Assembly: GCA_934359185.1 (NCBI GenBank)
Contig: CAKRLE010000004.1
Location: forward strand, 1-64,000
Direction: 5' to 3'
Length of the DNA stretch: 64,000 bases
Source of the DNA: an uncultured Lachnospira sp.
GTDB taxonomy: Bacteria > Bacillota > Clostridia > Lachnospirales > Lachnospiraceae
A model generated the notes under the pieces. It was not told the origin of the DNA. It saw only the letters and a program-made list of their open reading frames with translations, and did not search any database. Shown piece after piece: positions 1 to 64,000 of this stretch; position 1 is the stretch's first letter; the number at the start of each line of letters is the position of its first letter. A program made the position numbers and the translations under genes.

Positions 1-60
1 GCGTGATACAAAGAAGTAATTGTCTACCACTATGCTAACTCACATAGTGCTAAACGTCAA

Positions 61-638
61 TTATTTCTTACCATTATCAGGAACTAATATAAGTTCGTGT
101 ATGCTGCTTGGTAAAACATATAGCCCTTTACAATTATTACCAGTTTAATCCTTCACCTTATTTAAACAATCCTTTAAAATGTCTGTGTTATCGTAAAGCA
201 ATACAGATACCCCGATTGTTCTGTCTTTATTAGATAGCACATAAAGGCTTGTATCAAAATCATCTGTAATAGGGAAGTGGGGAGCATTACTGAATAATTT
301 TTATTTGCCTGTGTATTAACAATTTTATAGCAGATATTATTCTTAACATTGGAAAACCGTGATAGTTTATGAATTAATTCATTATTATTCATTCGTGTAG
401 TTTCCCTTATGTTCTTTTGATAATTTTCATAAATGCTTTGTGCGGCAGCTTCTTCTGTATAGCCATTTTCAGAATATCCGTCTATATAGAATACTGGTGC
501 AACTGTCTGATTTTTATTTCCAACAATAATTGTTGAAAGTACCACCCCATTATTTTTCTTCGTGTCCCTTATATCCATATGCCAGCCAGCATCTTTTCTA
601 AAGTAATCATTTTCAAGTATAGCTTTTACATTGTCTAT
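61..638 (-). pseudogene. Decayed DUF5688-like protein gene
   Basis: The longest open stretch (about 174-578) reads KNNGVVLSTIIVG and then YIDGYSENG, which resembles the DUF5688 family common in Lachnospiraceae. Near position 290 the similarity moves to another frame, which reads SLYVLSNKDRTIGVSVLLY, a typical DUF5688 core. That frame hits an in-frame TAA at 145-147 and resumes with LYVLPSSIHELILVP, the family's C-terminal motif, before a TAA at 61-63. The 5' side is open only to about 638, with no start codon or ribosome binding site. I therefore see one frameshift, one nonsense codon and a missing N-terminus. DUF5688 proteins have no established function that I know of. The gene sits in a stretch of other gene fragments beside pflB, which suggests decayed mobile DNA. 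Confidence 0.7.
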
Positions 639-682
639 TTATGCTATAGAATCATCCCCTTTCGTCTTTCTATATAAGTAAT

Positions 683-1021
683 ATGATTTTTAAAGCAAGC
701 AAGGGGCAGGAAATTTTTTCATGTCCATACCGCAAGGCAGTACCACTCCTTGACTTGTTACCTTCGGTAGACCATTATCCATATGGTTTTGAAGATAATA
801 TAAAACAGATTTGTAATGGTAAGAAGTTTGTTATCTATAGTAATTCTGATGAAGTCGGGACACTCTACCCTACTGTCATTATTACATGTAATGAAGCTGG
901 CGATTTATCATTAGCGAATGACTTGGACAATGAAGTTATGGTAATTAAGAATTGTTCTGCTGGTGAAGTTATAACTGTTAATTCTAAATATAAGACTAAT
1001 CACATAGAAAATGGTAACTAA
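683..1021 (+). CDS. Phage distal-tail-like protein, probable C-terminal fragment
   Basis: An open frame of 112 codons runs from an ATG at 683, but no ribosome binding site precedes it. The frame stays open without a start back to about 650, so this is probably the 3' remnant of a longer gene. The C-terminal half (YPTVIITCNEAGDLSLAND, then MVIKNCSAGEVITV) has the rhythm of the C-terminal domain of siphovirus tail components: a T/C-rich beta strand, a neutral spacer and a GE-I-T strand. No other tail gene is present. A perfect rho-independent terminator follows directly. Identification is by pattern only; a small unrelated protein is possible. Confidence 0.45.
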   Translation: MIFKASKGQEIFSCPYRKAVPLLDLLPSVDHYPYGFEDNIKQICNGKKFVIYSNSDEVGTLYPTVIITCNEAGDLSLANDLDNEVMVIKNCSAGEVITVNSKYKTNHIENGN

Positions 1022-1041
1022 CAACCCCAATAAATAATTTT

Positions 1042-1080
1042 AGGGACACTTAGAAATTAATCTAAGTGTCCCTATTTTTT
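1042..1080 (+). terminator. Rho-independent terminator
   Basis: A perfect 13-bp stem (1042-1054 with 1061-1073), a 6-nt loop and a run of six T. It follows the phage-like fragment on the + strand by 20 nt. Confidence 0.9.
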
Positions 1081-1126
1081 ACGATTTTTATCGCCAATCT
1101 TTGTACTTAATTTCTATTAAAATTAC

Positions 1127-1177
1127 TACACCATTTTTACACCATTTACTACACCAATTATATAAGATTTTACACCA
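1127..1177. repeat. Four TACACCA direct repeats, helically phased
   Basis: TACACCA occurs at 1127, 1138, 1150 and 1171, with spacings of 11, 12 and 21 nt, close to one, one and two helical turns. The stretch lies between the phage-like fragment and the end of pflB. Arm-type integrase binding sites or the 3' remnant of a tyrosine recombinase gene are possible explanations. No recombinase gene is present in the window. Confidence 0.5.
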
Positions 1178-1247
1178 ATTTACGATAACTTGGTAATCTC
1201 TCAAAGTCGCATAAACACTGTATTTGTGGCGTTTTCAAGCACGCTGA

Positions 1248-3500
1248 TTACATTCTGTCGTGGAATGTTCTAGAAATAACATCCATCTGCTGCTCCTTAG
1301 TAAGGTCGATGAACTTAACAGCATAACCAGATACACGGATTGTGAAGTTAGCATACTCTGGCTTTTCTGGATGCTCCATAGCATCAAGAAGCTTATCCTT
1401 GCCAAATACGTTAACGTTAAGGTGATGTGCACCCTGATCAAAGTAACCATCCATAACGCTTACAAGGTTGTTAATTCTCTCAGCATCGTCATGTCCTAAT
1501 GCATCTGGGTTCATTGTCTGTGTATTAGAAATACCATCAAGAGCCCACTCATAAGGAAGCTTTGTAAGTGAGTTAAGTGAAGCAACAAGACCATTCTGCT
1601 CTGCACCATAGCTTGGGTTAGCACCTGGAGCAAGTGGTGTACCAGCCTTACGTCCATCAGGCATAGCACCTGTAAACTTACCATATACTACGTTAGAAGT
1701 AATTGTAAGGATAGATGTTGTAGGCTCAGAATTTCTATATGTGTGTCTCTTCTTAATCTTCTCAAGGAATGTTCCAAGTAACCAAACAGCGATATCATCT
1801 GCTCTGTCATCATCATTACCATACTTAGGGAAGTCACCCTCTGTAATGTAATCAACAACGATACCTGTCTCATCTCTTACTGTCTTAACCTTAGCATACT
1901 TGATAGCTGAAAGTGAATCTACTACATGAGAAAATCCAGCGATACCTGTAGCGAATGTTCTCTTAACATCTGTATCGATAAGAGCCATCTCAGCAGCCTC
2001 ATAGTAATACTTATCATGCATATAGTGAATGAGGTTAAGGATGTTAACATAAAGATCTGCTAACCAATCCATCATAACTTCAAACTTCTCAACTACTTCA
2101 TCATAATCAAGGTACTCAGAAGTAATTGGCTTGTAAGCAGGTCCAACCTGAACTCTTGACTTAACATCAACACCACCATTGATAGCGTAAAGTAAGCACT
2201 TAGCAAGGTTAGCTCTTGCACCGAAGAACTGCATTTCCTTACCTGTCTGTGTAGCAGATACACAGCAGCAGATTGAATAATCATCGCCCCATGTAACCTT
2301 CATAACATCATCGTTCTCATACTGGATTGAAGATGTTGTAACTGAAATGTGTGCAGCATACTTCTTAAATGCAGCAGGAAGCTTTGATGAGTAAAGTACT
2401 GTAAGGTTTGGCTCTGGTGAAGGTCCCATGTTCTCAAGTGTGTGAAGGAATCTGTAATCGTTCTTTGTAACCATTGAACGTCCATCAATACCTGTACCAG
2501 CAACCTCAAGTGTAGCCCATGTAGGATCTCCTGAGAATAATTCGTTGTATGATGTAATTCTTGCGAATTTAACCATTCTGCACTTCATAACGAAATGATC
2601 GATTAATTCCTGAGCCTGTGACTCTGTGATAAGACCTGCATTAATATCTCTTGTGATATAGATATCAAGGAATGTTGATACTCTACCAACTGACATAGCA
2701 GCACCATTCTGAGTCTTAATTGCAGCAAGGTAACCAAAGTATAACCACTGAACAGCTTCCTTAGCTGTCTTAGCTGGCTGTGAAATATCATAACCATAAG
2801 CAGCAGCCATAGCCTTCATTCCCTTTAATGCATTAATCTGATCTGATAATTCTTCTCTTAAACGGATAACATCGTCTGTCATTGTATTGCATCCGCAGTT
2901 AGCCTTATCCTTTTCCTTCTCATGAATAAGGAAATCAAGACCATAAAGAGCAACTCTTCTGTAATCGCCAACGATACGGCCACGTCCATAAGTATCTGGA
3001 AGACCTGTGATGATGTGGCTACGACGTGCAGCTCTCATCTCTGGTGTATAAGCATCAAATACACCCTGGTTATGTGTCTTGTGATACTCTGTGAAAATCT
3101 TGTGGAGTTCTGGATCTGGTGTATAACCATAGTTCTCGCATGACTCCTCAGCCATCTTGATACCACCATAAGGCATGAATGCTCTCTTAAGAGGCTTGTC
3201 TGTCTGAATACCAACAACCTGCTCAAGATCCTTCATTGACTCATCTATATATCCTGGACCATACGCTGTAAGACCTGTTACAACCTTAGTCTCCATATCA
3301 AGGACACCACCATTAGCTCTCTCCTGCTTCTGAAGTTCCTGTAACTTGCCCCAAAGCTTGTTAGTAGCGTCTGTAGGACCTGCTAAGAAGCTCTCATCTC
3401 CGTCATAAGGTGTGTAGTTGTTCTGAATGAAATCTCTTACATTGATCTCCTGCTTCCAAAGTCTTCCTTTGAAGCCATTCCACTGATCAAAATTTACCAT
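1248..3500 (-). CDS. pflB: Formate C-acetyltransferase (pyruvate formate-lyase)
   Basis: Cytoplasmic glycyl-radical enzyme converting pyruvate and CoA to acetyl-CoA and formate, central to anaerobic sugar fermentation. The 750-residue length matches the family. The catalytic cysteine pair lies in ICCCVS (Cys411-413, the last two preceding V-S as in E. coli PflB). The glycyl-radical site is RVSGYAVKF with Gly725, 26 residues from the C-terminus. The ATG at 3500 has AAAGGAGG at good spacing. The activating enzyme gene pflA, often downstream of pflB, is absent here: downstream is degraded accessory DNA, so pflA must lie elsewhere. Codon use is even and strongly biased, as expected for a highly expressed gene. 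The promoter faces away from the TetM-like gene. Confidence 0.97.
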
Positions 3501-3543
3501 CGTGTGGTTCCTCCTTTAAAAATAATAAAACAAATGTGTTGTA

Positions 3544-3635
3544 CATTGTATACAATGAACATGAAATAAAAAAAGCACAAAAGCTAAAAACTCATGTGTC
3601 ATAATGATATACTATGCCTTGGAATAATTTGACAA
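3544..3635 (-). promoter_or_regulatory. Candidate pflB promoter with a palindrome in the leader
   Basis: On the minus strand TTGTCA (3630-3635) and TATATC (3606-3611), 18 bp apart, are the best -35/-10 pair I see. In the resulting leader lies the perfect 14-bp palindrome CATTGTATACAATG (3544-3557), about 45 nt before the start codon. The TTGTATACAA core looks like an operator of GntR type, but I cannot assign a regulator. The whole gap 3501-3956 holds only the two divergent promoters and leaders. Confidence 0.45.
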
Positions 3636-3794
3636 TTTCTTAACTATCCCTTGCAAGGATTATACTAACAGAACCTCTGATATAATTCAATAGTCTTTTC
3701 GCATGTTTCTTTTTTTGTGCAAGCGAGGCATTTTTGTACCTGTTTCTGTACAATCCACCACTCTTCTGGTATCATTCGATGACACTTATAACCA

Positions 3795-3823
3795 TTGAAA
3801 TAACAGAAGATATTCTATATAAT
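3795..3823 (+). promoter_or_regulatory. Sigma-A-type promoter of the TetM-like gene
   Basis: TTGAAA (3795-3800), a 17-bp spacer and a perfect TATAAT (3818-3823). Transcription would start near 3830, giving a leader of about 125 nt. Confidence 0.75.
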
Positions 3824-3840
3824 ATTATGATACCAGGGTC

Positions 3841-3894
3841 AAAAGGTCAGAAAGCCGATGCAAGCTTGCTTGCAAGAGGTTTTTTGACCTCTTG
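3841..3894 (+). promoter_or_regulatory. Structured leader of the TetM-like gene
   Basis: CAAGAGGT (3873-3880) pairs perfectly with ACCTCTTG (3887-3894). An upstream AGGTCA (3844-3849) can compete for TGACCT (3885-3890), and GCAAGCTTGC (3860-3869) is self-complementary. Competing hairpins recall the attenuated leaders of tet(M)-type genes, but there is no T-run, so simple transcription attenuation is not shown. Confidence 0.4.
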
Positions 3895-3956
3895 AACCCA
3901 ACATCATCACATCAATAATACAATTTAAATATAAACCACAAACAGGAATAATGATA

Positions 3957-6557
3957 ATGATAAATACATGTATAGGAATGCTTGCACATGTAGATGCAGG
4001 CAAAACAACATTAACAGAAAGTCTTTTATACAGCACTGGTGCCATAAGGCATCTTGGACGTGTCGATAACCGCGATACATTTCTTGACACAGACTCACAG
4101 GAACGTGCAAGAGGCATTACAATATTCTCCAAACAGGCTCACATCAATATAGGAGACAGACCTGTTACATTAATGGATACTCCTGGCCATGTAGACTTCT
4201 CTTCCGAGATGGAAAGAACCTTGCAGATTCTTGACTACGCAATTCTTGTCATAAGCGGTGCCGATGGTGTCCAATCGCACACTGATACATTATGGCAGCT
4301 CCTTAAAAGATATCAGGTTCCAGTATTTATATTTGTTAATAAGATGGACCAGAGTGGAACTAACAGAGCAAGAATTCTGGAACAATTAAAGAACCGACTG
4401 TCTTCTTCTATAGTCGATTTTAATTTTCCGGAGCAGGAAGAGATTGCTCTTTGTGACGAGGAGCTGCTGGAGCGCTATCTTGCTGGCGAAATTATCGAAA
4501 CTGAGCAAATAGCCATGCTTATTGCACAAAGAAAGCTTTTCCCTGTATATTTTGGTTCAGCCCTCAAGATGACAGGCGTTGACAGTCTTATATCCGGTTT
4601 ATCTGAATATATCTGTGACAGAATGTATGAAGATGAATTCGGTGCTAAGGTTTACAAAATATCAAGAGATGCTCAGGGAAACCGGCTTACCCACATGAAG
4701 ATTACAGGCGGAAAACTAAACGCTCGGATGGAGCTTGAAGGATTAGGCAAAATCAATCAGATCCGTATATATAACGGCAGCAAATTTACACCAGTTAATG
4801 AGGTGACAGCTGGAAGTGTCTGTGCTGTAACAGGACTTGATAATACATATGCCGGCTTATCTATAGGAAGTGATGCAGATAACTGTGCTCCTGTTCTTGA
4901 GCCTGTACTTACATACCAGTTGATTCCACAGAATGGCGTAGACCCGGTGCTGCTTCTTCCCAAATTAAAGATGCTTGAAGAAGAAGATCCCGAGCTTCAC
5001 ATTGTATGGAATGAACTTACCAAAGAGATTCACATTCAGGTTATGGGAATGGTTCAGATAGAAATTCTGACAGAACAGATTAAAGAACGATTTGGAATTG
5101 ATGTCACATTTGGAACAGGAAGAATTGTATACAAAGAAACTATTGCCAATATTGTAGAAGGTGTTGGACATTTTGAGCCACTACGCCATTATGCAGAAGT
5201 CCATCTTATTATAGAACCTCTTGAACAGGGAAGCGGCATTGAATATGAACTTGACTGTCCAGAGGATGTACTTTCCAAGAACTGGCAGAGACTTGTCCTG
5301 ACACATCTGTGTGAAAAAACTCATCGTGGTGTACTTACAGGTTCACCATTGACTGATGTCCGCATAACTCTTGTGACAGGACGTGCCCATATCAAGCATA
5401 CTGTCGGTGGAGATTTCAGACAGGCGACATACCGGGCAGTAAGACAGGGACTTATGCAGGCTCAGTCTGTTTTACTTGAGCCATACTATGAATTTAATCT
5501 TGAAATCCCTACTAATTGTGTCGGACGTGCCATGACAGATTTCGAGAGAATGTATGGAAGTTTCACACTTGCTGACTCTGCAAGCGAAACAGGCATGTCT
5601 GTTATAACAGGAACCGTTCCTGTCTCAACATTTAAGGATTACCAGCTTGAACTTACATCTTACACCAAAGGACTTGGCAGAATCACATGCCGCATGGCTG
5701 GCTACAAGCCTTGTCACAACACAGATGAAGTTGTCGCTGCACGCATGTATGACCCACTGAGTGATACACATAACCCATGTGACTCTGTATTCTGCGCCGG
5801 TGGTTCTGGCTACAGCGTTCCCTGGAATGAAGTATTTTCACATATGCATATGGAAAGTGTCCTTGCAGCAAGGACCTCTCCTGCCCTCGACGAATACGCT
5901 GCATACGAGGAACAGTTAAAGAAAGCCAGACGTTCTGGACGGAGTGTTTCAGATGAACCTATAGGAACTGATGAAATCGATGCGATTCTTAAAAGCACTT
6001 ACTACTCTAACAGCAAGAAGAATGGCGAAGCATCAAGAAACCACTACAAAAAGTTCTCATCAAGAAGATACGACTACAATCCTAAGGACAGCTCATACAA
6101 GGGCAGAGAGACATCTCAAAGCACAGGAAAGCGTTATCTTTTAGTAGATGGCTACAATATAATACATGCATGGAAAGGGCTTGATGAACTTGCTGCTATC
6201 AATATGGATGGCGCAAGAGGACGGCTTCTTGACATTCTATGCAACTATCAGGCTATGACGAATTACTATCTCATAGTTGTATTTGATGCATACAGAGTGA
6301 AAGGACATGACACAGAGATTTCTGATTATAACAATATTCATGTCGTATACACAAAAGAAGCTGAAACTGCCGACAGATATATCGAAAAATTTGCACATGA
6401 ACATGGACGGAATGATTATGTGCGTGTCGCTACTTCTGACGGTCAGGAACAGATAATCATAATCGGTCAGGGCTGTACGCTTGTCTCAGCAAGAGAATTT
6501 GAGAAGGAAGTCCATGATGTGGAAGAATCAATACGAAGGGATTATCTGAAACAATAG
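3957..6557 (+). CDS. TetM/EF-G-like ribosomal GTPase fused to a YacP/Rae1-type NYN endoribonuclease
   Basis: The N-terminal part is a translational GTPase of the ribosomal-protection family: G1 AHVDAGKTT, G2 RGITIF, G3 DTPGH, G4 NKMD, then EF-G-like domains to about residue 660. A Ser/Lys/Arg-rich linker follows, and from about residue 725 a complete NYN domain: LLVDGYNIIHAW, VVFDAYRVKG, VVYTKEAETADRYIEK, RVATSDGQEQ. These match B. subtilis YacP (Rae1), a ribosome-A-site mRNA endonuclease. In domain IV the place of the TetM tip YSPVSTP is taken by HIKHTVGGDF (about residue 478), so tetracycline release is doubtful; I infer a housekeeping or stress role at the ribosome. The start at 3957 has AGGA 9 nt upstream and fits the family; the ATG at 3951 is too close to it. 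It is the only gene of its transcript. Confidence 0.85.
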   Translation: MINTCIGMLAHVDAGKTTLTESLLYSTGAIRHLGRVDNRDTFLDTDSQERARGITIFSKQAHINIGDRPVTLMDTPGHVDFSSEMERTLQILDYAILVISGADGVQSHTDTLWQLLKRYQVPVFIFVNKMDQSGTNRARILEQLKNRLSSSIVDFNFPEQEEIALCDEELLERYLAGEIIETEQIAMLIAQRKLFPVYFGSALKMTGVDSLISGLSEYICDRMYEDEFGAKVYKISRDAQGNRLTHMKITGGKLNARMELEGLGKINQIRIYNGSKFTPVNEVTAGSVCAVTGLDNTYAGLSIGSDADNCAPVLEPVLTYQLIPQNGVDPVLLLPKLKMLEEEDPELHIVWNELTKEIHIQVMGMVQIEILTEQIKERFGIDVTFGTGRIVYKETIANIVEGVGHFEPLRHYAEVHLIIEPLEQGSGIEYELDCPEDVLSKNWQRLVLTHLCEKTHRGVLTGSPLTDVRITLVTGRAHIKHTVGGDFRQATYRAVRQGLMQAQSVLLEPYYEFNLEIPTNCVGRAMTDFERMYGSFTLADSASETGMSVITGTVPVSTFKDYQLELTSYTKGLGRITCRMAGYKPCHNTDEVVAARMYDPLSDTHNPCDSVFCAGGSGYSVPWNEVFSHMHMESVLAARTSPALDEYAAYEEQLKKARRSGRSVSDEPIGTDEIDAILKSTYYSNSKKNGEASRNHYKKFSSRRYDYNPKDSSYKGRETSQSTGKRYLLVDGYNIIHAWKGLDELAAINMDGARGRLLDILCNYQAMTNYYLIVVFDAYRVKGHDTEISDYNNIHVVYTKEAETADRYIEKFAHEHGRNDYVRVATSDGQEQIIIIGQGCTLVSAREFEKEVHDVEESIRRDYLKQ

Positions 6558-6601
6558 GTTTCCTAATCTATCTCAGATATAGAATAATATTAACAAAGAT
6601 T

Positions 6602-6655
6602 ATGCCGCCAGCCATATACGTCAGATTATAGAATCTGATATATGGCTGGCGGCAT
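6602..6655. terminator. Long hairpin between convergent genes
   Basis: A 17-bp perfect stem (6602-6618 with 6639-6655) is extended by a 7-bp stem (6621-6627 with 6632-6638) after a 2-nt bulge. It sits between the convergent GTPase and EAL genes and probably ends transcription both ways, although T-runs are poor. Confidence 0.65.
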
Positions 6656-6696
6656 CTTAATATGATAGGTGGATTTAATGAAGGTCTATACTGTAA

Positions 6697-8766
6697 TTAC
6701 TGCTTGTCCAGCATCTTTCCAAAATCTTCCATTGAAAGTGGTTTAGAATAATAATAGCCCTGAATATAATCACAGCCATGACGTTTAAGGAAATCAACCT
6801 GTTCCTTAGTTTCAGCTCCCTCTGCAATTACTTTTATGTCCATATGATGAGCCATATCAATGATTGAATGAATTACACTTCCAATTTTACTGTTCTTTCC
6901 AATCTTTCGCACAAATCCCATATCCAGCTTTAACAGGTCAAAATTGTAATCTGTTATTGTACTGAATGATGAATACCCACTTCCAAAATCATCGATAAGT
7001 ATATGTGCTCCCATATTACGGAATGATTCAAGTACTGAATGGTTCTTCTCTGCCATTCCGGCATATGAAGTCTCTGTAACCTCAAATCTGATGTAACCAT
7101 GAGGGTGACTCATCTCCTTCATATCTGCTATCATCGTCTCAATCATGTTAGTATCATAGAAATCCATCCATGACAGATTAGTTGATACAGGAACTGTAAA
7201 TCTGCCATCTTCTATTCTTCTTTTGATAAATGCATGAGTCTCATTAAATACATACATATCTAGCTTTGATACAAGACCAGTTTCCTCAAGTGCTGGAATA
7301 AATTTATCTGGTGATATAAATCCAAGCTCGGGATGCTTCCATCTTACCAGCGCCTCTGCTGACACAATTTTTTCTGTATTGACATCATACACTGGCTGAT
7401 AATATACTTTAAATTCTTTATTATCTATTGCATTATTGACACTGCTTACAGATAAAGCTTTTTCCATGTATGCTTCAACCATAGATGGCTCATATATTGC
7501 ATATGGCCTGACATGTATGTCCTCAACATGATCCTTTGCCATCTTGGCTCTGTCACACATTCTGTTAATATCAAGCTCACTATCCTTAACCATATATATG
7601 CCACATAATCCATGAAGCTCAATTATCTTGCCATTCATGCTGAACTTTGTATGAAGTATCTTACAAAGCTTGCCATAATCAATATTCCTTGAATCAACAA
7701 GACAAAGGAAATGATCCGCCTCACTTCTTGCCAGCACCATCGGTCTTAAAAATGATTCTTTAATCCTTGTAGCTGCTGCCCTGAGAATCATATCGCCGCC
7801 ATCAATACTATACATTTCATTGATAGCCTTGAAGTTCTTAATATTGATAAAAAGTACTGCATAGTTAATGCCTGAATTAGAACTATCCTTAACAAACTTT
7901 TCTGCCTCGCGCACAAAACCTCTGCGGTTAAACAGTCCTGTCAAAGAATCTCTTTCAATTACCCCGGTTACATCTTCCATGGTAGATACTATCGTATCCT
8001 TCTTATCATCAATATAATAATAAGCGAACTTCTTATACTTCTTCTCGCCCTTATCATCAACACTTGTAACCGTGAAATAATATGCATCATTGTCTTTTAA
8101 CTTTTCCACAAGATTAGCTATAGAGCTGTTATACATATATAATTCTGTTTCTTCTGTTGCGATAAATTTAGACGCAACACTTCTTACATACGGAACATAC
8201 TCTACCTCTCTCAAGGTAGCCGGAGACATATTTTCAGGCAGATATAAAAACTGGCTCATTAACGAGAACATTCCTGTATTCACTTTAATAAGCGCTATAC
8301 TCTCAAACTGTCTTCCAATAAGCAATGACTGAATCTTCTTCTCTACATACTGATGAGACATATCAAAAAGATAAACCAGTCCCTCAATATCACCTGTCAA
8401 AGGATTCCTGTACATATTGATTGTGGTAGTAAGAAACATCTGTCTGCCACATATATTATAGTTATGGTTAAGTGAAACAGACTTCTGTCCACTATTAAAT
8501 GCATTGAGAAGATTATATCTGTCAATACAGTTCATGTATATCTGGCGTTCCTTCTCATCAGGTACCCGGTCTGCTGCAATATCAAATAATTCCGTGGCAG
8601 ATATCCCATTAGTAGCAATTAACCCTTCTGGTATCTTACTTGTTCCACACAGGCACTCATCGCCTGATATGTTAACTCTATAAGAGCATAGATAGTCAGC
8701 ATGTCCTTCTATCATCGCATCCATCTGTGCCTGACTAACCAGCTTCTCATTCTCTGTTACGTTCAT
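6697..8766 (-). CDS. c-di-GMP phosphodiesterase, degenerate GGDEF + EAL
   Basis: A 689-residue soluble protein: an N-terminal region of PAS-like length (1-260, weakly recognisable), a GGDEF domain (about 265-430) and an EAL domain (about 450-689). The GGDEF signature is replaced by SEADHF, so synthase activity is unlikely. The EAL domain looks intact: AEALVRW (Glu471), FEVTETS, DDFGSGYSS, LKLDMGF, VIAEGAET and QGYYYSKP. It should hydrolyse c-di-GMP; the dead GGDEF may bind GTP as a regulator. It is the distal gene on the strand that carries the exopolysaccharide locus and is separated from the preceding gene by 155 bp containing repeated AGTAC motifs, so it probably has its own promoter. I infer that it lowers c-di-GMP seen by the PelD-like receptor at 26692-28920. 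Confidence 0.9.
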   Translation of the reverse strand: MNVTENEKLVSQAQMDAMIEGHADYLCSYRVNISGDECLCGTSKIPEGLIATNGISATELFDIAADRVPDEKERQIYMNCIDRYNLLNAFNSGQKSVSLNHNYNICGRQMFLTTTINMYRNPLTGDIEGLVYLFDMSHQYVEKKIQSLLIGRQFESIALIKVNTGMFSLMSQFLYLPENMSPATLREVEYVPYVRSVASKFIATEETELYMYNSSIANLVEKLKDNDAYYFTVTSVDDKGEKKYKKFAYYYIDDKKDTIVSTMEDVTGVIERDSLTGLFNRRGFVREAEKFVKDSSNSGINYAVLFINIKNFKAINEMYSIDGGDMILRAAATRIKESFLRPMVLARSEADHFLCLVDSRNIDYGKLCKILHTKFSMNGKIIELHGLCGIYMVKDSELDINRMCDRAKMAKDHVEDIHVRPYAIYEPSMVEAYMEKALSVSSVNNAIDNKEFKVYYQPVYDVNTEKIVSAEALVRWKHPELGFISPDKFIPALEETGLVSKLDMYVFNETHAFIKRRIEDGRFTVPVSTNLSWMDFYDTNMIETMIADMKEMSHPHGYIRFEVTETSYAGMAEKNHSVLESFRNMGAHILIDDFGSGYSSFSTITDYNFDLLKLDMGFVRKIGKNSKIGSVIHSIIDMAHHMDIKVIAEGAETKEQVDFLKRHGCDYIQGYYYSKPLSMEDFGKMLDKQ

Positions 8767-8802
8767 TCCCCCTGCTTTCTGTTACTTCATGTCTGACTGA
8801 AT

Positions 8803-8921
8803 ATAGTACTTAGTACTATGGCACGTAACTGTTTTCTTTAGTTAATTCTACCAAAAAAAGGATATTTATTCAATGTTTTTTATGTACTTATATTGTTTTT
8901 TTGTATAGTACCTAGTACCTA
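8803..8921. promoter_or_regulatory. Paired AGTAC palindromes upstream of the EAL gene
   Basis: ATAGTACTTAGTACTAT (8803-8819) is a perfect palindrome around one central base. A related copy TATAGTACCTAGTACCTA lies at 8904-8921, ending where the preceding gene stops. The pair brackets the only intergenic space before the phosphodiesterase gene, as expected for operators. The regulator is unknown. Confidence 0.5.
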
Positions 8922-9860
8922 TTATTGCTTTGATGATTTAGAAGGCTCTCCCGACTTCCAGCTCTCTGATGGCGAACAGTTCCACTTAAGTTCAATACCA
9001 TCTGTTGTGCACACTATAGTACCCTGTTCATCTGTCCTGTATACCTTAATCCCTCTGTATCGGAATTCATCAAGCGTCTGGGCATGTGGATGTCCATAAC
9101 TGTTACCCTCCGCACAGCTTATAACTGCGTAAGCAGGATTAGCTGCATTAAGCAGTGTTTCTGATGATGAAGTCCTGCTTCCATGATGCCCCACCTGATA
9201 TACATCACAATCTATATCAATCCCTGTTTTTACTATATCAGCTTCTGCCTCTTCCTCTGCATCTCCAGTAAACAGAAACTTTCTGTCGCCATATTTTAAT
9301 ATAAGACCGATAGAATCATTATTATAATCATCATATGTTCTTGATGGAGCTATTATTGTAAATTCAGCATCTCCAAGCTTATATGTATCTCCCGGCTTAG
9401 GAGCTGTATTGACATAATTCCTGCTTTTCATTGCACTTATTACATCTCTGTATGTCTTGGTGTTATTAGATACATCTGGCATCATTACAACGTCACAGTC
9501 AAATTTATATATTATGACATCCATTCCACCTATATGATCGCTGTGAGGATGTGTTCCTATAATATAATCCAGTTTTGTCACATTCTGGCTGTTCAGATAA
9601 TTCTGAAGCTGTGTACCGCAATCATTCTCACCAGCGTCTATAAGCATTGCATGCTCACCACATTTTATAAGCGTTGAATCTCCCTGTCCTATATCAATAT
9701 AATGTATCTCAAGTTCACCGCTTACTGTATTACTGTGATTGCCTCCTACATATGCCCCACTCTGATAGAATCCAAATGCTCCCATCACAGTGGCAAACAC
9801 CAGCAATACTACAATAAGCGAAAATAATCCATTTTTACCACGTTTTTTTGCTTTACCCAT
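8922..9860 (-). CDS. Membrane-anchored ComEC-like metallo-beta-lactamase-fold hydrolase
   Basis: A 312-residue protein with a basic N-terminus and one transmembrane segment (about 12-32), then a metallo-beta-lactamase domain resembling the C-terminal domain of the competence protein ComEC. Metal-ligand motifs are present: THPHSDHIGG, FTGDAEEEAE and VGHHGSRTSSS. Such stand-alone proteins are predicted extracellular nucleases or phosphodiesterases, with no fixed pathway. The start codon lies 3 nt after the stop of the upstream signal-peptidase/GGDEF gene, so the two are translationally linked. Secreted nucleic acid or a matrix component may be the substrate; that is speculation from context. 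The Ser/Lys-rich C-terminus is probably disordered. Confidence 0.8.
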   Translation of the reverse strand: MGKAKKRGKNGLFSLIVVLLVFATVMGAFGFYQSGAYVGGNHSNTVSGELEIHYIDIGQGDSTLIKCGEHAMLIDAGENDCGTQLQNYLNSQNVTKLDYIIGTHPHSDHIGGMDVIIYKFDCDVVMMPDVSNNTKTYRDVISAMKSRNYVNTAPKPGDTYKLGDAEFTIIAPSRTYDDYNNDSIGLILKYGDRKFLFTGDAEEEAEADIVKTGIDIDCDVYQVGHHGSRTSSSETLLNAANPAYAVISCAEGNSYGHPHAQTLDEFRYRGIKVYRTDEQGTIVCTTDGIELKWNCSPSESWKSGEPSKSSKQ

Positions 9861-9863
9861 CTG

Positions 9864-10814
9864 TTAATTCCGTATTTCCTTCATTTTTCTTTTCATATCA
9901 TACATTCTGCTGTCTGCTATTGAATAGACATCATGAGCATCAGCATGTATGTCACATCCTGACACATCGCTTCTTTGCGCATATCCATATGCTGCCGAAT
10001 ACTTGAATCTCTGTTCCCTGTCATTGTAAGCCGAAACATTGTCATTAAGTCTTGTTAAATCAGTATCAATATCATGCTGTGACATATTTTCTGCATCCTT
10101 GATAACTATATATTCATCGCCGCCCATACGTCCTATAACGCAACCTTCTGGAAATGTTGATTTTAATATGTCAGCATACCCTGTTATAAGGCAGTCTCCG
10201 CACTGATGTCCAAGTGTATCATTGATTATTTTCAGATTATTAAGGTCAAAACTGTATATTATATAATTTCTGGTATCGTTACTTATCGCGCAAAGAACTT
10301 CCTCACAGTATCTCCTGTTAAACAATCCTGTAAGATCATCTGAATATGCCATTTTATAGAGTGCAGCTTTATTATGCCTGCATTTTCTGCTTTTGACATT
10401 ATGGACAAAAAGGCTTATAGGACGCCGCACTGTCCTTAAATCAAGCCATATGCCTGTAAGCAGTTTATATATTACGTTAGTAACATTAATGTGTCTGCCA
10501 TTACGGTCAAGTGCAATCATCTTTCCTAATACCTGTTCTCTTGTAAGCGGACCTTCACATACACTCTGATTATCTCCAACTGTGTATACACCCTCTGGTT
10601 TTACCTTGTATATCCTGTGAATCACATATATAGCCTCTGGTTCTTTTCTTTTATAAAGAATAACATCCCCGCGCTTCAAAGTATCAAATTCTGTTTTTTC
10701 TATATACACATAATCTCTTCCTGGCACAATAACTGGATACATGCTGTAACCGACTGGTTTTATCTTTATAACATTGTGTTCAAGCGTTGTTTCAATATTC
10801 TGACTCAAATCCAC
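9864..10814 (-). CDS. Signal-peptidase-like (S24/S26) domain fused to a GGDEF diguanylate cyclase
   Basis: Residues 1-105 carry a signal-peptidase-like fold: GYSMYP with nucleophile Ser24, RGDVILY, VIHRIYKV with His66 and VGDNQSV. The Ser-His arrangement resembles SipW/ER-type peptidases rather than the Ser-Lys of bacterial SPase I. Residues about 155-316 form a GGDEF domain with DLTGLFNRR, FDLNNLKIIND and GGDEY (231-235), so it should make c-di-GMP. No RxxD inhibitory site precedes GGDEY. There is no clear transmembrane segment between the domains. The gene follows the NTP_transf_5 gene by 14 nt. The indicated start is a GTG overlapping its own GAGGG; a TTG two codons later has better spacing. 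I know of no described function for this domain pair. Confidence 0.8.
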   Translation of the reverse strand: MDLSQNIETTLEHNVIKIKPVGYSMYPVIVPGRDYVYIEKTEFDTLKRGDVILYKRKEPEAIYVIHRIYKVKPEGVYTVGDNQSVCEGPLTREQVLGKMIALDRNGRHINVTNVIYKLLTGIWLDLRTVRRPISLFVHNVKSRKCRHNKAALYKMAYSDDLTGLFNRRYCEEVLCAISNDTRNYIIYSFDLNNLKIINDTLGHQCGDCLITGYADILKSTFPEGCVIGRMGGDEYIVIKDAENMSQHDIDTDLTRLNDNVSAYNDREQRFKYSAAYGYAQRSDVSGCDIHADAHDVYSIADSRMYDMKRKMKEIRN

Positions 10815-10828
10815 ACCCTCTATAAATT

Positions 10829-12043
10829 CTATTGATTATTTTTAAATATCCGCATCTCTTTAATCATGCGTCCACGCAGTCCTGCATTTTTAATAATATC
10901 CATTGTCTTTGTTTTTCTGATTGTCCTGTTATTCCTTATGAATACAACCAGAGTCTTTATCCATAAATATGGCCATAAAATGATTTTTTTAGACAATCCA
11001 GGATTATTAAGTATCATCTGATGATGAAATTCCTTTGCATAAACATATAAACCACTTCCATTGACAACAACCATACGTCTGGAATCTGAACGCCCAAATT
11101 CCTCACCATCAATTAAATCTTTAGTAAATGCATCAATAGTTTCTTTGTTTTGTATAATCTTCTCACCATAAGGAATCCTCATTCCAAAATATTCATAGCA
11201 CACGCTGTTAATCATTGTGACAAATCCAGTTATTCCAAGGGTGTCTGCCATATGAATGAACGCTTTATACTGATTTGCATCTATTCCATCATTCACGAAT
11301 TCTACCCAGTCACACAACAGCTTCAGTCCGAACCCTGCTCTCATATAGTGCTGCAACATGTGCAAAGCCAGACTAATGGCATTATATTCTGGCACAGCTC
11401 TTCTTATTCTATATCCATTATATTCAAATATCTCATAATGGGTTAACATATTCTGTCCGTATTCTTTAATCTGTGAATTAACCATATCATTGTCAAATAA
11501 CTCGACCAGCGTGTTATGGATTTCAACTATAACCTTATCTTCACCAATAAGCTCAGTATGGTGATTAGAATGCTGACCGTCAACTTCCCTGAACCCATCA
11601 TTTTTTAATGCCTCTATCGCCTTACCAACATCATTATTTGCAACAATAATATCTATATCTCCTGTTTTTCTTAATTCCGGAACATGATAATAGCCAGACA
11701 CTGCCCAGCCTTTAAGCACAACGCCAGTAATCCCTGCATTTTCAAGTATTTTAAGATATTTATCTGTCAGGTACAGAAGCTTATGGTCATTGATTAATGT
11801 ACCTTCACAGCATCTGCTTATCTCTGTCTTCTGCTCTTTTGTAAGACTCGCACTAATAGCACCATCCGCAAGCATTATGTCAGCTATAAGTGCTATGACA
11901 GCATGTGACTTAGCCATTGATATAATTTTCCCCCAGTCAGTATCTGCCGCAAACTCTATTGTACAGCCAGTATCTCCCGATAATGCACATGCAAGGAGCT
12001 TTAAAAGCACACGTTCTGTATTATCAATTACTCCGTTAGACAT
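10829..12043 (-). CDS. NTP_transf_5 (PF14907-like) nucleotidyltransferase family protein
   Basis: About 404 residues. The signature KTGDIDIIV follows VVLKGWAVSGYY, which is the minimal nucleotidyltransferase core of this family; a conserved H-H pair (SNHHTEL) and an EIHNTL strand follow. Substrates are unknown. Family members are repeatedly found with PqqD-like proteins and S24/S26 peptidases, and both occur here (28957-29244 and 9864-10814). The ATG at 12043 is preceded by AAGGAAT at good spacing and overlaps the flippase stop by 8 nt, implying coupling; a TTG 24 nt upstream has no ribosome binding site. The C-terminus is basic with a hydrophobic stretch (about 360-375) that may touch the membrane. 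Confidence 0.75.
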   Translation of the reverse strand: MSNGVIDNTERVLLKLLACALSGDTGCTIEFAADTDWGKIISMAKSHAVIALIADIMLADGAISASLTKEQKTEISRCCEGTLINDHKLLYLTDKYLKILENAGITGVVLKGWAVSGYYHVPELRKTGDIDIIVANNDVGKAIEALKNDGFREVDGQHSNHHTELIGEDKVIVEIHNTLVELFDNDMVNSQIKEYGQNMLTHYEIFEYNGYRIRRAVPEYNAISLALHMLQHYMRAGFGLKLLCDWVEFVNDGIDANQYKAFIHMADTLGITGFVTMINSVCYEYFGMRIPYGEKIIQNKETIDAFTKDLIDGEEFGRSDSRRMVVVNGSGLYVYAKEFHHQMILNNPGLSKKIILWPYLWIKTLVVFIRNNRTIRKTKTMDIIKNAGLRGRMIKEMRIFKNNQ

Positions 12044-13595
12044 TCCGTTTATTCCTTTCGCCGACAAGTCTTAAAAATTTATTTACGAGATAATAAAAAT
12101 CTTTATTTTTAATATTAAGGAGCAGGTATATGGCATCTGCCACAACAACAACCGTCACAAGCTTAACAGCCATAATCCCTATCTGTGATGTCACGCCACA
12201 CAATCCTGCCATATAGATACAGATTTTATTAGACATCCACCATACAATTGCTGTCTGGCACACATATACACCCATCAACAGAAAATGCTTCAATACACTC
12301 TCCCTGAATTCATATTTGTATATAACATACGGTTCTACCCATAGCGTAGTCAGCACTGTGCTTATCGTCGTACCTAAGAATATCCCGAACACTCCCAGTG
12401 ACGGAGCCAATGCGATTGACAATCCAAGATTAAGCACAGCCTCTATGATAGACTTATACCTGTCGAACCAGAATAAACCAAGTGAATTGTGGAATATGTT
12501 ACTTGCTTTCTCAATTCCCTGAATATAGAAATTAAGGCATAATATAAATACAATTGAATAATGAAACACATACTGCCTGCCAAAGCTTAATTCAACAAAA
12601 GGACTAATCAGTTCAAATATACATATTGCACATAATCCGAATACCCAGTGATTAAAAAATAATGCCGCCTTATATACCTTCTTGATATGTGCAATGTCTG
12701 ATGTAACGCCAAGATTACCTACACTTGCAGATATTCCGTCAACTGCCTCAGTAAGCACCTGCCTTACAGAGCCAATAACAAGATAATAATTTGAATAACA
12801 TCCGACCGATATAATACCAACAAAGAATGAAATTAAAAGGTTATCTGTATTATTGACAACAATATTTCCGAATTGATGCATAAACATTGCCTTAATATTC
12901 CTTACTATATCCTTCTTCGTATCAGCTGCTACCGGTTCTGTATTTTTCTCTTTTATAAATGGATATTCTTTATCTGCCCTTTTTGATATATAGAAGTTAG
13001 ATAGTATCGTAGTTATAATGTATACATACAGATACAATACAAAATTCCTTGTAGCCAGAAGAATCACTATCTGTATCACATCCTGTATCACCCACGAAAT
13101 GGCTCTCACAGATACACCAACATATTTTTTCTGATGGGCATCAAGAAGTGTTTTCTTGTATACAAGAAGATATGAAACAGCTGAATTAGCAAGATATAAT
13201 ATGTATATATAAGTCACATCTGGCAAGCCCTGTGAATCCTTGATAATAACCCCGAGAAACGGAATAACCATCATGCCTGCGATAAGCACAAATGCTGCAA
13301 CACCCATATACAGTTTCCGATAAAGATTAATTATCGCCCTCTGCTGTGATTCATCATTATCAGCTATAGGCTTATACAATGCATATGATATCGCCGACTC
13401 TATCCCCATCTCTGATAGTGACAAAATACTTAATATATTAGTAAACAACCCGTTAATACCAACATATGTCTCCGATAACACATGTGTAAATACGATTCTT
13501 ACAACATAGCCGCAAAGTATTGCAACAAGTCTTGAAATCAGACCCACTGTAGTATTACGTGCCGAATATTCAGTACGGCTTTTTTCCCCCACCAT
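12036..13595 (-). CDS. Wzx-like polysaccharide flippase (MOP superfamily)
   Basis: 519 residues with 12-14 predicted hydrophobic segments and the MOP-type opening (LISRLVAILCGYVVRIVFTH). It has the size and layout of oligosaccharide flippases that move lipid-linked repeat units across the membrane. PelG in the same locus belongs to the same superfamily, so this second transporter suggests either a second glycan or a modified lipid-linked substrate. ATG at 13595 with GGAGG 7 nt upstream. It is first in the minus-strand set flippase, NTP_transf_5, signal-peptidase/GGDEF and metallo-beta-lactamase, all touching or nearly so, driven by a divergent promoter at 13627-13633. Confidence 0.88.
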   Translation of the reverse strand: MVGEKSRTEYSARNTTVGLISRLVAILCGYVVRIVFTHVLSETYVGINGLFTNILSILSLSEMGIESAISYALYKPIADNDESQQRAIINLYRKLYMGVAAFVLIAGMMVIPFLGVIIKDSQGLPDVTYIYILYLANSAVSYLLVYKKTLLDAHQKKYVGVSVRAISWVIQDVIQIVILLATRNFVLYLYVYIITTILSNFYISKRADKEYPFIKEKNTEPVAADTKKDIVRNIKAMFMHQFGNIVVNNTDNLLISFFVGIISVGCYSNYYLVIGSVRQVLTEAVDGISASVGNLGVTSDIAHIKKVYKAALFFNHWVFGLCAICIFELISPFVELSFGRQYVFHYSIVFILCLNFYIQGIEKASNIFHNSLGLFWFDRYKSIIEAVLNLGLSIALAPSLGVFGIFLGTTISTVLTTLWVEPYVIYKYEFRESVLKHFLLMGVYVCQTAIVWWMSNKICIYMAGLCGVTSQIGIMAVKLVTVVVVADAIYLLLNIKNKDFYYLVNKFLRLVGERNKRNV

Positions 13596-13626
13596 TATTC
13601 CTCCACACTCATAAGCTTATTAGTAA

Positions 13627-13661
13627 TATTATAGCATTTTTGTTGTCTTAATGCTATAATA
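13627..13661. promoter_or_regulatory. Symmetrical divergent extended -10 promoters
   Basis: TATTATAGCAT (13627-13637) and ATGCTATAATA (13651-13661) are perfect 11-bp inverted repeats. Each arm contains TGC-TATAAT, an extended -10 element, pointing outward: minus toward the flippase set, plus toward the secreted DUF4832 gene. The two promoters overlap, so polymerase should occupy one at a time. Confidence 0.65.
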
Positions 13662-13694
13662 GTTGAATTAATATCAAGAAAGGATTTCTATTGA

Positions 13695-15152
13695 ATGGAA
13701 AAGATTCTTGCTGCTCTCCTGAGCATTCTTGTCCTCATACCTGCGGCTTCTGTAGGTGTTAATGCTTACAGATATGGTACAAAAAGTATATCTGATACAT
13801 TTGAATATTCCGAGATAACATCTGAGCTTGATAATCCCTACTGTGGATGGTACAGCATGTTTGGATATTGTCTTACCAATGGTACTACGGATGAATTTGA
13901 CAACACTACTTCCAGCTATCTTCAAAGCAGTACTGATACCCGCTTAATCATGCTGGAGATTAACCTTAAAAATTTCAACACTGGTGAACTCAGCAGCAAT
14001 GCTCTCTCTCAGTTAGATAACATTATTTCCACATGGGGAAGCAATGGACACAATATTATACTCCGCTTTCTGTATGACTGGGATGGTAAGGCAAAGCAGA
14101 CTGAGCCTGCCGATATAAATATTATCAAGACGCATATGTCGCAGACCGCATCAGTTGTAAACCGCTATACCAGTTATGTATATATAATGCAGGGAATATT
14201 TGTTGGTAATTTTGCAGAGATGAACAACTCTAATTATATGGATGAAGCCAGTATGGTTGAACTTGCAGATTATCTTAACAATGTTATTGATAAAAGAATA
14301 TACCTGTCTGTGAGAACACCTCAGCACTTAAGAACTATTCTTAAAACAGCATCACTTCCAGATGTTGAAAGCACAGTAACAAGCAGAAGCCACAACTTCC
14401 GCATTGGTCTTTTCAATGATGGATGTCTTGGTTCATCAATAGACGTAGGAACATATGGTTCTTCTGATATGAGCTTTTCTTCCTCCAACTACACCTCTAA
14501 AGGCAGCAGAACCCAGGAGATACAATATCAGAATTCATTATGTCTTATGGTTCCTAATGGTGGCGAAGCCGTGCTTGATAACTCATATAATGACGTAGAT
14601 AATGCCGTCACAGACCTTGCAGCCATGCATGTATCATATCTTAACAGGGCACATGACATGAGTGTGCTTAACAAATGGAAACGTCAGATTTATACTGGTA
14701 ATGATGCATTCTATGGAACTACTGCTTATCAGTATATTGGTACCCATATTGGATATCGTTATGTATTAAGAGACTCAGATATTTCACTTAAATCATATAA
14801 ACAGACCGCATCTGTCATTCTTAATGTGGACAATGTCGGATTTTCGCCTGCATACCGTGATTTTAATGTATATGTATACGCCTCAATCACAGATGCAGAT
14901 GGCAATACAGACATGGTACAATGTGATGTGACATCACAGACTAATGTAAGAACATGGTATCCGGGACAGACAACGAATATCAATCTGTCTATACCTTTTG
15001 AAAACACCAATACTGCTGACAGTACTATTACATTCTATCTTAAAATAACAGACAATACATCTGGCGAAATTATTAAGCTTGCCAATGATATTGCACTGAC
15101 ACAGTACGGATATGAATTAGGAAGCCTCGATACCACTGTGCAGACCGATTGA
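13695..15152 (+). CDS. Secreted DUF4874/DUF4832 protein
   Basis: 485 residues with an N-terminal signal peptide (hydrophobic residues about 4-21, likely cleavage after VNA). The N-terminal domain looks like DUF4874, a TIM-barrel-like fold, with ILRFLYDWDG and MQGIFVGNFAEM; the acidic residues fit a glycoside-hydrolase-type active site. The C-terminal part (about 370-480) is a beta-sandwich typical of DUF4832. It is the only + strand gene inside the exopolysaccharide locus, driven by an extended -10 promoter, and it converges on a paralogue at 15117-16268 with a 36-bp overlap of 3' ends. I infer an extracellular glycan-acting role; no activity is established. Confidence 0.75.
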   Translation: MEKILAALLSILVLIPAASVGVNAYRYGTKSISDTFEYSEITSELDNPYCGWYSMFGYCLTNGTTDEFDNTTSSYLQSSTDTRLIMLEINLKNFNTGELSSNALSQLDNIISTWGSNGHNIILRFLYDWDGKAKQTEPADINIIKTHMSQTASVVNRYTSYVYIMQGIFVGNFAEMNNSNYMDEASMVELADYLNNVIDKRIYLSVRTPQHLRTILKTASLPDVESTVTSRSHNFRIGLFNDGCLGSSIDVGTYGSSDMSFSSSNYTSKGSRTQEIQYQNSLCLMVPNGGEAVLDNSYNDVDNAVTDLAAMHVSYLNRAHDMSVLNKWKRQIYTGNDAFYGTTAYQYIGTHIGYRYVLRDSDISLKSYKQTASVILNVDNVGFSPAYRDFNVYVYASITDADGNTDMVQCDVTSQTNVRTWYPGQTTNINLSIPFENTNTADSTITFYLKITDNTSGEIIKLANDIALTQYGYELGSLDTTVQTD

Positions 15153-16268
15153 TTTACCATCTGATACACGGATACAGGATAAAGTCAGTTCCTTAGGGAG
15201 CTGGCTTTTTTCATACACTAATTCTGCACTTTCTCCAGGTTTTATTATATCTGAACCTGATACTGCTTCCAGTTTTCCATTCACAGCCAGCCTTATTTTC
15301 CCATAGAAAGGTGCAAAACCTGTATTCTTAATATATATAACAGCTTTTTTACTAAACAAATGTGTCCTGATGCCATTATATTCAAGACGATACCCAAGAT
15401 GCTCTGTTACATACTGATATATAGTACTGCTTCCGTCATGAAGCTGTTGTTCTCTCCATTTATCAAGAACCGCTGCGTCATACTGGCTGTTAAGATATGT
15501 AACACACCTTTTTTTCAAGCCATCGATAGCTTCTTCTGTGTCGTTGAGGGCATTGTCAGCTACAACTTCTCCGCCTATGACATTGATGCATGACAGCTCC
15601 TTTACCATAGACATGTCATTATCTATATTATCATATGAAAAAGTCCCCATATCTGTATCTGATGACATCATGGCATCGTCATACAGTCCTATATTACGGA
15701 TAAGTTTTTCTTTTTCTTCATAAAGAATCATGTCAAGGAACTGTATAAGTTCTCTTATCTGCGATGGTTTTCTAAGAGCAATCCTGACACTATCCTTGAC
15801 AGCCTTATAAAGTGTAATCACAAGATCTGCTATATTCTGGCTGTCTGCATATCTTGATGTATGCATTTCGCCCCAGCTTCCTATAAACACACCCTGCATA
15901 GTAAGTATAATATCACGATTGTTAATAATATATGGTGCTGTCTGTTCTATATGTCTTTTTATTATCTTAATTGATTCAGGCTCATTCATAAGACCATTGC
16001 CATCTACATCATACACAAATCTAAGTATGATTTCCTTATCATACTGCCTGAAAAAATCAAACATGGCTGATAAATTATCAAGTGCAGCATCATCTATATC
16101 GGAATCCTTAAATTCACACAGATTAATACGTGCAAGCACAAGTTCTTCCTCTTCCTTTAAACTCCATCTTAACTGTTCATAATCAACCTTCTCTGACAAC
16201 ACAAATGGAAATATGCTATACCACCCTCTTGATGGGGTTTTGCCACTGATACATGTAACCTTATACAT
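15117..16268 (-). CDS. DUF4874/DUF4832 protein without a signal peptide
   Basis: About 383 residues and clearly a paralogue of the convergent gene: the shared blocks are ILRFxYDxDG, MQGxFxGxxxEM, GGExVxDNxxND, CVTYLN/HVSYLN, VLxKW and HxGYR. No signal peptide is visible, so the protein is probably cytoplasmic unless carried by a partner. The ATG at 16268 follows GGAG by 7 nt and overlaps the GT2 stop by 8 nt; an upstream ATG at 16295 lacks a ribosome binding site. It is the last gene of the 11-gene Pel-like operon. Function is unknown; a role in trimming or binding the nascent glycan is speculation. Confidence 0.75.
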   Translation of the reverse strand: MYKVTCISGKTPSRGWYSIFPFVLSEKVDYEQLRWSLKEEEELVLARINLCEFKDSDIDDAALDNLSAMFDFFRQYDKEIILRFVYDVDGNGLMNEPESIKIIKRHIEQTAPYIINNRDIILTMQGVFIGSWGEMHTSRYADSQNIADLVITLYKAVKDSVRIALRKPSQIRELIQFLDMILYEEKEKLIRNIGLYDDAMMSSDTDMGTFSYDNIDNDMSMVKELSCINVIGGEVVADNALNDTEEAIDGLKKRCVTYLNSQYDAAVLDKWREQQLHDGSSTIYQYVTEHLGYRLEYNGIRTHLFSKKAVIYIKNTGFAPFYGKIRLAVNGKLEAVSGSDIIKPGESAELVYEKSQLPKELTLSCIRVSDGKSIGLHSGIEAS

Positions 16269-17031
16269 CTGATTTCTCCACAGCCTTTGGCTCATTCTTT
16301 TCTTTACTCTGTCTTATAAGTATTCCAAGTATGCTTAAAAACATATGGAACATGTAACCAACAGGTTTTAGTCCTGAATGCATGCTCTTACCGGCAGTCC
16401 TTACATGCATTACGCCAGGAATTTCAACGACATTATAACCTTTAAGTATCATTCCCGTTATCATGTTGGCATCAGGGTATCTGTCATCAAAATGCCCGAA
16501 TTTAGAGTAATACACCATTGCTCTCCAGCTTATTCCCTGAAGTCCTGTAGTCGGATCCATTATAGTCTTGCCTGTAGCCATCCTGATTATAAACCTGAAA
16601 ATCTTATATGCTATATTTTTCATAAATGATACCGGATATGGCGCACTTTCTGGAAGATATCTTGATCCAAGCACAATATCAGGATAAGAGCCATTAATCT
16701 TAGTCTTTAATGTGTTGTATATATTAAGCACATTACAGGCATCATGCTGTCCATCTGCATCCATCTGGATAACATATTTGTAGCGGTAACGGATTGCATA
16801 CTTATAGCCAAGCTGCAGCGCTCCGCCATATCCAAGATTAAACACATGTGTTACAACTGCAACATTGCTTCTCTTCTTAGCTTTCCAGTTTGTATTGTCA
16901 GATGATGCATCATTCATAACAAGAATATCACACACCTCTGATATCTCTGGAACGCTTAATCTGTCTAATACCTTATCAATATTCTGCTCCTCATTGTAAG
17001 CAGGTATTATTATCAATACTTCCTTCTGCAT
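16261..17031 (-). CDS. GT2 glycosyltransferase, dolichol-phosphate-mannose-synthase-like
   Basis: 256 residues of GT-A fold: IIPAYNEEQNIDKVL (nucleotide binding), VMNDASSDNT, and the metal-binding DAD of MQMDADGQHD, then DPTTGLQGISW. This is the pattern of soluble polyprenyl-phosphate sugar transferases. The C-terminal segment (about 225-245) is hydrophobic and may attach it to the membrane. It probably makes a lipid-linked sugar for the locus, which would suit the polytopic GT-C-like protein at 23456-25837. ATG at 17031 with GAGGGG close upstream; the downstream DUF4832 gene overlaps it by 8 nt. Confidence 0.88.
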   Translation of the reverse strand: MQKEVLIIIPAYNEEQNIDKVLDRLSVPEISEVCDILVMNDASSDNTNWKAKKRSNVAVVTHVFNLGYGGALQLGYKYAIRYRYKYVIQMDADGQHDACNVLNIYNTLKTKINGSYPDIVLGSRYLPESAPYPVSFMKNIAYKIFRFIIRMATGKTIMDPTTGLQGISWRAMVYYSKFGHFDDRYPDANMITGMILKGYNVVEIPGVMHVRTAGKSMHSGLKPVGYMFHMFLSILGILIRQSKEKNEPKAVEKSDV

Positions 17032-17060
17032 ATTCCCCTCATTTCTGCTATAACCATAAC

Positions 17061-18278
17061 TTATAACAACTCATATAATCTGTTAAGTTCACTGCTGTTA
17101 TCGCATACTTTCTCATTTGCATTCTTACAATACACATCCCATTTCTGACGATTCTGCATCATATCAGTTATGGCATGAGCTACACCTTCCCCGCTGAATT
17201 CACACAAAATCCCATCAACACCATCCACAATCTGTTCCCTGTTGCCACTGCAATCAGATGCGATTATCGGAAGACCTATAATCTGAGCCTCCTGGATAGC
17301 TATACTCTTACCCTCGTATTTAGTTGCATGGACATATATATCACAAGCCTTGTAATATGGATATGGATTATCCCTGTTTCCAAGCAACATAAATCTGTCT
17401 GCAACGTCATACTGAATTATAAGATCTGATAATTTTTTTCTCTCCGGTCCATCACCCACAACATACCATACTGCATTGATTCCTTTATCTTTAAGAATCT
17501 TCATGGCGCCAATTGATACCTCAAGTGCTTTCTGTTTTGTAAGACGGCATACTGTAAGGATTTTCAGCTGCTGGCTGTCAGATGTTATATCATCTGGCAC
17601 GAACATCTCTGCCTTAACTTTAACTGAATCAATATCTATAAGATTACGGAATACCTCTGTCTTCTCTTCACACTCTGGGTATACTTTAATAAATGAATCT
17701 TTAACCTCATCTGATACAGTAAATATCTTATCAAAGCGGTCATAACATTCTCTGTCAAGCCTTCTGCTGTATCCAGCCATGCCATAATCCACATGTATGA
17801 AGCCTGCTTTTTTATCAGCCTTGACATATCTGTCAACAAAGTATGCTGACGCCCCCTCTATGTAGGCAATTGCGAGGTCATAGTGTCTGTCTCCTGCGCA
17901 TGCTGCACCGACATCAGCTACCACACTCCACAGAAGTTTGTCAGCACCAACCTTCCTGTGTTCCATAAGATTATGTACTGCATTGCTGATAATATATGGT
18001 ATATTCCTGAATGCCGCTCCCCTTGTAAACAACATCTGACATACTCTTGCTTTAAGACGTCGTTTCCCATCTGCTGTAAGCACAGATGATTCATCATAAT
18101 CTTTATTAAGAATAGTAACATAGTCAGGAATATCTCTTATAAGCTCACCCTGGCCAAGACACACATATAGATATATGTTGTACTTTTCTTTATCAAGTCT
18201 TTTAATAAGAGCCACAAGTGCCGTTTCTGCGCCAGCTCTTCCCAGGGTATTAATTACTAATAAAATATCTTTTTTCAT
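17061..18278 (-). CDS. GT4-family glycosyltransferase
   Basis: 405 residues of GT-B fold. The N-terminal domain opens with VINTLGRAGAETALVALI, the acceptor-side loop typical of GT4 enzymes. The C-terminal domain has VGDGPERKKL, LLGNRDNPYPYY and the EX7E motif in KYEGKSIAIQEAQIIGLPIIASD-like order (conserved Glu residues about 340 and 348). It transfers a sugar from a nucleotide donor at the cytoplasmic face. It lies between the DUF2304 and GT2 genes in the Pel-like operon, so the product is probably more complex than an N-acetylgalactosamine homopolymer. Confidence 0.88.
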   Translation of the reverse strand: MKKDILLVINTLGRAGAETALVALIKRLDKEKYNIYLYVCLGQGELIRDIPDYVTILNKDYDESSVLTADGKRRLKARVCQMLFTRGAAFRNIPYIISNAVHNLMEHRKVGADKLLWSVVADVGAACAGDRHYDLAIAYIEGASAYFVDRYVKADKKAGFIHVDYGMAGYSRRLDRECYDRFDKIFTVSDEVKDSFIKVYPECEEKTEVFRNLIDIDSVKVKAEMFVPDDITSDSQQLKILTVCRLTKQKALEVSIGAMKILKDKGINAVWYVVGDGPERKKLSDLIIQYDVADRFMLLGNRDNPYPYYKACDIYVHATKYEGKSIAIQEAQIIGLPIIASDCSGNREQIVDGVDGILCEFSGEGVAHAITDMMQNRQKWDVYCKNANEKVCDNSSELNRLYELL

Positions 18279-18290
18279 ATGTATCGCCTG

Positions 18291-18671
18291 TTATATGTCC
18301 GATTTATTCACACCTGTCATCTTTTCAAGGCGTGCAAGAATTCTTTCATTTTCCTGATTAAGCAATGACACATGCATTGCAAGCTCCTTATTGCGTTTCT
18401 TTAATTCTGCAATCTCTTTCGTTATTATAAATATAAACTGTATTACAAGAACTGCTATTATCCCAGCTGCTATATAGCCAGATGAATTCATTGTTGAACT
18501 CCAGTCATAAAGCCCCGGAACGACTCCTGACAATATCAGGACCACCGCAAACAGAGTCCATAACCATGTAAATTTTTCTGTAAGACGTTTTTTGACATAG
18601 GTTACCAGATTAAGCACAAGAAAAAGGCACCCTGTCACCACCACTGCGATTCTTAGAATTACTGGCATCAT
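18291..18671 (-). CDS. DUF2304 small membrane protein
   Basis: 126 residues with three hydrophobic segments (about 5-25, 37-55 and 65-88) and a C-terminal coiled coil rich in E, L and K. This is the DUF2304 layout; family members are usually encoded beside GT2 glycosyltransferases, as here. The start ATG overlaps the pelG stop as ATGA, giving direct translational coupling with pelG. A scaffolding role for membrane-associated sugar transfer is inferred from this association. Confidence 0.75.
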   Translation of the reverse strand: MMPVILRIAVVVTGCLFLVLNLVTYVKKRLTEKFTWLWTLFAVVLILSGVVPGLYDWSSTMNSSGYIAAGIIAVLVIQFIFIITKEIAELKKRNKELAMHVSLLNQENERILARLEKMTGVNKSDI

Positions 18672-20146
18672 TTCTTCTTACCTCCCCGCTTCCTGTTCTC
18701 CACAACCACGCCGTTAAATACCATACTTGAAGGCCTCTTACCCTTAACCCGGGCAAGAATATTACCATTGCAGAACACATGGATATGAAGTGTATCTTCT
18801 ATATATTTTAATCTGAAATATCCATATGTCCATGCACAGAATGCACCAAACACAAGACCTGCGCCATACCATATAACATCAAATCTCATGCTTACAATGC
18901 TTCCAGCAAATGTTACCACACAGAATATAAACGCTGTCATAAGCGAGCCATCAAGATCGTTAAAATAATACAGGAACATAAATATTGCATACATTATATA
19001 TACAATAAAATACCCTGCTGCAAGGCATGGATACAGCTGCAGCACAATTCCTGCAAATCCGAGTCTCTGTAAGGCAATAACACATATAAGGAATAATGCT
19101 GTTGATACAATAAACTGTATTCTTACCATAGACATAATAAGCTCTGATAACATACGGAACATTCTGCTCTTGGTCTTTTTGATATCTATAAGCCTTCCAC
19201 CTATAATAGCCTCCGAATACTGCTTATATCTTGCATTAAAATGCATCTCTATCAAAGATACAAATATTACACTGGCTGATATGTTGGTAAACATTCCAAG
19301 GCAGGTTGCAAAATCATATGACTCCGCACACACAAATGTGTCTGCAACAACATTTCTTAATCCAGATGTCCAGAACACAAAATTATGTATAAACAAACCT
19401 AATGTATACAATGTATTAGCACACACAAGCTTCCAGAATCTTAATATATATCTGATTACATCAAGATACTGCCTGCTGTTGGATGCAAAATAATGTCTTA
19501 AAAGGGCATACGACAATGATGCAATAACTATGAATCCTGCCGCCAGCGATAAAAGCATCGCCAGTGTTACTTCCATACCAGCGCCATACACAAGAACAAG
19601 TGACAGCACAAATGCAGATGCCATTCCTATTATATAAAACCATGAAATCTTTCCATAATCCTTACACAATGAAAGATACATTACCGTATAAAAGGTCAGC
19701 GACAATGCAATAAAGCACACAACTGATGCAAGTATATATATTACATCAACATTTCCAGTAAAATATTCATGCAGAGTAAATGGTATCACAAGTATACAGT
19801 TAAGCAGTATATCAAGGAATAATCCCACCCTGAATGCTGCCATAATGTTGCTGTACTGTTCCTTAAATATCTCGTCTGATACATATTTGGATAACACCGC
19901 ATTAAAAGGAGCCTGTGCAAGCAGCGTAAACATAAATATATATAATATAGTAACCTGAAAAAGCTCTCTGTTATTATATGTAGTAGCATCTGAATAATTA
20001 AGTGCCCATCTCATAAGCATTATATCACCGATAACTACTATCATTGGTGCAACCGTTGTTATGACACTGTAACCTGCACCTGCCACATATGATGAAACTG
20101 AGCTTTTACCAAAGAATTTGTTTAACTTGATGCCAATTCCCGCCAT
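18668..20146 (-). CDS. pelG: PelG-like exopolysaccharide transporter
   Basis: 492 residues with about 12 transmembrane segments. The opening (AGIGIKLNKFFGKSSVSSYVAGAGYSV) and AQAPFNAVLSKYVSDEIF are characteristic of PelG, the inner-membrane MOP-superfamily subunit that works with PelF, PelD and PelE to move Pel polysaccharide across the membrane. Its pairing with an adjacent pelF is the diagnostic core of pel loci. ATG at 20146 with GGAG 10 nt upstream, 15 nt after pelF. Family length agrees. Confidence 0.9.
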   Translation of the reverse strand: MAGIGIKLNKFFGKSSVSSYVAGAGYSVITTVAPMIVVIGDIMLMRWALNYSDATTYNNRELFQVTILYIFMFTLLAQAPFNAVLSKYVSDEIFKEQYSNIMAAFRVGLFLDILLNCILVIPFTLHEYFTGNVDVIYILASVVCFIALSLTFYTVMYLSLCKDYGKISWFYIIGMASAFVLSLVLVYGAGMEVTLAMLLSLAAGFIVIASLSYALLRHYFASNSRQYLDVIRYILRFWKLVCANTLYTLGLFIHNFVFWTSGLRNVVADTFVCAESYDFATCLGMFTNISASVIFVSLIEMHFNARYKQYSEAIIGGRLIDIKKTKSRMFRMLSELIMSMVRIQFIVSTALFLICVIALQRLGFAGIVLQLYPCLAAGYFIVYIMYAIFMFLYYFNDLDGSLMTAFIFCVVTFAGSIVSMRFDVIWYGAGLVFGAFCAWTYGYFRLKYIEDTLHIHVFCNGNILARVKGKRPSSMVFNGVVVENRKRGGKKK

Positions 20147-20161
20147 TGCTCTGTGTCTCCT

Positions 20162-21577
20162 TTACTTTGATAATTTTTTATATATCTGGGCGTATGTCTT
20201 TTTCATGTCCTGAATTGTATATTTACTCATAAATCTCTTATATCCATTTTCACCATACTGCCTGCACACGTCAGGATTATCAGCAAGAAACAGCATTGCA
20301 TCCTTGATTTCTTCGACATTCATAATATGTGTAAGAATACCTGCCTGCCCAAAGCTGTCTCCCTCTCCATATATAAGTCCATGGCAGTTACCGACATCTG
20401 TTGCTATAACAGGCTTTTTAGCCCCATAACCTTCCAGAATTGTAAGAGGCTGACCTTCACTTATACTTGTAAGTATTGTGAAATCCATTCTGCCAATGTA
20501 TTCACTTGTATTAATTCTGCCTGTAAACACAATATCTTTAATCTTCATATCTTCAACAAGTGAAAAACATTCTTTCGCATAATCTGCATCTTCATCTGTC
20601 GGTCCCATTATCCATAGTTTTAACTTAGGATTAACAGCCTTCGCATATCCAAATGCCATTATCATTGTCTTGACATCCTTAATTGGCGTCACTCTAAGCA
20701 CTGCACCAATATTGATAAATGGGTCATCTGGATCCTTCTGTGGAATATCTGCAAATCTGTCTGGATCTATTCCATTAGGTGTTATTATTGTTTTACTTTC
20801 TTTACATCCTAATTCTATCTGTAATTCTCTCGCTCTTGCATACAGCGAGGTCACAATATCTGCCTTATTATATGCAAACAACGACATTTTCTTAAACTGG
20901 TCAATCCAGATATTCTTGTAAATGCTCTGAATCCACTCAGCCTTGATAATTTCTTCCTCACGCTCTCTTGTATATATACCATGCTCTGATACAATAAGCC
21001 TGCTGTCTGGATAAAGTATCTTAGCCATGCCTCCTAGTATTCCAGAATAACCAGTAGCCACGCAATGATATATATCAGCTTTAGGAATATCCGACTGCAT
21101 AGACAAAAACAATGGCAGATACATAGAACGCATTGTCCATAAGAAATCTGAGAAAACAATCTCGCCATGTTTTAACTCATAATTGCGCATTGATGCCTCA
21201 AGGAAATCTGGTCCCATAAGCAGCTGGTCAAGCGAAATCTTATGACTCTGAAATAATCTTGTAAGTTTCTCCCAGTCTGTATCCTTACCAATAAGAAGTG
21301 ATTCAAGCGCCTTAAGATTTTCACTTGATAATCTTGCCTTCTTATACTTCCTGTTAAGCTTAGTTACATATTCTTTATCATTGAGATATACCTCATGGAC
21401 TTCTGTCAGATTATCTGGCAGTGTGTATTTGAACTTGCCACTTACAGACCTGTCAGATACTATCGCCAGCATTATGAATTCATATTCAGGAAATGATGTT
21501 ATAAGGTTATTAATCCAGCCCGATACACCACCGATTACATAAGGATAACACCCTTCTGCAACTATACATATTCTCAT
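20162..21577 (-). CDS. pelF: PelF-like GT4 glycosyltransferase
   Basis: About 471 residues. The start MRICIVAEGCYPYVIGGVSGW, with the GGVS loop, and the long insertion between the two Rossmann domains are PelF hallmarks. The C-terminal domain has APxRVTPIKD-like VLRVTPIKDVKT and the EX7E motif in ISEGQPLTILEGYGAKKP. PelF uses UDP-GalNAc in P. aeruginosa to polymerise Pel; the donor here is unproven. The ATG at 21577 fits the family start, with AAAGG 11 nt upstream; the GTG at 21589 overlaps that ribosome binding site and is unlikely. Followed closely by pelG. Confidence 0.92.
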   Translation of the reverse strand: MRICIVAEGCYPYVIGGVSGWINNLITSFPEYEFIMLAIVSDRSVSGKFKYTLPDNLTEVHEVYLNDKEYVTKLNRKYKKARLSSENLKALESLLIGKDTDWEKLTRLFQSHKISLDQLLMGPDFLEASMRNYELKHGEIVFSDFLWTMRSMYLPLFLSMQSDIPKADIYHCVATGYSGILGGMAKILYPDSRLIVSEHGIYTREREEEIIKAEWIQSIYKNIWIDQFKKMSLFAYNKADIVTSLYARARELQIELGCKESKTIITPNGIDPDRFADIPQKDPDDPFINIGAVLRVTPIKDVKTMIMAFGYAKAVNPKLKLWIMGPTDEDADYAKECFSLVEDMKIKDIVFTGRINTSEYIGRMDFTILTSISEGQPLTILEGYGAKKPVIATDVGNCHGLIYGEGDSFGQAGILTHIMNVEEIKDAMLFLADNPDVCRQYGENGYKRFMSKYTIQDMKKTYAQIYKKLSK

Positions 21578-21593
21578 AAGGAACCGCACCTTT

Positions 21594-23408
21594 CTACAAT
21601 GTAATACGAATCTGCTTTTCCGTTGTTGTTATTATATACACACCGTCCTCAATTGTTGTATATGTTCCACCTGATACAGATTTAATATCTTTTTTATGTG
21701 TTCTAAGAACGAATCTTGAAATGTCCTGACTGCCTCTGATATCAACTATAAGGACATCACCATCCTGACGATAGCTGTAATCCAGGCTTAACATCTCTCT
21801 TACACGCTTATCAAGTTCAGAAACTGTACATCTGCTGAACTTCCTGCTTGAAGCAGTGAGGTTTTCAGTTGCCGCTGACACGTCTTTGATATATCTGTTC
21901 CAAAGATTATTCTCATCTGATGGGTAGTACATCTGTCTTATATCTATATCCATATTGCTATATGCAAGTGATGTATTAAGGCATCTGATTGTAAAATCAC
22001 TGCTGAAGGAATACTTCATACTGCTGACCGGTGTCTCTATAAGCAATTTGTCATCATCAATATATGAGAACAGATTGGTTTCATTATATTCATCTGAGCC
22101 TGTTACATATGTCTTAACATCTTCTAATATTTCATTATTACTATTCTTTATATCTTCTATTTCATCCTTCTTCAAAAAGATATTTAAGAATTCATAGCTT
22201 CCAATGTAATTCTTGTATGCATTCTTATCTGCATCAAGTTTATCTGCTAGAAGTTCACCATTACCTCTTGCTGTCGTAAGACCAGTCTCCGAATTCTGTT
22301 CTTTTATAAGACGGAAGAAATAGTCAAGTTCATTGATTGAAACTGATACTTTATCTGAATAATTAAGCTGTGGTGCCGCCATAAATGTAAACTTAACTGC
22401 TATCTTACTGCTTAGATTTGATAAATCTGGCCAGATAACATTTCCCAGATACGAATCCGTCGTCCTGCTGTAATATTTCTCAATCTGATTTTCATTCTCA
22501 TTAGACAGATATGGGAAATTCTCTACTATATATGTCTGCGCATCTATAGCAGGATATATATCATAATCTTTAGCCTCATATGCTATTGAACTGAGTATTC
22601 CAATTCCAGATATATTCTTAATAAAATCGCCATTAACGCAGAATACATAAGAATCATTCCATCTCTTTCTCCACACTAAAGAAGGCTGATTCTCATTCTC
22701 TAAATCCTGATAATCTTCTGCCTCAAGTTCTGCAGCCATATAAGTTTTAGTTCCAGTTGTTGTTATATACCATGGTATTGTAGGTGTAAGGTCACTATAT
22801 GTTCCATCAGTATCATTATCCTTATTAAACCATATTTCACCGCCAATAAAGAAATCATCAAAAACTCTTACTCCTGATGCTGTCACCTTTCTTGCCCAGT
22901 TCTCAATTCCACAATAATCCATTAATCTCTGATTCTTCCGGGTAATATCATATGCAGGCAATTTACACATTGTCACATTAATTCCTGCATTAGAAACCGC
23001 TTCAAGTGCATCCATCTGTGTTGAAAAATCCATATAATCAGAATCAATCAGCACCATCTCTGGTTTATTCCAGCTTTTTATCTCATACTTTGTTATATCT
23101 GAGTATGTAATCATATTTTTCTTTGAAAAACGGCACCACTGATAAACTGTTCTTCCATAGTCATTATCAGCATTACCTATATAAACCACATACCTGTTAG
23201 CACTACCAAGGACATCACTTTCTTTAGTAAGTACTTTATATTCATCAGACGCCTTGAGATTAGTTTCTGTAGCTGCCTTATAACTGTTATTCTCATAATC
23301 GTTATATTTTCTTCGTATAATTCCCGTAAACTGAAACAGAAATAATACCAGCATCATAATAACAGTAATTGTAAGAAATATACGTCTTGTAATCATCTTA
23401 GATTCCAT
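21594..23408 (-). CDS. Membrane-anchored DUF2194-like protein of the Pel-like locus
   Basis: 604 residues: one N-terminal transmembrane anchor (about 9-27) and a large extracytoplasmic part. The Rossmann-like first third (YVVYIGNADNDYGRTVYQW, PEMVLIDSDYMDF) and the later organisation resemble DUF2194, which I recall next to PelF in Firmicutes. In Proteobacteria the extracytoplasmic deacetylase/hydrolase is PelA; this protein occupies the position where such a function would be needed, but I see no NodB-type metal triad. ATG at 23408 with GAGG 6 nt upstream. The function is an inference from position. Confidence 0.6.
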   Translation of the reverse strand: MESKMITRRIFLTITVIMMLVLFLFQFTGIIRRKYNDYENNSYKAATETNLKASDEYKVLTKESDVLGSANRYVVYIGNADNDYGRTVYQWCRFSKKNMITYSDITKYEIKSWNKPEMVLIDSDYMDFSTQMDALEAVSNAGINVTMCKLPAYDITRKNQRLMDYCGIENWARKVTASGVRVFDDFFIGGEIWFNKDNDTDGTYSDLTPTIPWYITTTGTKTYMAAELEAEDYQDLENENQPSLVWRKRWNDSYVFCVNGDFIKNISGIGILSSIAYEAKDYDIYPAIDAQTYIVENFPYLSNENENQIEKYYSRTTDSYLGNVIWPDLSNLSSKIAVKFTFMAAPQLNYSDKVSVSINELDYFFRLIKEQNSETGLTTARGNGELLADKLDADKNAYKNYIGSYEFLNIFLKKDEIEDIKNSNNEILEDVKTYVTGSDEYNETNLFSYIDDDKLLIETPVSSMKYSFSSDFTIRCLNTSLAYSNMDIDIRQMYYPSDENNLWNRYIKDVSAATENLTASSRKFSRCTVSELDKRVREMLSLDYSYRQDGDVLIVDIRGSQDISRFVLRTHKKDIKSVSGGTYTTIEDGVYIITTTEKQIRITL

Positions 23409-23455
23409 ATCAAACCTCTATTCCTGCTCTGTATAAGCACATAATATGAATATAA

Positions 23456-25837
23456 TTACTTATTATAGCCATAATCAATCATCAGATTATTCAAAAATGA
23501 TGTATTCTGAACGAGCTTATAACATATAAACTCATCATCCTCATAATAAACAGTAAAATCCTCTGGATAAACCTCCTGATACCTTTTTGCCCAGTAATAC
23601 ATCTTACTCATAAGAATATATCTGGCTTCTCCTTTGTACATTGTATTGCCAGAATAATAATCAGCATATGTCTGTGATGCGCCCTCTTCAGACACTTCCC
23701 TGTCAGAATATATATTTGTAATTGTATAATCCAATGGTTTTTTCTCTATGTATACATACACTTCTTTCGTAGGAAGTGTAAATTTTGATGACCTCTTCAG
23801 CTTTCTCACAAAATCAGACAGCTCATAATGATATCCCCTTCCAGCCAGCATTCTCAGCTCATCTGTTGGCGATACAATTGTCCAGTTATTATCATTATGC
23901 TTATGTTCATCCATAATCTTATACATACAATACACAGCGCCATTAGTCTGCATAAGATTATATCTGCTGTTAATAGCAACAGGTCTTAACCCATATACCG
24001 AGAACATTCCTGCCACAACAGCTGCTGATATAATCAGCGAAGGAACATTGTATATCCACTGTCTCTTTTTTACAAATCTTGCAATAATTCCAGGTATCAT
24101 ATCAAGAATAATTCCTATAATAATTGTATACGAATACATGTAGTAAATTCTTCCTCGATTGACATCCATAATAGCAGGAAGCTTCAGGTAAGAGGATATA
24201 AGAATTGCAATTATAAATAACACTCCAAATGCAATTGTCACGTACTGGCAGCCATAATCCGAATCATAATTCTTCCAGTCAGCTATTGCCAGAACCACAC
24301 CATATACAAATACTATTCCGATTGAAATAATCATTATATATGCCCACACACCGCTGTATCCTGTAATTACAAATGTATCCAGAGTTTTGTGGAAACCTGC
24401 AAACAGCGCACGGCACTTGTTAAACACCTTATCTTTGACTACGATGACAGGATTCTGTTTTTCTGGTCTAGTAACATTCCCGGTTTCATTTCCTGACGGA
24501 TTCGATGTACTGCTGTCTGATGAGATGTTATTATTACTGCCAGCACCGGTTCCTATATCTGTATTATCAGTAATTCCTGCCTCTTTAATATCTTCATCAT
24601 AACCTGCGCTCTTAGTCACGTTGTCTGACTGGCTTGCTTTCTCACCTGAACTTTTAATGATATTAAGTCCCCATCCGATTGAACCCTGAAAATGATTACC
24701 CTGTGCTATAGATATACCCATTGGCAGTGCCGCTATGAATATACCTGCAAATAACGCAGCCATCAGGCGCAGGAAAAATCTTGGTCTTGGAAACCTCATC
24801 CAGTAAGCTATTACCATAGCTGCACAGAACAAACCAATAATCATGGTTCCATAGAAATGTACTGCAATCGTAAGTGAAAAACTACATGCCGCACCCGTAA
24901 GCTCATAGCGTTTTCTAATTCTGTATGCCTTATCCTTCCTGCCTTTGGTTCTTTCATGTTTCATATACTCAAACAAAAAATATAATGTCGGAAATATAAA
25001 TATCATTCCGTATTCCTGTGGAAGGTCGCACGAATATCTGCTGTAGCAGCCACTGTTAATAAAATTAACAGCCACAAATATAACTAATGCTCCATATGCA
25101 GCATATCTTGACTTTGTAAGATACCTTATGAATGCCCACAGAACCATATGTACAAATACCGCATTAGTCATAGCGAACAGTCTTAAAAGCACAGACACAT
25201 CTATTCTGAATATTTCATGCATAAAATATATGATACAGTGAAATCCATGTGGATATACACCAGCAACAAATATATTATTCTCCGTCATGGCATTAATCCA
25301 GTAGTTGTGTACTGCGATATCTGATGCAAGATATCCATAATTTTTGACGCTGTTAGAGCCATACATAACACATATAAGAATAACTGATGCTGCCACAGCA
25401 ATCCCTTCAATATTCTGTCTGTTACGGATCACTGACAGCTTTCTCATCCAGTCTGCAAACTGTCTTCCAACAGCCCGGCAGCATGATTGCAGATACGTCT
25501 TAAATCCAAGACTTCCCTTAAGCAGCCTGTCGATGGTCTCCATGGTATTCAAAAAAGTCCTTCTTATATCTTTAACCCTTGGCTTTATAAGTACATAAAG
25601 AATTGGTGTAAGATACAACACCAAAAGCGTAAAAAAATTAGATATGTGAATGAGCTGCAGGATAAAAACAACATTAATAATATAAAAATTACCTGACACA
25701 ACATATATTATAAATCTTTCATACATTCTTTGATTGGACAGCCTCTTCTTCATCACTATTGCTGGTATAAATAATACCAGTAGCGCATAAAGCGCCATTA
25801 TTATAAGCGATTGAAAGATATTGGATACATCCATCAT
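23456..25837 (-). CDS. Polytopic membrane protein, possible GT-C-type glycosyltransferase
   Basis: 793 residues with roughly 12-14 hydrophobic segments, a Ser/Asn/Gly-rich low-complexity loop (about residues 395-460) and a soluble C-terminal tail of about 140 residues. The first extracellular loop contains YLASDIAVHNYW, an acidic loop placed as in GT-C transferases that use polyprenyl-phosphate sugars. The adjacent GT2 at 16261-17031 could supply such a donor. It has no equivalent in the classical pelABCDEFG set as I know it. ATG at 25837, with AAGG upstream; lies between the pelE-like and DUF2194 genes. Confidence 0.5.
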   Translation of the reverse strand: MMDVSNIFQSLIIMALYALLVLFIPAIVMKKRLSNQRMYERFIIYVVSGNFYIINVVFILQLIHISNFFTLLVLYLTPILYVLIKPRVKDIRRTFLNTMETIDRLLKGSLGFKTYLQSCCRAVGRQFADWMRKLSVIRNRQNIEGIAVAASVILICVMYGSNSVKNYGYLASDIAVHNYWINAMTENNIFVAGVYPHGFHCIIYFMHEIFRIDVSVLLRLFAMTNAVFVHMVLWAFIRYLTKSRYAAYGALVIFVAVNFINSGCYSRYSCDLPQEYGMIFIFPTLYFLFEYMKHERTKGRKDKAYRIRKRYELTGAACSFSLTIAVHFYGTMIIGLFCAAMVIAYWMRFPRPRFFLRLMAALFAGIFIAALPMGISIAQGNHFQGSIGWGLNIIKSSGEKASQSDNVTKSAGYDEDIKEAGITDNTDIGTGAGSNNNISSDSSTSNPSGNETGNVTRPEKQNPVIVVKDKVFNKCRALFAGFHKTLDTFVITGYSGVWAYIMIISIGIVFVYGVVLAIADWKNYDSDYGCQYVTIAFGVLFIIAILISSYLKLPAIMDVNRGRIYYMYSYTIIIGIILDMIPGIIARFVKKRQWIYNVPSLIISAAVVAGMFSVYGLRPVAINSRYNLMQTNGAVYCMYKIMDEHKHNDNNWTIVSPTDELRMLAGRGYHYELSDFVRKLKRSSKFTLPTKEVYVYIEKKPLDYTITNIYSDREVSEEGASQTYADYYSGNTMYKGEARYILMSKMYYWAKRYQEVYPEDFTVYYEDDEFICYKLVQNTSFLNNLMIDYGYNK

Positions 25838-25869
25838 TGCATTTTACCTTCCAGTCCATATTATTAATA

Positions 25870-26685
25870 TCAGCTATTAAATAATCTAAATATCTCTAAT
25901 GTTTCCTGATCAATTTTAATGTCTGATTTTTTCAATTCGTCCATTGTCTTAAGGAAATTCTCCCCATCATCCATGCCATAGTAATATCTCAGCAGGCATT
26001 TGTATGGAGAAAGACTTCCATCTATCTTCTCCCTGGCTCTGATACACCATTTATACGCATCATCCGGAAAACCTATATCCATAAGGAATCCCACAATCCA
26101 CTCATAATAGCAGTCCTTAATCTCATCTGGTGCAGATTCATACATCTTAGTGAGTACTTCTTCAAGCATCCATACATAACTTTTCTGTTCAGACTGTCTG
26201 AATACATCCTGGCTTATTGTATCATATATCAGATTAACAAGCTCATGGCACGCCTCTGTATCAAACGGCTTACTCTCCTTAATCCTTAAATACAGCTTAT
26301 GGGTATTATTACGGAACTCACTTAATTCATCTCTTAAAGCTGCTGCCGCGTAATGTGATGTCTCTGAATCTTCACTGTTAAGCGCATATGTTATAGAGCC
26401 AAGCGACTTTTTCATATCCTTACGGATAATATTCATCATCAAAGCTCTCTGATTATGATAATCGCTTACAGCAACTGCCTCCTGAACAGCAACTATATTA
26501 CGTTCCTGCTCCATATCGCTTTTCTCAACCTGGCTGATTTTATCCTTGCTGAATACAACATCTGATAAGTCAATTTTTTTTCTAAAAAACAGTTTCCGTA
26601 GTATAAATGCAAGCGCATAGTACACAATTATTGTCACAGGAATTACAAGTACAATAAGCAATATAACTATTACATCAAAGCTCAT
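25870..26685 (-). CDS. PelE-like membrane protein with helical-repeat domain
   Basis: 271 residues: an N-terminal hydrophobic segment (about 3-31), a basic stretch, then an all-helical soluble region whose second half (CYYEWIVGFLMDIGFPDDAYKWC and following) has TPR-like spacing. PelE of Proteobacteria has transmembrane segments plus TPR repeats and links PelD to PelF-PelG. Position immediately after the pelD-like gene (6 nt) supports the assignment; sequence similarity alone would not. ATG at 26685 with AGGA upstream. Confidence 0.6.
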   Translation of the reverse strand: MSFDVIVILLIVLVIPVTIIVYYALAFILRKLFFRKKIDLSDVVFSKDKISQVEKSDMEQERNIVAVQEAVAVSDYHNQRALMMNIIRKDMKKSLGSITYALNSEDSETSHYAAAALRDELSEFRNNTHKLYLRIKESKPFDTEACHELVNLIYDTISQDVFRQSEQKSYVWMLEEVLTKMYESAPDEIKDCYYEWIVGFLMDIGFPDDAYKWCIRAREKIDGSLSPYKCLLRYYYGMDDGENFLKTMDELKKSDIKIDQETLEIFRLFNS

Positions 26686-26691
26686 ATATTC

Positions 26692-28920
26692 CTACCTTTC
26701 CAGCCTGTCAATTATCTGATATTCAAATCCGCCATCTGAAAGACGCTTCTCAACATACGACGCATCGGTTGTATTGGTGTTAGCAAGCAACAGATATGCA
26801 TTACCATCATTATTGCTTCCTATATAATCCGATGTTCTGACCATCTTGCTTAAATTGCCACTCGCTTTTACAAGATCTTTATCCGGAAGGATTATCTTGA
26901 TAAGTGTACAGTACGCAAGACCCTTATTTCTCGCATTAATAAAGGCATCAAGAAGTGTCTTGAATGCATCCGCATCAAGTATCCTTGTTCCCTCTATATA
27001 ACGTTCATTCTCAAGCATTTCAATATATCTGTCAGAACGAAGCACAGCATTCTGAATCATAAAGCTTATAACTCTTAATCTGTTTGTCTGTGCCATATTC
27101 ATTCTTTCCCAAGCTATATTCCATAACATGATAATAGAATTAAGCTCATCATTCTCATTAATAGCGACAGCCATCAGAGGATAATTCTTTGTAAGCTTCC
27201 TGTTAATATATACCTCACCCTTGATAAGTGCCTCATACATATCCGTATATTTGGTATATTCAATTGAGTTGCCAAGTGACCTCGCCTTTGGTGATGTTGC
27301 TGACATCAGTCGTGCAAAACTTCTGTTTGATACATTGTATATAGCAACATCATTACAATCCATAAGGTCAGATATAACCTCTGCCGCATGGAAGAATACT
27401 TCTTCTGGAGCATCCTGGTCAAGTGTCGCAGTTATCTCAAATATCTTGCCAAGGCTGTCTGTCTGATTGATTACCTGTGTCTGTAATTCATCTTTTAACT
27501 TGGCATTAATCATATTGATATCTTCAATATCTTTAAGTCTGCTCGCAAGATATATTGATTCATCCTTCCTGTCATCCTTTATAGTTCTTATCTTGTCACG
27601 CAGATATCCTACTGACAGGCCTAAGATTACAAGCTGAGCCATCCACACATATGTATTATAATCAAGCATTACATCAAATCCAGACCTTGAATACGTCTGT
27701 CTGAAAATGTAACCTGCAACCGCAAGAAATGAAGAAAATGCCGCCTGCTGCTGTCCATAGATAATTGCAAATATCTCTACATATATAAGGTATGGATCAA
27801 GCTTCGCAAAATAAGCACTTCCTGTAACCCTATTATTAATCATGAAGAATGGAATAAACACAATCATGTTCTCTATAAAAGGGAGTGCCACTCTGAGCAG
27901 GCTCTTGCATCCTGTCAGGAATTTCTTTCCTGCTGATGACTTCTTCCTGCTTCTGTCTACAAACTTATCTATGTCTTTCTTGAACTCATCAATCATTAAT
28001 TCCGCACACTTCGAAGCATCCTTGAATATAACAACATTGACCTCATCAGAAACATCCGGAATCTTAGTGCTATATAAAAAATCGTCCTTAATCTCATAAT
28101 TCTTTGCTATAAGCACATTGTCATCAATGCTGTCAATCTGTTCACTTACCATCTCTGCCAGCTCATCCTGGGTAATTCTTATATCACACCCAAGCCGGTA
28201 TATGCTTTCACGGAATGCAGTTTTATTGATTATATTGTATAATGCTTCAACAAAGTCATTGATATAGATAGGTGAATAATACTTTCCTGTTATTGTAGTC
28301 TGTTTGTCAGTATATGCCTCAATCAGCATTCTTGCACACATATCGCTCTTTAACACATGATCCTGTGGACTCTCAGGCTCATAACACATATTATCTACCC
28401 TTAGTGTTATAATATCTGCATTAGTATTCTGTCTCATGTTAGAACATGCAGACTCTCCGTTCTTTAACGCTACAGCTTTATAGATATCAGCATATTTTTC
28501 ATAACCACCAGAATATGAATCTCTTCTGGCTGATGTAATTTCCTTATATTCTGTCCTTGTAACCTGTTTCACTTCACTTGATGAGAGATTGATAAATCTT
28601 CCATGTCCGAGAAATAAAAATGCATTGAGGCAGTTAAATAATCCATTGCCAAAATTAACAACTTCTGTATATCCACCATTCCAGTCATAATTAGAATCAA
28701 ACGCTCCTGTAAAAACTGTCACATCCGGATTAACGCTTTCAAAAACCTCCTTGATGCAGTCACTATCATATGCAAATACATAATGTTCATATACATTCTG
28801 GAACTTGCTCTTATCAGCTTTGCTGCTGGTAAGAACATATATGTCACAACCTTCTTTACTAAGCTTCTGAATTATAGACGCAGTTACTCTATTAAATCCC
28901 CCTATTATTAACGCCTTCAT
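26692..28920 (-). CDS. pelD: PelD-like c-di-GMP receptor with N-terminal SDR-type domain
   Basis: 742 residues. Residues 1-290 form a Rossmann/SDR-like domain whose glycine loop (IGGFNRVTASII) and YxxxK motif are degenerate, suggesting a non-catalytic or altered domain. About 335-440 holds membrane segments, then a coiled stretch, a GAF-like domain (about 480-620) and a degenerate GGDEF domain. In the last, the active-site position reads NDGNA (704-708), but exactly five residues before it stands RTSD (Arg695, Asp698), the RxxD I-site by which P. aeruginosa PelD binds c-di-GMP. It should therefore sense but not make c-di-GMP and switch on polymer export through the PelE-, PelF- and PelG-like proteins. 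ATG at 28920, GGAGG 6 nt upstream. Confidence 0.85.
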   Translation of the reverse strand: MKALIIGGFNRVTASIIQKLSKEGCDIYVLTSSKADKSKFQNVYEHYVFAYDSDCIKEVFESVNPDVTVFTGAFDSNYDWNGGYTEVVNFGNGLFNCLNAFLFLGHGRFINLSSSEVKQVTRTEYKEITSARRDSYSGGYEKYADIYKAVALKNGESACSNMRQNTNADIITLRVDNMCYEPESPQDHVLKSDMCARMLIEAYTDKQTTITGKYYSPIYINDFVEALYNIINKTAFRESIYRLGCDIRITQDELAEMVSEQIDSIDDNVLIAKNYEIKDDFLYSTKIPDVSDEVNVVIFKDASKCAELMIDEFKKDIDKFVDRSRKKSSAGKKFLTGCKSLLRVALPFIENMIVFIPFFMINNRVTGSAYFAKLDPYLIYVEIFAIIYGQQQAAFSSFLAVAGYIFRQTYSRSGFDVMLDYNTYVWMAQLVILGLSVGYLRDKIRTIKDDRKDESIYLASRLKDIEDINMINAKLKDELQTQVINQTDSLGKIFEITATLDQDAPEEVFFHAAEVISDLMDCNDVAIYNVSNRSFARLMSATSPKARSLGNSIEYTKYTDMYEALIKGEVYINRKLTKNYPLMAVAINENDELNSIIMLWNIAWERMNMAQTNRLRVISFMIQNAVLRSDRYIEMLENERYIEGTRILDADAFKTLLDAFINARNKGLAYCTLIKIILPDKDLVKASGNLSKMVRTSDYIGSNNDGNAYLLLANTNTTDASYVEKRLSDGGFEYQIIDRLER

Positions 28921-28956
28921 CTTAATCCTCCATTACCGGTTAGAATAATTCCTTCT

Positions 28957-29244
28957 CTATTCAACATACAGACATCCTTTCTCAAGCAGATTTTCGACAT
29001 AATCAGCAACATCTGACTGTGCTTCCTTAAAGGATATTCCATATTCACTTTGTATATTCTTAGCAATATCTTCAATTTCATATCCCATCTCAAGCTGTTC
29101 CCATATATATGCACCTGTAGCATTAAGCTTAATCGGATAAATGTAGCTGTCTATGGCATCCGAAGATTTAACCGGATAATCCCCCCTCATTAAAAGCCAC
29201 GAATATCCAGCAATCCGTCTAAGATAAAATCCATTATTTTTCAT
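28957..29244 (-). CDS. PqqD-like peptide-binding protein
   Basis: 95 residues with the PqqD/RRE layout: beta-hairpin (RRIAGYSWLLMRGDYP), KLNATGAYIWEQLEMG (the conserved LN-x-TG-x-x-IWE), and a winged-helix end (DVADYVENLLEKGCLYVE). PqqD-type domains usually bind precursor peptides or partner enzymes; no radical SAM maturase is nearby. Together with the NTP_transf_5 and S24/S26 proteins of this locus it makes a combination seen in several Firmicutes. It is the first gene of the Pel-like operon. ATG at 29244 with AAGGAG 7 nt upstream. Confidence 0.85.
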   Translation of the reverse strand: MKNNGFYLRRIAGYSWLLMRGDYPVKSSDAIDSYIYPIKLNATGAYIWEQLEMGYEIEDIAKNIQSEYGISFKEAQSDVADYVENLLEKGCLYVE

Positions 29245-29281
29245 CAGTCAGCTCCTTGATGTTTAAATGTTATATTTTATA

Positions 29282-29310
29282 ATTATACTCCAAAATAAAA
29301 AATGTGTAAA
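29282..29310 (-). promoter_or_regulatory. Promoter of the Pel-like operon
   Basis: On the minus strand TTTACA (29305-29310), a 17-bp spacer and TATAAT (29282-29287), about 37 nt before the pqqD-like start codon. The -35 box lies inside the 3' arm of the terminator of the upstream ABC operon. Confidence 0.75.
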
Positions 29311-29359
29311 TAAATCAAACCTAAAGTACTATCACTTCAAGTAGATTTATTTACACATT
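29301..29359 (-). terminator. Terminator of the ABC exporter operon
   Basis: A perfect 16-bp AT-rich inverted repeat (29301-29316 with 29344-29359) around a 27-nt loop. Read on the minus strand it is followed by TTTTTATTTT. It separates the exporter genes from the Pel-like operon. Confidence 0.7.
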
Positions 29360-29379
29360 ATAATATACCCTGAAAATGC

Positions 29380-31230
29380 CTAAGCCTCTTCAAACTGCGA
29401 ATTGTAAAGATCTGCGTAAAATCCGCCCTGAGCCATCAGCTCATCATGGCTGCCCTGCTCGATAATATCTCCATCCTTCATAACAAGAATCATATCTGCA
29501 TTCTTAATTGTAGATAATCTGTGAGCTATTACAAAACTTGTTCTGCCTTTCATAAGGTTATCCATAGCTTTCTGTATAAGCTGCTCTGTTCTTGTATCAA
29601 TTGACGAGGTTGCCTCATCAAGAATAAGAACCGGATTATCTGCAAGGATTGCTCTCGCAATTGTGAGAAGCTGTTTCTGTCCCTGTGATACATTACTTGC
29701 ATCCTCATTAAGCTCCATATTATATCCGCCAGGAAGAGTTGATATAAAATGATCTGCGTGGGCAGCCTTAGCTGCAGCTATAACCTCTTCATCTGTAGCA
29801 TCCAGCCTTCCATATCGTATATTCTCCATAATTGTATCTTTGTAAAGCCATGTATCCTGAAGAACCATTCCAAATGCATCTCTTAGATCACGCCTGTTAA
29901 ACTCCCTGATATCATGTCCATCCAGAAGAATCTTACCATCATCAACATCATAGAAACGCATAAGAAGCTTTACCATAGTTGTCTTTCCTGCTCCTGTCGG
30001 TCCAACAATCGCCACCTTCTGTCCTGGCTTAACTTTAGCTGAGAAATCACGGATAACAGGCTGTTCCTTCTTATATCCGAATCTTACATGTGAGAACTCA
30101 ACAGCTCCTTCAATGTTGTCTGTGCTTACCGGATCAGCAACAATCTGCTCCTCCTCCTCTTCTCCAAGGAATTCAAACACTCTCTCAGCAGCAGCAGCCA
30201 TAGACTGTACCTGGTTGATTACCTGTGCAATCTGTGTTATCGGCTGTGTGAAACTCTTAACATACTGGATAAATGCCTGGATATCACCGATAGTTATAAC
30301 ACCCTTGATAGCAAAAAAACCACCAGATATAGCAACCGCAACATAACCAAGATTACCGACAAATGCCATTACAGGCTGCATCATTCCTGAGAAAAACTGA
30401 GATTTCCATGCTGATTTATACAGTATATCATTAGTCTCATTAAACTGGTTCACCATATCGCGTTCTTTATCAAATGATTTTACAACCATATGCCCTGAAT
30501 ATGTCTCTTCTACCTGTCCGTTAATTTTACCGAGATATTCCTGCTGTGTTATGAAATACTTCTGTGACCTTTTAACAACAAATGAGACAAGCCCCGCAGA
30601 CACTGGAAGAATAACTATTGCAATAATTGTCATAACAGGAGATATACCCAGCATCATGACAAGCACACCAATAAGCGTTGCAACTGATGTAATTATCGTT
30701 GTTATGCTCTGGTTTAATCCCTGTCCAAGAGTATCAACATCATTAGTTATTCTCGAAAGAACCTCTCCATATGTTCTGCTCTCAAAATATTTAAGAGGCA
30801 TTCTGTTAATCTTCTCTGAAATCTCTTTTCTTAACCGGTAGCAGACCTTCTGTGTTACTCCTGTCATAATCCAGCCCTGACAGAAGCTGAATATAACACT
30901 TATAACATATAGACCAAGCACTATGAGAAGAATCCTGCCGATATAGCCGTAATCCATTCCACCTGTGCCATATATCTTATTCATAAGACCTTCAGCCAGG
31001 GCTGTTGTCGCCTTACCTAATATCTTAGGTCCTATTACATTAAACACTGTTGATACAGCCGCGAATATCATAACAGCTATAACAGCAATCTTAAACTTTC
31101 CTATATATGATAATAATCTGCCAATTGAGCCTTTGAAATCTTTAGCTTTCTCCGCTGGCATACCTGGATTTCTGCCACCCGGTCCTCTTCTTACAGGAGG
31201 TTTCTTTATTTCATTGCTATTATCTGTCAT
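29380..31230 (-). CDS. ABC exporter half-transporter, subunit with a consensus catalytic site
   Basis: 616 residues: six transmembrane segments (about 45-340) then an ATPase domain with Walker A GPTGAGKTT, signature NVSQGQKQ (LSGGQ altered) and Walker B VLILDEATSS with the catalytic Glu. It belongs to the MsbA/LmrA-type multidrug or lipid exporters. The partner gene ends 2 nt upstream, so the two form a heterodimer. Substrate unknown. The N-terminus is Pro/Gly-rich and basic. ATG at 31230 with GGAGG 7 nt upstream. Confidence 0.88.
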   Translation of the reverse strand: MTDNSNEIKKPPVRRGPGGRNPGMPAEKAKDFKGSIGRLLSYIGKFKIAVIAVMIFAAVSTVFNVIGPKILGKATTALAEGLMNKIYGTGGMDYGYIGRILLIVLGLYVISVIFSFCQGWIMTGVTQKVCYRLRKEISEKINRMPLKYFESRTYGEVLSRITNDVDTLGQGLNQSITTIITSVATLIGVLVMMLGISPVMTIIAIVILPVSAGLVSFVVKRSQKYFITQQEYLGKINGQVEETYSGHMVVKSFDKERDMVNQFNETNDILYKSAWKSQFFSGMMQPVMAFVGNLGYVAVAISGGFFAIKGVITIGDIQAFIQYVKSFTQPITQIAQVINQVQSMAAAAERVFEFLGEEEEEQIVADPVSTDNIEGAVEFSHVRFGYKKEQPVIRDFSAKVKPGQKVAIVGPTGAGKTTMVKLLMRFYDVDDGKILLDGHDIREFNRRDLRDAFGMVLQDTWLYKDTIMENIRYGRLDATDEEVIAAAKAAHADHFISTLPGGYNMELNEDASNVSQGQKQLLTIARAILADNPVLILDEATSSIDTRTEQLIQKAMDNLMKGRTSFVIAHRLSTIKNADMILVMKDGDIIEQGSHDELMAQGGFYADLYNSQFEEA

Positions 31231-31232
31231 GT

Positions 31233-33362
31233 CTATGCCTCCTCTCCAAGCTCTTTAGCTGACAACTGCGACCTTGCAATTTCGCTGTAAACCTCACAGT
31301 TCTTCATAAGTTCTTCATGTGTTCCCTTACCAACAATACGTCCATCATCCATTACAAGAATCTGGTCAGCATTCATTACAGTACTGATTCTCTGTGCCAC
31401 TATAATCACTGCAGCATCAGTCACTTTGCCAGCAAGCTCTTTTCTAAGTGTGGCATCAGTCTTTAAATCAAGTGCTGAAAAGCTGTCGTCAAACACATAT
31501 ATCTTAGGAGATTTAGCTATTGCTCTCGCTATTGAAAGTCTCTGCTTCTGGCCTCCCGATACATTAGAACCGCCCTGTGCTATATGGCTGTCATACTTAT
31601 CTTTCTTAGTATCGATAAACTCTGTAGCCTGTGCAATTTCTGCCGCTGTCTTTATATCTTCATCAGAAGCATCTTCCTTGCCAAATCTTAGATTACTTGC
31701 AATTGTTCCCGAGAAAAGCACTGCCTTCTGTGGAACATAACCTATCATCGAGCGCAGATCTGACATAGATACATTTCTGATATCATGCCCGTCAACCTCT
31801 ATAGAACCTTCCGTAACATCATATAATCTAGGTATCAGATTAACAAGCGTAGACTTACCACATCCTGTACTACCTACAATTGCTGTTGTCTTGCCTGGTT
31901 CTGCCGTGAAATCAATATCCTCAAGAACATCTGAATCGGCATTATTATATCTGAAATACACATGATTAAATCTTATAACGCCCTTCTTATCATTCATCTG
32001 CTCTGGATTCACTGGGTCCTCAATCTGACTATCCTCATTAAGGACTTCCTGAATTCTGTTAGCCGCAACACCAGCCCTTGGGAGCATTACCGACATCATA
32101 GTGATCATAAGGAATGACATAACTATCTGCATTGAGTAAGTTATAAATGCTGTCATGGCACCCACCTGAAGAGTTCCCTCATCAATCTTATGTGCAGATA
32201 CCCATATTATCAATATATTTAATCCATACATTATAAACGTCATTAAAGGCATCATAAATGTCATAACTCTGTTAGTAAAAAGCATTGTTCCTGTCAACGC
32301 TTTATTAGCCTTGTCAAAACGTTCTTCTTCCTTCTGCTCACGGCCAAATGCACGTATAACTGGAATACCTGTAAGGATTTCCCTTGATACAAGATTGACA
32401 TTATCAACAAGCTCCTGCATCTTCTTGAACTTCGGCATAGTTATTGCCATAAGAACACCAACAACTGCAATAATCACAACAAGTGCAAGTGCTATAATCC
32501 ACTCCATTCCTGCCTTTGATTCCATAACCTTAAAGATACCACCGATACCAAGAATTGGAGCGTATGCAACCACTCTTAAAAGCATAACAGTTACAAACTG
32601 TACCTGCTGTATATCATTAGTAGTTCTTGTTATAAGAGATGCGGTTGAAAATTTATCCATCTCTGCATTAGAGAAGCCCATGACCTTAGAGTAGACATTT
32701 CTACGCATATCACGTCCAACACTTGCCGCAACCCTTGATGCAACAAGTCCTACAAGAACTGTGGCAACTGCTACAAGCAATGCCATTGCAAGCATCTTCG
32801 CACCTGATATCCACAGATATGAGGTCTGTAATCTATCCATGTCCACGCCAGCATTACTGTCCATCTTCTTGGCATATGCTATTCCCATAGACTGAATCAT
32901 TGTACTTCCTACAGCATTAAGCTGTTCAGAAGCTGACTCTCTCATACTGTCTATATCACTTTCTTTAACCATGCCCATAGATAAAGCCATTGTCATCTTC
33001 TGTACATCTTCACCGCTCATCTGGCTTACAATAATTAATGGAATATTAAATATATCATCATATTCACTTAACTTTTTGTCACTCTTGACATTAAGCCTGT
33101 AATTATCGCCATCCTGATCATATATCTGATTCCAGATATCTTTTTCCGAATCTGTCATCAAAAGCATAGCATTAGCATAATCTTCGGATGTTATTGCCTC
33201 CGGACAGGTGTGAGATATTCCACCATTCTGTATACCCGTGTCAATTATGTCTGACGTATAGCCTGGCAGCGACAAATCACAAAATGCCTGCATCAGCAGA
33301 AGCACGACAATAATCACACAGGATTTCCAGTAAGGTATCAGGTTTTTAAATATTCTAGACAT
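31233..33362 (-). CDS. ABC exporter half-transporter, subunit with a degenerate catalytic site
   Basis: 709 residues. Between the first two transmembrane segments lies an extracytoplasmic insertion of about 125 residues (about 38-165), as in LmrD-type partners. The ATPase domain has Walker A GSTGCGKST, a perfect NVSGGQKQR signature and Walker B IYVFDDSFS, where Asp replaces the catalytic Glu. This complements the partner, whose own signature is altered but whose Glu is intact: the usual asymmetric heterodimer. ATG at 33362 with GGGAG about 10 nt upstream. Confidence 0.88.
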   Translation of the reverse strand: MSRIFKNLIPYWKSCVIIVVLLLMQAFCDLSLPGYTSDIIDTGIQNGGISHTCPEAITSEDYANAMLLMTDSEKDIWNQIYDQDGDNYRLNVKSDKKLSEYDDIFNIPLIIVSQMSGEDVQKMTMALSMGMVKESDIDSMRESASEQLNAVGSTMIQSMGIAYAKKMDSNAGVDMDRLQTSYLWISGAKMLAMALLVAVATVLVGLVASRVAASVGRDMRRNVYSKVMGFSNAEMDKFSTASLITRTTNDIQQVQFVTVMLLRVVAYAPILGIGGIFKVMESKAGMEWIIALALVVIIAVVGVLMAITMPKFKKMQELVDNVNLVSREILTGIPVIRAFGREQKEEERFDKANKALTGTMLFTNRVMTFMMPLMTFIMYGLNILIIWVSAHKIDEGTLQVGAMTAFITYSMQIVMSFLMITMMSVMLPRAGVAANRIQEVLNEDSQIEDPVNPEQMNDKKGVIRFNHVYFRYNNADSDVLEDIDFTAEPGKTTAIVGSTGCGKSTLVNLIPRLYDVTEGSIEVDGHDIRNVSMSDLRSMIGYVPQKAVLFSGTIASNLRFGKEDASDEDIKTAAEIAQATEFIDTKKDKYDSHIAQGGSNVSGGQKQRLSIARAIAKSPKIYVFDDSFSALDLKTDATLRKELAGKVTDAAVIIVAQRISTVMNADQILVMDDGRIVGKGTHEELMKNCEVYSEIARSQLSAKELGEEA

Positions 33363-33424
33363 GTGATATTAACTCCCTTTCGTAATCAAGTTCTCTGATA
33401 TTACCACTTTTCTCCATAAATAAA

Positions 33425-33439
33425 AAGATAATTTATCTT
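33425..33439. promoter_or_regulatory. Palindrome upstream of the ABC exporter
   Basis: AAGATAATTTATCTT is a perfect 7-1-7 palindrome about 65 nt before the exporter start codon, of a size and composition typical of MarR- or TetR-type operators. No such regulator gene is in the window. Confidence 0.4.
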
Positions 33440-33449
33440 ACAAATGTCT

Positions 33450-33502
33450 AAAAAAAATATTAAATGCCCTTCTCACTGGGCATCCAGCAAAAAGAGCATT
33501 TA
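33450..33502 (-). terminator. Terminator of the copper operon
   Basis: TAAATGC/GCATTTA outer stem (33461-33467 with 33496-33502), an inner CTGG/CCAG stem, and on the minus strand a run of eight T at 33450-33458. Confidence 0.8.
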
Positions 33503-33548
33503 TTTAATCATTAGTATCCTGCCATCCAGGTATATTACTATATTGATA

Positions 33549-33758
33549 TTACTGTATTGATGTTACTTTATAATCCTTGTCTTCAACGGCTTTCTTTAAC
33601 ACATCATCTGATACATCTGCTGTAAGCTTAACAACTGCTGTTCCAGCCTCATGGCTTACAACTGCCTCTGATACCTGTTCTACAGCCTCAAGAGCCTTCT
33701 TTACTGTTGCCTCACAATGTCCGCACATCATTCCTTCAATCTTAATTGTCTTTTCCAT
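33549..33758 (-). CDS. copZ: Possible internally initiated CopZ copper chaperone (in frame with copA)
   Basis: Inside copA, AAGGAG (33768-33773) precedes ATG at 33758 by 9 nt, and the resulting 69-residue product ([19 protein letters not shown]...) is a complete CopZ-like HMA domain ending with the copA stop. Either copA and copZ fused by loss of a stop and the site is a relic, or both the fusion and free CopZ are produced. It is listed as an alternative product, not as an independent gene. Confidence 0.5.
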
Positions 33759-36149
33759 TAATGTAGTCTCCTTTTCATTGTTAATATTATAACTGCCAAG
33801 ATATTCTTTTGGTATCTCTGCCTGATTCTTTATCTTTTTATCTCTGGCAGTGTTATACATTTTAAACATGTTAAGCCTCAGTGCGTTACTTACCACACAG
33901 AAGCTTGATAAGCTCATCGCAGCAGCTCCAAACATAGGATTAAGTGTCCAGCCAAATATCGGTATCCACACACCTGCTGCAAGCGGTATTCCTATGACAT
34001 TATAGAAAAATGCCCAGAACAGATTCTCATGTATATTAGTGAGTGTCGCACGGCTTAATCTTATTGCTGCTGGAACATCTGATAATCTGCTCTTCATAAG
34101 AACTATATCTGCCGCATCAATTGCTATATCTGTACCTGCACCTATCGCAATACCTACATCAGCTCTTGTCAGAGCCGGTGCATCATTAATTCCATCTCCA
34201 ACCATGGCAGTTTTTCCGAACTTCTGTAAGCTTGATATAACCTGTTCCTTGCCATCAGGAAGTACTCCTGCAATAATCTCATCAACGCCAGCCTGTGCGC
34301 CTATAGCCCTTGCTGTACGCTCATTATCACCCGTAAGCATTACAACCCTGATTCCCATATTCTGTAATTCTTTTACAGCAGCAGGACTATCTTCCTTGAT
34401 AACATCAGCAACAGCAATTATTCCTAACAGCCTGTTATCATAAGCAAACATAAGTGGTGTCTTACCATCTGAAGCATACCTTCCCGCAGTATCCAGAATG
34501 TCCTGTCCTACATTTACCTGTTCTGATATATATTTGACACTTCCCCCAACAAGTCTTCTGCCATCCACATATGCCTCAAGTCCGTTACCAGCAAGTGCTT
34601 TGAAATCACTAAGCTCCAATGTGCCATTATCAGTGTCTCTGGCATTATCATTTTCTTTGCCATACATCATAACTGCTTTAGCAAGTGGATGTTCACTCAT
34701 ACTCTCAAGTGCTTTGGCATATCTTATAAGCTCTGCCTCTCCATTTTCCTGTATTGCATATATATCTGTAACTCTTGGTTCTCCACTCGTTATTGTACCT
34801 GTCTTATCAAGTACAACAATCTGTGTCCTGCCAGCGGATTCAAGCGAAACAGCTGTTTTAAACATAATTCCATTCTTTGCGCCCATTCCATTGCCAACCA
34901 TAATAGCAACAGGTGTTGCAAGTCCAAGTGCGCATGGACAGCTTATAACAAGTACGGATATTCCTCTCGCAAGGGCATATCCGATACTCTGCCCTGCAAT
35001 TATCCATACAATTGTAGTTATAATTGCAATACATATAACCGCAGGAACAAATATCCCAGATACTTTATCGGCAATTTTGGCTATTGGAGCTTTAGTTGCT
35101 GCAGCATCACTTACCATCTGTATTATCTGCGAAAGAGCTGTATCCTGTCCAACCCTTCTTGCCTCACATCGAAGATAACCTGACTGGTTGATTGTGGCAG
35201 CACACACCTCGTCCCCTGCTGCCTTATCTACCGGTATGCTCTCTCCTGTGAGTGCTGACTCGTCAACTGCACTCTGTCCATCAATAACAATACCATCCAC
35301 CGGTATATTCTCTCCCGGCTTAACTACAAATGTATCACCAGCCTTTACCTGTCCAATTGGCACAATCTGCTCAACGCCATCTTTTATAACTGTCGCCTTC
35401 TTAGGCGCAAGCTTCATCAGTCCTTTAAGAGCATCTGTTGTTCTGCCTTTAGAATGAGCTTCAAGCATCTTGCCAACCGTGATAAGCGTAAGTATCATAG
35501 CTGCAGATTCAAAATAAAACTCATGCATATATTTCATGACTCCCATGCTGTCGCCTCTGACTGACGCATCTGTCATCGCAAATAATACACATGTACTATA
35601 GACAAATGCTGCTGTACTTCCAAGTGCAACAAGTGTATCCATGTTGGGTGCGCCCTTAAATAAGCTTTTAAAACCACTAATAAAGAACTTCTGGTTGATA
35701 ACCATAATTATAATCGTAAGAAGCATCTGGATAAGCCCCATTGCTATATGATTGTCTTTCAACACATCAGGAAGCGGCCATCCCCACATCATATGTCCCA
35801 TAGAAATATACATAAGGATTAAAAGGAATCCTATTGATGCCATAAGCCTCCTCTTTAAAACCGGAGTTTCCCTGTCTGCCAGATAATCCTCTTCACTCAT
35901 ACCATCCGCTTGTGTACTGCCGACTGACGCATCCTTACCATCTGATGAACTGTCTCTTAACGATGCTCCATAGCCGGCGTCTTCTACTGCTTCGATAATT
36001 GACGCAGCATCTGCACTGCCTTCGACACCCATCGAATTAGTCAGCAGACTAACAGAGCATGATGTCACTCCATCAACCTTTGACACTGCCTTTTCAACTC
36101 TGGAACTGCACGCTGCACAGCTCATACCTGTAACATTGTATACCTTCAT
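33549..36149 (-). CDS. copA: Copper-exporting P1B-type ATPase with C-terminal CopZ-like domain
   Basis: 866 residues. N-terminal HMA domain with GMSCAACSS (Cys11, Cys14), transmembrane region, CPC metal site (404-406), phosphorylation site DKTGT (Asp448), SEHPLAKA, and [10 protein letters not shown]. It expels Cu(I) from the cytoplasm. After the last transmembrane segment a second HMA domain follows in frame ([15 protein letters not shown]), equal in size to a whole CopZ chaperone. The joint contains an AAGGAG and an ATG at 33758, so the last 69 residues may also be made alone. Follows csoR by 40 nt in the same operon. ATG at 36149. Confidence 0.95.
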
Positions 36150-36188
36150 TGATTTTTCCTTTCCTGCATTATTTTTCTGCCAGAAATA

Positions 36189-36533
36189 TTATCTCATAAC
36201 CTTCTGACAGACTGTGATAAGCTCCTCTACTGTCTCATCCTTACCATCACGGATATCTTTTGTTACACATTCCCTTATATGATTAGCAAGAAGCACTTTA
36301 TTAAAGCTTGTGAGTGCAGCATTGATAGCTGATACCTGTATAAGGATATCAGGACAATATGCATCATTTTCAAGCATCCTCTTAATCCCACGGACCTGCC
36401 CTTCAATTCTGCTCAACCTGTTCATAAGGTCATTATATTCCTTGCTGTCTCTCTTCTTATGTCTGTTGCAGCAGCACATATCCTGTTCTTCCAGAATCTC
36501 ATTATTTACTTGCTGAATATTATCATTTTCCAT
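36189..36533 (-). CDS. csoR: CsoR-family copper-sensing repressor
   Basis: 114 residues, all helical, with RLSRIEGQVRGIKRMLE and the Cu(I) ligands in AYCPDILIQ and NHIREC (Cys, His, Cys). CsoR tetramers release DNA on binding Cu(I). The N-terminal 30 residues include CCC-N-RHKK, an extra possible metal-binding stretch that many CsoR proteins also carry in variable form. ATG at 36533 with GGAG upstream. The promoter directly upstream carries a double palindromic operator, so the csoR-copA unit is autoregulated. Confidence 0.92.
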   Translation of the reverse strand: MENDNIQQVNNEILEEQDMCCCNRHKKRDSKEYNDLMNRLSRIEGQVRGIKRMLENDAYCPDILIQVSAINAALTSFNKVLLANHIRECVTKDIRDGKDETVEELITVCQKVMR

Positions 36534-36570
36534 ACAATATCTCCTACGTCTTTTATAGTTACTTCCGCAT

Positions 36571-36636
36571 TTATCATACCCATATAGGGTATATACCCCA
36601 TATGGGTATGATAAATCTTTTCATTTGTATTGTCAA
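36571..36636 (-). promoter_or_regulatory. csoR-copA promoter with tandem CsoR operators
   Basis: Minus-strand TTGACA (36631-36636), 17-bp spacer, TATCAT (36608-36613). Two adjoining 17-bp palindromes, ATACCCATATAGGGTAT (36576-36592) and ATACCCCATATGGGTAT (36593-36609), cover the -10 box and start site; the whole 36571-36614 is itself an inverted repeat. The G/C-tract-in-AT layout is typical of CsoR operators. Confidence 0.85.
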
Positions 36637-36671
36637 TAAAAAAAGAGGTTACTCATATGAGTAGCCCCTCT
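36637..36671 (-). terminator. Terminator of the small unit 36687-36878
   Basis: Minus-strand hairpin AGAGG/CCTCT around TACTCATATGAGTA, followed by seven T (36637-36643). It ends just before the csoR promoter. Confidence 0.85.
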
Positions 36672-36686
36672 GCTTATTATGTATCG

Positions 36687-36878
36687 CTACGATTCCTGTG
36701 CCTTCCTCTTCTCAAAGAACTCATTAACTGCCTTGACATTACGAAGCATTGCACTCGAATCATCCACAACAAGGATTTTTTTCTTAATAGCATTTCCCAT
36801 CTCTTCGATATGTGTATTAATTGCTTCTGCAAGCTTATCATTTCTCATAATTGAGCTTAATTCAGCGAAAAGCTCCAT
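36687..36878 (-). CDS. Small protein or transcript, receiver-like C-terminal half
   Basis: 63 codons. The second half reads KKKILVVDDSSAMLRNVKAV, like the first strand and helix of a CheY receiver, but stops where a receiver would have about 90 more residues. No Shine-Dalgarno sequence precedes the ATG. The region is nevertheless a neat unit: a TATAAT extended -10 (36911-36916) in front and a strong terminator (36637-36671) behind. It may be a small protein, a truncated receiver or a small RNA of about 265 nt. I cannot decide. Confidence 0.4.
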   Translation of the reverse strand: MELFAELSSIMRNDKLAEAINTHIEEMGNAIKKKILVVDDSSAMLRNVKAVNEFFEKRKAQES

Positions 36879-36910
36879 CGCATTTGTATTACACGACTGA
36901 AATTATCTTT

Positions 36911-36939
36911 ATTATATCAAATTGTAAATACAATTACAA
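36911..36939 (-). promoter_or_regulatory. Promoter of the small unit 36687-36878
   Basis: Minus-strand TTGTAA (36934-36939), a 17-bp spacer and TATAAT (36911-36916) with an extended TGA in front. The AT-rich surroundings contain ACAATTACAATGTAATT-type repeats. Confidence 0.55.
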
Positions 36940-36977
36940 TGTAATTAAATGATTCCACAGATATACTATAAACAAAA

Positions 36978-37032
36978 AGACTCACCAGCAGCCAACTATA
37001 AGTTTCCTTACAGATGCGCTGTCAATGAGTCT
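36978..37032 (-). terminator. Possible phoR terminator
   Basis: AGACTCA (36978-36984) pairs with TGAGTCT (37026-37032); on the minus strand TTTTTG follows. The 41-nt loop is long. Confidence 0.45.
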
Positions 37033-37055
37033 CATTGCCAAACTAATACCATATA

Positions 37056-38444
37056 TTATATTTTAAATATAACTCTTATTGTAGTTCCCTGTCCGAGTTT
37101 ACTATCCAGTTCAAGGTGGGCAGATGGATGTTTTGCGACAATATGTTTGACAATAGCCAGTCCAAGTCCTGTGCCGCCTGTCAGCTTTGACCTGCTTTTA
37201 TCAACCCGATAGAATCTTTCAAATATCCTGTCCTTATTTTCATCGGATATACCAATTCCTGTATCTTCAACCTCTAAGACCACAGCCTTATATTCATCAG
37301 ATGTCCCATTGTCCTTTGTTTCTGTCATCATCTTCTGGAAGACCCTTACATATACTTTACCATTTGTTTTATTGTATCTTATAGCGTTGTCACAGAGATT
37401 GTATACAAGCTCTTCTATCATCTGGTGATTAGCATATACCATCTGACTTGATCCCTCTATTGATATATCAACGTTACTCTTCTGTGCATTAGGTTTAAGC
37501 ATCTCTACACAGCTGCCTGCAATTTCATATATATCAATAGCTTCATATACATCGTTGCCTGAAGTTCCATCAAGCTCTGAAAGACGTATTATGTCATTGA
37601 TAAGTGTGAGAAGTCTTTTGGCACTCTTATGTATATTCGCAGCAAATCTTATTACATCATCATCAGTAGCCATTCCGCTCTCAATAAGCTCTGAATAACC
37701 CGATATTGACGTAAGCGGAGTCTTTAATTCATGCGATACATTAGCAGTAAACTCCTGACGCATAGTTGCATTTTTCATAATATCTGTATGCTGTCTTTTT
37801 ATCGTATTGACAAAAGGAACAAGTTCCTTATAAACCCTGATTGACTCGGATGAATCAAGATTATCTGCAAGCTGTTCTATTGGATTAATAATACTCTTTG
37901 TAAGCATTCTTGATAAGATTACACAAAGCGCAAATAATATACAGCATAATACAATAATCGTTGGAAGTGCCTTTATCATCAGACCTGTCATATTTCCGAC
38001 TTCTTTGGAAACCCTCAGCACACATCCATTATCCAGCAGAACAGCATAATATATAGCGTTCCTCTGCATGGTACTTGAATCTCTTACTGCGCTTCCATCT
38101 CCTGAAGCAAATGCACTTGAAATCTCCGGTCTTTCCTTATGGTTTTCCATGCTGTCAACATCTGCATATGTATCAAGAAGTGCATTTCCATCCTTGCCAA
38201 TTAATGTAATTCTCAAGCCGGCATTATACTCATTTGCTATCTTATCTTTCTGTTTATACACATCTTCTGGTGAAGAAACAATTCCCCATGCATCAGAATC
38301 AGTAATAATTTCCGCATAATTATGTAAATCCACAAGGACTTCTTTTTTTAACACATCATAAAAAACAGCTGCTGACATAACTGCTGTAACAATTATAGCC
38401 AGAAATGCGACAAAAACAAAATGCAGATTAATTCTTTTCTTCAT
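37056..38444 (-). CDS. phoR: PhoR-like sensor histidine kinase
   Basis: About 462 residues: transmembrane segment (about 9-27), an extracytoplasmic sensor of about 130 residues, a second transmembrane segment (about 160-180), HAMP-like linker, HisKA with FTANVSHELKTPLTSISGY, and an ATPase domain with N box (LCDNAIRYN), DTGIGI and GGTGLGL. It phosphorylates the response regulator whose gene overlaps it by 17 nt. ATG at 38444 (MKKRINLH) with GGGG about 10 nt upstream; the ATG at 38462 would lie deeper in phoB. The downstream order of phoU and pstB marks it as the phosphate-limitation kinase. Confidence 0.88.
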   Translation of the reverse strand: MKKRINLHFVFVAFLAIIVTAVMSAAVFYDVLKKEVLVDLHNYAEIITDSDAWGIVSSPEDVYKQKDKIANEYNAGLRITLIGKDGNALLDTYADVDSMENHKERPEISSAFASGDGSAVRDSSTMQRNAIYYAVLLDNGCVLRVSKEVGNMTGLMIKALPTIIVLCCILFALCVILSRMLTKSIINPIEQLADNLDSSESIRVYKELVPFVNTIKRQHTDIMKNATMRQEFTANVSHELKTPLTSISGYSELIESGMATDDDVIRFAANIHKSAKRLLTLINDIIRLSELDGTSGNDVYEAIDIYEIAGSCVEMLKPNAQKSNVDISIEGSSQMVYANHQMIEELVYNLCDNAIRYNKTNGKVYVRVFQKMMTETKDNGTSDEYKAVVLEVEDTGIGISDENKDRIFERFYRVDKSRSKLTGGTGLGLAIVKHIVAKHPSAHLELDSKLGQGTTIRVIFKI

Positions 38445-39111
38445 CGAGATAATACCCCACATTTCTCACTGTACGAATATACGAACCCGCTGTTCCCAGC
38501 TTTTGTCTTAATGTCTTAATGTGTACATCAAGAGTTCTTGACTCACCCTCATAATCTGTACTCCATATCTTATCCATAAGATTATCTCTTGTAAGCACAA
38601 TTCCCCTGTTAAGAGCAAGATATTTTAAAAGTTCATATTCCTTATATGTAAGCTCTACATGTTTATCAGAAACAAATGCTGAATGTTTCTCATCATCTAT
38701 GAACAATTCACCGACTTTTATAAATTTTTCCTCTTCCATACCACCAGCACGTCTAAGAAGTGCCTTAACTCTCGATATAAGTTCCATGACTCCAAATGGT
38801 TTGGTAAGATAATCATCTGCGCCTAAATCGAGTCCCTTTACCTTATCTATCTCCGACGTCTTTGCAGTTACCATAATAACCGGAACTCTTCGTGTCTCAG
38901 GTGTTGAACGGAGCTTTGTAAGAATTTCCAACCCATCTTCGTCTGGCAGCATTATATCAAGCAGGATAAGATCTGGTATCCTGTCCTGTAATGCCTTATG
39001 AAACTCCTTTCCACAACTGCATTCAGTTATAGTATGTCCGACATTTTTGAGTGCAAAGCTCTCTATTTCACTTATATTCTTGTCGTCCTCTACAACATAT
39101 ATATGTGACAT
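38428..39111 (-). CDS. phoB: PhoB/PhoP-like OmpR-family response regulator
   Basis: 227 residues. Receiver with the acidic pocket VVEDD, phosphoacceptor in LILLDIMLPDEDG (about Asp53), switch VTAKTS and Lys in YLTKPF; then an OmpR-type winged helix with ELTYKEYELLKYLALNRG and DVHIKTLRQKL. It should bind the Pho-box repeats at 40618-40668. ATG at 39111 with AAGGGA upstream; 24 nt after phoU. Confidence 0.9.
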   Translation of the reverse strand: MSHIYVVEDDKNISEIESFALKNVGHTITECSCGKEFHKALQDRIPDLILLDIMLPDEDGLEILTKLRSTPETRRVPVIMVTAKTSEIDKVKGLDLGADDYLTKPFGVMELISRVKALLRRAGGMEEEKFIKVGELFIDDEKHSAFVSDKHVELTYKEYELLKYLALNRGIVLTRDNLMDKIWSTDYEGESRTLDVHIKTLRQKLGTAGSYIRTVRNVGYYLDEEKN

Positions 39112-39135
39112 TGAATCAATCCCTTCTGTATATAA

Positions 39136-39783
39136 TTATTCTTCATCATGGCTTCCAGTTATTGAAAATATTACCCACTCTGAAATATTAGTTGCATGAT
39201 CGCCTATTCGCTCCATATACTTGGCAACCATAAGCAGATCAGCCGCCTGTGCTCCATAATCAACATCCTCGTGAATCATATCGATGAGCTCTTTCTTGAC
39301 TGATACAAACAAATCATCAACAACATCATCTCTTGCAATAACTTTTCTTGCCTTGTCTATATCCTTGTTAACAAATGCTTCTATACTCTCAACAAGCATA
39401 ACCATTGTCTCTTTTGCCATCTGCTGTATATGGTCAAGTTTTTTTATGTAAGGCTGTTCATGAAGTTCAATTGTAATCTCGGCTATATCTGTAGCATGAT
39501 CACCTATCCGCTCCATATCAGTTATCATCTTAAGTGCCGAAGAAATCTGACGTAAATCTCTGGCAACCGGCTGCTGCTGAAGAAGAAGCTTGAGGCAGAG
39601 ATTTTCAATTTCTCTCTCCTGGCTGTCTATATCATCATCCATTCTTATAACTTTATCAGCAAGCTCAACATCCTGTGTGACCAATGCTTTTATCGTATCT
39701 TCTATAGCTTTTTCAATCATACCACCCATCTCAATAAGTTCATCATTGAGCTGGCATAACTGTCTGTCAAATCTGTTTCTCAT
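39136..39783 (-). CDS. phoU: Phosphate signalling protein PhoU
   Basis: 215 residues, two PhoU helical bundles. The metal-binding motifs are clear: MERIGDHATDIAEI in the first repeat and MERIGDHATNISEW in the second. PhoU links the Pst transporter to PhoR and keeps the Pho regulon off when phosphate is plentiful. ATG at 39783 with GGAGG 5 nt upstream; 14 nt after pstB. Confidence 0.95.
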   Translation of the reverse strand: MRNRFDRQLCQLNDELIEMGGMIEKAIEDTIKALVTQDVELADKVIRMDDDIDSQEREIENLCLKLLLQQQPVARDLRQISSALKMITDMERIGDHATDIAEITIELHEQPYIKKLDHIQQMAKETMVMLVESIEAFVNKDIDKARKVIARDDVVDDLFVSVKKELIDMIHEDVDYGAQAADLLMVAKYMERIGDHATNISEWVIFSITGSHDEE

Positions 39784-39797
39784 AACATCCTCCTAAA

Positions 39798-40562
39798 TCA
39801 GCCAAATCTACCTGTTATATAATCCTCTGTCCTCTTGTCTGCCGGAACACTGAACAGTTTATCAGTCTTATCATATTCAATCATATCTCCAAGTAAGAAA
39901 AATGCTGTGTAATCTGATATTCTGGTTGCCTGTTGCATGTTATGAGTTACCATAACAATAGTATACTTCTCTTTCAATTCCACTGCAAGGTCTTCTATCT
40001 TCGATGTAGATATAGGGTCAAGTGCTGATGTTGGCTCATCCATGAGAATAACATCCGGCTCTACTGCAAGCGCACGCGCTATACAAAGCCTCTGCTGCTG
40101 TCCACCAGACATTCCAAGAGCCGATTTTTTCAATCTGTCTTTAACCTCGTCCCATATTGCAGCCTGTTTCAATGATTTTTCTACAATTGCATCAAGCTTG
40201 CTCTTATTATGTATTCCATGGGTTCTAGGACCATATGCGATATTATCATATATACTCATAGGGAATGGATTAGGCTGCTGGAATACCATTCCAACTCTCT
40301 TCCTTAACTGATTGACATCTATGTTGCCATATATATCTTCCATCCCCTCTTTTCCAGCCATCTTAACACTTCCTGTTATCTTACAGCCTTCAACAAGGTC
40401 ATTCATTCTATTTAAGCATCTAAGAAATGTCGATTTACCACATCCACTCGGTCCGATAAATGCCAAAATCTGATTAGACGGAATATTCATGCTGACATCT
40501 TTTAATGCATGATGCTGTCCGTAATACAGATTAAGATTTTCAATTTCAAATATATTTCCCAT
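39798..40562 (-). CDS. pstB: Phosphate ABC transporter ATP-binding protein
   Basis: 254 residues. Walker [10 protein letters not shown], the PstB-specific LNRMNDL and [19 protein letters not shown], signature MSGGQQQR, Walker [14 protein letters not shown], and HNMQQA. It would energise phosphate uptake, yet pstS, pstC and pstA are not upstream: the next gene is an unrelated DUF6512 protein, and the Pho-box promoter lies directly before pstB. The permease genes must be elsewhere or missing. ATG at 40562 with AAAGGAG about 10 nt upstream. Confidence 0.95.
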
Positions 40563-40602
40563 TAAAGAAAATCTCCTTTACTATATTTCTTAATTTGTCT
40601 AC

Positions 40603-40668
40603 ATTATATTAAAACCCTGTAAACTGAAATATCGCAAAGGAGTAAAATATTTGTAAAATCAATGTAAA
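40603..40668 (-). promoter_or_regulatory. Pho-box promoter of pstB-phoU-phoB-phoR
   Basis: On the minus strand TTTACA/TTTACT hexamers begin every 11 bp (40663-40668, 40652-40657, 40641-40646), with a fourth at 40618-40623; TATAAT stands at 40603-40608. Direct TT-ACA repeats at 11-bp spacing just upstream of the -10 are the pattern of the B. subtilis PhoP box. The operon is thus probably autoregulated. Confidence 0.8.
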
Positions 40669-40676
40669 TTCTCATT

Positions 40677-41192
40677 TTATGGTGCTGCAAACAATCCAAT
40701 TCCAGGTGGATTATAGGTAAACCACAGAAATAAAACTCCCTGGATTATCATAAGAACCCCTAATATAACTTTTGCTATCTGAAGAGAATCATCCCTGCAT
40801 CTTTTTACAACATGCATAACAACGAATGCTGTTCCTATAATACTCAAAAAAAATGTCGCCATATCAACCCATGGAATTCCAAATCCGACAATTCCTCTAT
40901 ATGTGTAAAAAAGTATTGGAATAAGCCATGTACCAGCAAGCGAACCCAGAAGCATCCCTGCTGTAACTGATGGCAGCTCATTTCCCCATCTTGTCATAAG
41001 TACTATGGAAATTACCAGCATCGGAAGATATATAAGTTTCATATGTTCCCACGTTGATTCATTTACAGGTGTAAACAACCCGACAAGAAACGCATTGCCG
41101 CTCCACTGATATGCATAGTGGAGCATCCATCCCGCTATCGCAGTTATAACAAGTCCAACAAGCAGTTCCATTCTAAATCTTTTATATTGCAT
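40677..41192 (-). CDS. DUF6512-like membrane protein
   Basis: About 171 residues with five hydrophobic segments. The motif FTPVNESTWEHMKLIYLPML after the second segment is the family hallmark I recognise. Function unknown. The ATG at 41192 has AGAGG 5 nt upstream. Its stop codon lies beside the first Pho-box repeat of pstB, so read-through into the Pho operon is possible; no terminator is visible between them. Confidence 0.65.
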   Translation of the reverse strand: MQYKRFRMELLVGLVITAIAGWMLHYAYQWSGNAFLVGLFTPVNESTWEHMKLIYLPMLVISIVLMTRWGNELPSVTAGMLLGSLAGTWLIPILFYTYRGIVGFGIPWVDMATFFLSIIGTAFVVMHVVKRCRDDSLQIAKVILGVLMIIQGVLFLWFTYNPPGIGLFAAP

Positions 41193-41323
41193 ATTCACCT
41201 CTCAATTAATATAATAATTAACATGTTTAATTATATCCCGCAGATACTTTATCTATTCAGATTAAAAATATAAAAGACGGAGGAAATGTGATAATATCCA
41301 GAAGCTATCACACAGTTATCAAT

Positions 41324-41770
41324 ATGAGATTTGTAATACAAAGAGTTAATAATGCATCAGTCAGAGTTGACAGTAATGTAACAGGCAGCATCAATAAAGG
41401 ACTTCTCATCTTCTTTGGCGCCGGAGAAGGTGATACTAAGGAGATGCTTTCAAAATATGTTGAAAAAATCATGAAATTAAGGATTTTTTCCGATGAAAAC
41501 GGCAAAACCAATCTCTCTATCAAAGATGTAGGCGGAGAACTTCTGATTGTCAGCCAGTTCACATTATATGCAGACTGCCGTAAAGGCAACCGTCCAAGCT
41601 TCATTTCCGCATGTGAACCCGTTCTTGCCAATGAATTATATGAAGAATTTATAAGATTATGCAAAGAACACGTTGATGTAGTACAGACCGGAATATTCGG
41701 TGCTGATATGAAAGTATCCCTCGAAAATGACGGTCCATTCACAATTCTTATAGACAGCAGAGATTTTTAA
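41324..41770 (+). CDS. dtd: D-aminoacyl-tRNA deacylase
   Basis: 148 residues. The catalytic SQFTLYAD motif and the Gly-cisPro-region counterpart NRPSF identify Dtd, which frees tRNA from D-amino acids (and glycine from tRNA-Ala) as a translation proofreader. [13 protein letters not shown] is the usual N-terminus, hence the start at 41324. Oddly, that ATG has no Shine-Dalgarno, whereas an in-frame GTG at 41288 has GGAGG in front and would add 12 residues ([12 protein letters not shown]). The true start is therefore uncertain. Single gene, followed by a terminator. Confidence 0.93.
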
Positions 41771-41778
41771 CCCAAATA

Positions 41779-41827
41779 ACCCTGGCAGAACAATGTATCA
41801 TGCGCCATACATTGAGTCCGCCAGGGT
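41779..41827. terminator. Terminator between dtd and the sugar permease
   Basis: ACCCTGGC (41779-41786) pairs with GCCAGGGT (41820-41827); an inner AATGTAT/ATACATT stem supports it. T-rich sequence follows on the + strand. Serves the convergent genes on both sides. Confidence 0.7.
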
Positions 41828-41877
41828 CATTTTGTCTTAAATCTACGCAGCCGCCCAGATTTAATGCCAGATTGTTG

Positions 41878-42768
41878 TTAACCTTTAACACCGCCAAGTG
41901 TTACGCCTCTAACAATAAACTTAGATAAGCATATGTAAACAACAACAACTGGAAGGATTGCAAATGCAATCATCATGTACACCTGTCCCATATCGAATTT
42001 GAGGAAATCTGCGCTTCTTAATTGAGCGATCAGCAGTGGGAGGGTCTTCATCTTCGCCTTAGTTATAAGAAGCTGTGGGACAAAGTAATTATTCCATGAT
42101 GAAACGAATGTAAATATCATCTGAACTGCAAGTGCTGGTTTCATCAAAGGAAGAACTATCTGATTAAATATCCTGAATTCATGCGCTCCATCAATTCTTG
42201 CTGCTTCGATCAGTTCCATTGGAAGCACACTGTCCATATACTGCTTAATGAAGAAAAATACAATCGGTGACGCAATTGATGGCACAATCAGCGGTATAAA
42301 CGAATTCATAAGATGCATATCTCCCATAAGCTTAACAAATCCTAATGCTGATACCTGTGTTGGAACCATCATAATTAATAATATAAATGTAAATGCCGCC
42401 TTTTTCAGTTTGAAATCATATGCATGAATTGCATATGCTGTCATGGCTGAAAAATACACACATAAAACACCCGAAAGCGTTGCTACAATAAGGCTGTTAA
42501 CCATGCCAGATATTACAGGAAGCTGGTCATTGCAAAGAAGTGACTTCAAATTAGCAAAAAACGATTTTCCCGGTAAAAATGAAAATCCCTTCTGTATATC
42601 TGGATGAGATCTTGTTGTGTTAATAATAAGTACATAGAAAGAGAACAGGCATAATATAGTAATGATTATCAAAACAAGATAGCATAATGCTCTTTCTATA
42701 GTAAGCACTACCTTATCACGCGTTCCATCTTTTGAAGAGCCTTTTGTTTTTACAGAAACTGAACTCAT
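41878..42768 (-). CDS. Sugar ABC transporter permease (MalG type)
   Basis: 296 residues, six transmembrane segments, with the EAA loop ELIEAARIDGAHEFRIFNQIVLPLMKPAL that contacts the ATPase. CUT1 family, carbohydrate import. The start overlaps the upstream permease stop by ATGA (4 nt). No ATPase gene lies in the module, as is common for Firmicute CUT1 systems that share an MsmK-type ATPase. Cellobiose or cello-oligosaccharides are the likely cargo from the neighbouring enzymes. Confidence 0.9.
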   Translation of the reverse strand: MSSVSVKTKGSSKDGTRDKVVLTIERALCYLVLIIITILCLFSFYVLIINTTRSHPDIQKGFSFLPGKSFFANLKSLLCNDQLPVISGMVNSLIVATLSGVLCVYFSAMTAYAIHAYDFKLKKAAFTFILLIMMVPTQVSALGFVKLMGDMHLMNSFIPLIVPSIASPIVFFFIKQYMDSVLPMELIEAARIDGAHEFRIFNQIVLPLMKPALAVQMIFTFVSSWNNYFVPQLLITKAKMKTLPLLIAQLRSADFLKFDMGQVYMMIAFAILPVVVVYICLSKFIVRGVTLGGVKG

Positions 42769-43715
42769 ACTGATTTCGCCCCCTTCTTTCTCTTCTTCAT
42801 TTTAATTCCCGATTTTTCCATATCTCCTACAATATATCTGAATACAAAAATACTTAATATCGCTGTTATAATAAACAGAATAACCGATAAAGCTCCTGCC
42901 ATACCATAATTCTTGCTGTAAAGGTGCTTATTCAGATACATGATAACGGTCATGCTTGTTCTGTTAGGATTACCATTACCATTAGTAAGAATCTGAGGAA
43001 CATCAAACATCTGTATACCACCAATCAATGATGTGATAAGTGTGTATGCAAGAATAGGTTTAATCAGCGGAAGTGTAATCTTTGTAAATATCTGTCTTGA
43101 ATTAGCCCCATCAATTCTTGCTGCTTCAAACAGGCAAGGGTCAACACCCATGATAGCAGCCATGAGTATAATAGTTGTATTACCAAACCACATAAGGAAA
43201 TTCATAAGTGAAATCAATCCCCTGGCGCCTGCAACTTCTGCCAGGAATCTATATGTTGGGAATCCTAAACTGTTTAATGTAGCATTAACTGGACCCTGAT
43301 CCGCAAATATTGCATAGAAAAGCATTGCAAATGCTGATGCCATTATCAGGTTAGGCATATAGATTATTGTCTTAAAAAATCCTGTACATTTAAGTCTTAA
43401 TCTCAAATCTGTAAACCATGATGCCAGCAAAAGTGATATCAAAATCTGTGGAATGAATCCCATCAGCCATATAACAAGCGTATTCTTAAGATACACTGGA
43501 AGTTCAGAATTAAATAAAATTTCTTTGTAATTATGTAGTCCGACAAAATTAGGACCTACCTGCATAAGACCATTCATATAATTCTCAAAGAAACTATTGT
43601 AAAATGTTGAAATTAAAGGTATCAGTGAAAATACAATATAAACCGCAAAGAAAGGTATTAGAAATATGTATCCCCACTTGGCATAGCTAACTAATTTTTT
43701 ATTACTCTTCTTCAT
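42765..43715 (-). CDS. Sugar ABC transporter permease (MalF type)
   Basis: About 316 residues, six transmembrane segments, EAA loop LFEAARIDGANSRQIFTKITLPLIKPIL. Partner of the MalG-type permease. The ATG at 43715 (MKKSNKK) has GGAG 6 nt upstream; an ATG at 43727 has none. It follows the binding-protein gene after a hairpin that may lower permease expression relative to the binding protein. Confidence 0.9.
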   Translation of the reverse strand: MKKSNKKLVSYAKWGYIFLIPFFAVYIVFSLIPLISTFYNSFFENYMNGLMQVGPNFVGLHNYKEILFNSELPVYLKNTLVIWLMGFIPQILISLLLASWFTDLRLRLKCTGFFKTIIYMPNLIMASAFAMLFYAIFADQGPVNATLNSLGFPTYRFLAEVAGARGLISLMNFLMWFGNTTIILMAAIMGVDPCLFEAARIDGANSRQIFTKITLPLIKPILAYTLITSLIGGIQMFDVPQILTNGNGNPNRTSMTVIMYLNKHLYSKNYGMAGALSVILFIITAILSIFVFRYIVGDMEKSGIKMKKRKKGAKSV

Positions 43716-43741
43716 ACATATCTCCATTCCTGCTAAATAAA

Positions 43742-43775
43742 AAGGGCATAGCCAGATATTAAAGACTATGCCCTT
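43742..43775 (-). terminator. Intercistronic hairpin after the binding-protein gene
   Basis: AAGGGCATAG (43742-43751) pairs perfectly with CTATGCCCTT (43766-43775); TTTTATTT follows on the minus strand. A partial terminator or RNA-stabilising hairpin is common between binding-protein and permease genes. Confidence 0.65.
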
Positions 43776-43795
43776 ATTTCCAGCAATAAACTTAG

Positions 43796-45163
43796 TTACT
43801 TGCTAAGGTTAGGATATTTCTCAATTGCTGCTTTGTAGAAGTTATCCAAAGCCTTATCCTTATCTACATTACCATCAAAGTAATCCTTCATTGCTTTCTG
43901 GAACTCTTCGTTAAGACCCTGGTCATATGGAGAGATGTTCTTCATGCTGATCTTAGGTGCTGACTTAGAGAATAATTTAATATGGTTCTGGCCTCCAAGG
44001 AAATTTGACTTGAAATCACTGTTAGCGATAGATTCCATACCTGATACTGTGTTAGTGTAATCCTGAGTATCCTTAGTAATCTGAACCATTGTGTTCTTGT
44101 CACAGCAGAGTGTCTGCATAATGTCTTTTACAAGGTTAGCGTTATCTGTGTCTGCTGCTGCACAAAGCCATGTACCACCCCAGTAATAACTCTGTGGACC
44201 TTCGCAAACTGCATAGTCACCATAGATACCATTACCAACTTCTTCCTTACCACCTTCCTTAGTAGGTGTTGCAAGTGAGTTGCCTAATAATGTAAAGTTA
44301 ATGCCCCATGTAGAATAGAAGAAACCAAATACCTTACCTTTAGGTCCCTGATCTGCTGCCCATGTTGTATCCCATAATGAAGACTTGTTGTTATATCCCT
44401 TGTCAGTGTATGTCTTTGTCTGCTCAACCCATTTCATGATATTGTCATCAATCTGGATCTTGTTATTCTTATCAACCCAAGGCTTGCTTACATTGTTAGA
44501 GAATACTCTGTATGCATCATCATAGCCTGAAAGCATCTTATAGCCTTTAGCTGAAGCCTTCTCAGCAACACTGTTAAACTTATCCCATGTTGAAAGTGCT
44601 TCCTGAACCTTATCTGGATCATCTGTTCCAAGAACATCCTTAGCTATTGAACGTCTATAAGCAAAGAGTCCTGGAGTAGCCTGCCATGAAACAGCCTTCA
44701 AAGCTCCGCTTGATGATGTAGCAATATCCTTTGTGTACTGATACATGTCTGCTAAATCATTATCTGTAAGACCAATACTCTTTACATCAAGAGTGTAGTC
44801 TGAATTAACATATTTCAATGCATAGTCAGCTTCGATAAGGAACATATCAATCTTATCATCTGCTGCCGCATCCTTCTGTTTTAATAATGCTGCATCAAGT
44901 GCATTCTGATATGCATTGTTCTCATTAGGTGTAACAACAAAATTAACCTTTACATCTGATGGTAACTTGCCTGATTTCTTAAAATATTCAAATCTGTCCT
45001 GGAACTCTGTATTCCAGCAATAGATATTAAGTACTTTACCCTGTTTATCAGGATCCGTGTTAACACTTGTCTTAGCAGCGTTATTGCCATTACCGCATCC
45101 TGTAAGAGCCATGGATGCTGTCATTACTGTACAAAGTAATAAACTTAAAAACCTTCTCTTCAT
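43796..45163 (-). CDS. Sugar-binding lipoprotein of the ABC importer
   Basis: About 455 residues. A lipoprotein signal peptide (MKRRFLSLLLCTVMTASM, lipobox LTGC) precedes a cluster-B extracellular solute-binding domain of the CUT1 type (VLNIYCWNTEFQDRF, aromatic-rich ligand region with YYWGGTWLC). It binds the sugar outside the cell for the two permeases. ATG at 45163 with GGGAGG 7 nt upstream; the longer upstream reading overlaps lacI and is not credible. Cello-oligosaccharide binding is inferred from the neighbouring cellobiose enzymes and the shared operator. Confidence 0.9.
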   Translation of the reverse strand: MKRRFLSLLLCTVMTASMALTGCGNGNNAAKTSVNTDPDKQGKVLNIYCWNTEFQDRFEYFKKSGKLPSDVKVNFVVTPNENNAYQNALDAALLKQKDAAADDKIDMFLIEADYALKYVNSDYTLDVKSIGLTDNDLADMYQYTKDIATSSSGALKAVSWQATPGLFAYRRSIAKDVLGTDDPDKVQEALSTWDKFNSVAEKASAKGYKMLSGYDDAYRVFSNNVSKPWVDKNNKIQIDDNIMKWVEQTKTYTDKGYNNKSSLWDTTWAADQGPKGKVFGFFYSTWGINFTLLGNSLATPTKEGGKEEVGNGIYGDYAVCEGPQSYYWGGTWLCAAADTDNANLVKDIMQTLCCDKNTMVQITKDTQDYTNTVSGMESIANSDFKSNFLGGQNHIKLFSKSAPKISMKNISPYDQGLNEEFQKAMKDYFDGNVDKDKALDNFYKAAIEKYPNLSK

Positions 45164-45209
45164 AGTAATACCTCCCATTATGATATACATGGTAGTCAGA
45201 CCACTCTGA

Positions 45210-46205
45210 CTACAGCTTCTTAATTGTCTCCCCCTCAATCAATTCCCCATCTACAACAATCCTTTTAATGATAGTCGCCTTAGGATTCTCTATAGCACTG
45301 ATAAGCTCATCTGCTGCTATTCTCCCTACCTCTCTGGTATTCTGGCTTATTGTTGTAATCTTAGGACTTAACATCTGGGAAAATCTGGTTCCATCATACC
45401 CTGCAATGGATAAATCCTTTGGTATCTTTAATTTCATTGCTCTTGCTGCGTTCCTTGCACCAACAACTGATAAATCATCCGGATAAAATATACATGTCGG
45501 TGGATTGTTAAGCTGTAACAGTTCATATGTAAGTTCTTCCGCTTTCCCTGAATCAAGATATTTAGAAGACTTGATATATTCTGCTGGAACTTCCATTCCA
45601 AAATCTTCCATAGTCTTATAGAAAGAAGCTAATCTTTCTTTCGTAACCTGTGACTCTGGATTACCATGAATGTATGCTATCCTTCTGTGTCCTTTGCTGT
45701 ATGCAAATTTAACTAATTCACTCATCCCCCTTACGTTATTAGAGTTGACCGATGTTCTTCCATTAAAAATGTAATCAATGGTCACTAGTGGCACTTTGCC
45801 ATTAACAAGTTCCATAATCTCCGGATTATTAAAATCCGCACAGCATGCCAGCAGTACTCCATCAAATCTTCTGTAAAGACAATTTTCCAAAAGAGACATC
45901 TTTTTAGAATAATTACTGATAAATGTTATATCGTATCCTTTAATCTCTGCCTCTGCCCTGAAACTTTCAAGAACCTCTGCGAAATACTCATGAGCAAGAC
46001 CATCATTCAATAACACGCCAATGTTATATGATCTGTTCGTCTTTAATGCTCTGGCAACTGAATTCGGATGGTACCCAAGTTCGTCAGCTATCTGCTTGAT
46101 ACGTTCTCTTGTGTTCTCACTGATATCACTATGATTGTTAAGAGCCTTGCTTACTGTCGCAACTGACACTCCGCATCTCTTAGCAACATCTTTCATAGAT
46201 ATCAT
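45210..46205 (-). CDS. LacI-family transcriptional regulator
   Basis: 331 residues: helix-turn-helix MKDVAKRCGVSVATVSKALN, hinge NSVARALKTNRS, then a periplasmic-binding-protein-like sensor (IGVLLNDG, VPLVTIDYI, CIFYPDDLSVVGARNA). It probably represses the importer, phosphorylase/beta-glucosidase and epimerase genes until a cello-sugar binds. ATG at 46205 has AAGGGG 8 nt upstream. A candidate operator straddles its own start site, so autoregulation is likely. It is first in the operon with the importer genes. Confidence 0.93.
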   Translation of the reverse strand: MISMKDVAKRCGVSVATVSKALNNHSDISENTRERIKQIADELGYHPNSVARALKTNRSYNIGVLLNDGLAHEYFAEVLESFRAEAEIKGYDITFISNYSKKMSLLENCLYRRFDGVLLACCADFNNPEIMELVNGKVPLVTIDYIFNGRTSVNSNNVRGMSELVKFAYSKGHRRIAYIHGNPESQVTKERLASFYKTMEDFGMEVPAEYIKSSKYLDSGKAEELTYELLQLNNPPTCIFYPDDLSVVGARNAARAMKLKIPKDLSIAGYDGTRFSQMLSPKITTISQNTREVGRIAADELISAIENPKATIIKRIVVDGELIEGETIKKL

Positions 46206-46234
46206 GGCATCATCCCCTTTGTTCACTCGTTTTT

Positions 46235-46285
46235 ACTTAATCGTTTTCGTAGCTTTAATATACACCATCATTTACATAAATGCAA
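46235..46285 (-). promoter_or_regulatory. lacI/importer promoter and operator
   Basis: Minus-strand TTGCAT (46280-46285), 17-bp spacer, TATATT (46257-46262); the operator ACTTAATCGTTTTCGTA (46235-46251) covers the expected start site. The gap 46206-46546 holds only this and the divergent promoter below. Confidence 0.75.
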
Positions 46286-46368
46286 GTATTTTTGTAAATT
46301 TACCGATTTTCACAGTAATTTTTATGTATCTTTGTGCATTTTGCTATTCTTGTGTTTTATCAAAACAT

Positions 46369-46447
46369 TTGATTGATTTAAAATCAAGCATAAAATATAC
46401 TTATCTATATAGATTAATTAGTAACCTTATACTTAATCGTTTTCTAT
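46369..46447 (+). promoter_or_regulatory. Cellobiose phosphorylase promoter and operator
   Basis: The second operator copy ACTTAATCGTTTTCTAT is at 46431-46447. The best promoter ahead of it is TTGATT (46369-46374), a 16-bp spacer and TAAAAT (46391-46396), which would put the operator downstream of the start site as a roadblock. The promoter match is modest. Confidence 0.5.
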
Positions 46448-46546
46448 TGTTAAATATAACACAATCAGATAAACATAATCAAACATCTATACTATTTGCT
46501 GATTATGCCTGTCTGAATAAAATTATATGATTATTGGAGGCACATT

Positions 46547-49003
46547 ATGAATTATGGTTATTTTGATGATGACGCTAAAGAATATGTAATCACTACACCA
46601 GAGACTCCTCTTCCATGGATTAACTACTTAGGATGTGAGAACTTCTTCAGCTTAAAGAGTAACACAGGCGGCGGATACTGCTTCTATAAAGATGCCAAGC
46701 TACTCCGCCTTACAAGATACCGCTACAATAACTCTCCTTTAGATAATAACGGACACTACATATATATTAAAGATGGTGATTCCATATGGAATCCGGGATG
46801 GCAGCCAACACAGACGCCTGTAGATAACTATACATGCCGTCATGGCTTAGGCTACAGCATAATATCATCATCACACGGTAACATCCAGGCGGAGACTGCT
46901 TATTTTGTTCCTATCGGTGATAACTGCGAGCTTAACAAACTGACGGTTAAGAATACCGGAACTTCTGCCAGAACAATATCCATATATTCATATGTAGAGT
47001 TCTGTCTCTGGAATGCGGTTGATGACTGTAATAATTTCCAGAGGAATTTCAGCACTGGCGAGGTTGAGATTGCTGTTAACCAGGCTGGTAAAGATTCCGG
47101 CTACTCTGCAATATACCACAAGACAGAATACCGCGAAAGACGTAACCACTACGCAGTCCATGCTGTCAATTCAGCTGTAGATGGATTCGATTCAAGCAGA
47201 GAAAGCTTTATTGGAACATATGGCAGTCCTTCAATGCCTAAAGCAGTTAAGGAAGGTACTGCTTACAATTCTGTTGCAAGCGGCTGGTCTCCTATCGGTT
47301 CATTCAAATCAGATGTAACATTACAGCCTGGCGAGGAGAAGTCTTTCATATATATAATTGCATATATTGAAAATCCCGATAACGAGAAATGGGAATCATT
47401 CGGAATAATCAATAAAAAACCAGCAATCGAACTCATCTCACGTTATGACACTGTTGACAAATTCGATGAAGCATTCAACAATCTAAAAGAATACTGGAAT
47501 AATCTCCTTTCTTCTTACATTGTTAAAGCAAGCGACAACAAACTGTGCCGTATGGTTAACATCTGGAATCAGTACCAGTGCATGGTAACATTTAACATGT
47601 CACGCTCGGCTTCATATTATGAGTCAGGAACCGGCCGTGGAATGGGATTCAGGGATTCATGCCAGGATCTTCTCGGTTTTGTACATCTTATTCCTGATTC
47701 TGCGAGACAGAGAATCCTCGATATAGCTGCAACACAGTTTGAAGATGGAAGCGCATATCACCAGTATCAGCCACTTACCAAGAAAGGCAATTCAGATATA
47801 GGCTCTGGCTTTAATGATGACCCATTATGGTTAATCGCCGGCACTGCCGCTTACCTTAAAGAAACTAACGATTACAGTATTCTTGATGAACAGGTTGCAT
47901 TCGATTGTGATGTATCTAAAGCCCAGACACTTATGGAACATTTACGCAGATCATTTAACTATACAACAACACATCTTGGTCCTCACAAGCTTCCTCTTAT
48001 AGGAAGGGCTGACTGGAACGACTGTCTTAACTTAAACTGCTTCTCTGCTGTTCCGGGAGAATCTTTCCAGACCACAGGCCCATCCGAAGGACCAGTTGCT
48101 GAATCAGTATTTATCGCCGGAATGTACGTTAAATACGGAAAAGAATACGCCAAGATATGCCACAGACTTGGATTATACGATGAAGAGGAATCCGTTAACA
48201 AGCTTGTCGATGACATGTACAACGCAGTTCTTGAACACGGCTGGGATGGAGAATGGTTCTTAAGAGCATATGATTCTAACAGTAATAAAGTTGGTTCAAA
48301 AGAATGCAGCGAAGGTCAGATATATATTGAGCCTCAGGGATTCTGTGTAATGGCTGGAATCGGTGTCAAAGAAGGACTTGCACAGAAAGCCATGGATTCT
48401 GTTGAGAAAATACTTGATACCAAATATGGCATCATGATTTTACAACCGGCTTACAAGTCATATCATCTTGAACTTGGTGAGGTTTCATCATATCCACCTG
48501 GATACAAGGAAAATGCTGGTATATTCTGCCACAACAACCCTTGGGTATCAATAGCTGAGACTGTTGTTGGCGATGGCAACAGAGCTATGGATACTTATAA
48601 GAAGATATGTCCTGCTTACCTTGAAGACATAAGCGAGATACACAGAACTGAACCTTATGTATACTCACAGATGATTGCCGGTAAAGATGCCCCTAGACAT
48701 GGCGAGGCAAAGAATAGCTGGCTCACTGGTACGGCTGCATGGACATTTACAAGCATTTCACAGTATATATTAGGCATACGTGCTGATTTTGACGGACTTG
48801 TTGTTGACCCATGTCTTTCTGATGATATGGATTCACTTAACATAACAAGGAAATTCAGAGGCGCAACATATAACATACAGATTAACAACTCAGGTCATCA
48901 GGGAAGAGTTAAATCACTCATTGTTAATGGTAAAACTATTGACGGCAACACTATCCCTTATGATGAAAACATCAAAGAATACACAGTAATCGCTGATATC
49001 TGA
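46547..49003 (+). CDS. Cellobiose phosphorylase, GH94
   Basis: 818 residues, the length of clostridial cellobiose phosphorylases. N-terminal beta-sandwich domain, then an (alpha/alpha)6 barrel with the general-acid Asp in GFNDDPLWL (Asp424/425), [10 protein letters not shown] and the phosphate-site region near the C-terminus. It splits cellobiose with phosphate into glucose 1-phosphate and glucose, saving ATP. ATG at 46547 with GGAGG 6 nt upstream. It forms an operon with the GH1 gene 17 nt downstream. Cellodextrin phosphorylase is the main alternative, but those are usually longer. Confidence 0.88.
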
Positions 49004-49020
49004 TTAATGAGGTGATATAT

Positions 49021-50394
49021 ATGTTTAGTAAAGATTTTATATGGGGAACTGCTACAAGTGCATATCAGATTGAGGGTGCATATAACACCGATGGCAAAGG
49101 GGCTTCTATATGGGATGATTTTTCTAATACTCCTGGCAATACAGCCAATAACGAAACAGGTAATATCGCATGCGACCACTACCACCACTACAAAGAAGAC
49201 ATTAAACTTATGCACGAACTTGGAATCAAGGCATATAGATTTTCAATATCGTGGCCAAGGATATTTCCTGACGGATATGCAGACAAAGAACATGCTTTCA
49301 ATAAAGCTGGTCTTGATTTCTATGACAATATAGTTAACTGTTGTATTGAATATGGAATCACCCCATACATAACACTATACCACTGGGATTTACCATCTGC
49401 CCTCGAAAAGGAGGGTGGATGGCTTAACCGCCAGACTTCATACATATTTGCTGACTATGCAGAATTTATATGCAGACATTTTAATGACAGAGTTACACAG
49501 TTTGCAACTATTAATGAGCCACAGATTATTTCAGGTCTTGGCTATAAACTGGGGCTGCATGCTCCGGGACTTAAACTTAAAGATATAGATGTGTTAAAAG
49601 TTACACATCATCTCGCCCTGGCACACGGTCTTGCAGTTAAAAGAATGCGGGAAGCTGCTGACAGAAAAATAACAATAAGCTTCTCATCTACCGGCAACAT
49701 GTGTTATCCTAAGACACTTGCACAAGAAGATGTTGATGCTGCCAGAACTGCTTCATTTACGACAGATACAAGTAACTGGACATTCTGCCATCACATATTC
49801 TGCGATATGGCCTGTCTTGGACAATATCCTGACATTAAAGCATTAGGCAATATACCTGAGCTTGCAGATTATGATTCATATGATAAGCTTGATTTTGTGA
49901 AAGAATCGGACATTGACATTATGCATCAGCCTATAGACTGGTTAGGAATCAATATGTACAATGGACATGAATTCAGTAAAGATGGTCCTGTTCCTAAGAA
50001 ATGTGGTTTTCCACGAACTGCTCTCGGTTGGCCGGTAACACCAGGCGTAATGGATTTTGGAATAAGATTCCTTTATGAGCGTTACAAGCTCCCTATTGTC
50101 ATTACTGAAAATGGACTTGCCTGCAATGATATTGTAAGTCTTGATAACAGGGTTCACGACCCTGACAGAATTGATTTCCTTACAAGGTATATCAACTGCC
50201 TGTGTAATGCATACAACTCAGGAGTTCCTATAGCAGGCTATTTTCACTGGTCATTCCTTGACAATTACGAGTGGCACAGTGGATATGACCCAAGATTTGG
50301 ACTTGTGTATGTCGATTTTGAAACTCAGGAGCGCATTCCTAAAGATTCTGCTTACTGGTACCATGATTTAATTACAGGTTCAAAGCCGGTATAG
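49021..50394 (+). CDS. GH1 beta-glucosidase
   Basis: 457 residues, retaining glycosidase of the BglA type. Acid/base Glu166 in TINEP and nucleophile Glu363 in ITENG are both present, with FIWGTATSAYQIEGA at the N-terminus and HWSFLDNYEW near the end. No signal peptide, so it hydrolyses imported beta-glucosides in the cytoplasm. The site that would indicate a 6-phospho-beta-glucosidase is not evident, and the importer is an ABC system, so free sugars are expected. ATG at 49021 has GAGG 8 nt upstream; the GTG at 49012 overlaps that GAGG. Confidence 0.93.
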   Translation: MFSKDFIWGTATSAYQIEGAYNTDGKGASIWDDFSNTPGNTANNETGNIACDHYHHYKEDIKLMHELGIKAYRFSISWPRIFPDGYADKEHAFNKAGLDFYDNIVNCCIEYGITPYITLYHWDLPSALEKEGGWLNRQTSYIFADYAEFICRHFNDRVTQFATINEPQIISGLGYKLGLHAPGLKLKDIDVLKVTHHLALAHGLAVKRMREAADRKITISFSSTGNMCYPKTLAQEDVDAARTASFTTDTSNWTFCHHIFCDMACLGQYPDIKALGNIPELADYDSYDKLDFVKESDIDIMHQPIDWLGINMYNGHEFSKDGPVPKKCGFPRTALGWPVTPGVMDFGIRFLYERYKLPIVITENGLACNDIVSLDNRVHDPDRIDFLTRYINCLCNAYNSGVPIAGYFHWSFLDNYEWHSGYDPRFGLVYVDFETQERIPKDSAYWYHDLITGSKPV

Positions 50395-50433
50395 CAAATT
50401 TGTATACATATATACATCGGAATTATTATGCCA

Positions 50434-50474
50434 AACAGCCCCCAACCTTTGAAATTCATGGGTTGGGGGCTGTT
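50434..50474. terminator. Strong hairpin between convergent GH1 and epimerase genes
   Basis: A perfect 14-bp stem, AACAGCCCCCAACC (50434-50447) with its complement at 50461-50474, and a 13-nt loop. T-runs are weak on both strands, but the position between two converging genes supports bidirectional termination. Confidence 0.75.
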
Positions 50475-50492
50475 ATAATCAGCATATATATA

Positions 50493-51734
50493 TCAGTTAC
50501 CTGCTTTTATAAGCTCAAGCCACATCCTTCCATTATGATAAGGACATTTCCATGGACCCGCAAGCTCCTTAACGACAGGCTTATCATTCATGTCAAGCTC
50601 ATTAAACCATTCCCCACAACGCGCATCTATAAAATAACATTTGATATATTTAAGGATCTTTAATGCAGCTTCTTTATATTCCGGATGGTCAGGCTGTACC
50701 ACGTAACCTTTAGAAAAGCCATTAACAGCTTCTGCGTGAACCCACCAGACTCTTGTCTCATTCACAACACCTTCCATAATGTCAGATATCATATGATCCG
50801 TCTTTAACGCTCTCTCATATACACTGCTTCTTAAATCATCTGTCATGAATACAATCCTGTTAAAAACACCCTTTAATTCATCTTCAATCTCATCTTTGCC
50901 AAGATTGTCACGCAAAACCTTAACAGCATAATCAATCAGCCATGCGCTCTCAATATCATGGCCATACGACTGTGTATCAATAAGACTATTATAATCAATA
51001 TCAAAGAATACCTCTAACCTACGCTTATCCTTATTGTACACTTTATCTGTAAATGTTGTAAGAAGTGATATTATCCTGTCTTTAATTCCACCAGAAACAG
51101 ACTTATCGAAACCACTATCTGCACCACTTTGCTTTACGGCCCTGTACAGCTCTGTATATGCCTCAAGCAGATGCAGTAATGTATTCATCGTTCTTGGAGC
51201 ATAGAATCCTCTTGAAGCAAGTGCATCTGATACTTTCTCGTTATCTTTAAGATTAAAATACCTGTCAAATTCTTCTTTATATCCTAAATCATCTGTACAG
51301 TTATCTTCTATAAAATGGTATAAACTGACAGCCTCTTTAAGCACTGACGCATCACCGCTTGCCTCATAAAATGAAACCAGTCCATATATTCCATATGACA
51401 TGGTATATGTGTGTTTTACTGTATCAGAAGGTCTTCCATCATATGTTGTTGACCAGTATAATCCACCATATTCATTATCATAGCAGTATTTATGAAAATA
51501 ATCATATGCACATTTCGCAGTATCAAAATACTTTTTATCACCTAACACGATATATGCCTGTGAAAACAGCCACATTATCCTGCTGACAAGAATCGTTCCT
51601 TTATCCGCTTTCTTATCTACATTAAGATTGTAGTCAACCTCTCCATAGAATCCACCATATTCGTTATCAACAAGATTTATCCAGAATGGAAGAATTCCAT
51701 CAATGAGGTTTCTTTTAGCTTCTTCAACCAACAT
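50493..51734 (-). CDS. AGE-superfamily epimerase, probable cellobiose 2-epimerase
   Basis: 413 residues forming an (alpha/alpha)6 barrel. Conserved blocks RTMNTLLHLLEAYTELY, YGHDIESAWLIDYA and ETRVWWVHAEAVNG carry the catalytic histidines. In cellobiose 2-epimerases the equivalents are very similar; the neighbouring phosphorylase, beta-glucosidase and shared LacI operator favour cellobiose to glucosyl-mannose conversion over N-acylglucosamine epimerisation. No GH130 phosphorylase, the usual next step, is in the window. ATG at 51734, AAGG close upstream. Confidence 0.82.
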   Translation of the reverse strand: MLVEEAKRNLIDGILPFWINLVDNEYGGFYGEVDYNLNVDKKADKGTILVSRIMWLFSQAYIVLGDKKYFDTAKCAYDYFHKYCYDNEYGGLYWSTTYDGRPSDTVKHTYTMSYGIYGLVSFYEASGDASVLKEAVSLYHFIEDNCTDDLGYKEEFDRYFNLKDNEKVSDALASRGFYAPRTMNTLLHLLEAYTELYRAVKQSGADSGFDKSVSGGIKDRIISLLTTFTDKVYNKDKRRLEVFFDIDYNSLIDTQSYGHDIESAWLIDYAVKVLRDNLGKDEIEDELKGVFNRIVFMTDDLRSSVYERALKTDHMISDIMEGVVNETRVWWVHAEAVNGFSKGYVVQPDHPEYKEAALKILKYIKCYFIDARCGEWFNELDMNDKPVVKELAGPWKCPYHNGRMWLELIKAGN

Positions 51735-51763
51735 AAATCCTTGTTCTCCTCCTTGTCAAATTT

Positions 51764-51819
51764 TACGAAAACGATTAAGCTTATGATTTTATTATAAAGC
51801 ATGGTGCTACGCTAGTCAA
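51764..51819 (-). promoter_or_regulatory. Epimerase promoter and LacI-type operator
   Basis: Minus-strand TTGACT (51814-51819), 17-bp spacer, TATAAT (51791-51796). The third operator copy, GCTTAATCGTTTTCGTA, lies at 51764-51780, immediately after the expected start site. Confidence 0.8.
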
Positions 51820-51904
51820 AATGGAGTTATAAACAAAATTATGTAGGCTTATATATTTTTCATTTATGTAATATTACGAAAAATATGATGGTGTTAAGTA
51901 AAAT

Positions 51905-51946
51905 TCCAGTGAATGCCCAAAACTACTGCTTTGAGTATACACTGGA
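51905..51946 (-). terminator. Terminator of the bicupin gene
   Basis: TCCAGTG (51905-51911) pairs with CACTGGA (51940-51946); ATTTTA follows on the minus strand. Confidence 0.55.
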
Positions 51947-51972
51947 TATTAATTCATGTATTATGTCTTCAC

Positions 51973-52638
51973 TTACTCAATAACAAGTAATAAAGCCATC
52001 TTGAACTTCTCATCTGCTGTGACGCTGTGAAGTCCGTTTTTTTCAAAGCGGAAATTCTCGCCAGCATTGATTACATAATCCTTGCCCTCGTATCCGATAG
52101 TTGCCTTTCCTTCAAGTGCAAATATAATTGCATTGCCTGGTGCACGGTGCGGTGTAAGACCTGTTCCTGCATCAAATGCCATAAGAACAAACTTCATTGA
52201 AGGATTGCTTGCAACATCAAGATTGCTTATGCTTCCATCCTCATACTGGATAAGATCCTTAAGTCTCATTACTTCGCCTGCTTTAACTAAATTGTTCATT
52301 GTAATCTCCTTTTTAATAATTATTTCTGTATATACTGCTCCAGATTCGCTATCAACACCGCAAAGTGTGCCACCTGGTACAATAAGCATATCCCCATCAG
52401 TAAAACTCTGTCTGTATGCATCTTCACCTGTAATAAATGATGCCTCCCCCTCAGCTCCGATGTAAACAGAAGTCGTATCGTAACGCTCCTGACTGATAGA
52501 TGTTCCTGCCCCCAGTGCAAAAAATGTGATAACATTTTCTTTACCAAGCTTAGTATCTCTTGATATTGTCATACCATCTCTTGCCGGTCTGACCCCTGCA
52601 ACTGTGAACACTCCATCTAATGCATTGGAAGAACTCAT
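51973..52638 (-). CDS. Bicupin protein
   Basis: 221 residues made of two cupin barrels (about 30-110 and 130-221). The second has LTPHRAPGNAIIFALEGKATIGYEGKDY and GENFRFEKNGLHSV, with His residues at cupin positions; the first lacks the full histidine set. Small bicupins of this kind have no agreed function; metal-dependent sugar or small-molecule binding is possible. ATG at 52638 with GGAGGG 9 nt upstream. Single gene with its own promoter and terminator. Confidence 0.75.
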   Translation of the reverse strand: MSSSNALDGVFTVAGVRPARDGMTISRDTKLGKENVITFFALGAGTSISQERYDTTSVYIGAEGEASFITGEDAYRQSFTDGDMLIVPGGTLCGVDSESGAVYTEIIIKKEITMNNLVKAGEVMRLKDLIQYEDGSISNLDVASNPSMKFVLMAFDAGTGLTPHRAPGNAIIFALEGKATIGYEGKDYVINAGENFRFEKNGLHSVTADEKFKMALLLVIE

Positions 52639-52671
52639 ATGTTCATACCCTCCTTTAATAATAATACGATA

Positions 52672-52737
52672 TGTTACTATATACTATTAACAATATTATA
52701 ATCAACAAAAATATTGCATTTTATGCATATTTGTCAA
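52672..52737 (-). promoter_or_regulatory. Bicupin promoter with palindromic operators
   Basis: Minus-strand TTGACA (52732-52737) with TATTTT 18 bp on. The palindrome TGCATTTTATGCA (52715-52727) sits in the spacer, and TGTTA-N11-TAACA (52672-52692) lies downstream. The regulator is unknown. Confidence 0.45.
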
Positions 52738-52781
52738 CCTTTCATGTCAGTGATACAGGAATTATACTTCTTATTGTCTAA

Positions 52782-53475
52782 GCATTCTTAAACAGCCTGC
52801 CATTCGCAGCACTATTAGGAAGTGTTCTTGATAAAGCCAGCGATAATCCTGTACAATATCTGATTCCGCAGACTTCATATGATTATGATTGTCTGATACG
52901 TTCAGTCATGGCTGGCGATATTGTGTACGCTGCCCCTGCCAACATACGCAAGGATGTTATGGACATGCTCTCTGGCACACAGATTCCTTGCTGGGACACT
53001 CTGCTTAACTGTGCAGATACAATCAGCACTTACACAGCTTGCAACGAAGCTACGAACTTATCAGATACTGATAATAAAAACCACGGTCTTGTTATAAATG
53101 CTGTTGGAACACCTATGTGTCTTACATCACTTAATGATGGCATACTTGATACGTTAGATGGCGAAAGTAACGTTTGTTTACGCGCACCTCTGTCTGAAAG
53201 CTTATATTTTCTATGGAAAGATAATAATGCTGATACTGACAAGCTCTCTATTCTCCACAAGAAAATGTACGAGATAGGTAAAGCACTCGGTAAAAGAAGT
53301 TCATTTGCGACAGATGTAGATAAACTTTTTGATATAGCTGACACTTATCTGCCTCATTTTGCAGGTGCCAACGGACGCTACAGATATGCTAAAGCTGTAC
53401 AATATCGAATTAGACCACGACTGGGATGAAAGTTCATGGTCAAAATTAAAATCATTCCTGTACTACTGTAGATAA
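52782..53475 (+). pseudogene. Broken gene of unrecognised family
   Basis: A coding frame is open from 52782, just after a TAA, with no start codon or ribosome binding site until an internal ATG at 52908; it ends at 53429 in an Arg-rich tail (YRIRPRLG). Near 53390 another frame takes over with protein-like sequence (LYNIELDHDWDESSWSKLK) and stops at 53475, directly before a terminator. This looks like an N-terminally truncated gene with a late frameshift. I do not recognise the family. Confidence 0.45.
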
Positions 53476-53479
53476 GATA

Positions 53480-53550
53480 CCCGCCTTTCTGCTATATACT
53501 TCTCTTTCTGGATACTGAACAGTAAAGATTGTATATATCTGAAAGGCGGG
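53480..53550. terminator. Terminator after the broken gene
   Basis: CCCGCCTTTC (53480-53489) pairs perfectly with GAAAGGCGGG (53541-53550), helped by TATATAC/GTATATA inside, and AAATTTTTATT follows on the + strand. Confidence 0.7.
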
Positions 53551-53556
53551 AAATTT

Positions 53557-53919
53557 TTATTGTTGTTTTAACTTTGCAAGCTCTTGTTTTAACATAGCTA
53601 TCTCCTGCTGGGCTTTCTCATTTTTAGCTTTCTCCTGCCTATATTCTGCCTCTATCTTATTTACCTTCCTCTTCGCTTCTTCCTCTGTCCTCTTTAAATT
53701 TGCCTCTGTGGAATTTCCTAGGCTCAGCTTTGCTTCTCCAAGGAAATTCACAAGAAGTGGAAGAGTTTTAATTCCCCTTAGATAATCACAGAATCTTGAC
53801 TTCCATGATTCATTGTCGGATAGCTGCATATACTGATGTCTGGTGTATTCGTTACGTTCTATAACATTCATTGCATCAGTATAATAATTTCTTTGTTGAG
53901 TATTTAATTGTTCTGTCAT
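53557..53919 (-). CDS. Small coiled-coil protein of unknown function
   Basis: 120 residues. The first 60 are mixed, with SWKSRFCDYLRG; the last 55 are a long charged coiled coil (E, K, Q, A rich). No signal peptide or membrane segment. I do not recognise the family; a C-terminal remnant of a larger protein is possible. The ATG at 53919 overlaps the stop of a five-codon reading frame (MFNIE, 53916-53933) that itself has AAGGAG 9 nt upstream, so translation probably begins there and restarts at the overlap, or the short frame is a relic of the original start. Confidence 0.55.
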   Translation of the reverse strand: MTEQLNTQQRNYYTDAMNVIERNEYTRHQYMQLSDNESWKSRFCDYLRGIKTLPLLVNFLGEAKLSLGNSTEANLKRTEEEAKRKVNKIEAEYRQEKAKNEKAQQEIAMLKQELAKLKQQ

Positions 53920-54025
53920 TCAATATTGAACATCGATGTTATCTCCTTGATATATTTAGTTATGTATTACTATATATTTAATATATCATAAATATATTTC
54001 TTTTGCAAGTACTTATGTATATTTT

Positions 54026-54055
54026 AAAAGGCTCTGAAATCATCCAGAGCCTTTT
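54026..54055. terminator. Bidirectional terminator after thiH
   Basis: An 11-bp stem AAAAGGCTCTG/CAGAGCCTTTT (54026-54036 with 54045-54055) with an 8-nt loop; T tracts on both strands. Confidence 0.85.
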
Positions 54056-54086
54056 CCCACAGTTTAACTATTAACATTACCAATTT

Positions 54087-55340
54087 CTATACATACACAT
54101 AATCATTCAGAACTGGCTGCATGCCTTCTGATTCCATATCCTCATACATCTGCTCAAAACTTCTTGAATCAGATATCTCGAACTGCTCATCACCAGTCTC
54201 TTCTGATTCCTCTTTGCCGGTGTATTTACTCTCATGGTCGCCTATACCAGTAGACACGCCGGCAGAAACTTTTGTAGCCGCAATCTTTACAATTCCATCC
54301 CTGAAATGCTTCTGCTCTCTTGACGAAACCGTGATACCTACAAATGGCATGAATATCCTATATGCACATAATACCTGACAAAGCTGTCTCTCGCCGACAT
54401 CAAGAGGATTAATCTTATCATTATTAATGATAGGACGAAGTCTTGGACAAGAAAGTGAATACTCTGCGTATGGATATTTTCTCTGAAGATAGTACACATG
54501 CAAAGCACTAGCCAGCGCATCCTTACGGAAATCTGCAAGCCCTAATAATGCTGAAAATCCAACACCTCTCATTCCACCCATAAGCGCACGCTCCTGAGCC
54601 TCAAATCTGTATGGAAATACTCTCTTATGCCCTAACAGATGCAATGTCTCATATTTATCAGAATCATATGTCTCCTGAAATACTGTTACATAATCTGCCC
54701 CACATTCATGTAAATACTTATATTCATCTACATTGACAGGATAAATCTCAAGACCTACATTTTTGAAATATTTAGCAGCAAGCTTACAGGCCTCTCCAAT
54801 GTATTTTACATCACTCTGGCCTCTGCTCTCACCTGTCAGCATAAGAATTTCCTCAATACCAGAATCAGCAATAACCTTCATCTCATGCTCAATCTCTTCA
54901 CTGTTAAGCTTCTTTCTGTTGATATCATTGTAGCAGTTAAAACCACAGTATATGCAGTAATTCTCACAGTAATTAGCTATATATAACGGTGTAAATATGT
55001 ATACAGTATTGCCAAAATGCTTACTTGTCTCATATTTTGCTTTTGCTGCCATCTGTTCAAGAAATGGCTCTGCTGCTGGTGATAACAATGCCTTAAAATC
55101 CTCAACGCTGCATGTCTCATTCTCCAGTGCGCGCTTAACATCTGCTGCTGTATATCTGCTGTAATCATATGAATTCATCTCAGATATAACCTTATCTCTT
55201 ATATCCGATTTTATCTGATCCATGCCATCCATATATTCCATATGGTTAGTTCTGAAGCTTTTATCATTTTCTAATCTGTGCTTTTTCTCAAGTGCACGCT
55301 CACTTAATTTATCTGAATCTACAAAAAATTCATTTTCCAT
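54087..55340 (-). CDS. thiH: 2-iminoacetate synthase (tyrosine lyase)
   Basis: 417 residues, radical SAM. The [4Fe-4S] motif CENYCIYC (CxxxCxxC) is followed by GFNCYNDINR; later SRGQSDVKYIGEA and SLSCPRLRPI match ThiH. It cleaves tyrosine to dehydroglycine for thiazole formation with ThiG and ThiS-thiocarboxylate. Residues about 365-395 form a Glu/Ser-rich insertion near the C-terminus. ATG at 55340 with GGAG upstream. Last gene of thiS-thiG-thiH. Confidence 0.93.
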   Translation of the reverse strand: MENEFFVDSDKLSERALEKKHRLENDKSFRTNHMEYMDGMDQIKSDIRDKVISEMNSYDYSRYTAADVKRALENETCSVEDFKALLSPAAEPFLEQMAAKAKYETSKHFGNTVYIFTPLYIANYCENYCIYCGFNCYNDINRKKLNSEEIEHEMKVIADSGIEEILMLTGESRGQSDVKYIGEACKLAAKYFKNVGLEIYPVNVDEYKYLHECGADYVTVFQETYDSDKYETLHLLGHKRVFPYRFEAQERALMGGMRGVGFSALLGLADFRKDALASALHVYYLQRKYPYAEYSLSCPRLRPIINNDKINPLDVGERQLCQVLCAYRIFMPFVGITVSSREQKHFRDGIVKIAATKVSAGVSTGIGDHESKYTGKEESEETGDEQFEISDSRSFEQMYEDMESEGMQPVLNDYVYV

Positions 55341-55369
55341 CTTTTTATCTCCGAATTATATTAAATATT

Positions 55370-56152
55370 TTAGTCATGAAGGAAGTCTGTAAGAGGGTCA
55401 GATGCACTTGCACCTCTCTCAAGCACACGTCCAAGACCTGCCAGATATGCCTTTCTACCAGCAATTATTGCATCCTTAAATGCGGCTGCCATAGCTGGAA
55501 CATCTTTAGCTGTCGCAATTGCTGTATTAGCCATAACTGCGGCTGCTCCCATCTCCATCGCCTCACATGCCTGGGATGGACGTCCAATTCCTGCATCAAC
55601 TATAACTGGAAGATCTATCTCATCAATAAGAATCTGGATGAAATCCTTTGTTGAAAGACCTTTATTAGAACCAATTGGAGATGCAAGAGGCATAACTGCG
55701 GCTGCACCTGCATTAACAAGATCTCTTGCTGTATAGAGATCCGGATACATGTAAGGAAGAACCACAAATCCTTCATTGGCGAGCATCTCTGTTGCCTTAA
55801 CTGTCTCTACATTATCTGGAAGAAGATATTTGGAATCCTTCATTATCTCTACCTTGACAAAATCGCCACATCCAAGCTCTCTTGCCATTCTGGCTATTCT
55901 CACCGCTTCTTTTGCATCTCTTGCACCCGATGTATTAGGAAGCAGTGTAACATTGTCTGGAATGTAATCCAGAATATTCTCGCTATCCTTTGTATTAGTT
56001 CTTCTGACAGCAAGTGTAATAATCTCTGCACCTGCATTTTCAACTGCTGCCTTGATAAGTTCCAGTGAATATTTTCCTGAACCTAATATAAATCTCTGTG
56101 AAAACTCCTTTCCACCTAATATAAGCTTGTCCTGATTATTTGTGCTGCTCAT
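55370..56152 (-). CDS. thiG: Thiazole synthase
   Basis: 260 residues, TIM barrel. [35 protein letters not shown] opening, Schiff-base Lys in VKVEIM, and [26 protein letters not shown] at the phosphate-binding end. It joins dehydroglycine, deoxyxylulose 5-phosphate and ThiS-borne sulfur into the thiamine thiazole. ATG at 56152 with AGAGG upstream. Between thiS and thiH. Confidence 0.95.
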
Positions 56153-56237
56153 CTTTTTTCCTCTTTTCTTTATATATATTTGGTTATTTAACCAATTCAG
56201 CTATTACAGATTTTATGTATATTTCTTTTAGATAACT

Positions 56238-56438
56238 TTAAATGCTTCCGCCTCCCATAAAGCTTACTATCTCAACAACATCACCACTGTGAATAATAAA
56301 ATCGTCAAACTTTTCTTTTGGTACCATCTCCTCATTACATTCCACCGCTATTGTCCTCCGGTTATAACCATTGTTGTCGAGGTAATCAGTAAGCCTGATT
56401 TCGTCAAGGTCTACCTCTTTGCCACATACTGTAAACAT
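56238..56438 (-). CDS. thiS: Sulfur carrier protein ThiS, with C-terminal extension
   Basis: 66 residues of beta-grasp fold: LTDYLDNNGYNRRTIAVECNEEMVPK and HSGDVVEIVSFMGGG. ThiS normally ends in Gly-Gly, whose carboxylate is adenylated and thiolated; here the gene continues with Ser-Ile before the stop (GGGSI), so the product may need trimming. The ATG at 56438 has AAAGGAG 5 nt upstream. thiF, encoding the adenylating enzyme, is not in the window. No TPP riboswitch is recognisable upstream. Confidence 0.85.
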   Translation of the reverse strand: MFTVCGKEVDLDEIRLTDYLDNNGYNRRTIAVECNEEMVPKEKFDDFIIHSGDVVEIVSFMGGGSI

Positions 56439-56470
56439 AAAAATCTCCTTTCCTGCCAATCATAAAACAC

Positions 56471-56531
56471 AAAAAAGGCCGCACGAAGAGAACCAACACC
56501 CGAGGTGGTGTTCCCCATCATGCGACCTTTT
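56471..56531. terminator. Nested hairpin between hcp and thiS
   Basis: GGCCGCA (56477-56483) pairs with TGCGACC (56521-56527), one G-T; AACACC/GGTGTT forms an inner stem. T-runs flank it on both strands. It most likely ends hcp transcription, but it could also be a leader element for thiS. Confidence 0.65.
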
Positions 56532-56584
56532 CATAAGTCTCAATCTTTGTTTATATTAATACTTTTTAACCACTTTGTAAAGCA

Positions 56585-58129
56585 CTATTTACTGCCTAAT
56601 ATCTTTTTCAAATCCTCCTCAGGAGTTGAGATAGCTCCTATATTATAATTTTCTACAAGCACATTCAAGACATTTGGCGAGATAAATGCTGGAAGAGATG
56701 GGCCAAGTAAAATGTTCCTGATTCCAAGATGAAGCAATGAGAGCAGAATACATACCGCCTTCTGTTCATACCATGAAAGAACCATTGAAAGTGGAAGGTC
56801 ATTGACACTACACTCAAATGCGCCTGCAAGTGTTGCTGCAACCTGAATTGCGCCATATGCATCATTACACTGCCCCATATCTAGGATTCTAGGAAATGCT
56901 CCTATATTACCAAGATTAAGGTCATTAAATCTATATTTTCCACATGCGAGCGTAAGGATAATACTGTCATCAGGAGTCTGTTTTACAAACTCTGTGTAAT
57001 AATTTCTTCCCGGCTTTGCACCATCACAGCCTGCGACAAGAAAGAAATGCTTTATTGCTCCATTTTTAACAGCTTCAACAATTGCCCCTGCATTTTCAAG
57101 AACTGTATTACGTCCGAACCCGGTCATTACAGTCTTGCCACCATTAATTCCCGTAAATGATGTATCTTCACTATATCCGCCGAGTTCGAGAGCTTTTTCA
57201 ATAATAGGAGTAAAATCCTTATTCTCCCCGATATGAACAATCTCTGGATATGACACCACTTCTGTTGTGAATACACGGTCTGCATAGCTTGCCTTAGGCG
57301 GCATCAGACAGTTAGTTGTATAGACTATAGGTGCAGGAATACCAGCAAATTCCTTCTGCTGATTCTGCCATGCTGTTCCAAAATTTCCCTTTAAATGAGA
57401 ATATTTTTTAAGTTCCGGATAACCATGCGCAGGAAGCATTTCACCATGTGTATATATATTGATTCCCTTATTCTTTGTCTGTTCTAAAAGCTGCTTTAAA
57501 TCATAAAGGTCATGTCCTGTAATTACAATAAATGGTCCCTTTTCAACTGTAAGTGGAACCTCTGTTGGCACTGGATTGCCGTAAGTTTTTGTATTAGCCT
57601 CATCAAGAAGTGCCATGCATGCAAGATTTATCTCGCCAACCTTTAAGACAACGGGAAGAAGCTCTTCCATTCCCATATCAGCTCCAACTACCCTTAACGC
57701 CTCATAAAAGAAAGCATTTACTTCTTTATCTTCATATCCTAAGACCTGTGCATAATATGCATATGCGGCAATACCCCTGATACCAAACAAAATAAGCGAT
57801 TTTAAAGACCTGATATCCTCATCGGCATTCCATATATTATTCATATCATAATCTATCGTAATTCCTGAAGCAGCATGTACCTCGTCAATTAACTTTGTTA
57901 TCGTATCCTCGTTAAAATTTACATTAGTAATAGTAGTAAAAAGTGACTTAATAATAAGTTTATCATTATGTTTATTCATCTCATTTTTCTCTGCAAGCCT
58001 TATTATCGCTCCTGTGAGCTTATCCTGAAGATTGGCAATCTCTGGTGTCTTGCCACAGACTCCACTCTTAGTACAGCCTGTGCAATTAGCAGTCTGTTCA
58101 CACTGAAAGCAAAACATATTATTATCCAT
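56585..58129 (-). CDS. hcp: Hydroxylamine reductase / hybrid cluster protein
   Basis: 514 residues. N-terminal cluster motif CFQCEQTANCTGCTKSGVCG, then ITGHDLYDL, THGEMLPAHGYP, YTTNCLMPP, LVAGCDGAKPGR and LACGKYRFN, the hybrid-cluster ligands. Hcp reduces NO or hydroxylamine and deals with nitrosative stress in anaerobes. ATG at 58129 with AAGGAG upstream. Transcribed away from a Crp/FNR-type regulator, with a palindrome centred 41.5 bp before the likely start site. Confidence 0.95.
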   Translation of the reverse strand: MDNNMFCFQCEQTANCTGCTKSGVCGKTPEIANLQDKLTGAIIRLAEKNEMNKHNDKLIIKSLFTTITNVNFNEDTITKLIDEVHAASGITIDYDMNNIWNADEDIRSLKSLILFGIRGIAAYAYYAQVLGYEDKEVNAFFYEALRVVGADMGMEELLPVVLKVGEINLACMALLDEANTKTYGNPVPTEVPLTVEKGPFIVITGHDLYDLKQLLEQTKNKGINIYTHGEMLPAHGYPELKKYSHLKGNFGTAWQNQQKEFAGIPAPIVYTTNCLMPPKASYADRVFTTEVVSYPEIVHIGENKDFTPIIEKALELGGYSEDTSFTGINGGKTVMTGFGRNTVLENAGAIVEAVKNGAIKHFFLVAGCDGAKPGRNYYTEFVKQTPDDSIILTLACGKYRFNDLNLGNIGAFPRILDMGQCNDAYGAIQVAATLAGAFECSVNDLPLSMVLSWYEQKAVCILLSLLHLGIRNILLGPSLPAFISPNVLNVLVENYNIGAISTPEEDLKKILGSK

Positions 58130-58167
58130 TTATTTATCTCCTTATTGATATTTTAATTTACAATTGC

Positions 58168-58258
58168 ATTTTACTGTTTAGTGATTATTATTTCTGTTAC
58201 TCTGGCAACACTTTTAATGTATAATTCTTACATCACTAATTTTTGAACTATTTGTTCA
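58168..58258. promoter_or_regulatory. hcp/regulator divergent promoter with two palindromes
   Basis: TGTTACTCTGGCAACA (58195-58210) is a near-perfect inverted repeat; if the hcp -10 is TAAAAT (58168-58173, minus), its centre is near -41.5, the classical activator position. For the regulator, TATAAT is at 58220-58225 (+), and TGAACTATTTGTTCA (58244-58258), a perfect 5-5-5 palindrome, lies just past its start site, as for autorepression. Confidence 0.6.
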
Positions 58259-58288
58259 GCTATTATTAATTTTTATTGGAGATTTGTT

Positions 58289-58987
58289 ATGAGTAAAAAT
58301 GTTTCTTACATTGAATATATAGATATAATTGCAAAATGTCCTTTATTTTATGATATTGCAATTGACAAAGCTGAAGAAGCAATTTCATTTCTTCATGGTT
58401 TTGCGAAATCATTCCAAAAAGGCGAAACAATTGTAAGACACGGAGAACCATTTAAATATGCAGGAATCATACTTGAAGGAAAAGTTGAAATTTCCTATAC
58501 GAATTATCAGTTTGACAAATTAAATGTTAATCATTTCACAGCTTCAAATGTTTTTGGAGAAGCTCTGGCAATAAAAAAAGTCAGCTATAGCCCAATTCAG
58601 GTTGATGCCATAGCTGACTGTGTTATTCTTTTTATTAATCTTGAATATCTTATGTTCTCTGAAAAAAGATGTTCTTCCACTTGCGTATTCAATCATCAGC
58701 TGCTGCTTAATCTGACAAACAGAATTGTTACACAGAATCTTTTTACCAACCTTAAATTACAGATTTTAAGCCAGAAATCTCTCCGGGATAAAATCATGGT
58801 CTACCTCTACAGCATACAGCCAGATGAGAACAACATACGAATCATTCCATTCTCCCAGACATCACTTGCTGAATTCTTAAATGTCAACAGAAGCGCACTC
58901 TCAAGAGAACTTGGAAGGATGCAGGATGAAAATATCATTCAGCTAAACGGAAGAAACTGCATCATTTATGATTATATTTCTGATTAA
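58289..58987 (+). CDS. Crp/FNR-family regulator, probable HcpR-type
   Basis: 232 residues: cyclic-nucleotide-binding-like beta-roll (about 20-120; FQKGETIVRHGEPFKYAGIILEGKVEI), a long dimerisation helix and a Crp-type winged helix (FSQTSLAEFLNVNRSALSRELGRM). No N-terminal cysteine cluster of the FNR type is seen. Divergence from hcp and the shared palindromes suggest it activates hcp on NO or related stress, like HcpR. ATG at 58289 with GGAG upstream. Its TAA overlaps the stop of the convergent acetyltransferase. Confidence 0.88.
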   Translation: MSKNVSYIEYIDIIAKCPLFYDIAIDKAEEAISFLHGFAKSFQKGETIVRHGEPFKYAGIILEGKVEISYTNYQFDKLNVNHFTASNVFGEALAIKKVSYSPIQVDAIADCVILFINLEYLMFSEKRCSSTCVFNHQLLLNLTNRIVTQNLFTNLKLQILSQKSLRDKIMVYLYSIQPDENNIRIIPFSQTSLAEFLNVNRSALSRELGRMQDENIIQLNGRNCIIYDYISD

Positions 58988-59598
58988 TTATTAATACATT
59001 CCCTGTATTTTGCTGCTTCCTGCTCCCAGTATTTCTTATCATTATCGTCTATTGGTCTTAACACACGACATGGGTTACCAACAGCAACAACATTGTCCGG
59101 AATATCTTTCGTAACAACTGAACCAGAACCAATAACAACATTGCTTCCTATCGTCACGCCAGGATTAATTACAGTATTGCCACCTATCCAGACATTGCTG
59201 CCTATGGTTATAGGCTTTCCATATTCCAACTGGGTGTTGCGGACATCTGCATCAATCGGATGTCCGGCTGTGTATATCCCGACCCTTGGGGCTAAAAATA
59301 CATTATCACCAATTGTTACTTTGGCAATATCAATTATTATACAGTCATAATTGGCATAGAAATTGTCACCTATATATGTATTACAACCATAATCCGCATG
59401 TATAGGAGCTTCTACCCATATATTCTCACCTGCACTTCCAAACAGTTCCCTGCATAACTGCTGACGTTTGTCAAGCTCATCCTCTGTTGTCTGATTGATA
59501 AGCCTTGTAAGTCTTCTCGCCCTCATATTATCCTTTATAAGCTCTTCATCTTTTGCTATGTATAACTGTCCTGACAGCATTAATTCCTTATTAGTCAT
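58984..59598 (-). CDS. Maltose/galactoside-type O-acetyltransferase
   Basis: 204 residues, left-handed beta-helix. N-terminal Mac domain (MTNKELMLSGQLYIAKDEEL), hexapeptide repeats, catalytic His in YTAGHPID and the family end GNPCRVLRPI. It transfers acetyl from acetyl-CoA to a sugar hydroxyl. ATG at 59598 with GGGAG 5 nt upstream, overlapping the end of add by 8 nt; longer upstream readings run through add and are not credible. Natural substrate unknown. Confidence 0.9.
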   Translation of the reverse strand: MTNKELMLSGQLYIAKDEELIKDNMRARRLTRLINQTTEDELDKRQQLCRELFGSAGENIWVEAPIHADYGCNTYIGDNFYANYDCIIIDIAKVTIGDNVFLAPRVGIYTAGHPIDADVRNTQLEYGKPITIGSNVWIGGNTVINPGVTIGSNVVIGSGSVVTKDIPDNVVAVGNPCRVLRPIDDNDKKYWEQEAAKYRECINN

Positions 59599-60589
59599 TG
59601 TCTCTCCCAAGCCTTGCCTTAATCCATTTTTTAGCTGCGTCATCTGCAAATGAAGCCTCAGCCGCATTACATTTTAACTGATACACTTCCTGTTCTGTAA
59701 GATCTGCAAGCTGTTTTGCATATTCAAATTCTTTGCTGATATCTGTCCTTACAATAGCAAGGTCATCTGTATTGATAGTTACTTTAATTCCTCTGTCAAT
59801 ATACTCACGCAATGGATAACGTGACATATCATCAACCGCTTTCGTTATCCGGTTGCTTGTCGGACACATTTCAAGACATATGCCTTTATCTCTGATAAGC
59901 TTAACAAGCTTATCATCCGTGATGGCTCTTATGCCATGTCCGATTCTAACAGCTCCCATATCAATTGCAGTGTATACACTGTCCGCGCCGGCTGCCTCTC
60001 CGGCATGTATTGTATACGGAATTCCAAGTTCTGCAGCCTGTTCAAATAATCTGGTATAACCGCTTGTAGGATACAACGCTTCTGCACCCGCAAGGTCAAG
60101 TGCCACAACTCCTTTAGACAAATATCTGCCAGCAAGCTTTACTGTCTCAATATTAGCGTTCTCATTATCACTGCCACGCATACAGCATAATATAAGGTTT
60201 GCCTTCATGTCCGATTTATTCAATAAATAATCATTTAATCCATCAATGGCTGCTATAATTACTTCTTCCTGTGTCAGTCCTTTAGCTGTGTGAAGCTGTG
60301 GCGCAAAACGTATCTCTGCATACACAACTCCAACTGCTGCCATATCGTCCAATACAAGCTTAACCGCCTCAGATATGCTTTCCTTCGTCTGCATAAGGCT
60401 TAATGGAAAATCAAAACATTTTAAAAATTCTGTAAGGCTGTCACATGTTGGAGGTACTGATATAATATCAATCAGTTCATCATCCCCTGCAAGACGGATG
60501 CCCTGCATAGCCGCAAGTTTCTTAGCTATATCAAGTGTTATTGAACCATCAAGATGAGCGTGAAGCTCGATATATTTTTCACCATTCAT
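59591..60589 (-). CDS. add: Adenosine deaminase
   Basis: 332 residues, metal-dependent TIM barrel. Zinc ligands in HAHLDG, HAGEAAG and NTDDLA, with GHGIRA and EMCPTSN around the active site. Converts adenosine to inosine in purine salvage. ATG at 60589 has GGAGG 8 nt upstream; the ATG at 60604 overlaps that ribosome binding site. Coupled to the downstream acetyltransferase. Confidence 0.93.
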   Translation of the reverse strand: MNGEKYIELHAHLDGSITLDIAKKLAAMQGIRLAGDDELIDIISVPPTCDSLTEFLKCFDFPLSLMQTKESISEAVKLVLDDMAAVGVVYAEIRFAPQLHTAKGLTQEEVIIAAIDGLNDYLLNKSDMKANLILCCMRGSDNENANIETVKLAGRYLSKGVVALDLAGAEALYPTSGYTRLFEQAAELGIPYTIHAGEAAGADSVYTAIDMGAVRIGHGIRAITDDKLVKLIRDKGICLEMCPTSNRITKAVDDMSRYPLREYIDRGIKVTINTDDLAIVRTDISKEFEYAKQLADLTEQEVYQLKCNAAEASFADDAAKKWIKARLGRDND

Positions 60590-60634
60590 ATGCACTGCCT
60601 CCATTTGTCAATCCATTTTTTATATAGATAACAA

Positions 60635-62005
60635 TTATTTACATATCTGTCTTGCAACATACACACCACTTGCAGATGCATGTGAAAGTGAATGTGTCAC
60701 ACCGCTTCCATCACCAATTATGTATAAACCTTTGTGTTTAGTCTCAAGATTGTTATCAAGTTCAACTTCCATGTTATAGAACTTGACCTCAACACCATAA
60801 AGAAGTGTATCATCATTAGCTGTTCCCGGAGCAATATTATCAAGCGCATATATCATCTCGATAATGCCATCAAGAATTCTCTTAGGAAGTACGAGACTTA
60901 AATCACCCGGTGTTGCAGACAATGTAGGTGTAACCATTCCCTCTGCAATTCTACTTTCATTACTTCTTCTTCCTCTTACAAGGTCACCGAATCTCTGGAC
61001 GATAACTCCACCGCCAAGCATGTTAGAAAGCCTTGCAATACTCTCGCCATAACCATTGCTGTCTTTGAAAGGCTCTGAGAAATGCTTTGCAACAAGAAGC
61101 GCAAAGTTCGTATTTTCCGTCTGCTTATCGCCTGATTCGTAGCTATGTCCGTTAACGGTAAGGATTCCGTTGGTATTCTCTGTTACAACAATTCCATGCG
61201 GATTCATGCAGAATGTTCTTACATTATCCTCAAACTGATGTGTTCTGTATACAATCTTGCTCTCATATAACTCATCGGTAAGATGTGAGAATATAACTGC
61301 TGGAAGCTCCACTCTGACACCAATATCAACTCTGTTAGACTTGGTATTAATATCAAGCTCCTTACACACCTGCTCCATCCATTTACTTCCAACCCGTCCT
61401 ACAGATACTATGCATTTATCACATTCCATCTCTTCTTTATCAGTAAATACCTTAAACCCATTATCAAGCTTCTCAATTGTAAGCACAGGCTCATCAAAAT
61501 GAAAATCAACCTTATCCTTTAACTCATCATATATATTCTGAAGAACTACATAATTAATATCAGTTCCAAGATGTCTTACAGATGCATCAAGAAGCTTTAA
61601 CTTATTCTGCATACAGACCTTTTTAATACTTGTTCCAGCAGTTGAATAAAGCTTAGTACCCTCTCCACCATGAGCCATGTTAATCTCATCAACATATTTC
61701 ATAAGGTCTATCGCCTCATTCTTGCCAATATACTCATAAAGAGTTCCACCAAAATCATTAGTTATATTATATTTACCATCTGAAAATGCTCCCGCACCTC
61801 CAAAACCACTCATAATAGAACAGCTCTTACAGTGAACACAGCTCTTGACATTCTTACCATCAATAGGACACTTTCTCTTATCAAGGCTATGTCCTTCCTC
61901 ATAAACAGTAATCTTTATATCCGGCTTGTTCTTTAAAAGTTCATAAGCCGCAAATATTCCACCTGGTCCAGCACCAATAATAATAACATCCGTCTTTTTC
62001 GCCAT
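60635..62005 (-). CDS. FAD-dependent oxidoreductase (COG2509-like)
   Basis: 456 residues. FAD-binding VIIIGAGPGGIFAAYEL at the N-terminus and GLYIIGDGSGVTHSLSHASASG at the end. Residues about 45-70 hold CPIDGKNVKSCVHCKSCSIM, a cysteine cluster that may bind iron-sulfur or be redox active, then GFGGAGAFSDGKYN. Such proteins are annotated as uncharacterised FAD-dependent dehydrogenases. ATG at 62005 with GAGG 12 nt upstream. Confidence 0.8.
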   Translation of the reverse strand: MAKKTDVIIIGAGPGGIFAAYELLKNKPDIKITVYEEGHSLDKRKCPIDGKNVKSCVHCKSCSIMSGFGGAGAFSDGKYNITNDFGGTLYEYIGKNEAIDLMKYVDEINMAHGGEGTKLYSTAGTSIKKVCMQNKLKLLDASVRHLGTDINYVVLQNIYDELKDKVDFHFDEPVLTIEKLDNGFKVFTDKEEMECDKCIVSVGRVGSKWMEQVCKELDINTKSNRVDIGVRVELPAVIFSHLTDELYESKIVYRTHQFEDNVRTFCMNPHGIVVTENTNGILTVNGHSYESGDKQTENTNFALLVAKHFSEPFKDSNGYGESIARLSNMLGGGVIVQRFGDLVRGRRSNESRIAEGMVTPTLSATPGDLSLVLPKRILDGIIEMIYALDNIAPGTANDDTLLYGVEVKFYNMEVELDNNLETKHKGLYIIGDGSGVTHSLSHASASGVYVARQICK

Positions 62006-62094
62006 AAATTATTTACACCTCTTTCATATATTATGCATAGCAATATTTATATCGCCAAATGAAGATATAAATGATCCTACATCCTGCAAGCAAT

Positions 62095-62319
62095 ATTCGT
62101 GTCTCTTAAGACACGAATGAGCCGCCCCTCTCGCCAACAAACACACGCCAGCACCTTCGCCTCGCCAATAGCGTAAATTGATTATGAAAACCCTATAATA
62201 CTATAAGAAGGTACTGGGGAGCCGCCGGTTCTTAGCGAGCGTCCTTTGCTCGCTTAGCACCGCTACGGCGACACGTAGCGAGAGCGTGCCTTCGTTAGTA
62301 TTATAGGGTTTTCATAATC
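62095..62319. repeat. Large structured palindromic element
   Basis: In the 323-nt gap between upp and the flavoprotein gene. Outer arms of 24 nt (62180-62203 and 62296-62319) are perfectly complementary; the stem continues imperfectly inward (62205-62214 with 62286-62295), for about 34 bp. Inside, GC-rich DNA unlike the neighbourhood forms two hairpins: AGCGAGC/GCTCGCT (62234-62254) and CGCTACG/CGTAGCG (62261-62280). A separate hairpin, ATTCGTGTCT/AGACACGAAT (62095-62118), lies just outside. It may be a MITE-like repeat or a structured RNA; no open frame fits it. Confidence 0.7.
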
Positions 62320-62328
62320 TAAGTCACA

Positions 62329-62973
62329 CTATTTAGTTCCAAAAATTCTATCCCCGGCATCACCAAGCCCTGGACATATATATGCATTTTCATTAAGCTC
62401 TCTGTCAAGATGTCCTACATAAATCTGAACATCTGGATGAGCCTCATGAAGCTTCTGCACGCCTTCTGGTGCAGCTATGATACACATAAACTTAATCTTC
62501 CTGCCACCATGCTTCTTAATCTGGTTGATAGCATCTACTGCTGAACCACCTGTAGCAAGCATTGGGTCTGTAACTACAATAAGTCTCTCCTCAATAGGAC
62601 TTGGAAGCTTGCAATAATACTCATGTGGCTCATGAGTCTCTTCATCACGATACATTCCAATGTGTCCAACCTTCGCTGTTGGAACTAATGCCAAGATACC
62701 TGATACCATACCAAGACCAGCTCTGAGGATAGGAACAATCGCTAACTTTCTTCCTGCTATCATAGGTGTCATGCATGTCTCAATAGGTGTCTCAACTTCA
62801 ACGTCTTCAAGCTCAAGATCTCCAAGAGCCTCAAATCCTTCAAGCATAGCAATCTCTTCTACTAACTTTCTGAACTCATTAGTTCCTGTTCTCTTATCTC
62901 TGAGCATTGAAATCTTATGCTGGATAAGTGGATGCTCAAATATAGTTATGTTCTTTTCATTCTTAAAATCCAT
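62329..62973 (-). CDS. upp: Uracil phosphoribosyltransferase
   Basis: 214 residues. PRPP-binding loop [22 protein letters not shown] and the C-terminal uracil-binding [17 protein letters not shown]. Makes UMP from uracil and PRPP. Follows uraA by 26 nt, forming a uracil uptake-and-salvage unit. Start ATG at 62973. Ends 10 nt before the structured palindrome, which could act as terminator. Confidence 0.97.
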
Positions 62974-62999
62974 AATTAATCTCCATTCTGTTCTGTTAA

Positions 63000-64000
63000 T
63001 TATTTGTTGTCTGTGTTGCTTACATATACACCTCTGCTCTGGTCACCACCTGGATTGACACCAAAGTTGTAGTCATTGCCAGGAAGTATCGCATTAAGAA
63101 GAATACCTGCTATAGCAGCAATTGCAAGTGCTGTAAGTGTTATAGATGTTCCTCCTATTGTAAATGTAAGTCCATTAGAAAATCCTAAACCACATACGAA
63201 TATAACACCTGCAATAATAAGGTTACGTGATTTTGTAAGGTCTACCTTATTTTCTACAACATTTCTTACACCGATCGCAGAAATCATACCATACAACATG
63301 AATGATACGCCACCGATTATAGCGGCTGGCATAGTTGATATAATCTCTGAGAACTTAGGAATAAATGAAAGCACGATTGCAAATACTGCTGCAATCCTTA
63401 TAACTCTTGGATCATACACTCTTGATAACTCAAGAACTCCTGTATTCTCGCCATATGTTGTATTAGCAGGACCTCCGATACAGCCAGCAAACGCTGTTGC
63501 AAGGCCATCACCAAGAAGTGTCCTGTGAAGGCCTGGGTCTGCAATAAAATTCTCATCTACTGTAGCTGATATGGCTGACATATCGCCAACATGCTCCATC
63601 ATAGTTGCAATAGCTATTGGAGCCATAACAAGAATTGCTGTTATATCAAACTTGCAGAACTGGAACTTAGGGAAACCTACCCAGCTTGCAGATGCAACAG
63701 ATGCAAAGTTGAATATCGCTGAACCATCTGGATTAGTAACACCAAATGCATTAAGAATAAGAGCAAATACATATGAAATAACTACACCCATAAGTATAGG
63801 TATAATCTTAAACATTCCCTTACCCCATATATTGAATATAATTATCACCGCAAGAGCAACAATTGCTAAAAGCCAGTTAGTTGACGCATTAGAAATTGCT
63901 GATGAAGCAAGTGACAAACCAATACAGATAATAATTGGACCTGTAACAACTGGTGGAAGGAATCTCATAACTCTGTTAACTCCTACCAGCTTAAATATAA
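63000..64000 (-). CDS. uraA: Uracil permease (NCS2 family), 5' end outside the window
   Basis: About 333 residues visible, no start: the frame is open to the window edge and reads [20 protein letters not shown], which is internal in UraA proteins; the ATG at 63968 is not the true start. Multiple transmembrane segments, with [12 protein letters not shown] and [15 protein letters not shown], the NCS2 substrate-site motifs. Uracil/proton symport into the cell, feeding upp downstream. Confidence 0.93.

What the first reader, a model, noticed from the sequence alone, without database searches (positions are those of the whole stretch)
26692..28920. PelD-like receptor keeps the c-di-GMP I-site while losing the GGDEF active site, and carries a pseudo-SDR domain
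RTSD (Arg695-Asp698) stands exactly five residues before the position of GGDEF, which reads NDGNA. This is the geometry of the inhibitory site that PelD of P. aeruginosa uses to bind c-di-GMP. The N-terminal Rossmann domain lacks the usual glycine motif and YxxxK. I recall SDR-PelD fusions in some Gram-positive pel clusters, but cannot check it. A c-di-GMP-gated polysaccharide in a gut Firmicute would matter for biofilm and host contact.
Basis: partly seen in the sequence, partly recalled or inferred. Interest (0 to 1): 0.85.

Follow-up and report, generated by a model that had tools for sequence, protein, structure and literature searches.

The report
PelD receptor beside dead Pel deacetylase
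A clostridial bacterium carries a known kind of c-di-GMP receptor (PelD) for making a biofilm-type sugar polymer, and the follow-up showed that the partner enzyme that trims this polymer has lost its catalytic site here and in the relatives examined, which would break a rule learned from Bacillus cereus.

Summary
The 742-aa protein (minus strand, 26692-28920) has RTSD at 695-698 and NDGNA at 704-708. R695, D698 and a third arginine, R726, align with the three P. aeruginosa PelD c-di-GMP ligands (R367, D370, R402); 54 of 54 locus relatives keep all three. The N-terminal part has an extended-SDR fold but lacks the third glycine (0 of 54) and, in 53 of 55, YxxxK.

This protein type is not new: Whitfield 2020 (PMC7112168) described SDR-PelD fusions with altered SDR catalytic residues in clostridia, and c-di-GMP binding by B. 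cereus PelD.

What I did not find in print is next door. The cluster's PelA-deacetylase homologue (DUF2194, 21594-23408) has lost its metal/catalytic site: no HxxxH in 50 of 50 (window plus 49 homologues from 48 loci) or in 120 of 120 listed database proteins, against 120 of 120 intact in a list drawn with the intact form. In B. cereus, catalytically dead PelADA gives no detectable Pel (PMC13254593). So this machine runs without PelADA deacetylation, borrows a deacetylase, or makes another polymer.

c-di-GMP binding, polymer identity and the pseudo-SDR's role are untested. Verdict: known receptor class inside a new variant of the Pel system.

The parts
26692..28920 (-). PelD-type receptor, 742 aa: pseudo-SDR + 4 hydrophobic segments + GAF + degenerate GGDEF with c-di-GMP I-site
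27946..28920 (-). N-terminal extended-SDR (epimerase-like) pseudoenzyme domain, residues ~1-325; GxxGxxG and YxxxK lost
27601..27888 (-). four hydrophobic (probable transmembrane) segments, residues ~345-440
   Evidence: family-average Kyte-Doolittle peaks starting at 345, 371, 393, 424; the single sequence alone gives one strong segment
27010..27408 (-). GAF domain, residues ~505-637
26695..26973 (-). degenerate GGDEF domain, residues ~650-742
   Evidence: profile vs PDB diguanylate cyclase 3ign E 0.0069 with RxxD in register; hhalign to PelD
26827..26838 (-). I-site RTSD, residues 695-698
26797..26811 (-). NDGNA at the GGDEF active-site position, residues 704-708
26743..26745 (-). R726, equivalent of the third c-di-GMP ligand R402 of P. 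aeruginosa PelD
28957..29244 (-). PqqD-like protein, first gene of the run
   Evidence: Pfam PF05402
25870..26685 (-). PelE-position protein (one N-terminal hydrophobic segment), 271 aa
   Evidence: synteny in the loci; hydropathy
23456..25837 (-). 793-aa multi-pass membrane protein, 12 hydrophobic segments, no family match; GT-C-like by recalled motif only
21594..23408 (-). DUF2194 protein, homologue of PelA deacetylase (PelADA, CE26): pseudo-deacetylase
   Evidence: Pfam PF09960; hhalign to Cetobacterium PelADA Prob 96.2 E 2.3e-9; motif loss
22518..22523 (-). E296-N297 at the position of the catalytic/metal Asp pair (D262, D263 of B. cereus PelADA)
22263..22289 (-). ETGLTTARG (374-382) at the position of E[LI]G[LI]HGYNH, the HxxxH metal motif
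20162..21589 (-). PelF glycosyltransferase
   Evidence: NCBIfam NF038011 345.5 bits, cut-off 100
18668..20146 (-). PelG exporter
   Evidence: PF16933 437.3 bits
18291..18671 (-). DUF2304 small membrane protein
   Evidence: PF10066
17061..18278 (-). GT4 glycosyltransferase
   Evidence: PF00534
16261..17031 (-). GT2 glycosyltransferase
   Evidence: PF00535
15117..16295 (-). DUF4874/DUF4832 protein (same domain name as the SIR_1591 hydrolase)
   Evidence: PMC12345266 passages
13695..15152 (+). second DUF4874/DUF4832 protein, opposite strand
9864..10814 (-). signal-peptidase-like domain fused to a GGDEF domain (GGDEY, no RxxD five residues upstream): candidate diguanylate cyclase
6697..8766 (-). 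GGDEF-EAL protein, EALVR kept: candidate c-di-GMP phosphodiesterase

Best explanation
PelD here is a membrane-anchored c-di-GMP receptor. c-di-GMP binds the I-site (R695, D698, R726) of its degenerate GGDEF domain and switches on the PelF/PelG complex, which polymerises and exports a Pel-like alpha-GalNAc polymer. The SDR part no longer does chemistry and most likely serves as a docking or nucleotide-sugar-sensing module on the cytoplasmic face. The PelA-deacetylase homologue has lost its metal and catalytic residues, so it probably acts only as a polymer-binding or guiding subunit, and the polymer leaves acetylated unless another enzyme acts on it. Shown by sequence: the operon, the I-site triad, the loss of SDR motifs, the loss of the deacetylase site. 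Inferred: c-di-GMP binding, gating, polymer identity, and what the two pseudoenzymes do.
For: I-site triad 54 of 54 locus PelDs and aligned with R367/D370/R402 of PelD (that profile hits the PelD structures at E 1.2e-36). Model: RTSD directly after helix 683-693 and before strand 699-702, NDGNA in the following turn, the layout expected of a GGDEF domain. Foldseek's top hit in its PDB library is P. aeruginosa PelD 4etz (E 3.2e-7). PelF and PelG are clear family members. 48 of 48 genomes carrying this PelD hold GGDEF proteins, and the window has a candidate cyclase and phosphodiesterase. Deacetylase site: no HxxxH in 50 of 50 and in 120 of 120 listed proteins, against 120 of 120 with all five residues in the list drawn with the intact form. 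Two DUF4832/DUF4874 proteins lie nearby; a DUF4832 protein was shown to disrupt GalNAc-rich Pel aggregates in S. intermedius (PMC12345266), though I link them by domain name only.
Against: In B. cereus, catalytically dead PelADA gives no detectable Pel (PMC13254593), so a Pel machine with a dead PelADA is not expected to work unless it has been rewired. Whitfield 2020 left open whether the Roseburia loci make Pel at all. The superposition on PelD over the whole two-domain model is poor (TM 0.36, rmsd 15.9) and VIA's PelD rows cover the GAF domain only. DGC presence in 48 of 48 genomes has no background control.
Confidence: 0.62

Rival explanations
1. The operon makes a polymer unrelated to Pel (capsule- or teichoic-like, possibly decorated outside the membrane). 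PelF has changed donor, and the deacetylase died because its substrate is gone.
For: Whitfield 2020 raises this for the Roseburia loci. The window run adds a GT4, a GT2, DUF2304 and a 793-aa multi-pass protein. Among 23 loci with at least 2 kb after pelG, 18 have the GT4 or GT2. No such genes were hit in the seven regions with an intact deacetylase (L089-L095), in the 0.3-5.1 kb available beyond pelG there. The deacetylase site is lost.
Against: PelF scores 345.5 bits against a PelF equivalog cut-off of 100 and is on average the best conserved of the run proteins compared (mean 61% identity, range 57-90% over 49 near-full alignments). DUF4832 proteins accompany it.
Confidence: 0.22
2. The polymer is ordinary cationic Pel, deacetylated in trans by an enzyme encoded elsewhere in the genome.
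For: CE4 enzymes are common in Firmicutes (general knowledge). PelD, PelF and PelG look ordinary.
Against: A CE4-type pattern scan of the 53 loci and the window found no sense-strand candidate: hits in 2 of 53 loci, all on ORFs antisense to pel genes, none in the window; it saw only the stored flanks, not whole genomes. The cluster's own homologue is kept in 48 loci without a site, so it probably has another job.
Confidence: 0.14
3. The RxxD is structural only: PelD is a scaffold for PelF/PelG that is not gated by c-di-GMP.
For: S. intermedius PelD lacks the GGDEF domain altogether and pelD is still needed for Pel-dependent aggregation (PMC12345266). The domain has lost the cyclase motif.
Against: Three ligand residues spread over 32 positions are invariant while 704 and 707 of the GGDEF position drift. 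All 48 genomes searched hold GGDEF proteins. B. cereus PelD with the same triad binds c-di-GMP (PMC7112168).
Confidence: 0.1
4. The SDR domain is still an active epimerase or binds NAD with an unusual motif.
For: The fold is predicted with good confidence. An SSxxV-like stretch (S113, V117) and E156 are invariant in alignment A2. L008 and L010 keep YxxxK.
Against: Third glycine absent 54 of 54, YxxxK absent in 53 of 55. Other SDR-PelDs keep motifs (L089 both, L090 the glycines only), so the loss is clade-specific.
Confidence: 0.06

Closest known systems
SDR-PelD fusions of clostridia, streptococci, actinobacteria (Whitfield et al. 2020, PMC7112168; four PelD classes as cited in PMC12345266)
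   Same: N-terminal SDR with altered cofactor and catalytic residues, TM region, GAF, degenerate GGDEF; pel-type operon; Roseburia loci embedded in a larger capsule- or teichoic-like cluster
   Different: Nothing categorical found for PelD itself. Streptococcal members lack the GGDEF domain; this one keeps it with a complete I-site triad.
PelD of Bacillus cereus ATCC 10987 and P. aeruginosa
   Same: RxxD plus the third arginine (R363/D366/R395 and R367/D370/R402, PMC7112168 passages); TM-GAF-GGDEF core
   Different: Neither has the SDR domain; binding was measured there, not here
PelADA of B. cereus (CE26, PDB 9ZAU, PMC13254593)
   Same: Homologous DUF2194 protein in the same operon between PelE and PelF
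   Different: B. cereus keeps D262, D263, H350, H354, H488; the window family has none of the histidines and never both Asp residues (one Asp in 4 of 50)
Pel cluster of Streptococcus intermedius (PMC12345266)
   Same: Degenerate SDR on PelD; DUF4832 hydrolase; polymer rich in GalNAc
   Different: No GGDEF domain and no known diguanylate cyclases; whether its PelADA keeps the catalytic site was not examined here

Membership tests
PelD c-di-GMP receptors | GAF followed by degenerate GGDEF homologous to PelD | tested here: met
   hhalign Prob 95.6, E 1.2e-8, 254 columns; Foldseek top hit PelD, though with TM 0.36
PelD c-di-GMP receptors | I-site residues equivalent to R367, D370, R402 | tested here: met
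   R695, D698, R726 aligned; 54 of 54 locus PelDs
PelD c-di-GMP receptors | active-site GGDEF lost | tested here: met
   NDGNA; GG[DE]EF in 0 of 54
PelD c-di-GMP receptors | four transmembrane segments before the GAF domain | tested here: met
   four family-average hydropathy peaks 345-440; the single sequence alone shows only one strong segment
PelD c-di-GMP receptors | c-di-GMP binding | not testable with these tools
   needs ITC or DRaCALA
Pel operon (Gram-positive pelDEADAFG) | PelF and PelG | tested here: met
Pel operon (Gram-positive pelDEADAFG) | catalytically competent PelADA | tested here: not met
   metal/catalytic residues lost: window and 49 of 49 homologues over 500 aa from 48 loci; 120 of 120 listed proteins, one of them the window's own
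Pel operon (Gram-positive pelDEADAFG) | product is partially de-N-acetylated alpha-1,4-GalNAc | not testable with these tools
   needs polymer isolation
Extended SDR / NDP-sugar epimerases | fold | tested here: met
Extended SDR / NDP-sugar epimerases | GxxGxxG and YxxxK | tested here: not met

The most novel reading that the evidence does not exclude
Lachnospiraceae and relatives run a c-di-GMP-gated Pel-type synthase in which three parts are pseudoenzymes (cyclase domain, epimerase domain and deacetylase). Synthesis is uncoupled from deacetylation: the dead PelADA is only a guide, the polymer stays neutral or is decorated by the extra glycosyltransferases, and the pseudo-epimerase reads the UDP-sugar supply as a second input. 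This would overturn the idea that PelADA catalysis is an obligatory checkpoint of Gram-positive Pel systems.
Probability: 0.3. Interest if true: 0.75.

Novelty: new variant of a known kind. Interest (0 to 1): 0.52.

Why it matters
The receptor itself confirms a published class. The dead deacetylase matters more. In B. cereus a catalytically dead PelADA stops detectable Pel production, and the authors hypothesise that failure to deacetylate halts synthesis (PMC13254593). Here a group of clostridia has kept the operon and the I-site of its c-di-GMP switch while losing that catalysis. That gives a natural test of whether deacetylation gates synthesis, and suggests that the polymers of these commensals differ in charge from the cationic Pel of P. 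aeruginosa, which would change how they bind DNA and host surfaces.

Tried and rejected
Single-sequence scans of PelD gave nothing: Pfam, NCBIfam, PDB by phmmer; alignments were needed. An Rfam scan of the window for c-di-GMP riboswitches found no family at the gathering threshold. DUF2194 against proteobacterial PelA directly: no significant match (Prob 0.1), and Cetobacterium against proteobacterial PelA likewise (Prob 0.2); the link runs through Cetobacterium and B. cereus 9ZAU instead, and the direct match of the window family's profile to 9ZAU (E 5.5e-4) covers only a C-terminal stretch. My first guess of the lost Asp motif (a TFMAAP stretch) was wrong; hhalign and the multiple alignment place it at VENFP. 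The H488 position is assigned from the MAFFT alignment A8 alone. The 793-aa membrane protein: no meaningful Pfam and no PDB match as a family, so 'GT-C-like' is recalled and untested.

GGDEF proteins in 48 of 48 genomes (48 of the 53 loci were given; the other five share accession prefixes with loci given) is not discriminating without a background set. Of nine plasmid pel regions fetched two, L057 and L060, had no annotated PelD and were not used. In the DUF2194 set only ORFs over 500 aa were kept, so two pieces in L024 were dropped. The genome sample for DUF2194: 22 of 299 genomes matched, 10 over the cut-off. Of these ten, seven (L063-L069) keep the site; L070 is a fragment beyond the HxxxH position; L071/L096 has the two Asp but no histidine; L072 is Roseburia porci, already in the locus set, and lacks the site. 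The two lists of 120 are the best-scoring of 290 and 1252, the first includes the window's own protein and many near-identical sequences, the second at least one of its own query sequences, so they are not independent counts. Streptococcal PelADA was not obtained. No paper saying that clostridial PelADA is catalytically dead was found by searches (20 of 58 papers listed; 2 papers; 6 papers) or by the passages; supplementary figures were not seen, and the 2021 review that I recall as the source of the PelD classes is not held.

Full report
WHAT IS THERE. The ORF runs on the minus strand, 28920 to 26692, 742 aa. RTSD is at 695-698 and NDGNA at 704-708. It sits in a same-strand run of closely spaced genes (29244 down to 15117): PqqD-like, PelD, PelE-position protein, a 793-aa multi-pass membrane protein, a DUF2194 protein, PelF, PelG, DUF2304, GT4, GT2 and a DUF4874/DUF4832 protein. 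A second DUF4874/DUF4832 gene faces it. Further down lie a flippase, a nucleotidyltransferase, a signal-peptidase/GGDEF fusion and a GGDEF-EAL protein. The core order recurs in most of 53 genome loci, with the 793-aa protein sometimes elsewhere or absent; their record titles name clostridia, mostly Lachnospiraceae.

ALREADY KNOWN. Whitfield et al. 2020 (PMC7112168; section 6 and part 1 of section 12 read, plus passages) describe SDR domains on PelD of Brevibacillus (judged possibly functional) and of streptococci, clostridia and actinobacteria (judged likely inactive), degenerate GGDEF domains, and Roseburia loci in a larger cluster whose product is unclear. B. cereus PelD binds c-di-GMP, and R363A, D366A and R395A mutants lost biofilm. 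PMC12345266 (passages) speaks of four PelD classes. The finding as written is therefore a correct reading of a published class.

THE DEAD DEACETYLASE. The DUF2194 protein between the 793-aa protein and PelF is the PelADA homologue. Its 17-sequence profile matches the Cetobacterium pel-cluster DUF2194 protein at Prob 96.2, E 2.3e-9, and B. cereus PelADA, PDB 9ZAU, at E 5.5e-4 over a C-terminal stretch. An intact relative, L063, matches 9ZAU at E 8.4e-84 with IDDFP, HGYNH and HFVHPDD aligned. In B. cereus D263, H350, H354 and H488 coordinate zinc and D262/H488 are the predicted base/acid pair; catalytically inactive mutants gave no detectable Pel (PMC13254593; abstract and passages). In the window protein the Asp pair reads E296-N297 and the HxxxH stretch reads ETGLTTARG. 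HxxxH occurs nowhere in 50 of 50 proteins (window plus 49 homologues over 500 aa from 48 loci). The first Asp is D in 0 of 50, the second in 4 of 50. Of the 120 listed database proteins (best of 290; one is the window's own) none has HxxxH, the first Asp or the acid histidine; 7 keep the second Asp. Conversely both Cetobacterium proteins, seven homologues from a 299-genome phylum sample (L063-L069) and 120 of 120 proteins in a list drawn with the intact profile (best of 1252; including Paenibacillus, Brevibacillus, Clostridium and Selenomonas by name) keep the motifs. All five residues were scored for the 120 and for the eight intact rows of A8. The sample's other hits over the cut-off were a fragment (L070), Roseburia porci (L072, a member of the window family) and one with both Asp but no histidine (L071/L096). 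E374 and G376 beside the lost site are invariant in the 50, which suggests that the fold is still under selection. A pattern scan for a CE4-type replacement found only antisense ORFs in 2 of 53 loci and nothing in the window; it covered only the stored flanks.

The seven intact-deacetylase regions carry PelDs with GxxGxxG-type SDRs (L089, L090), with an N-terminal extension not matched by the SDR profile (L091, L092) or without extension (L093-L095). All seven show the RxxD...R pattern at the C-terminus by eye. The I-site is thus the constant, and the SDR motif and the deacetylase are what vary.

HOW IT MOST LIKELY WORKS. c-di-GMP, made by cyclases of the genome (48 of 48 genomes searched have GGDEF proteins, 1 to 20 each; no background control), binds PelD and activates PelF/PelG, as reported for B. 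cereus and P. aeruginosa. The polymer is probably GalNAc-based: PelF passes its family cut-off and is the best conserved of the run proteins compared, and two DUF4832 proteins are present; the S. intermedius DUF4832 protein SIR_1591 disrupts GalNAc-rich aggregates (PMC12345266). Because the deacetylase homologue is dead, the polymer should leave acetylated or be modified by the extra GT4/GT2 genes. These are present in 18 of 23 loci with at least 2 kb after pelG and were not hit in the seven intact-deacetylase regions, where 0.3-5.1 kb beyond pelG was available. Gating, polymer identity and the roles of both pseudoenzymes are inferred.

VERDICT. The receptor is a member of a known class. The cluster around it is a new variant of the Pel system, marked by a pseudo-deacetylase that I did not find described in the searches made.

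Noticed in passing
window 9864-10814 (-): A signal-peptidase-I-like domain (TIGR02228, 52.0 bits, just over its cut-off of 51.85) fused to a GGDEF domain reading GGDEY with no RxxD upstream; in Roseburia porci (L053:9186-9647) a separate short relative stands just before pqqD-pelD.
   Followed up: partly
window 13695-15152 (+) and 15117-16295 (-): Two DUF4874/DUF4832 proteins on opposite strands whose 3' ends overlap by 36 bases.
   Followed up: partly
window 23456-25837 (-): A 793-aa membrane protein with 12 hydrophobic segments and an invariant D173/H177/H200 set in a 12-sequence alignment; a hit in 44 of 53 loci (35 at 29% identity or more) at varying positions, without any meaningful Pfam or any PDB match as a family.
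   Followed up: partly
L043; L022/L026/L035; L023/L052; L025/L051; L011/L015: Several genomes carry two or three pelD genes; L043 has two divergently arranged clusters with pelD genes 1.5 kb apart.
   Followed up: no
L048, L049: pelD with a pseudo-SDR region about 100 to 120 residues longer than in the nearest relatives (879 and 857 aa in all).
   Followed up: no
L096:4335-6501: pelD read as two overlapping frames beside a partly degenerate DUF2194 gene; break or sequencing error not decided.
   Followed up: no
L024:9797-11686: The DUF2194 gene is split into two ORFs; break or sequencing error not decided.
   Followed up: no
window 28957-29244 (-): A PqqD-like gene directly before pelD, also found in 12 of 53 loci, among them the closest; its link to polymer synthesis is unexplained.
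   Followed up: no
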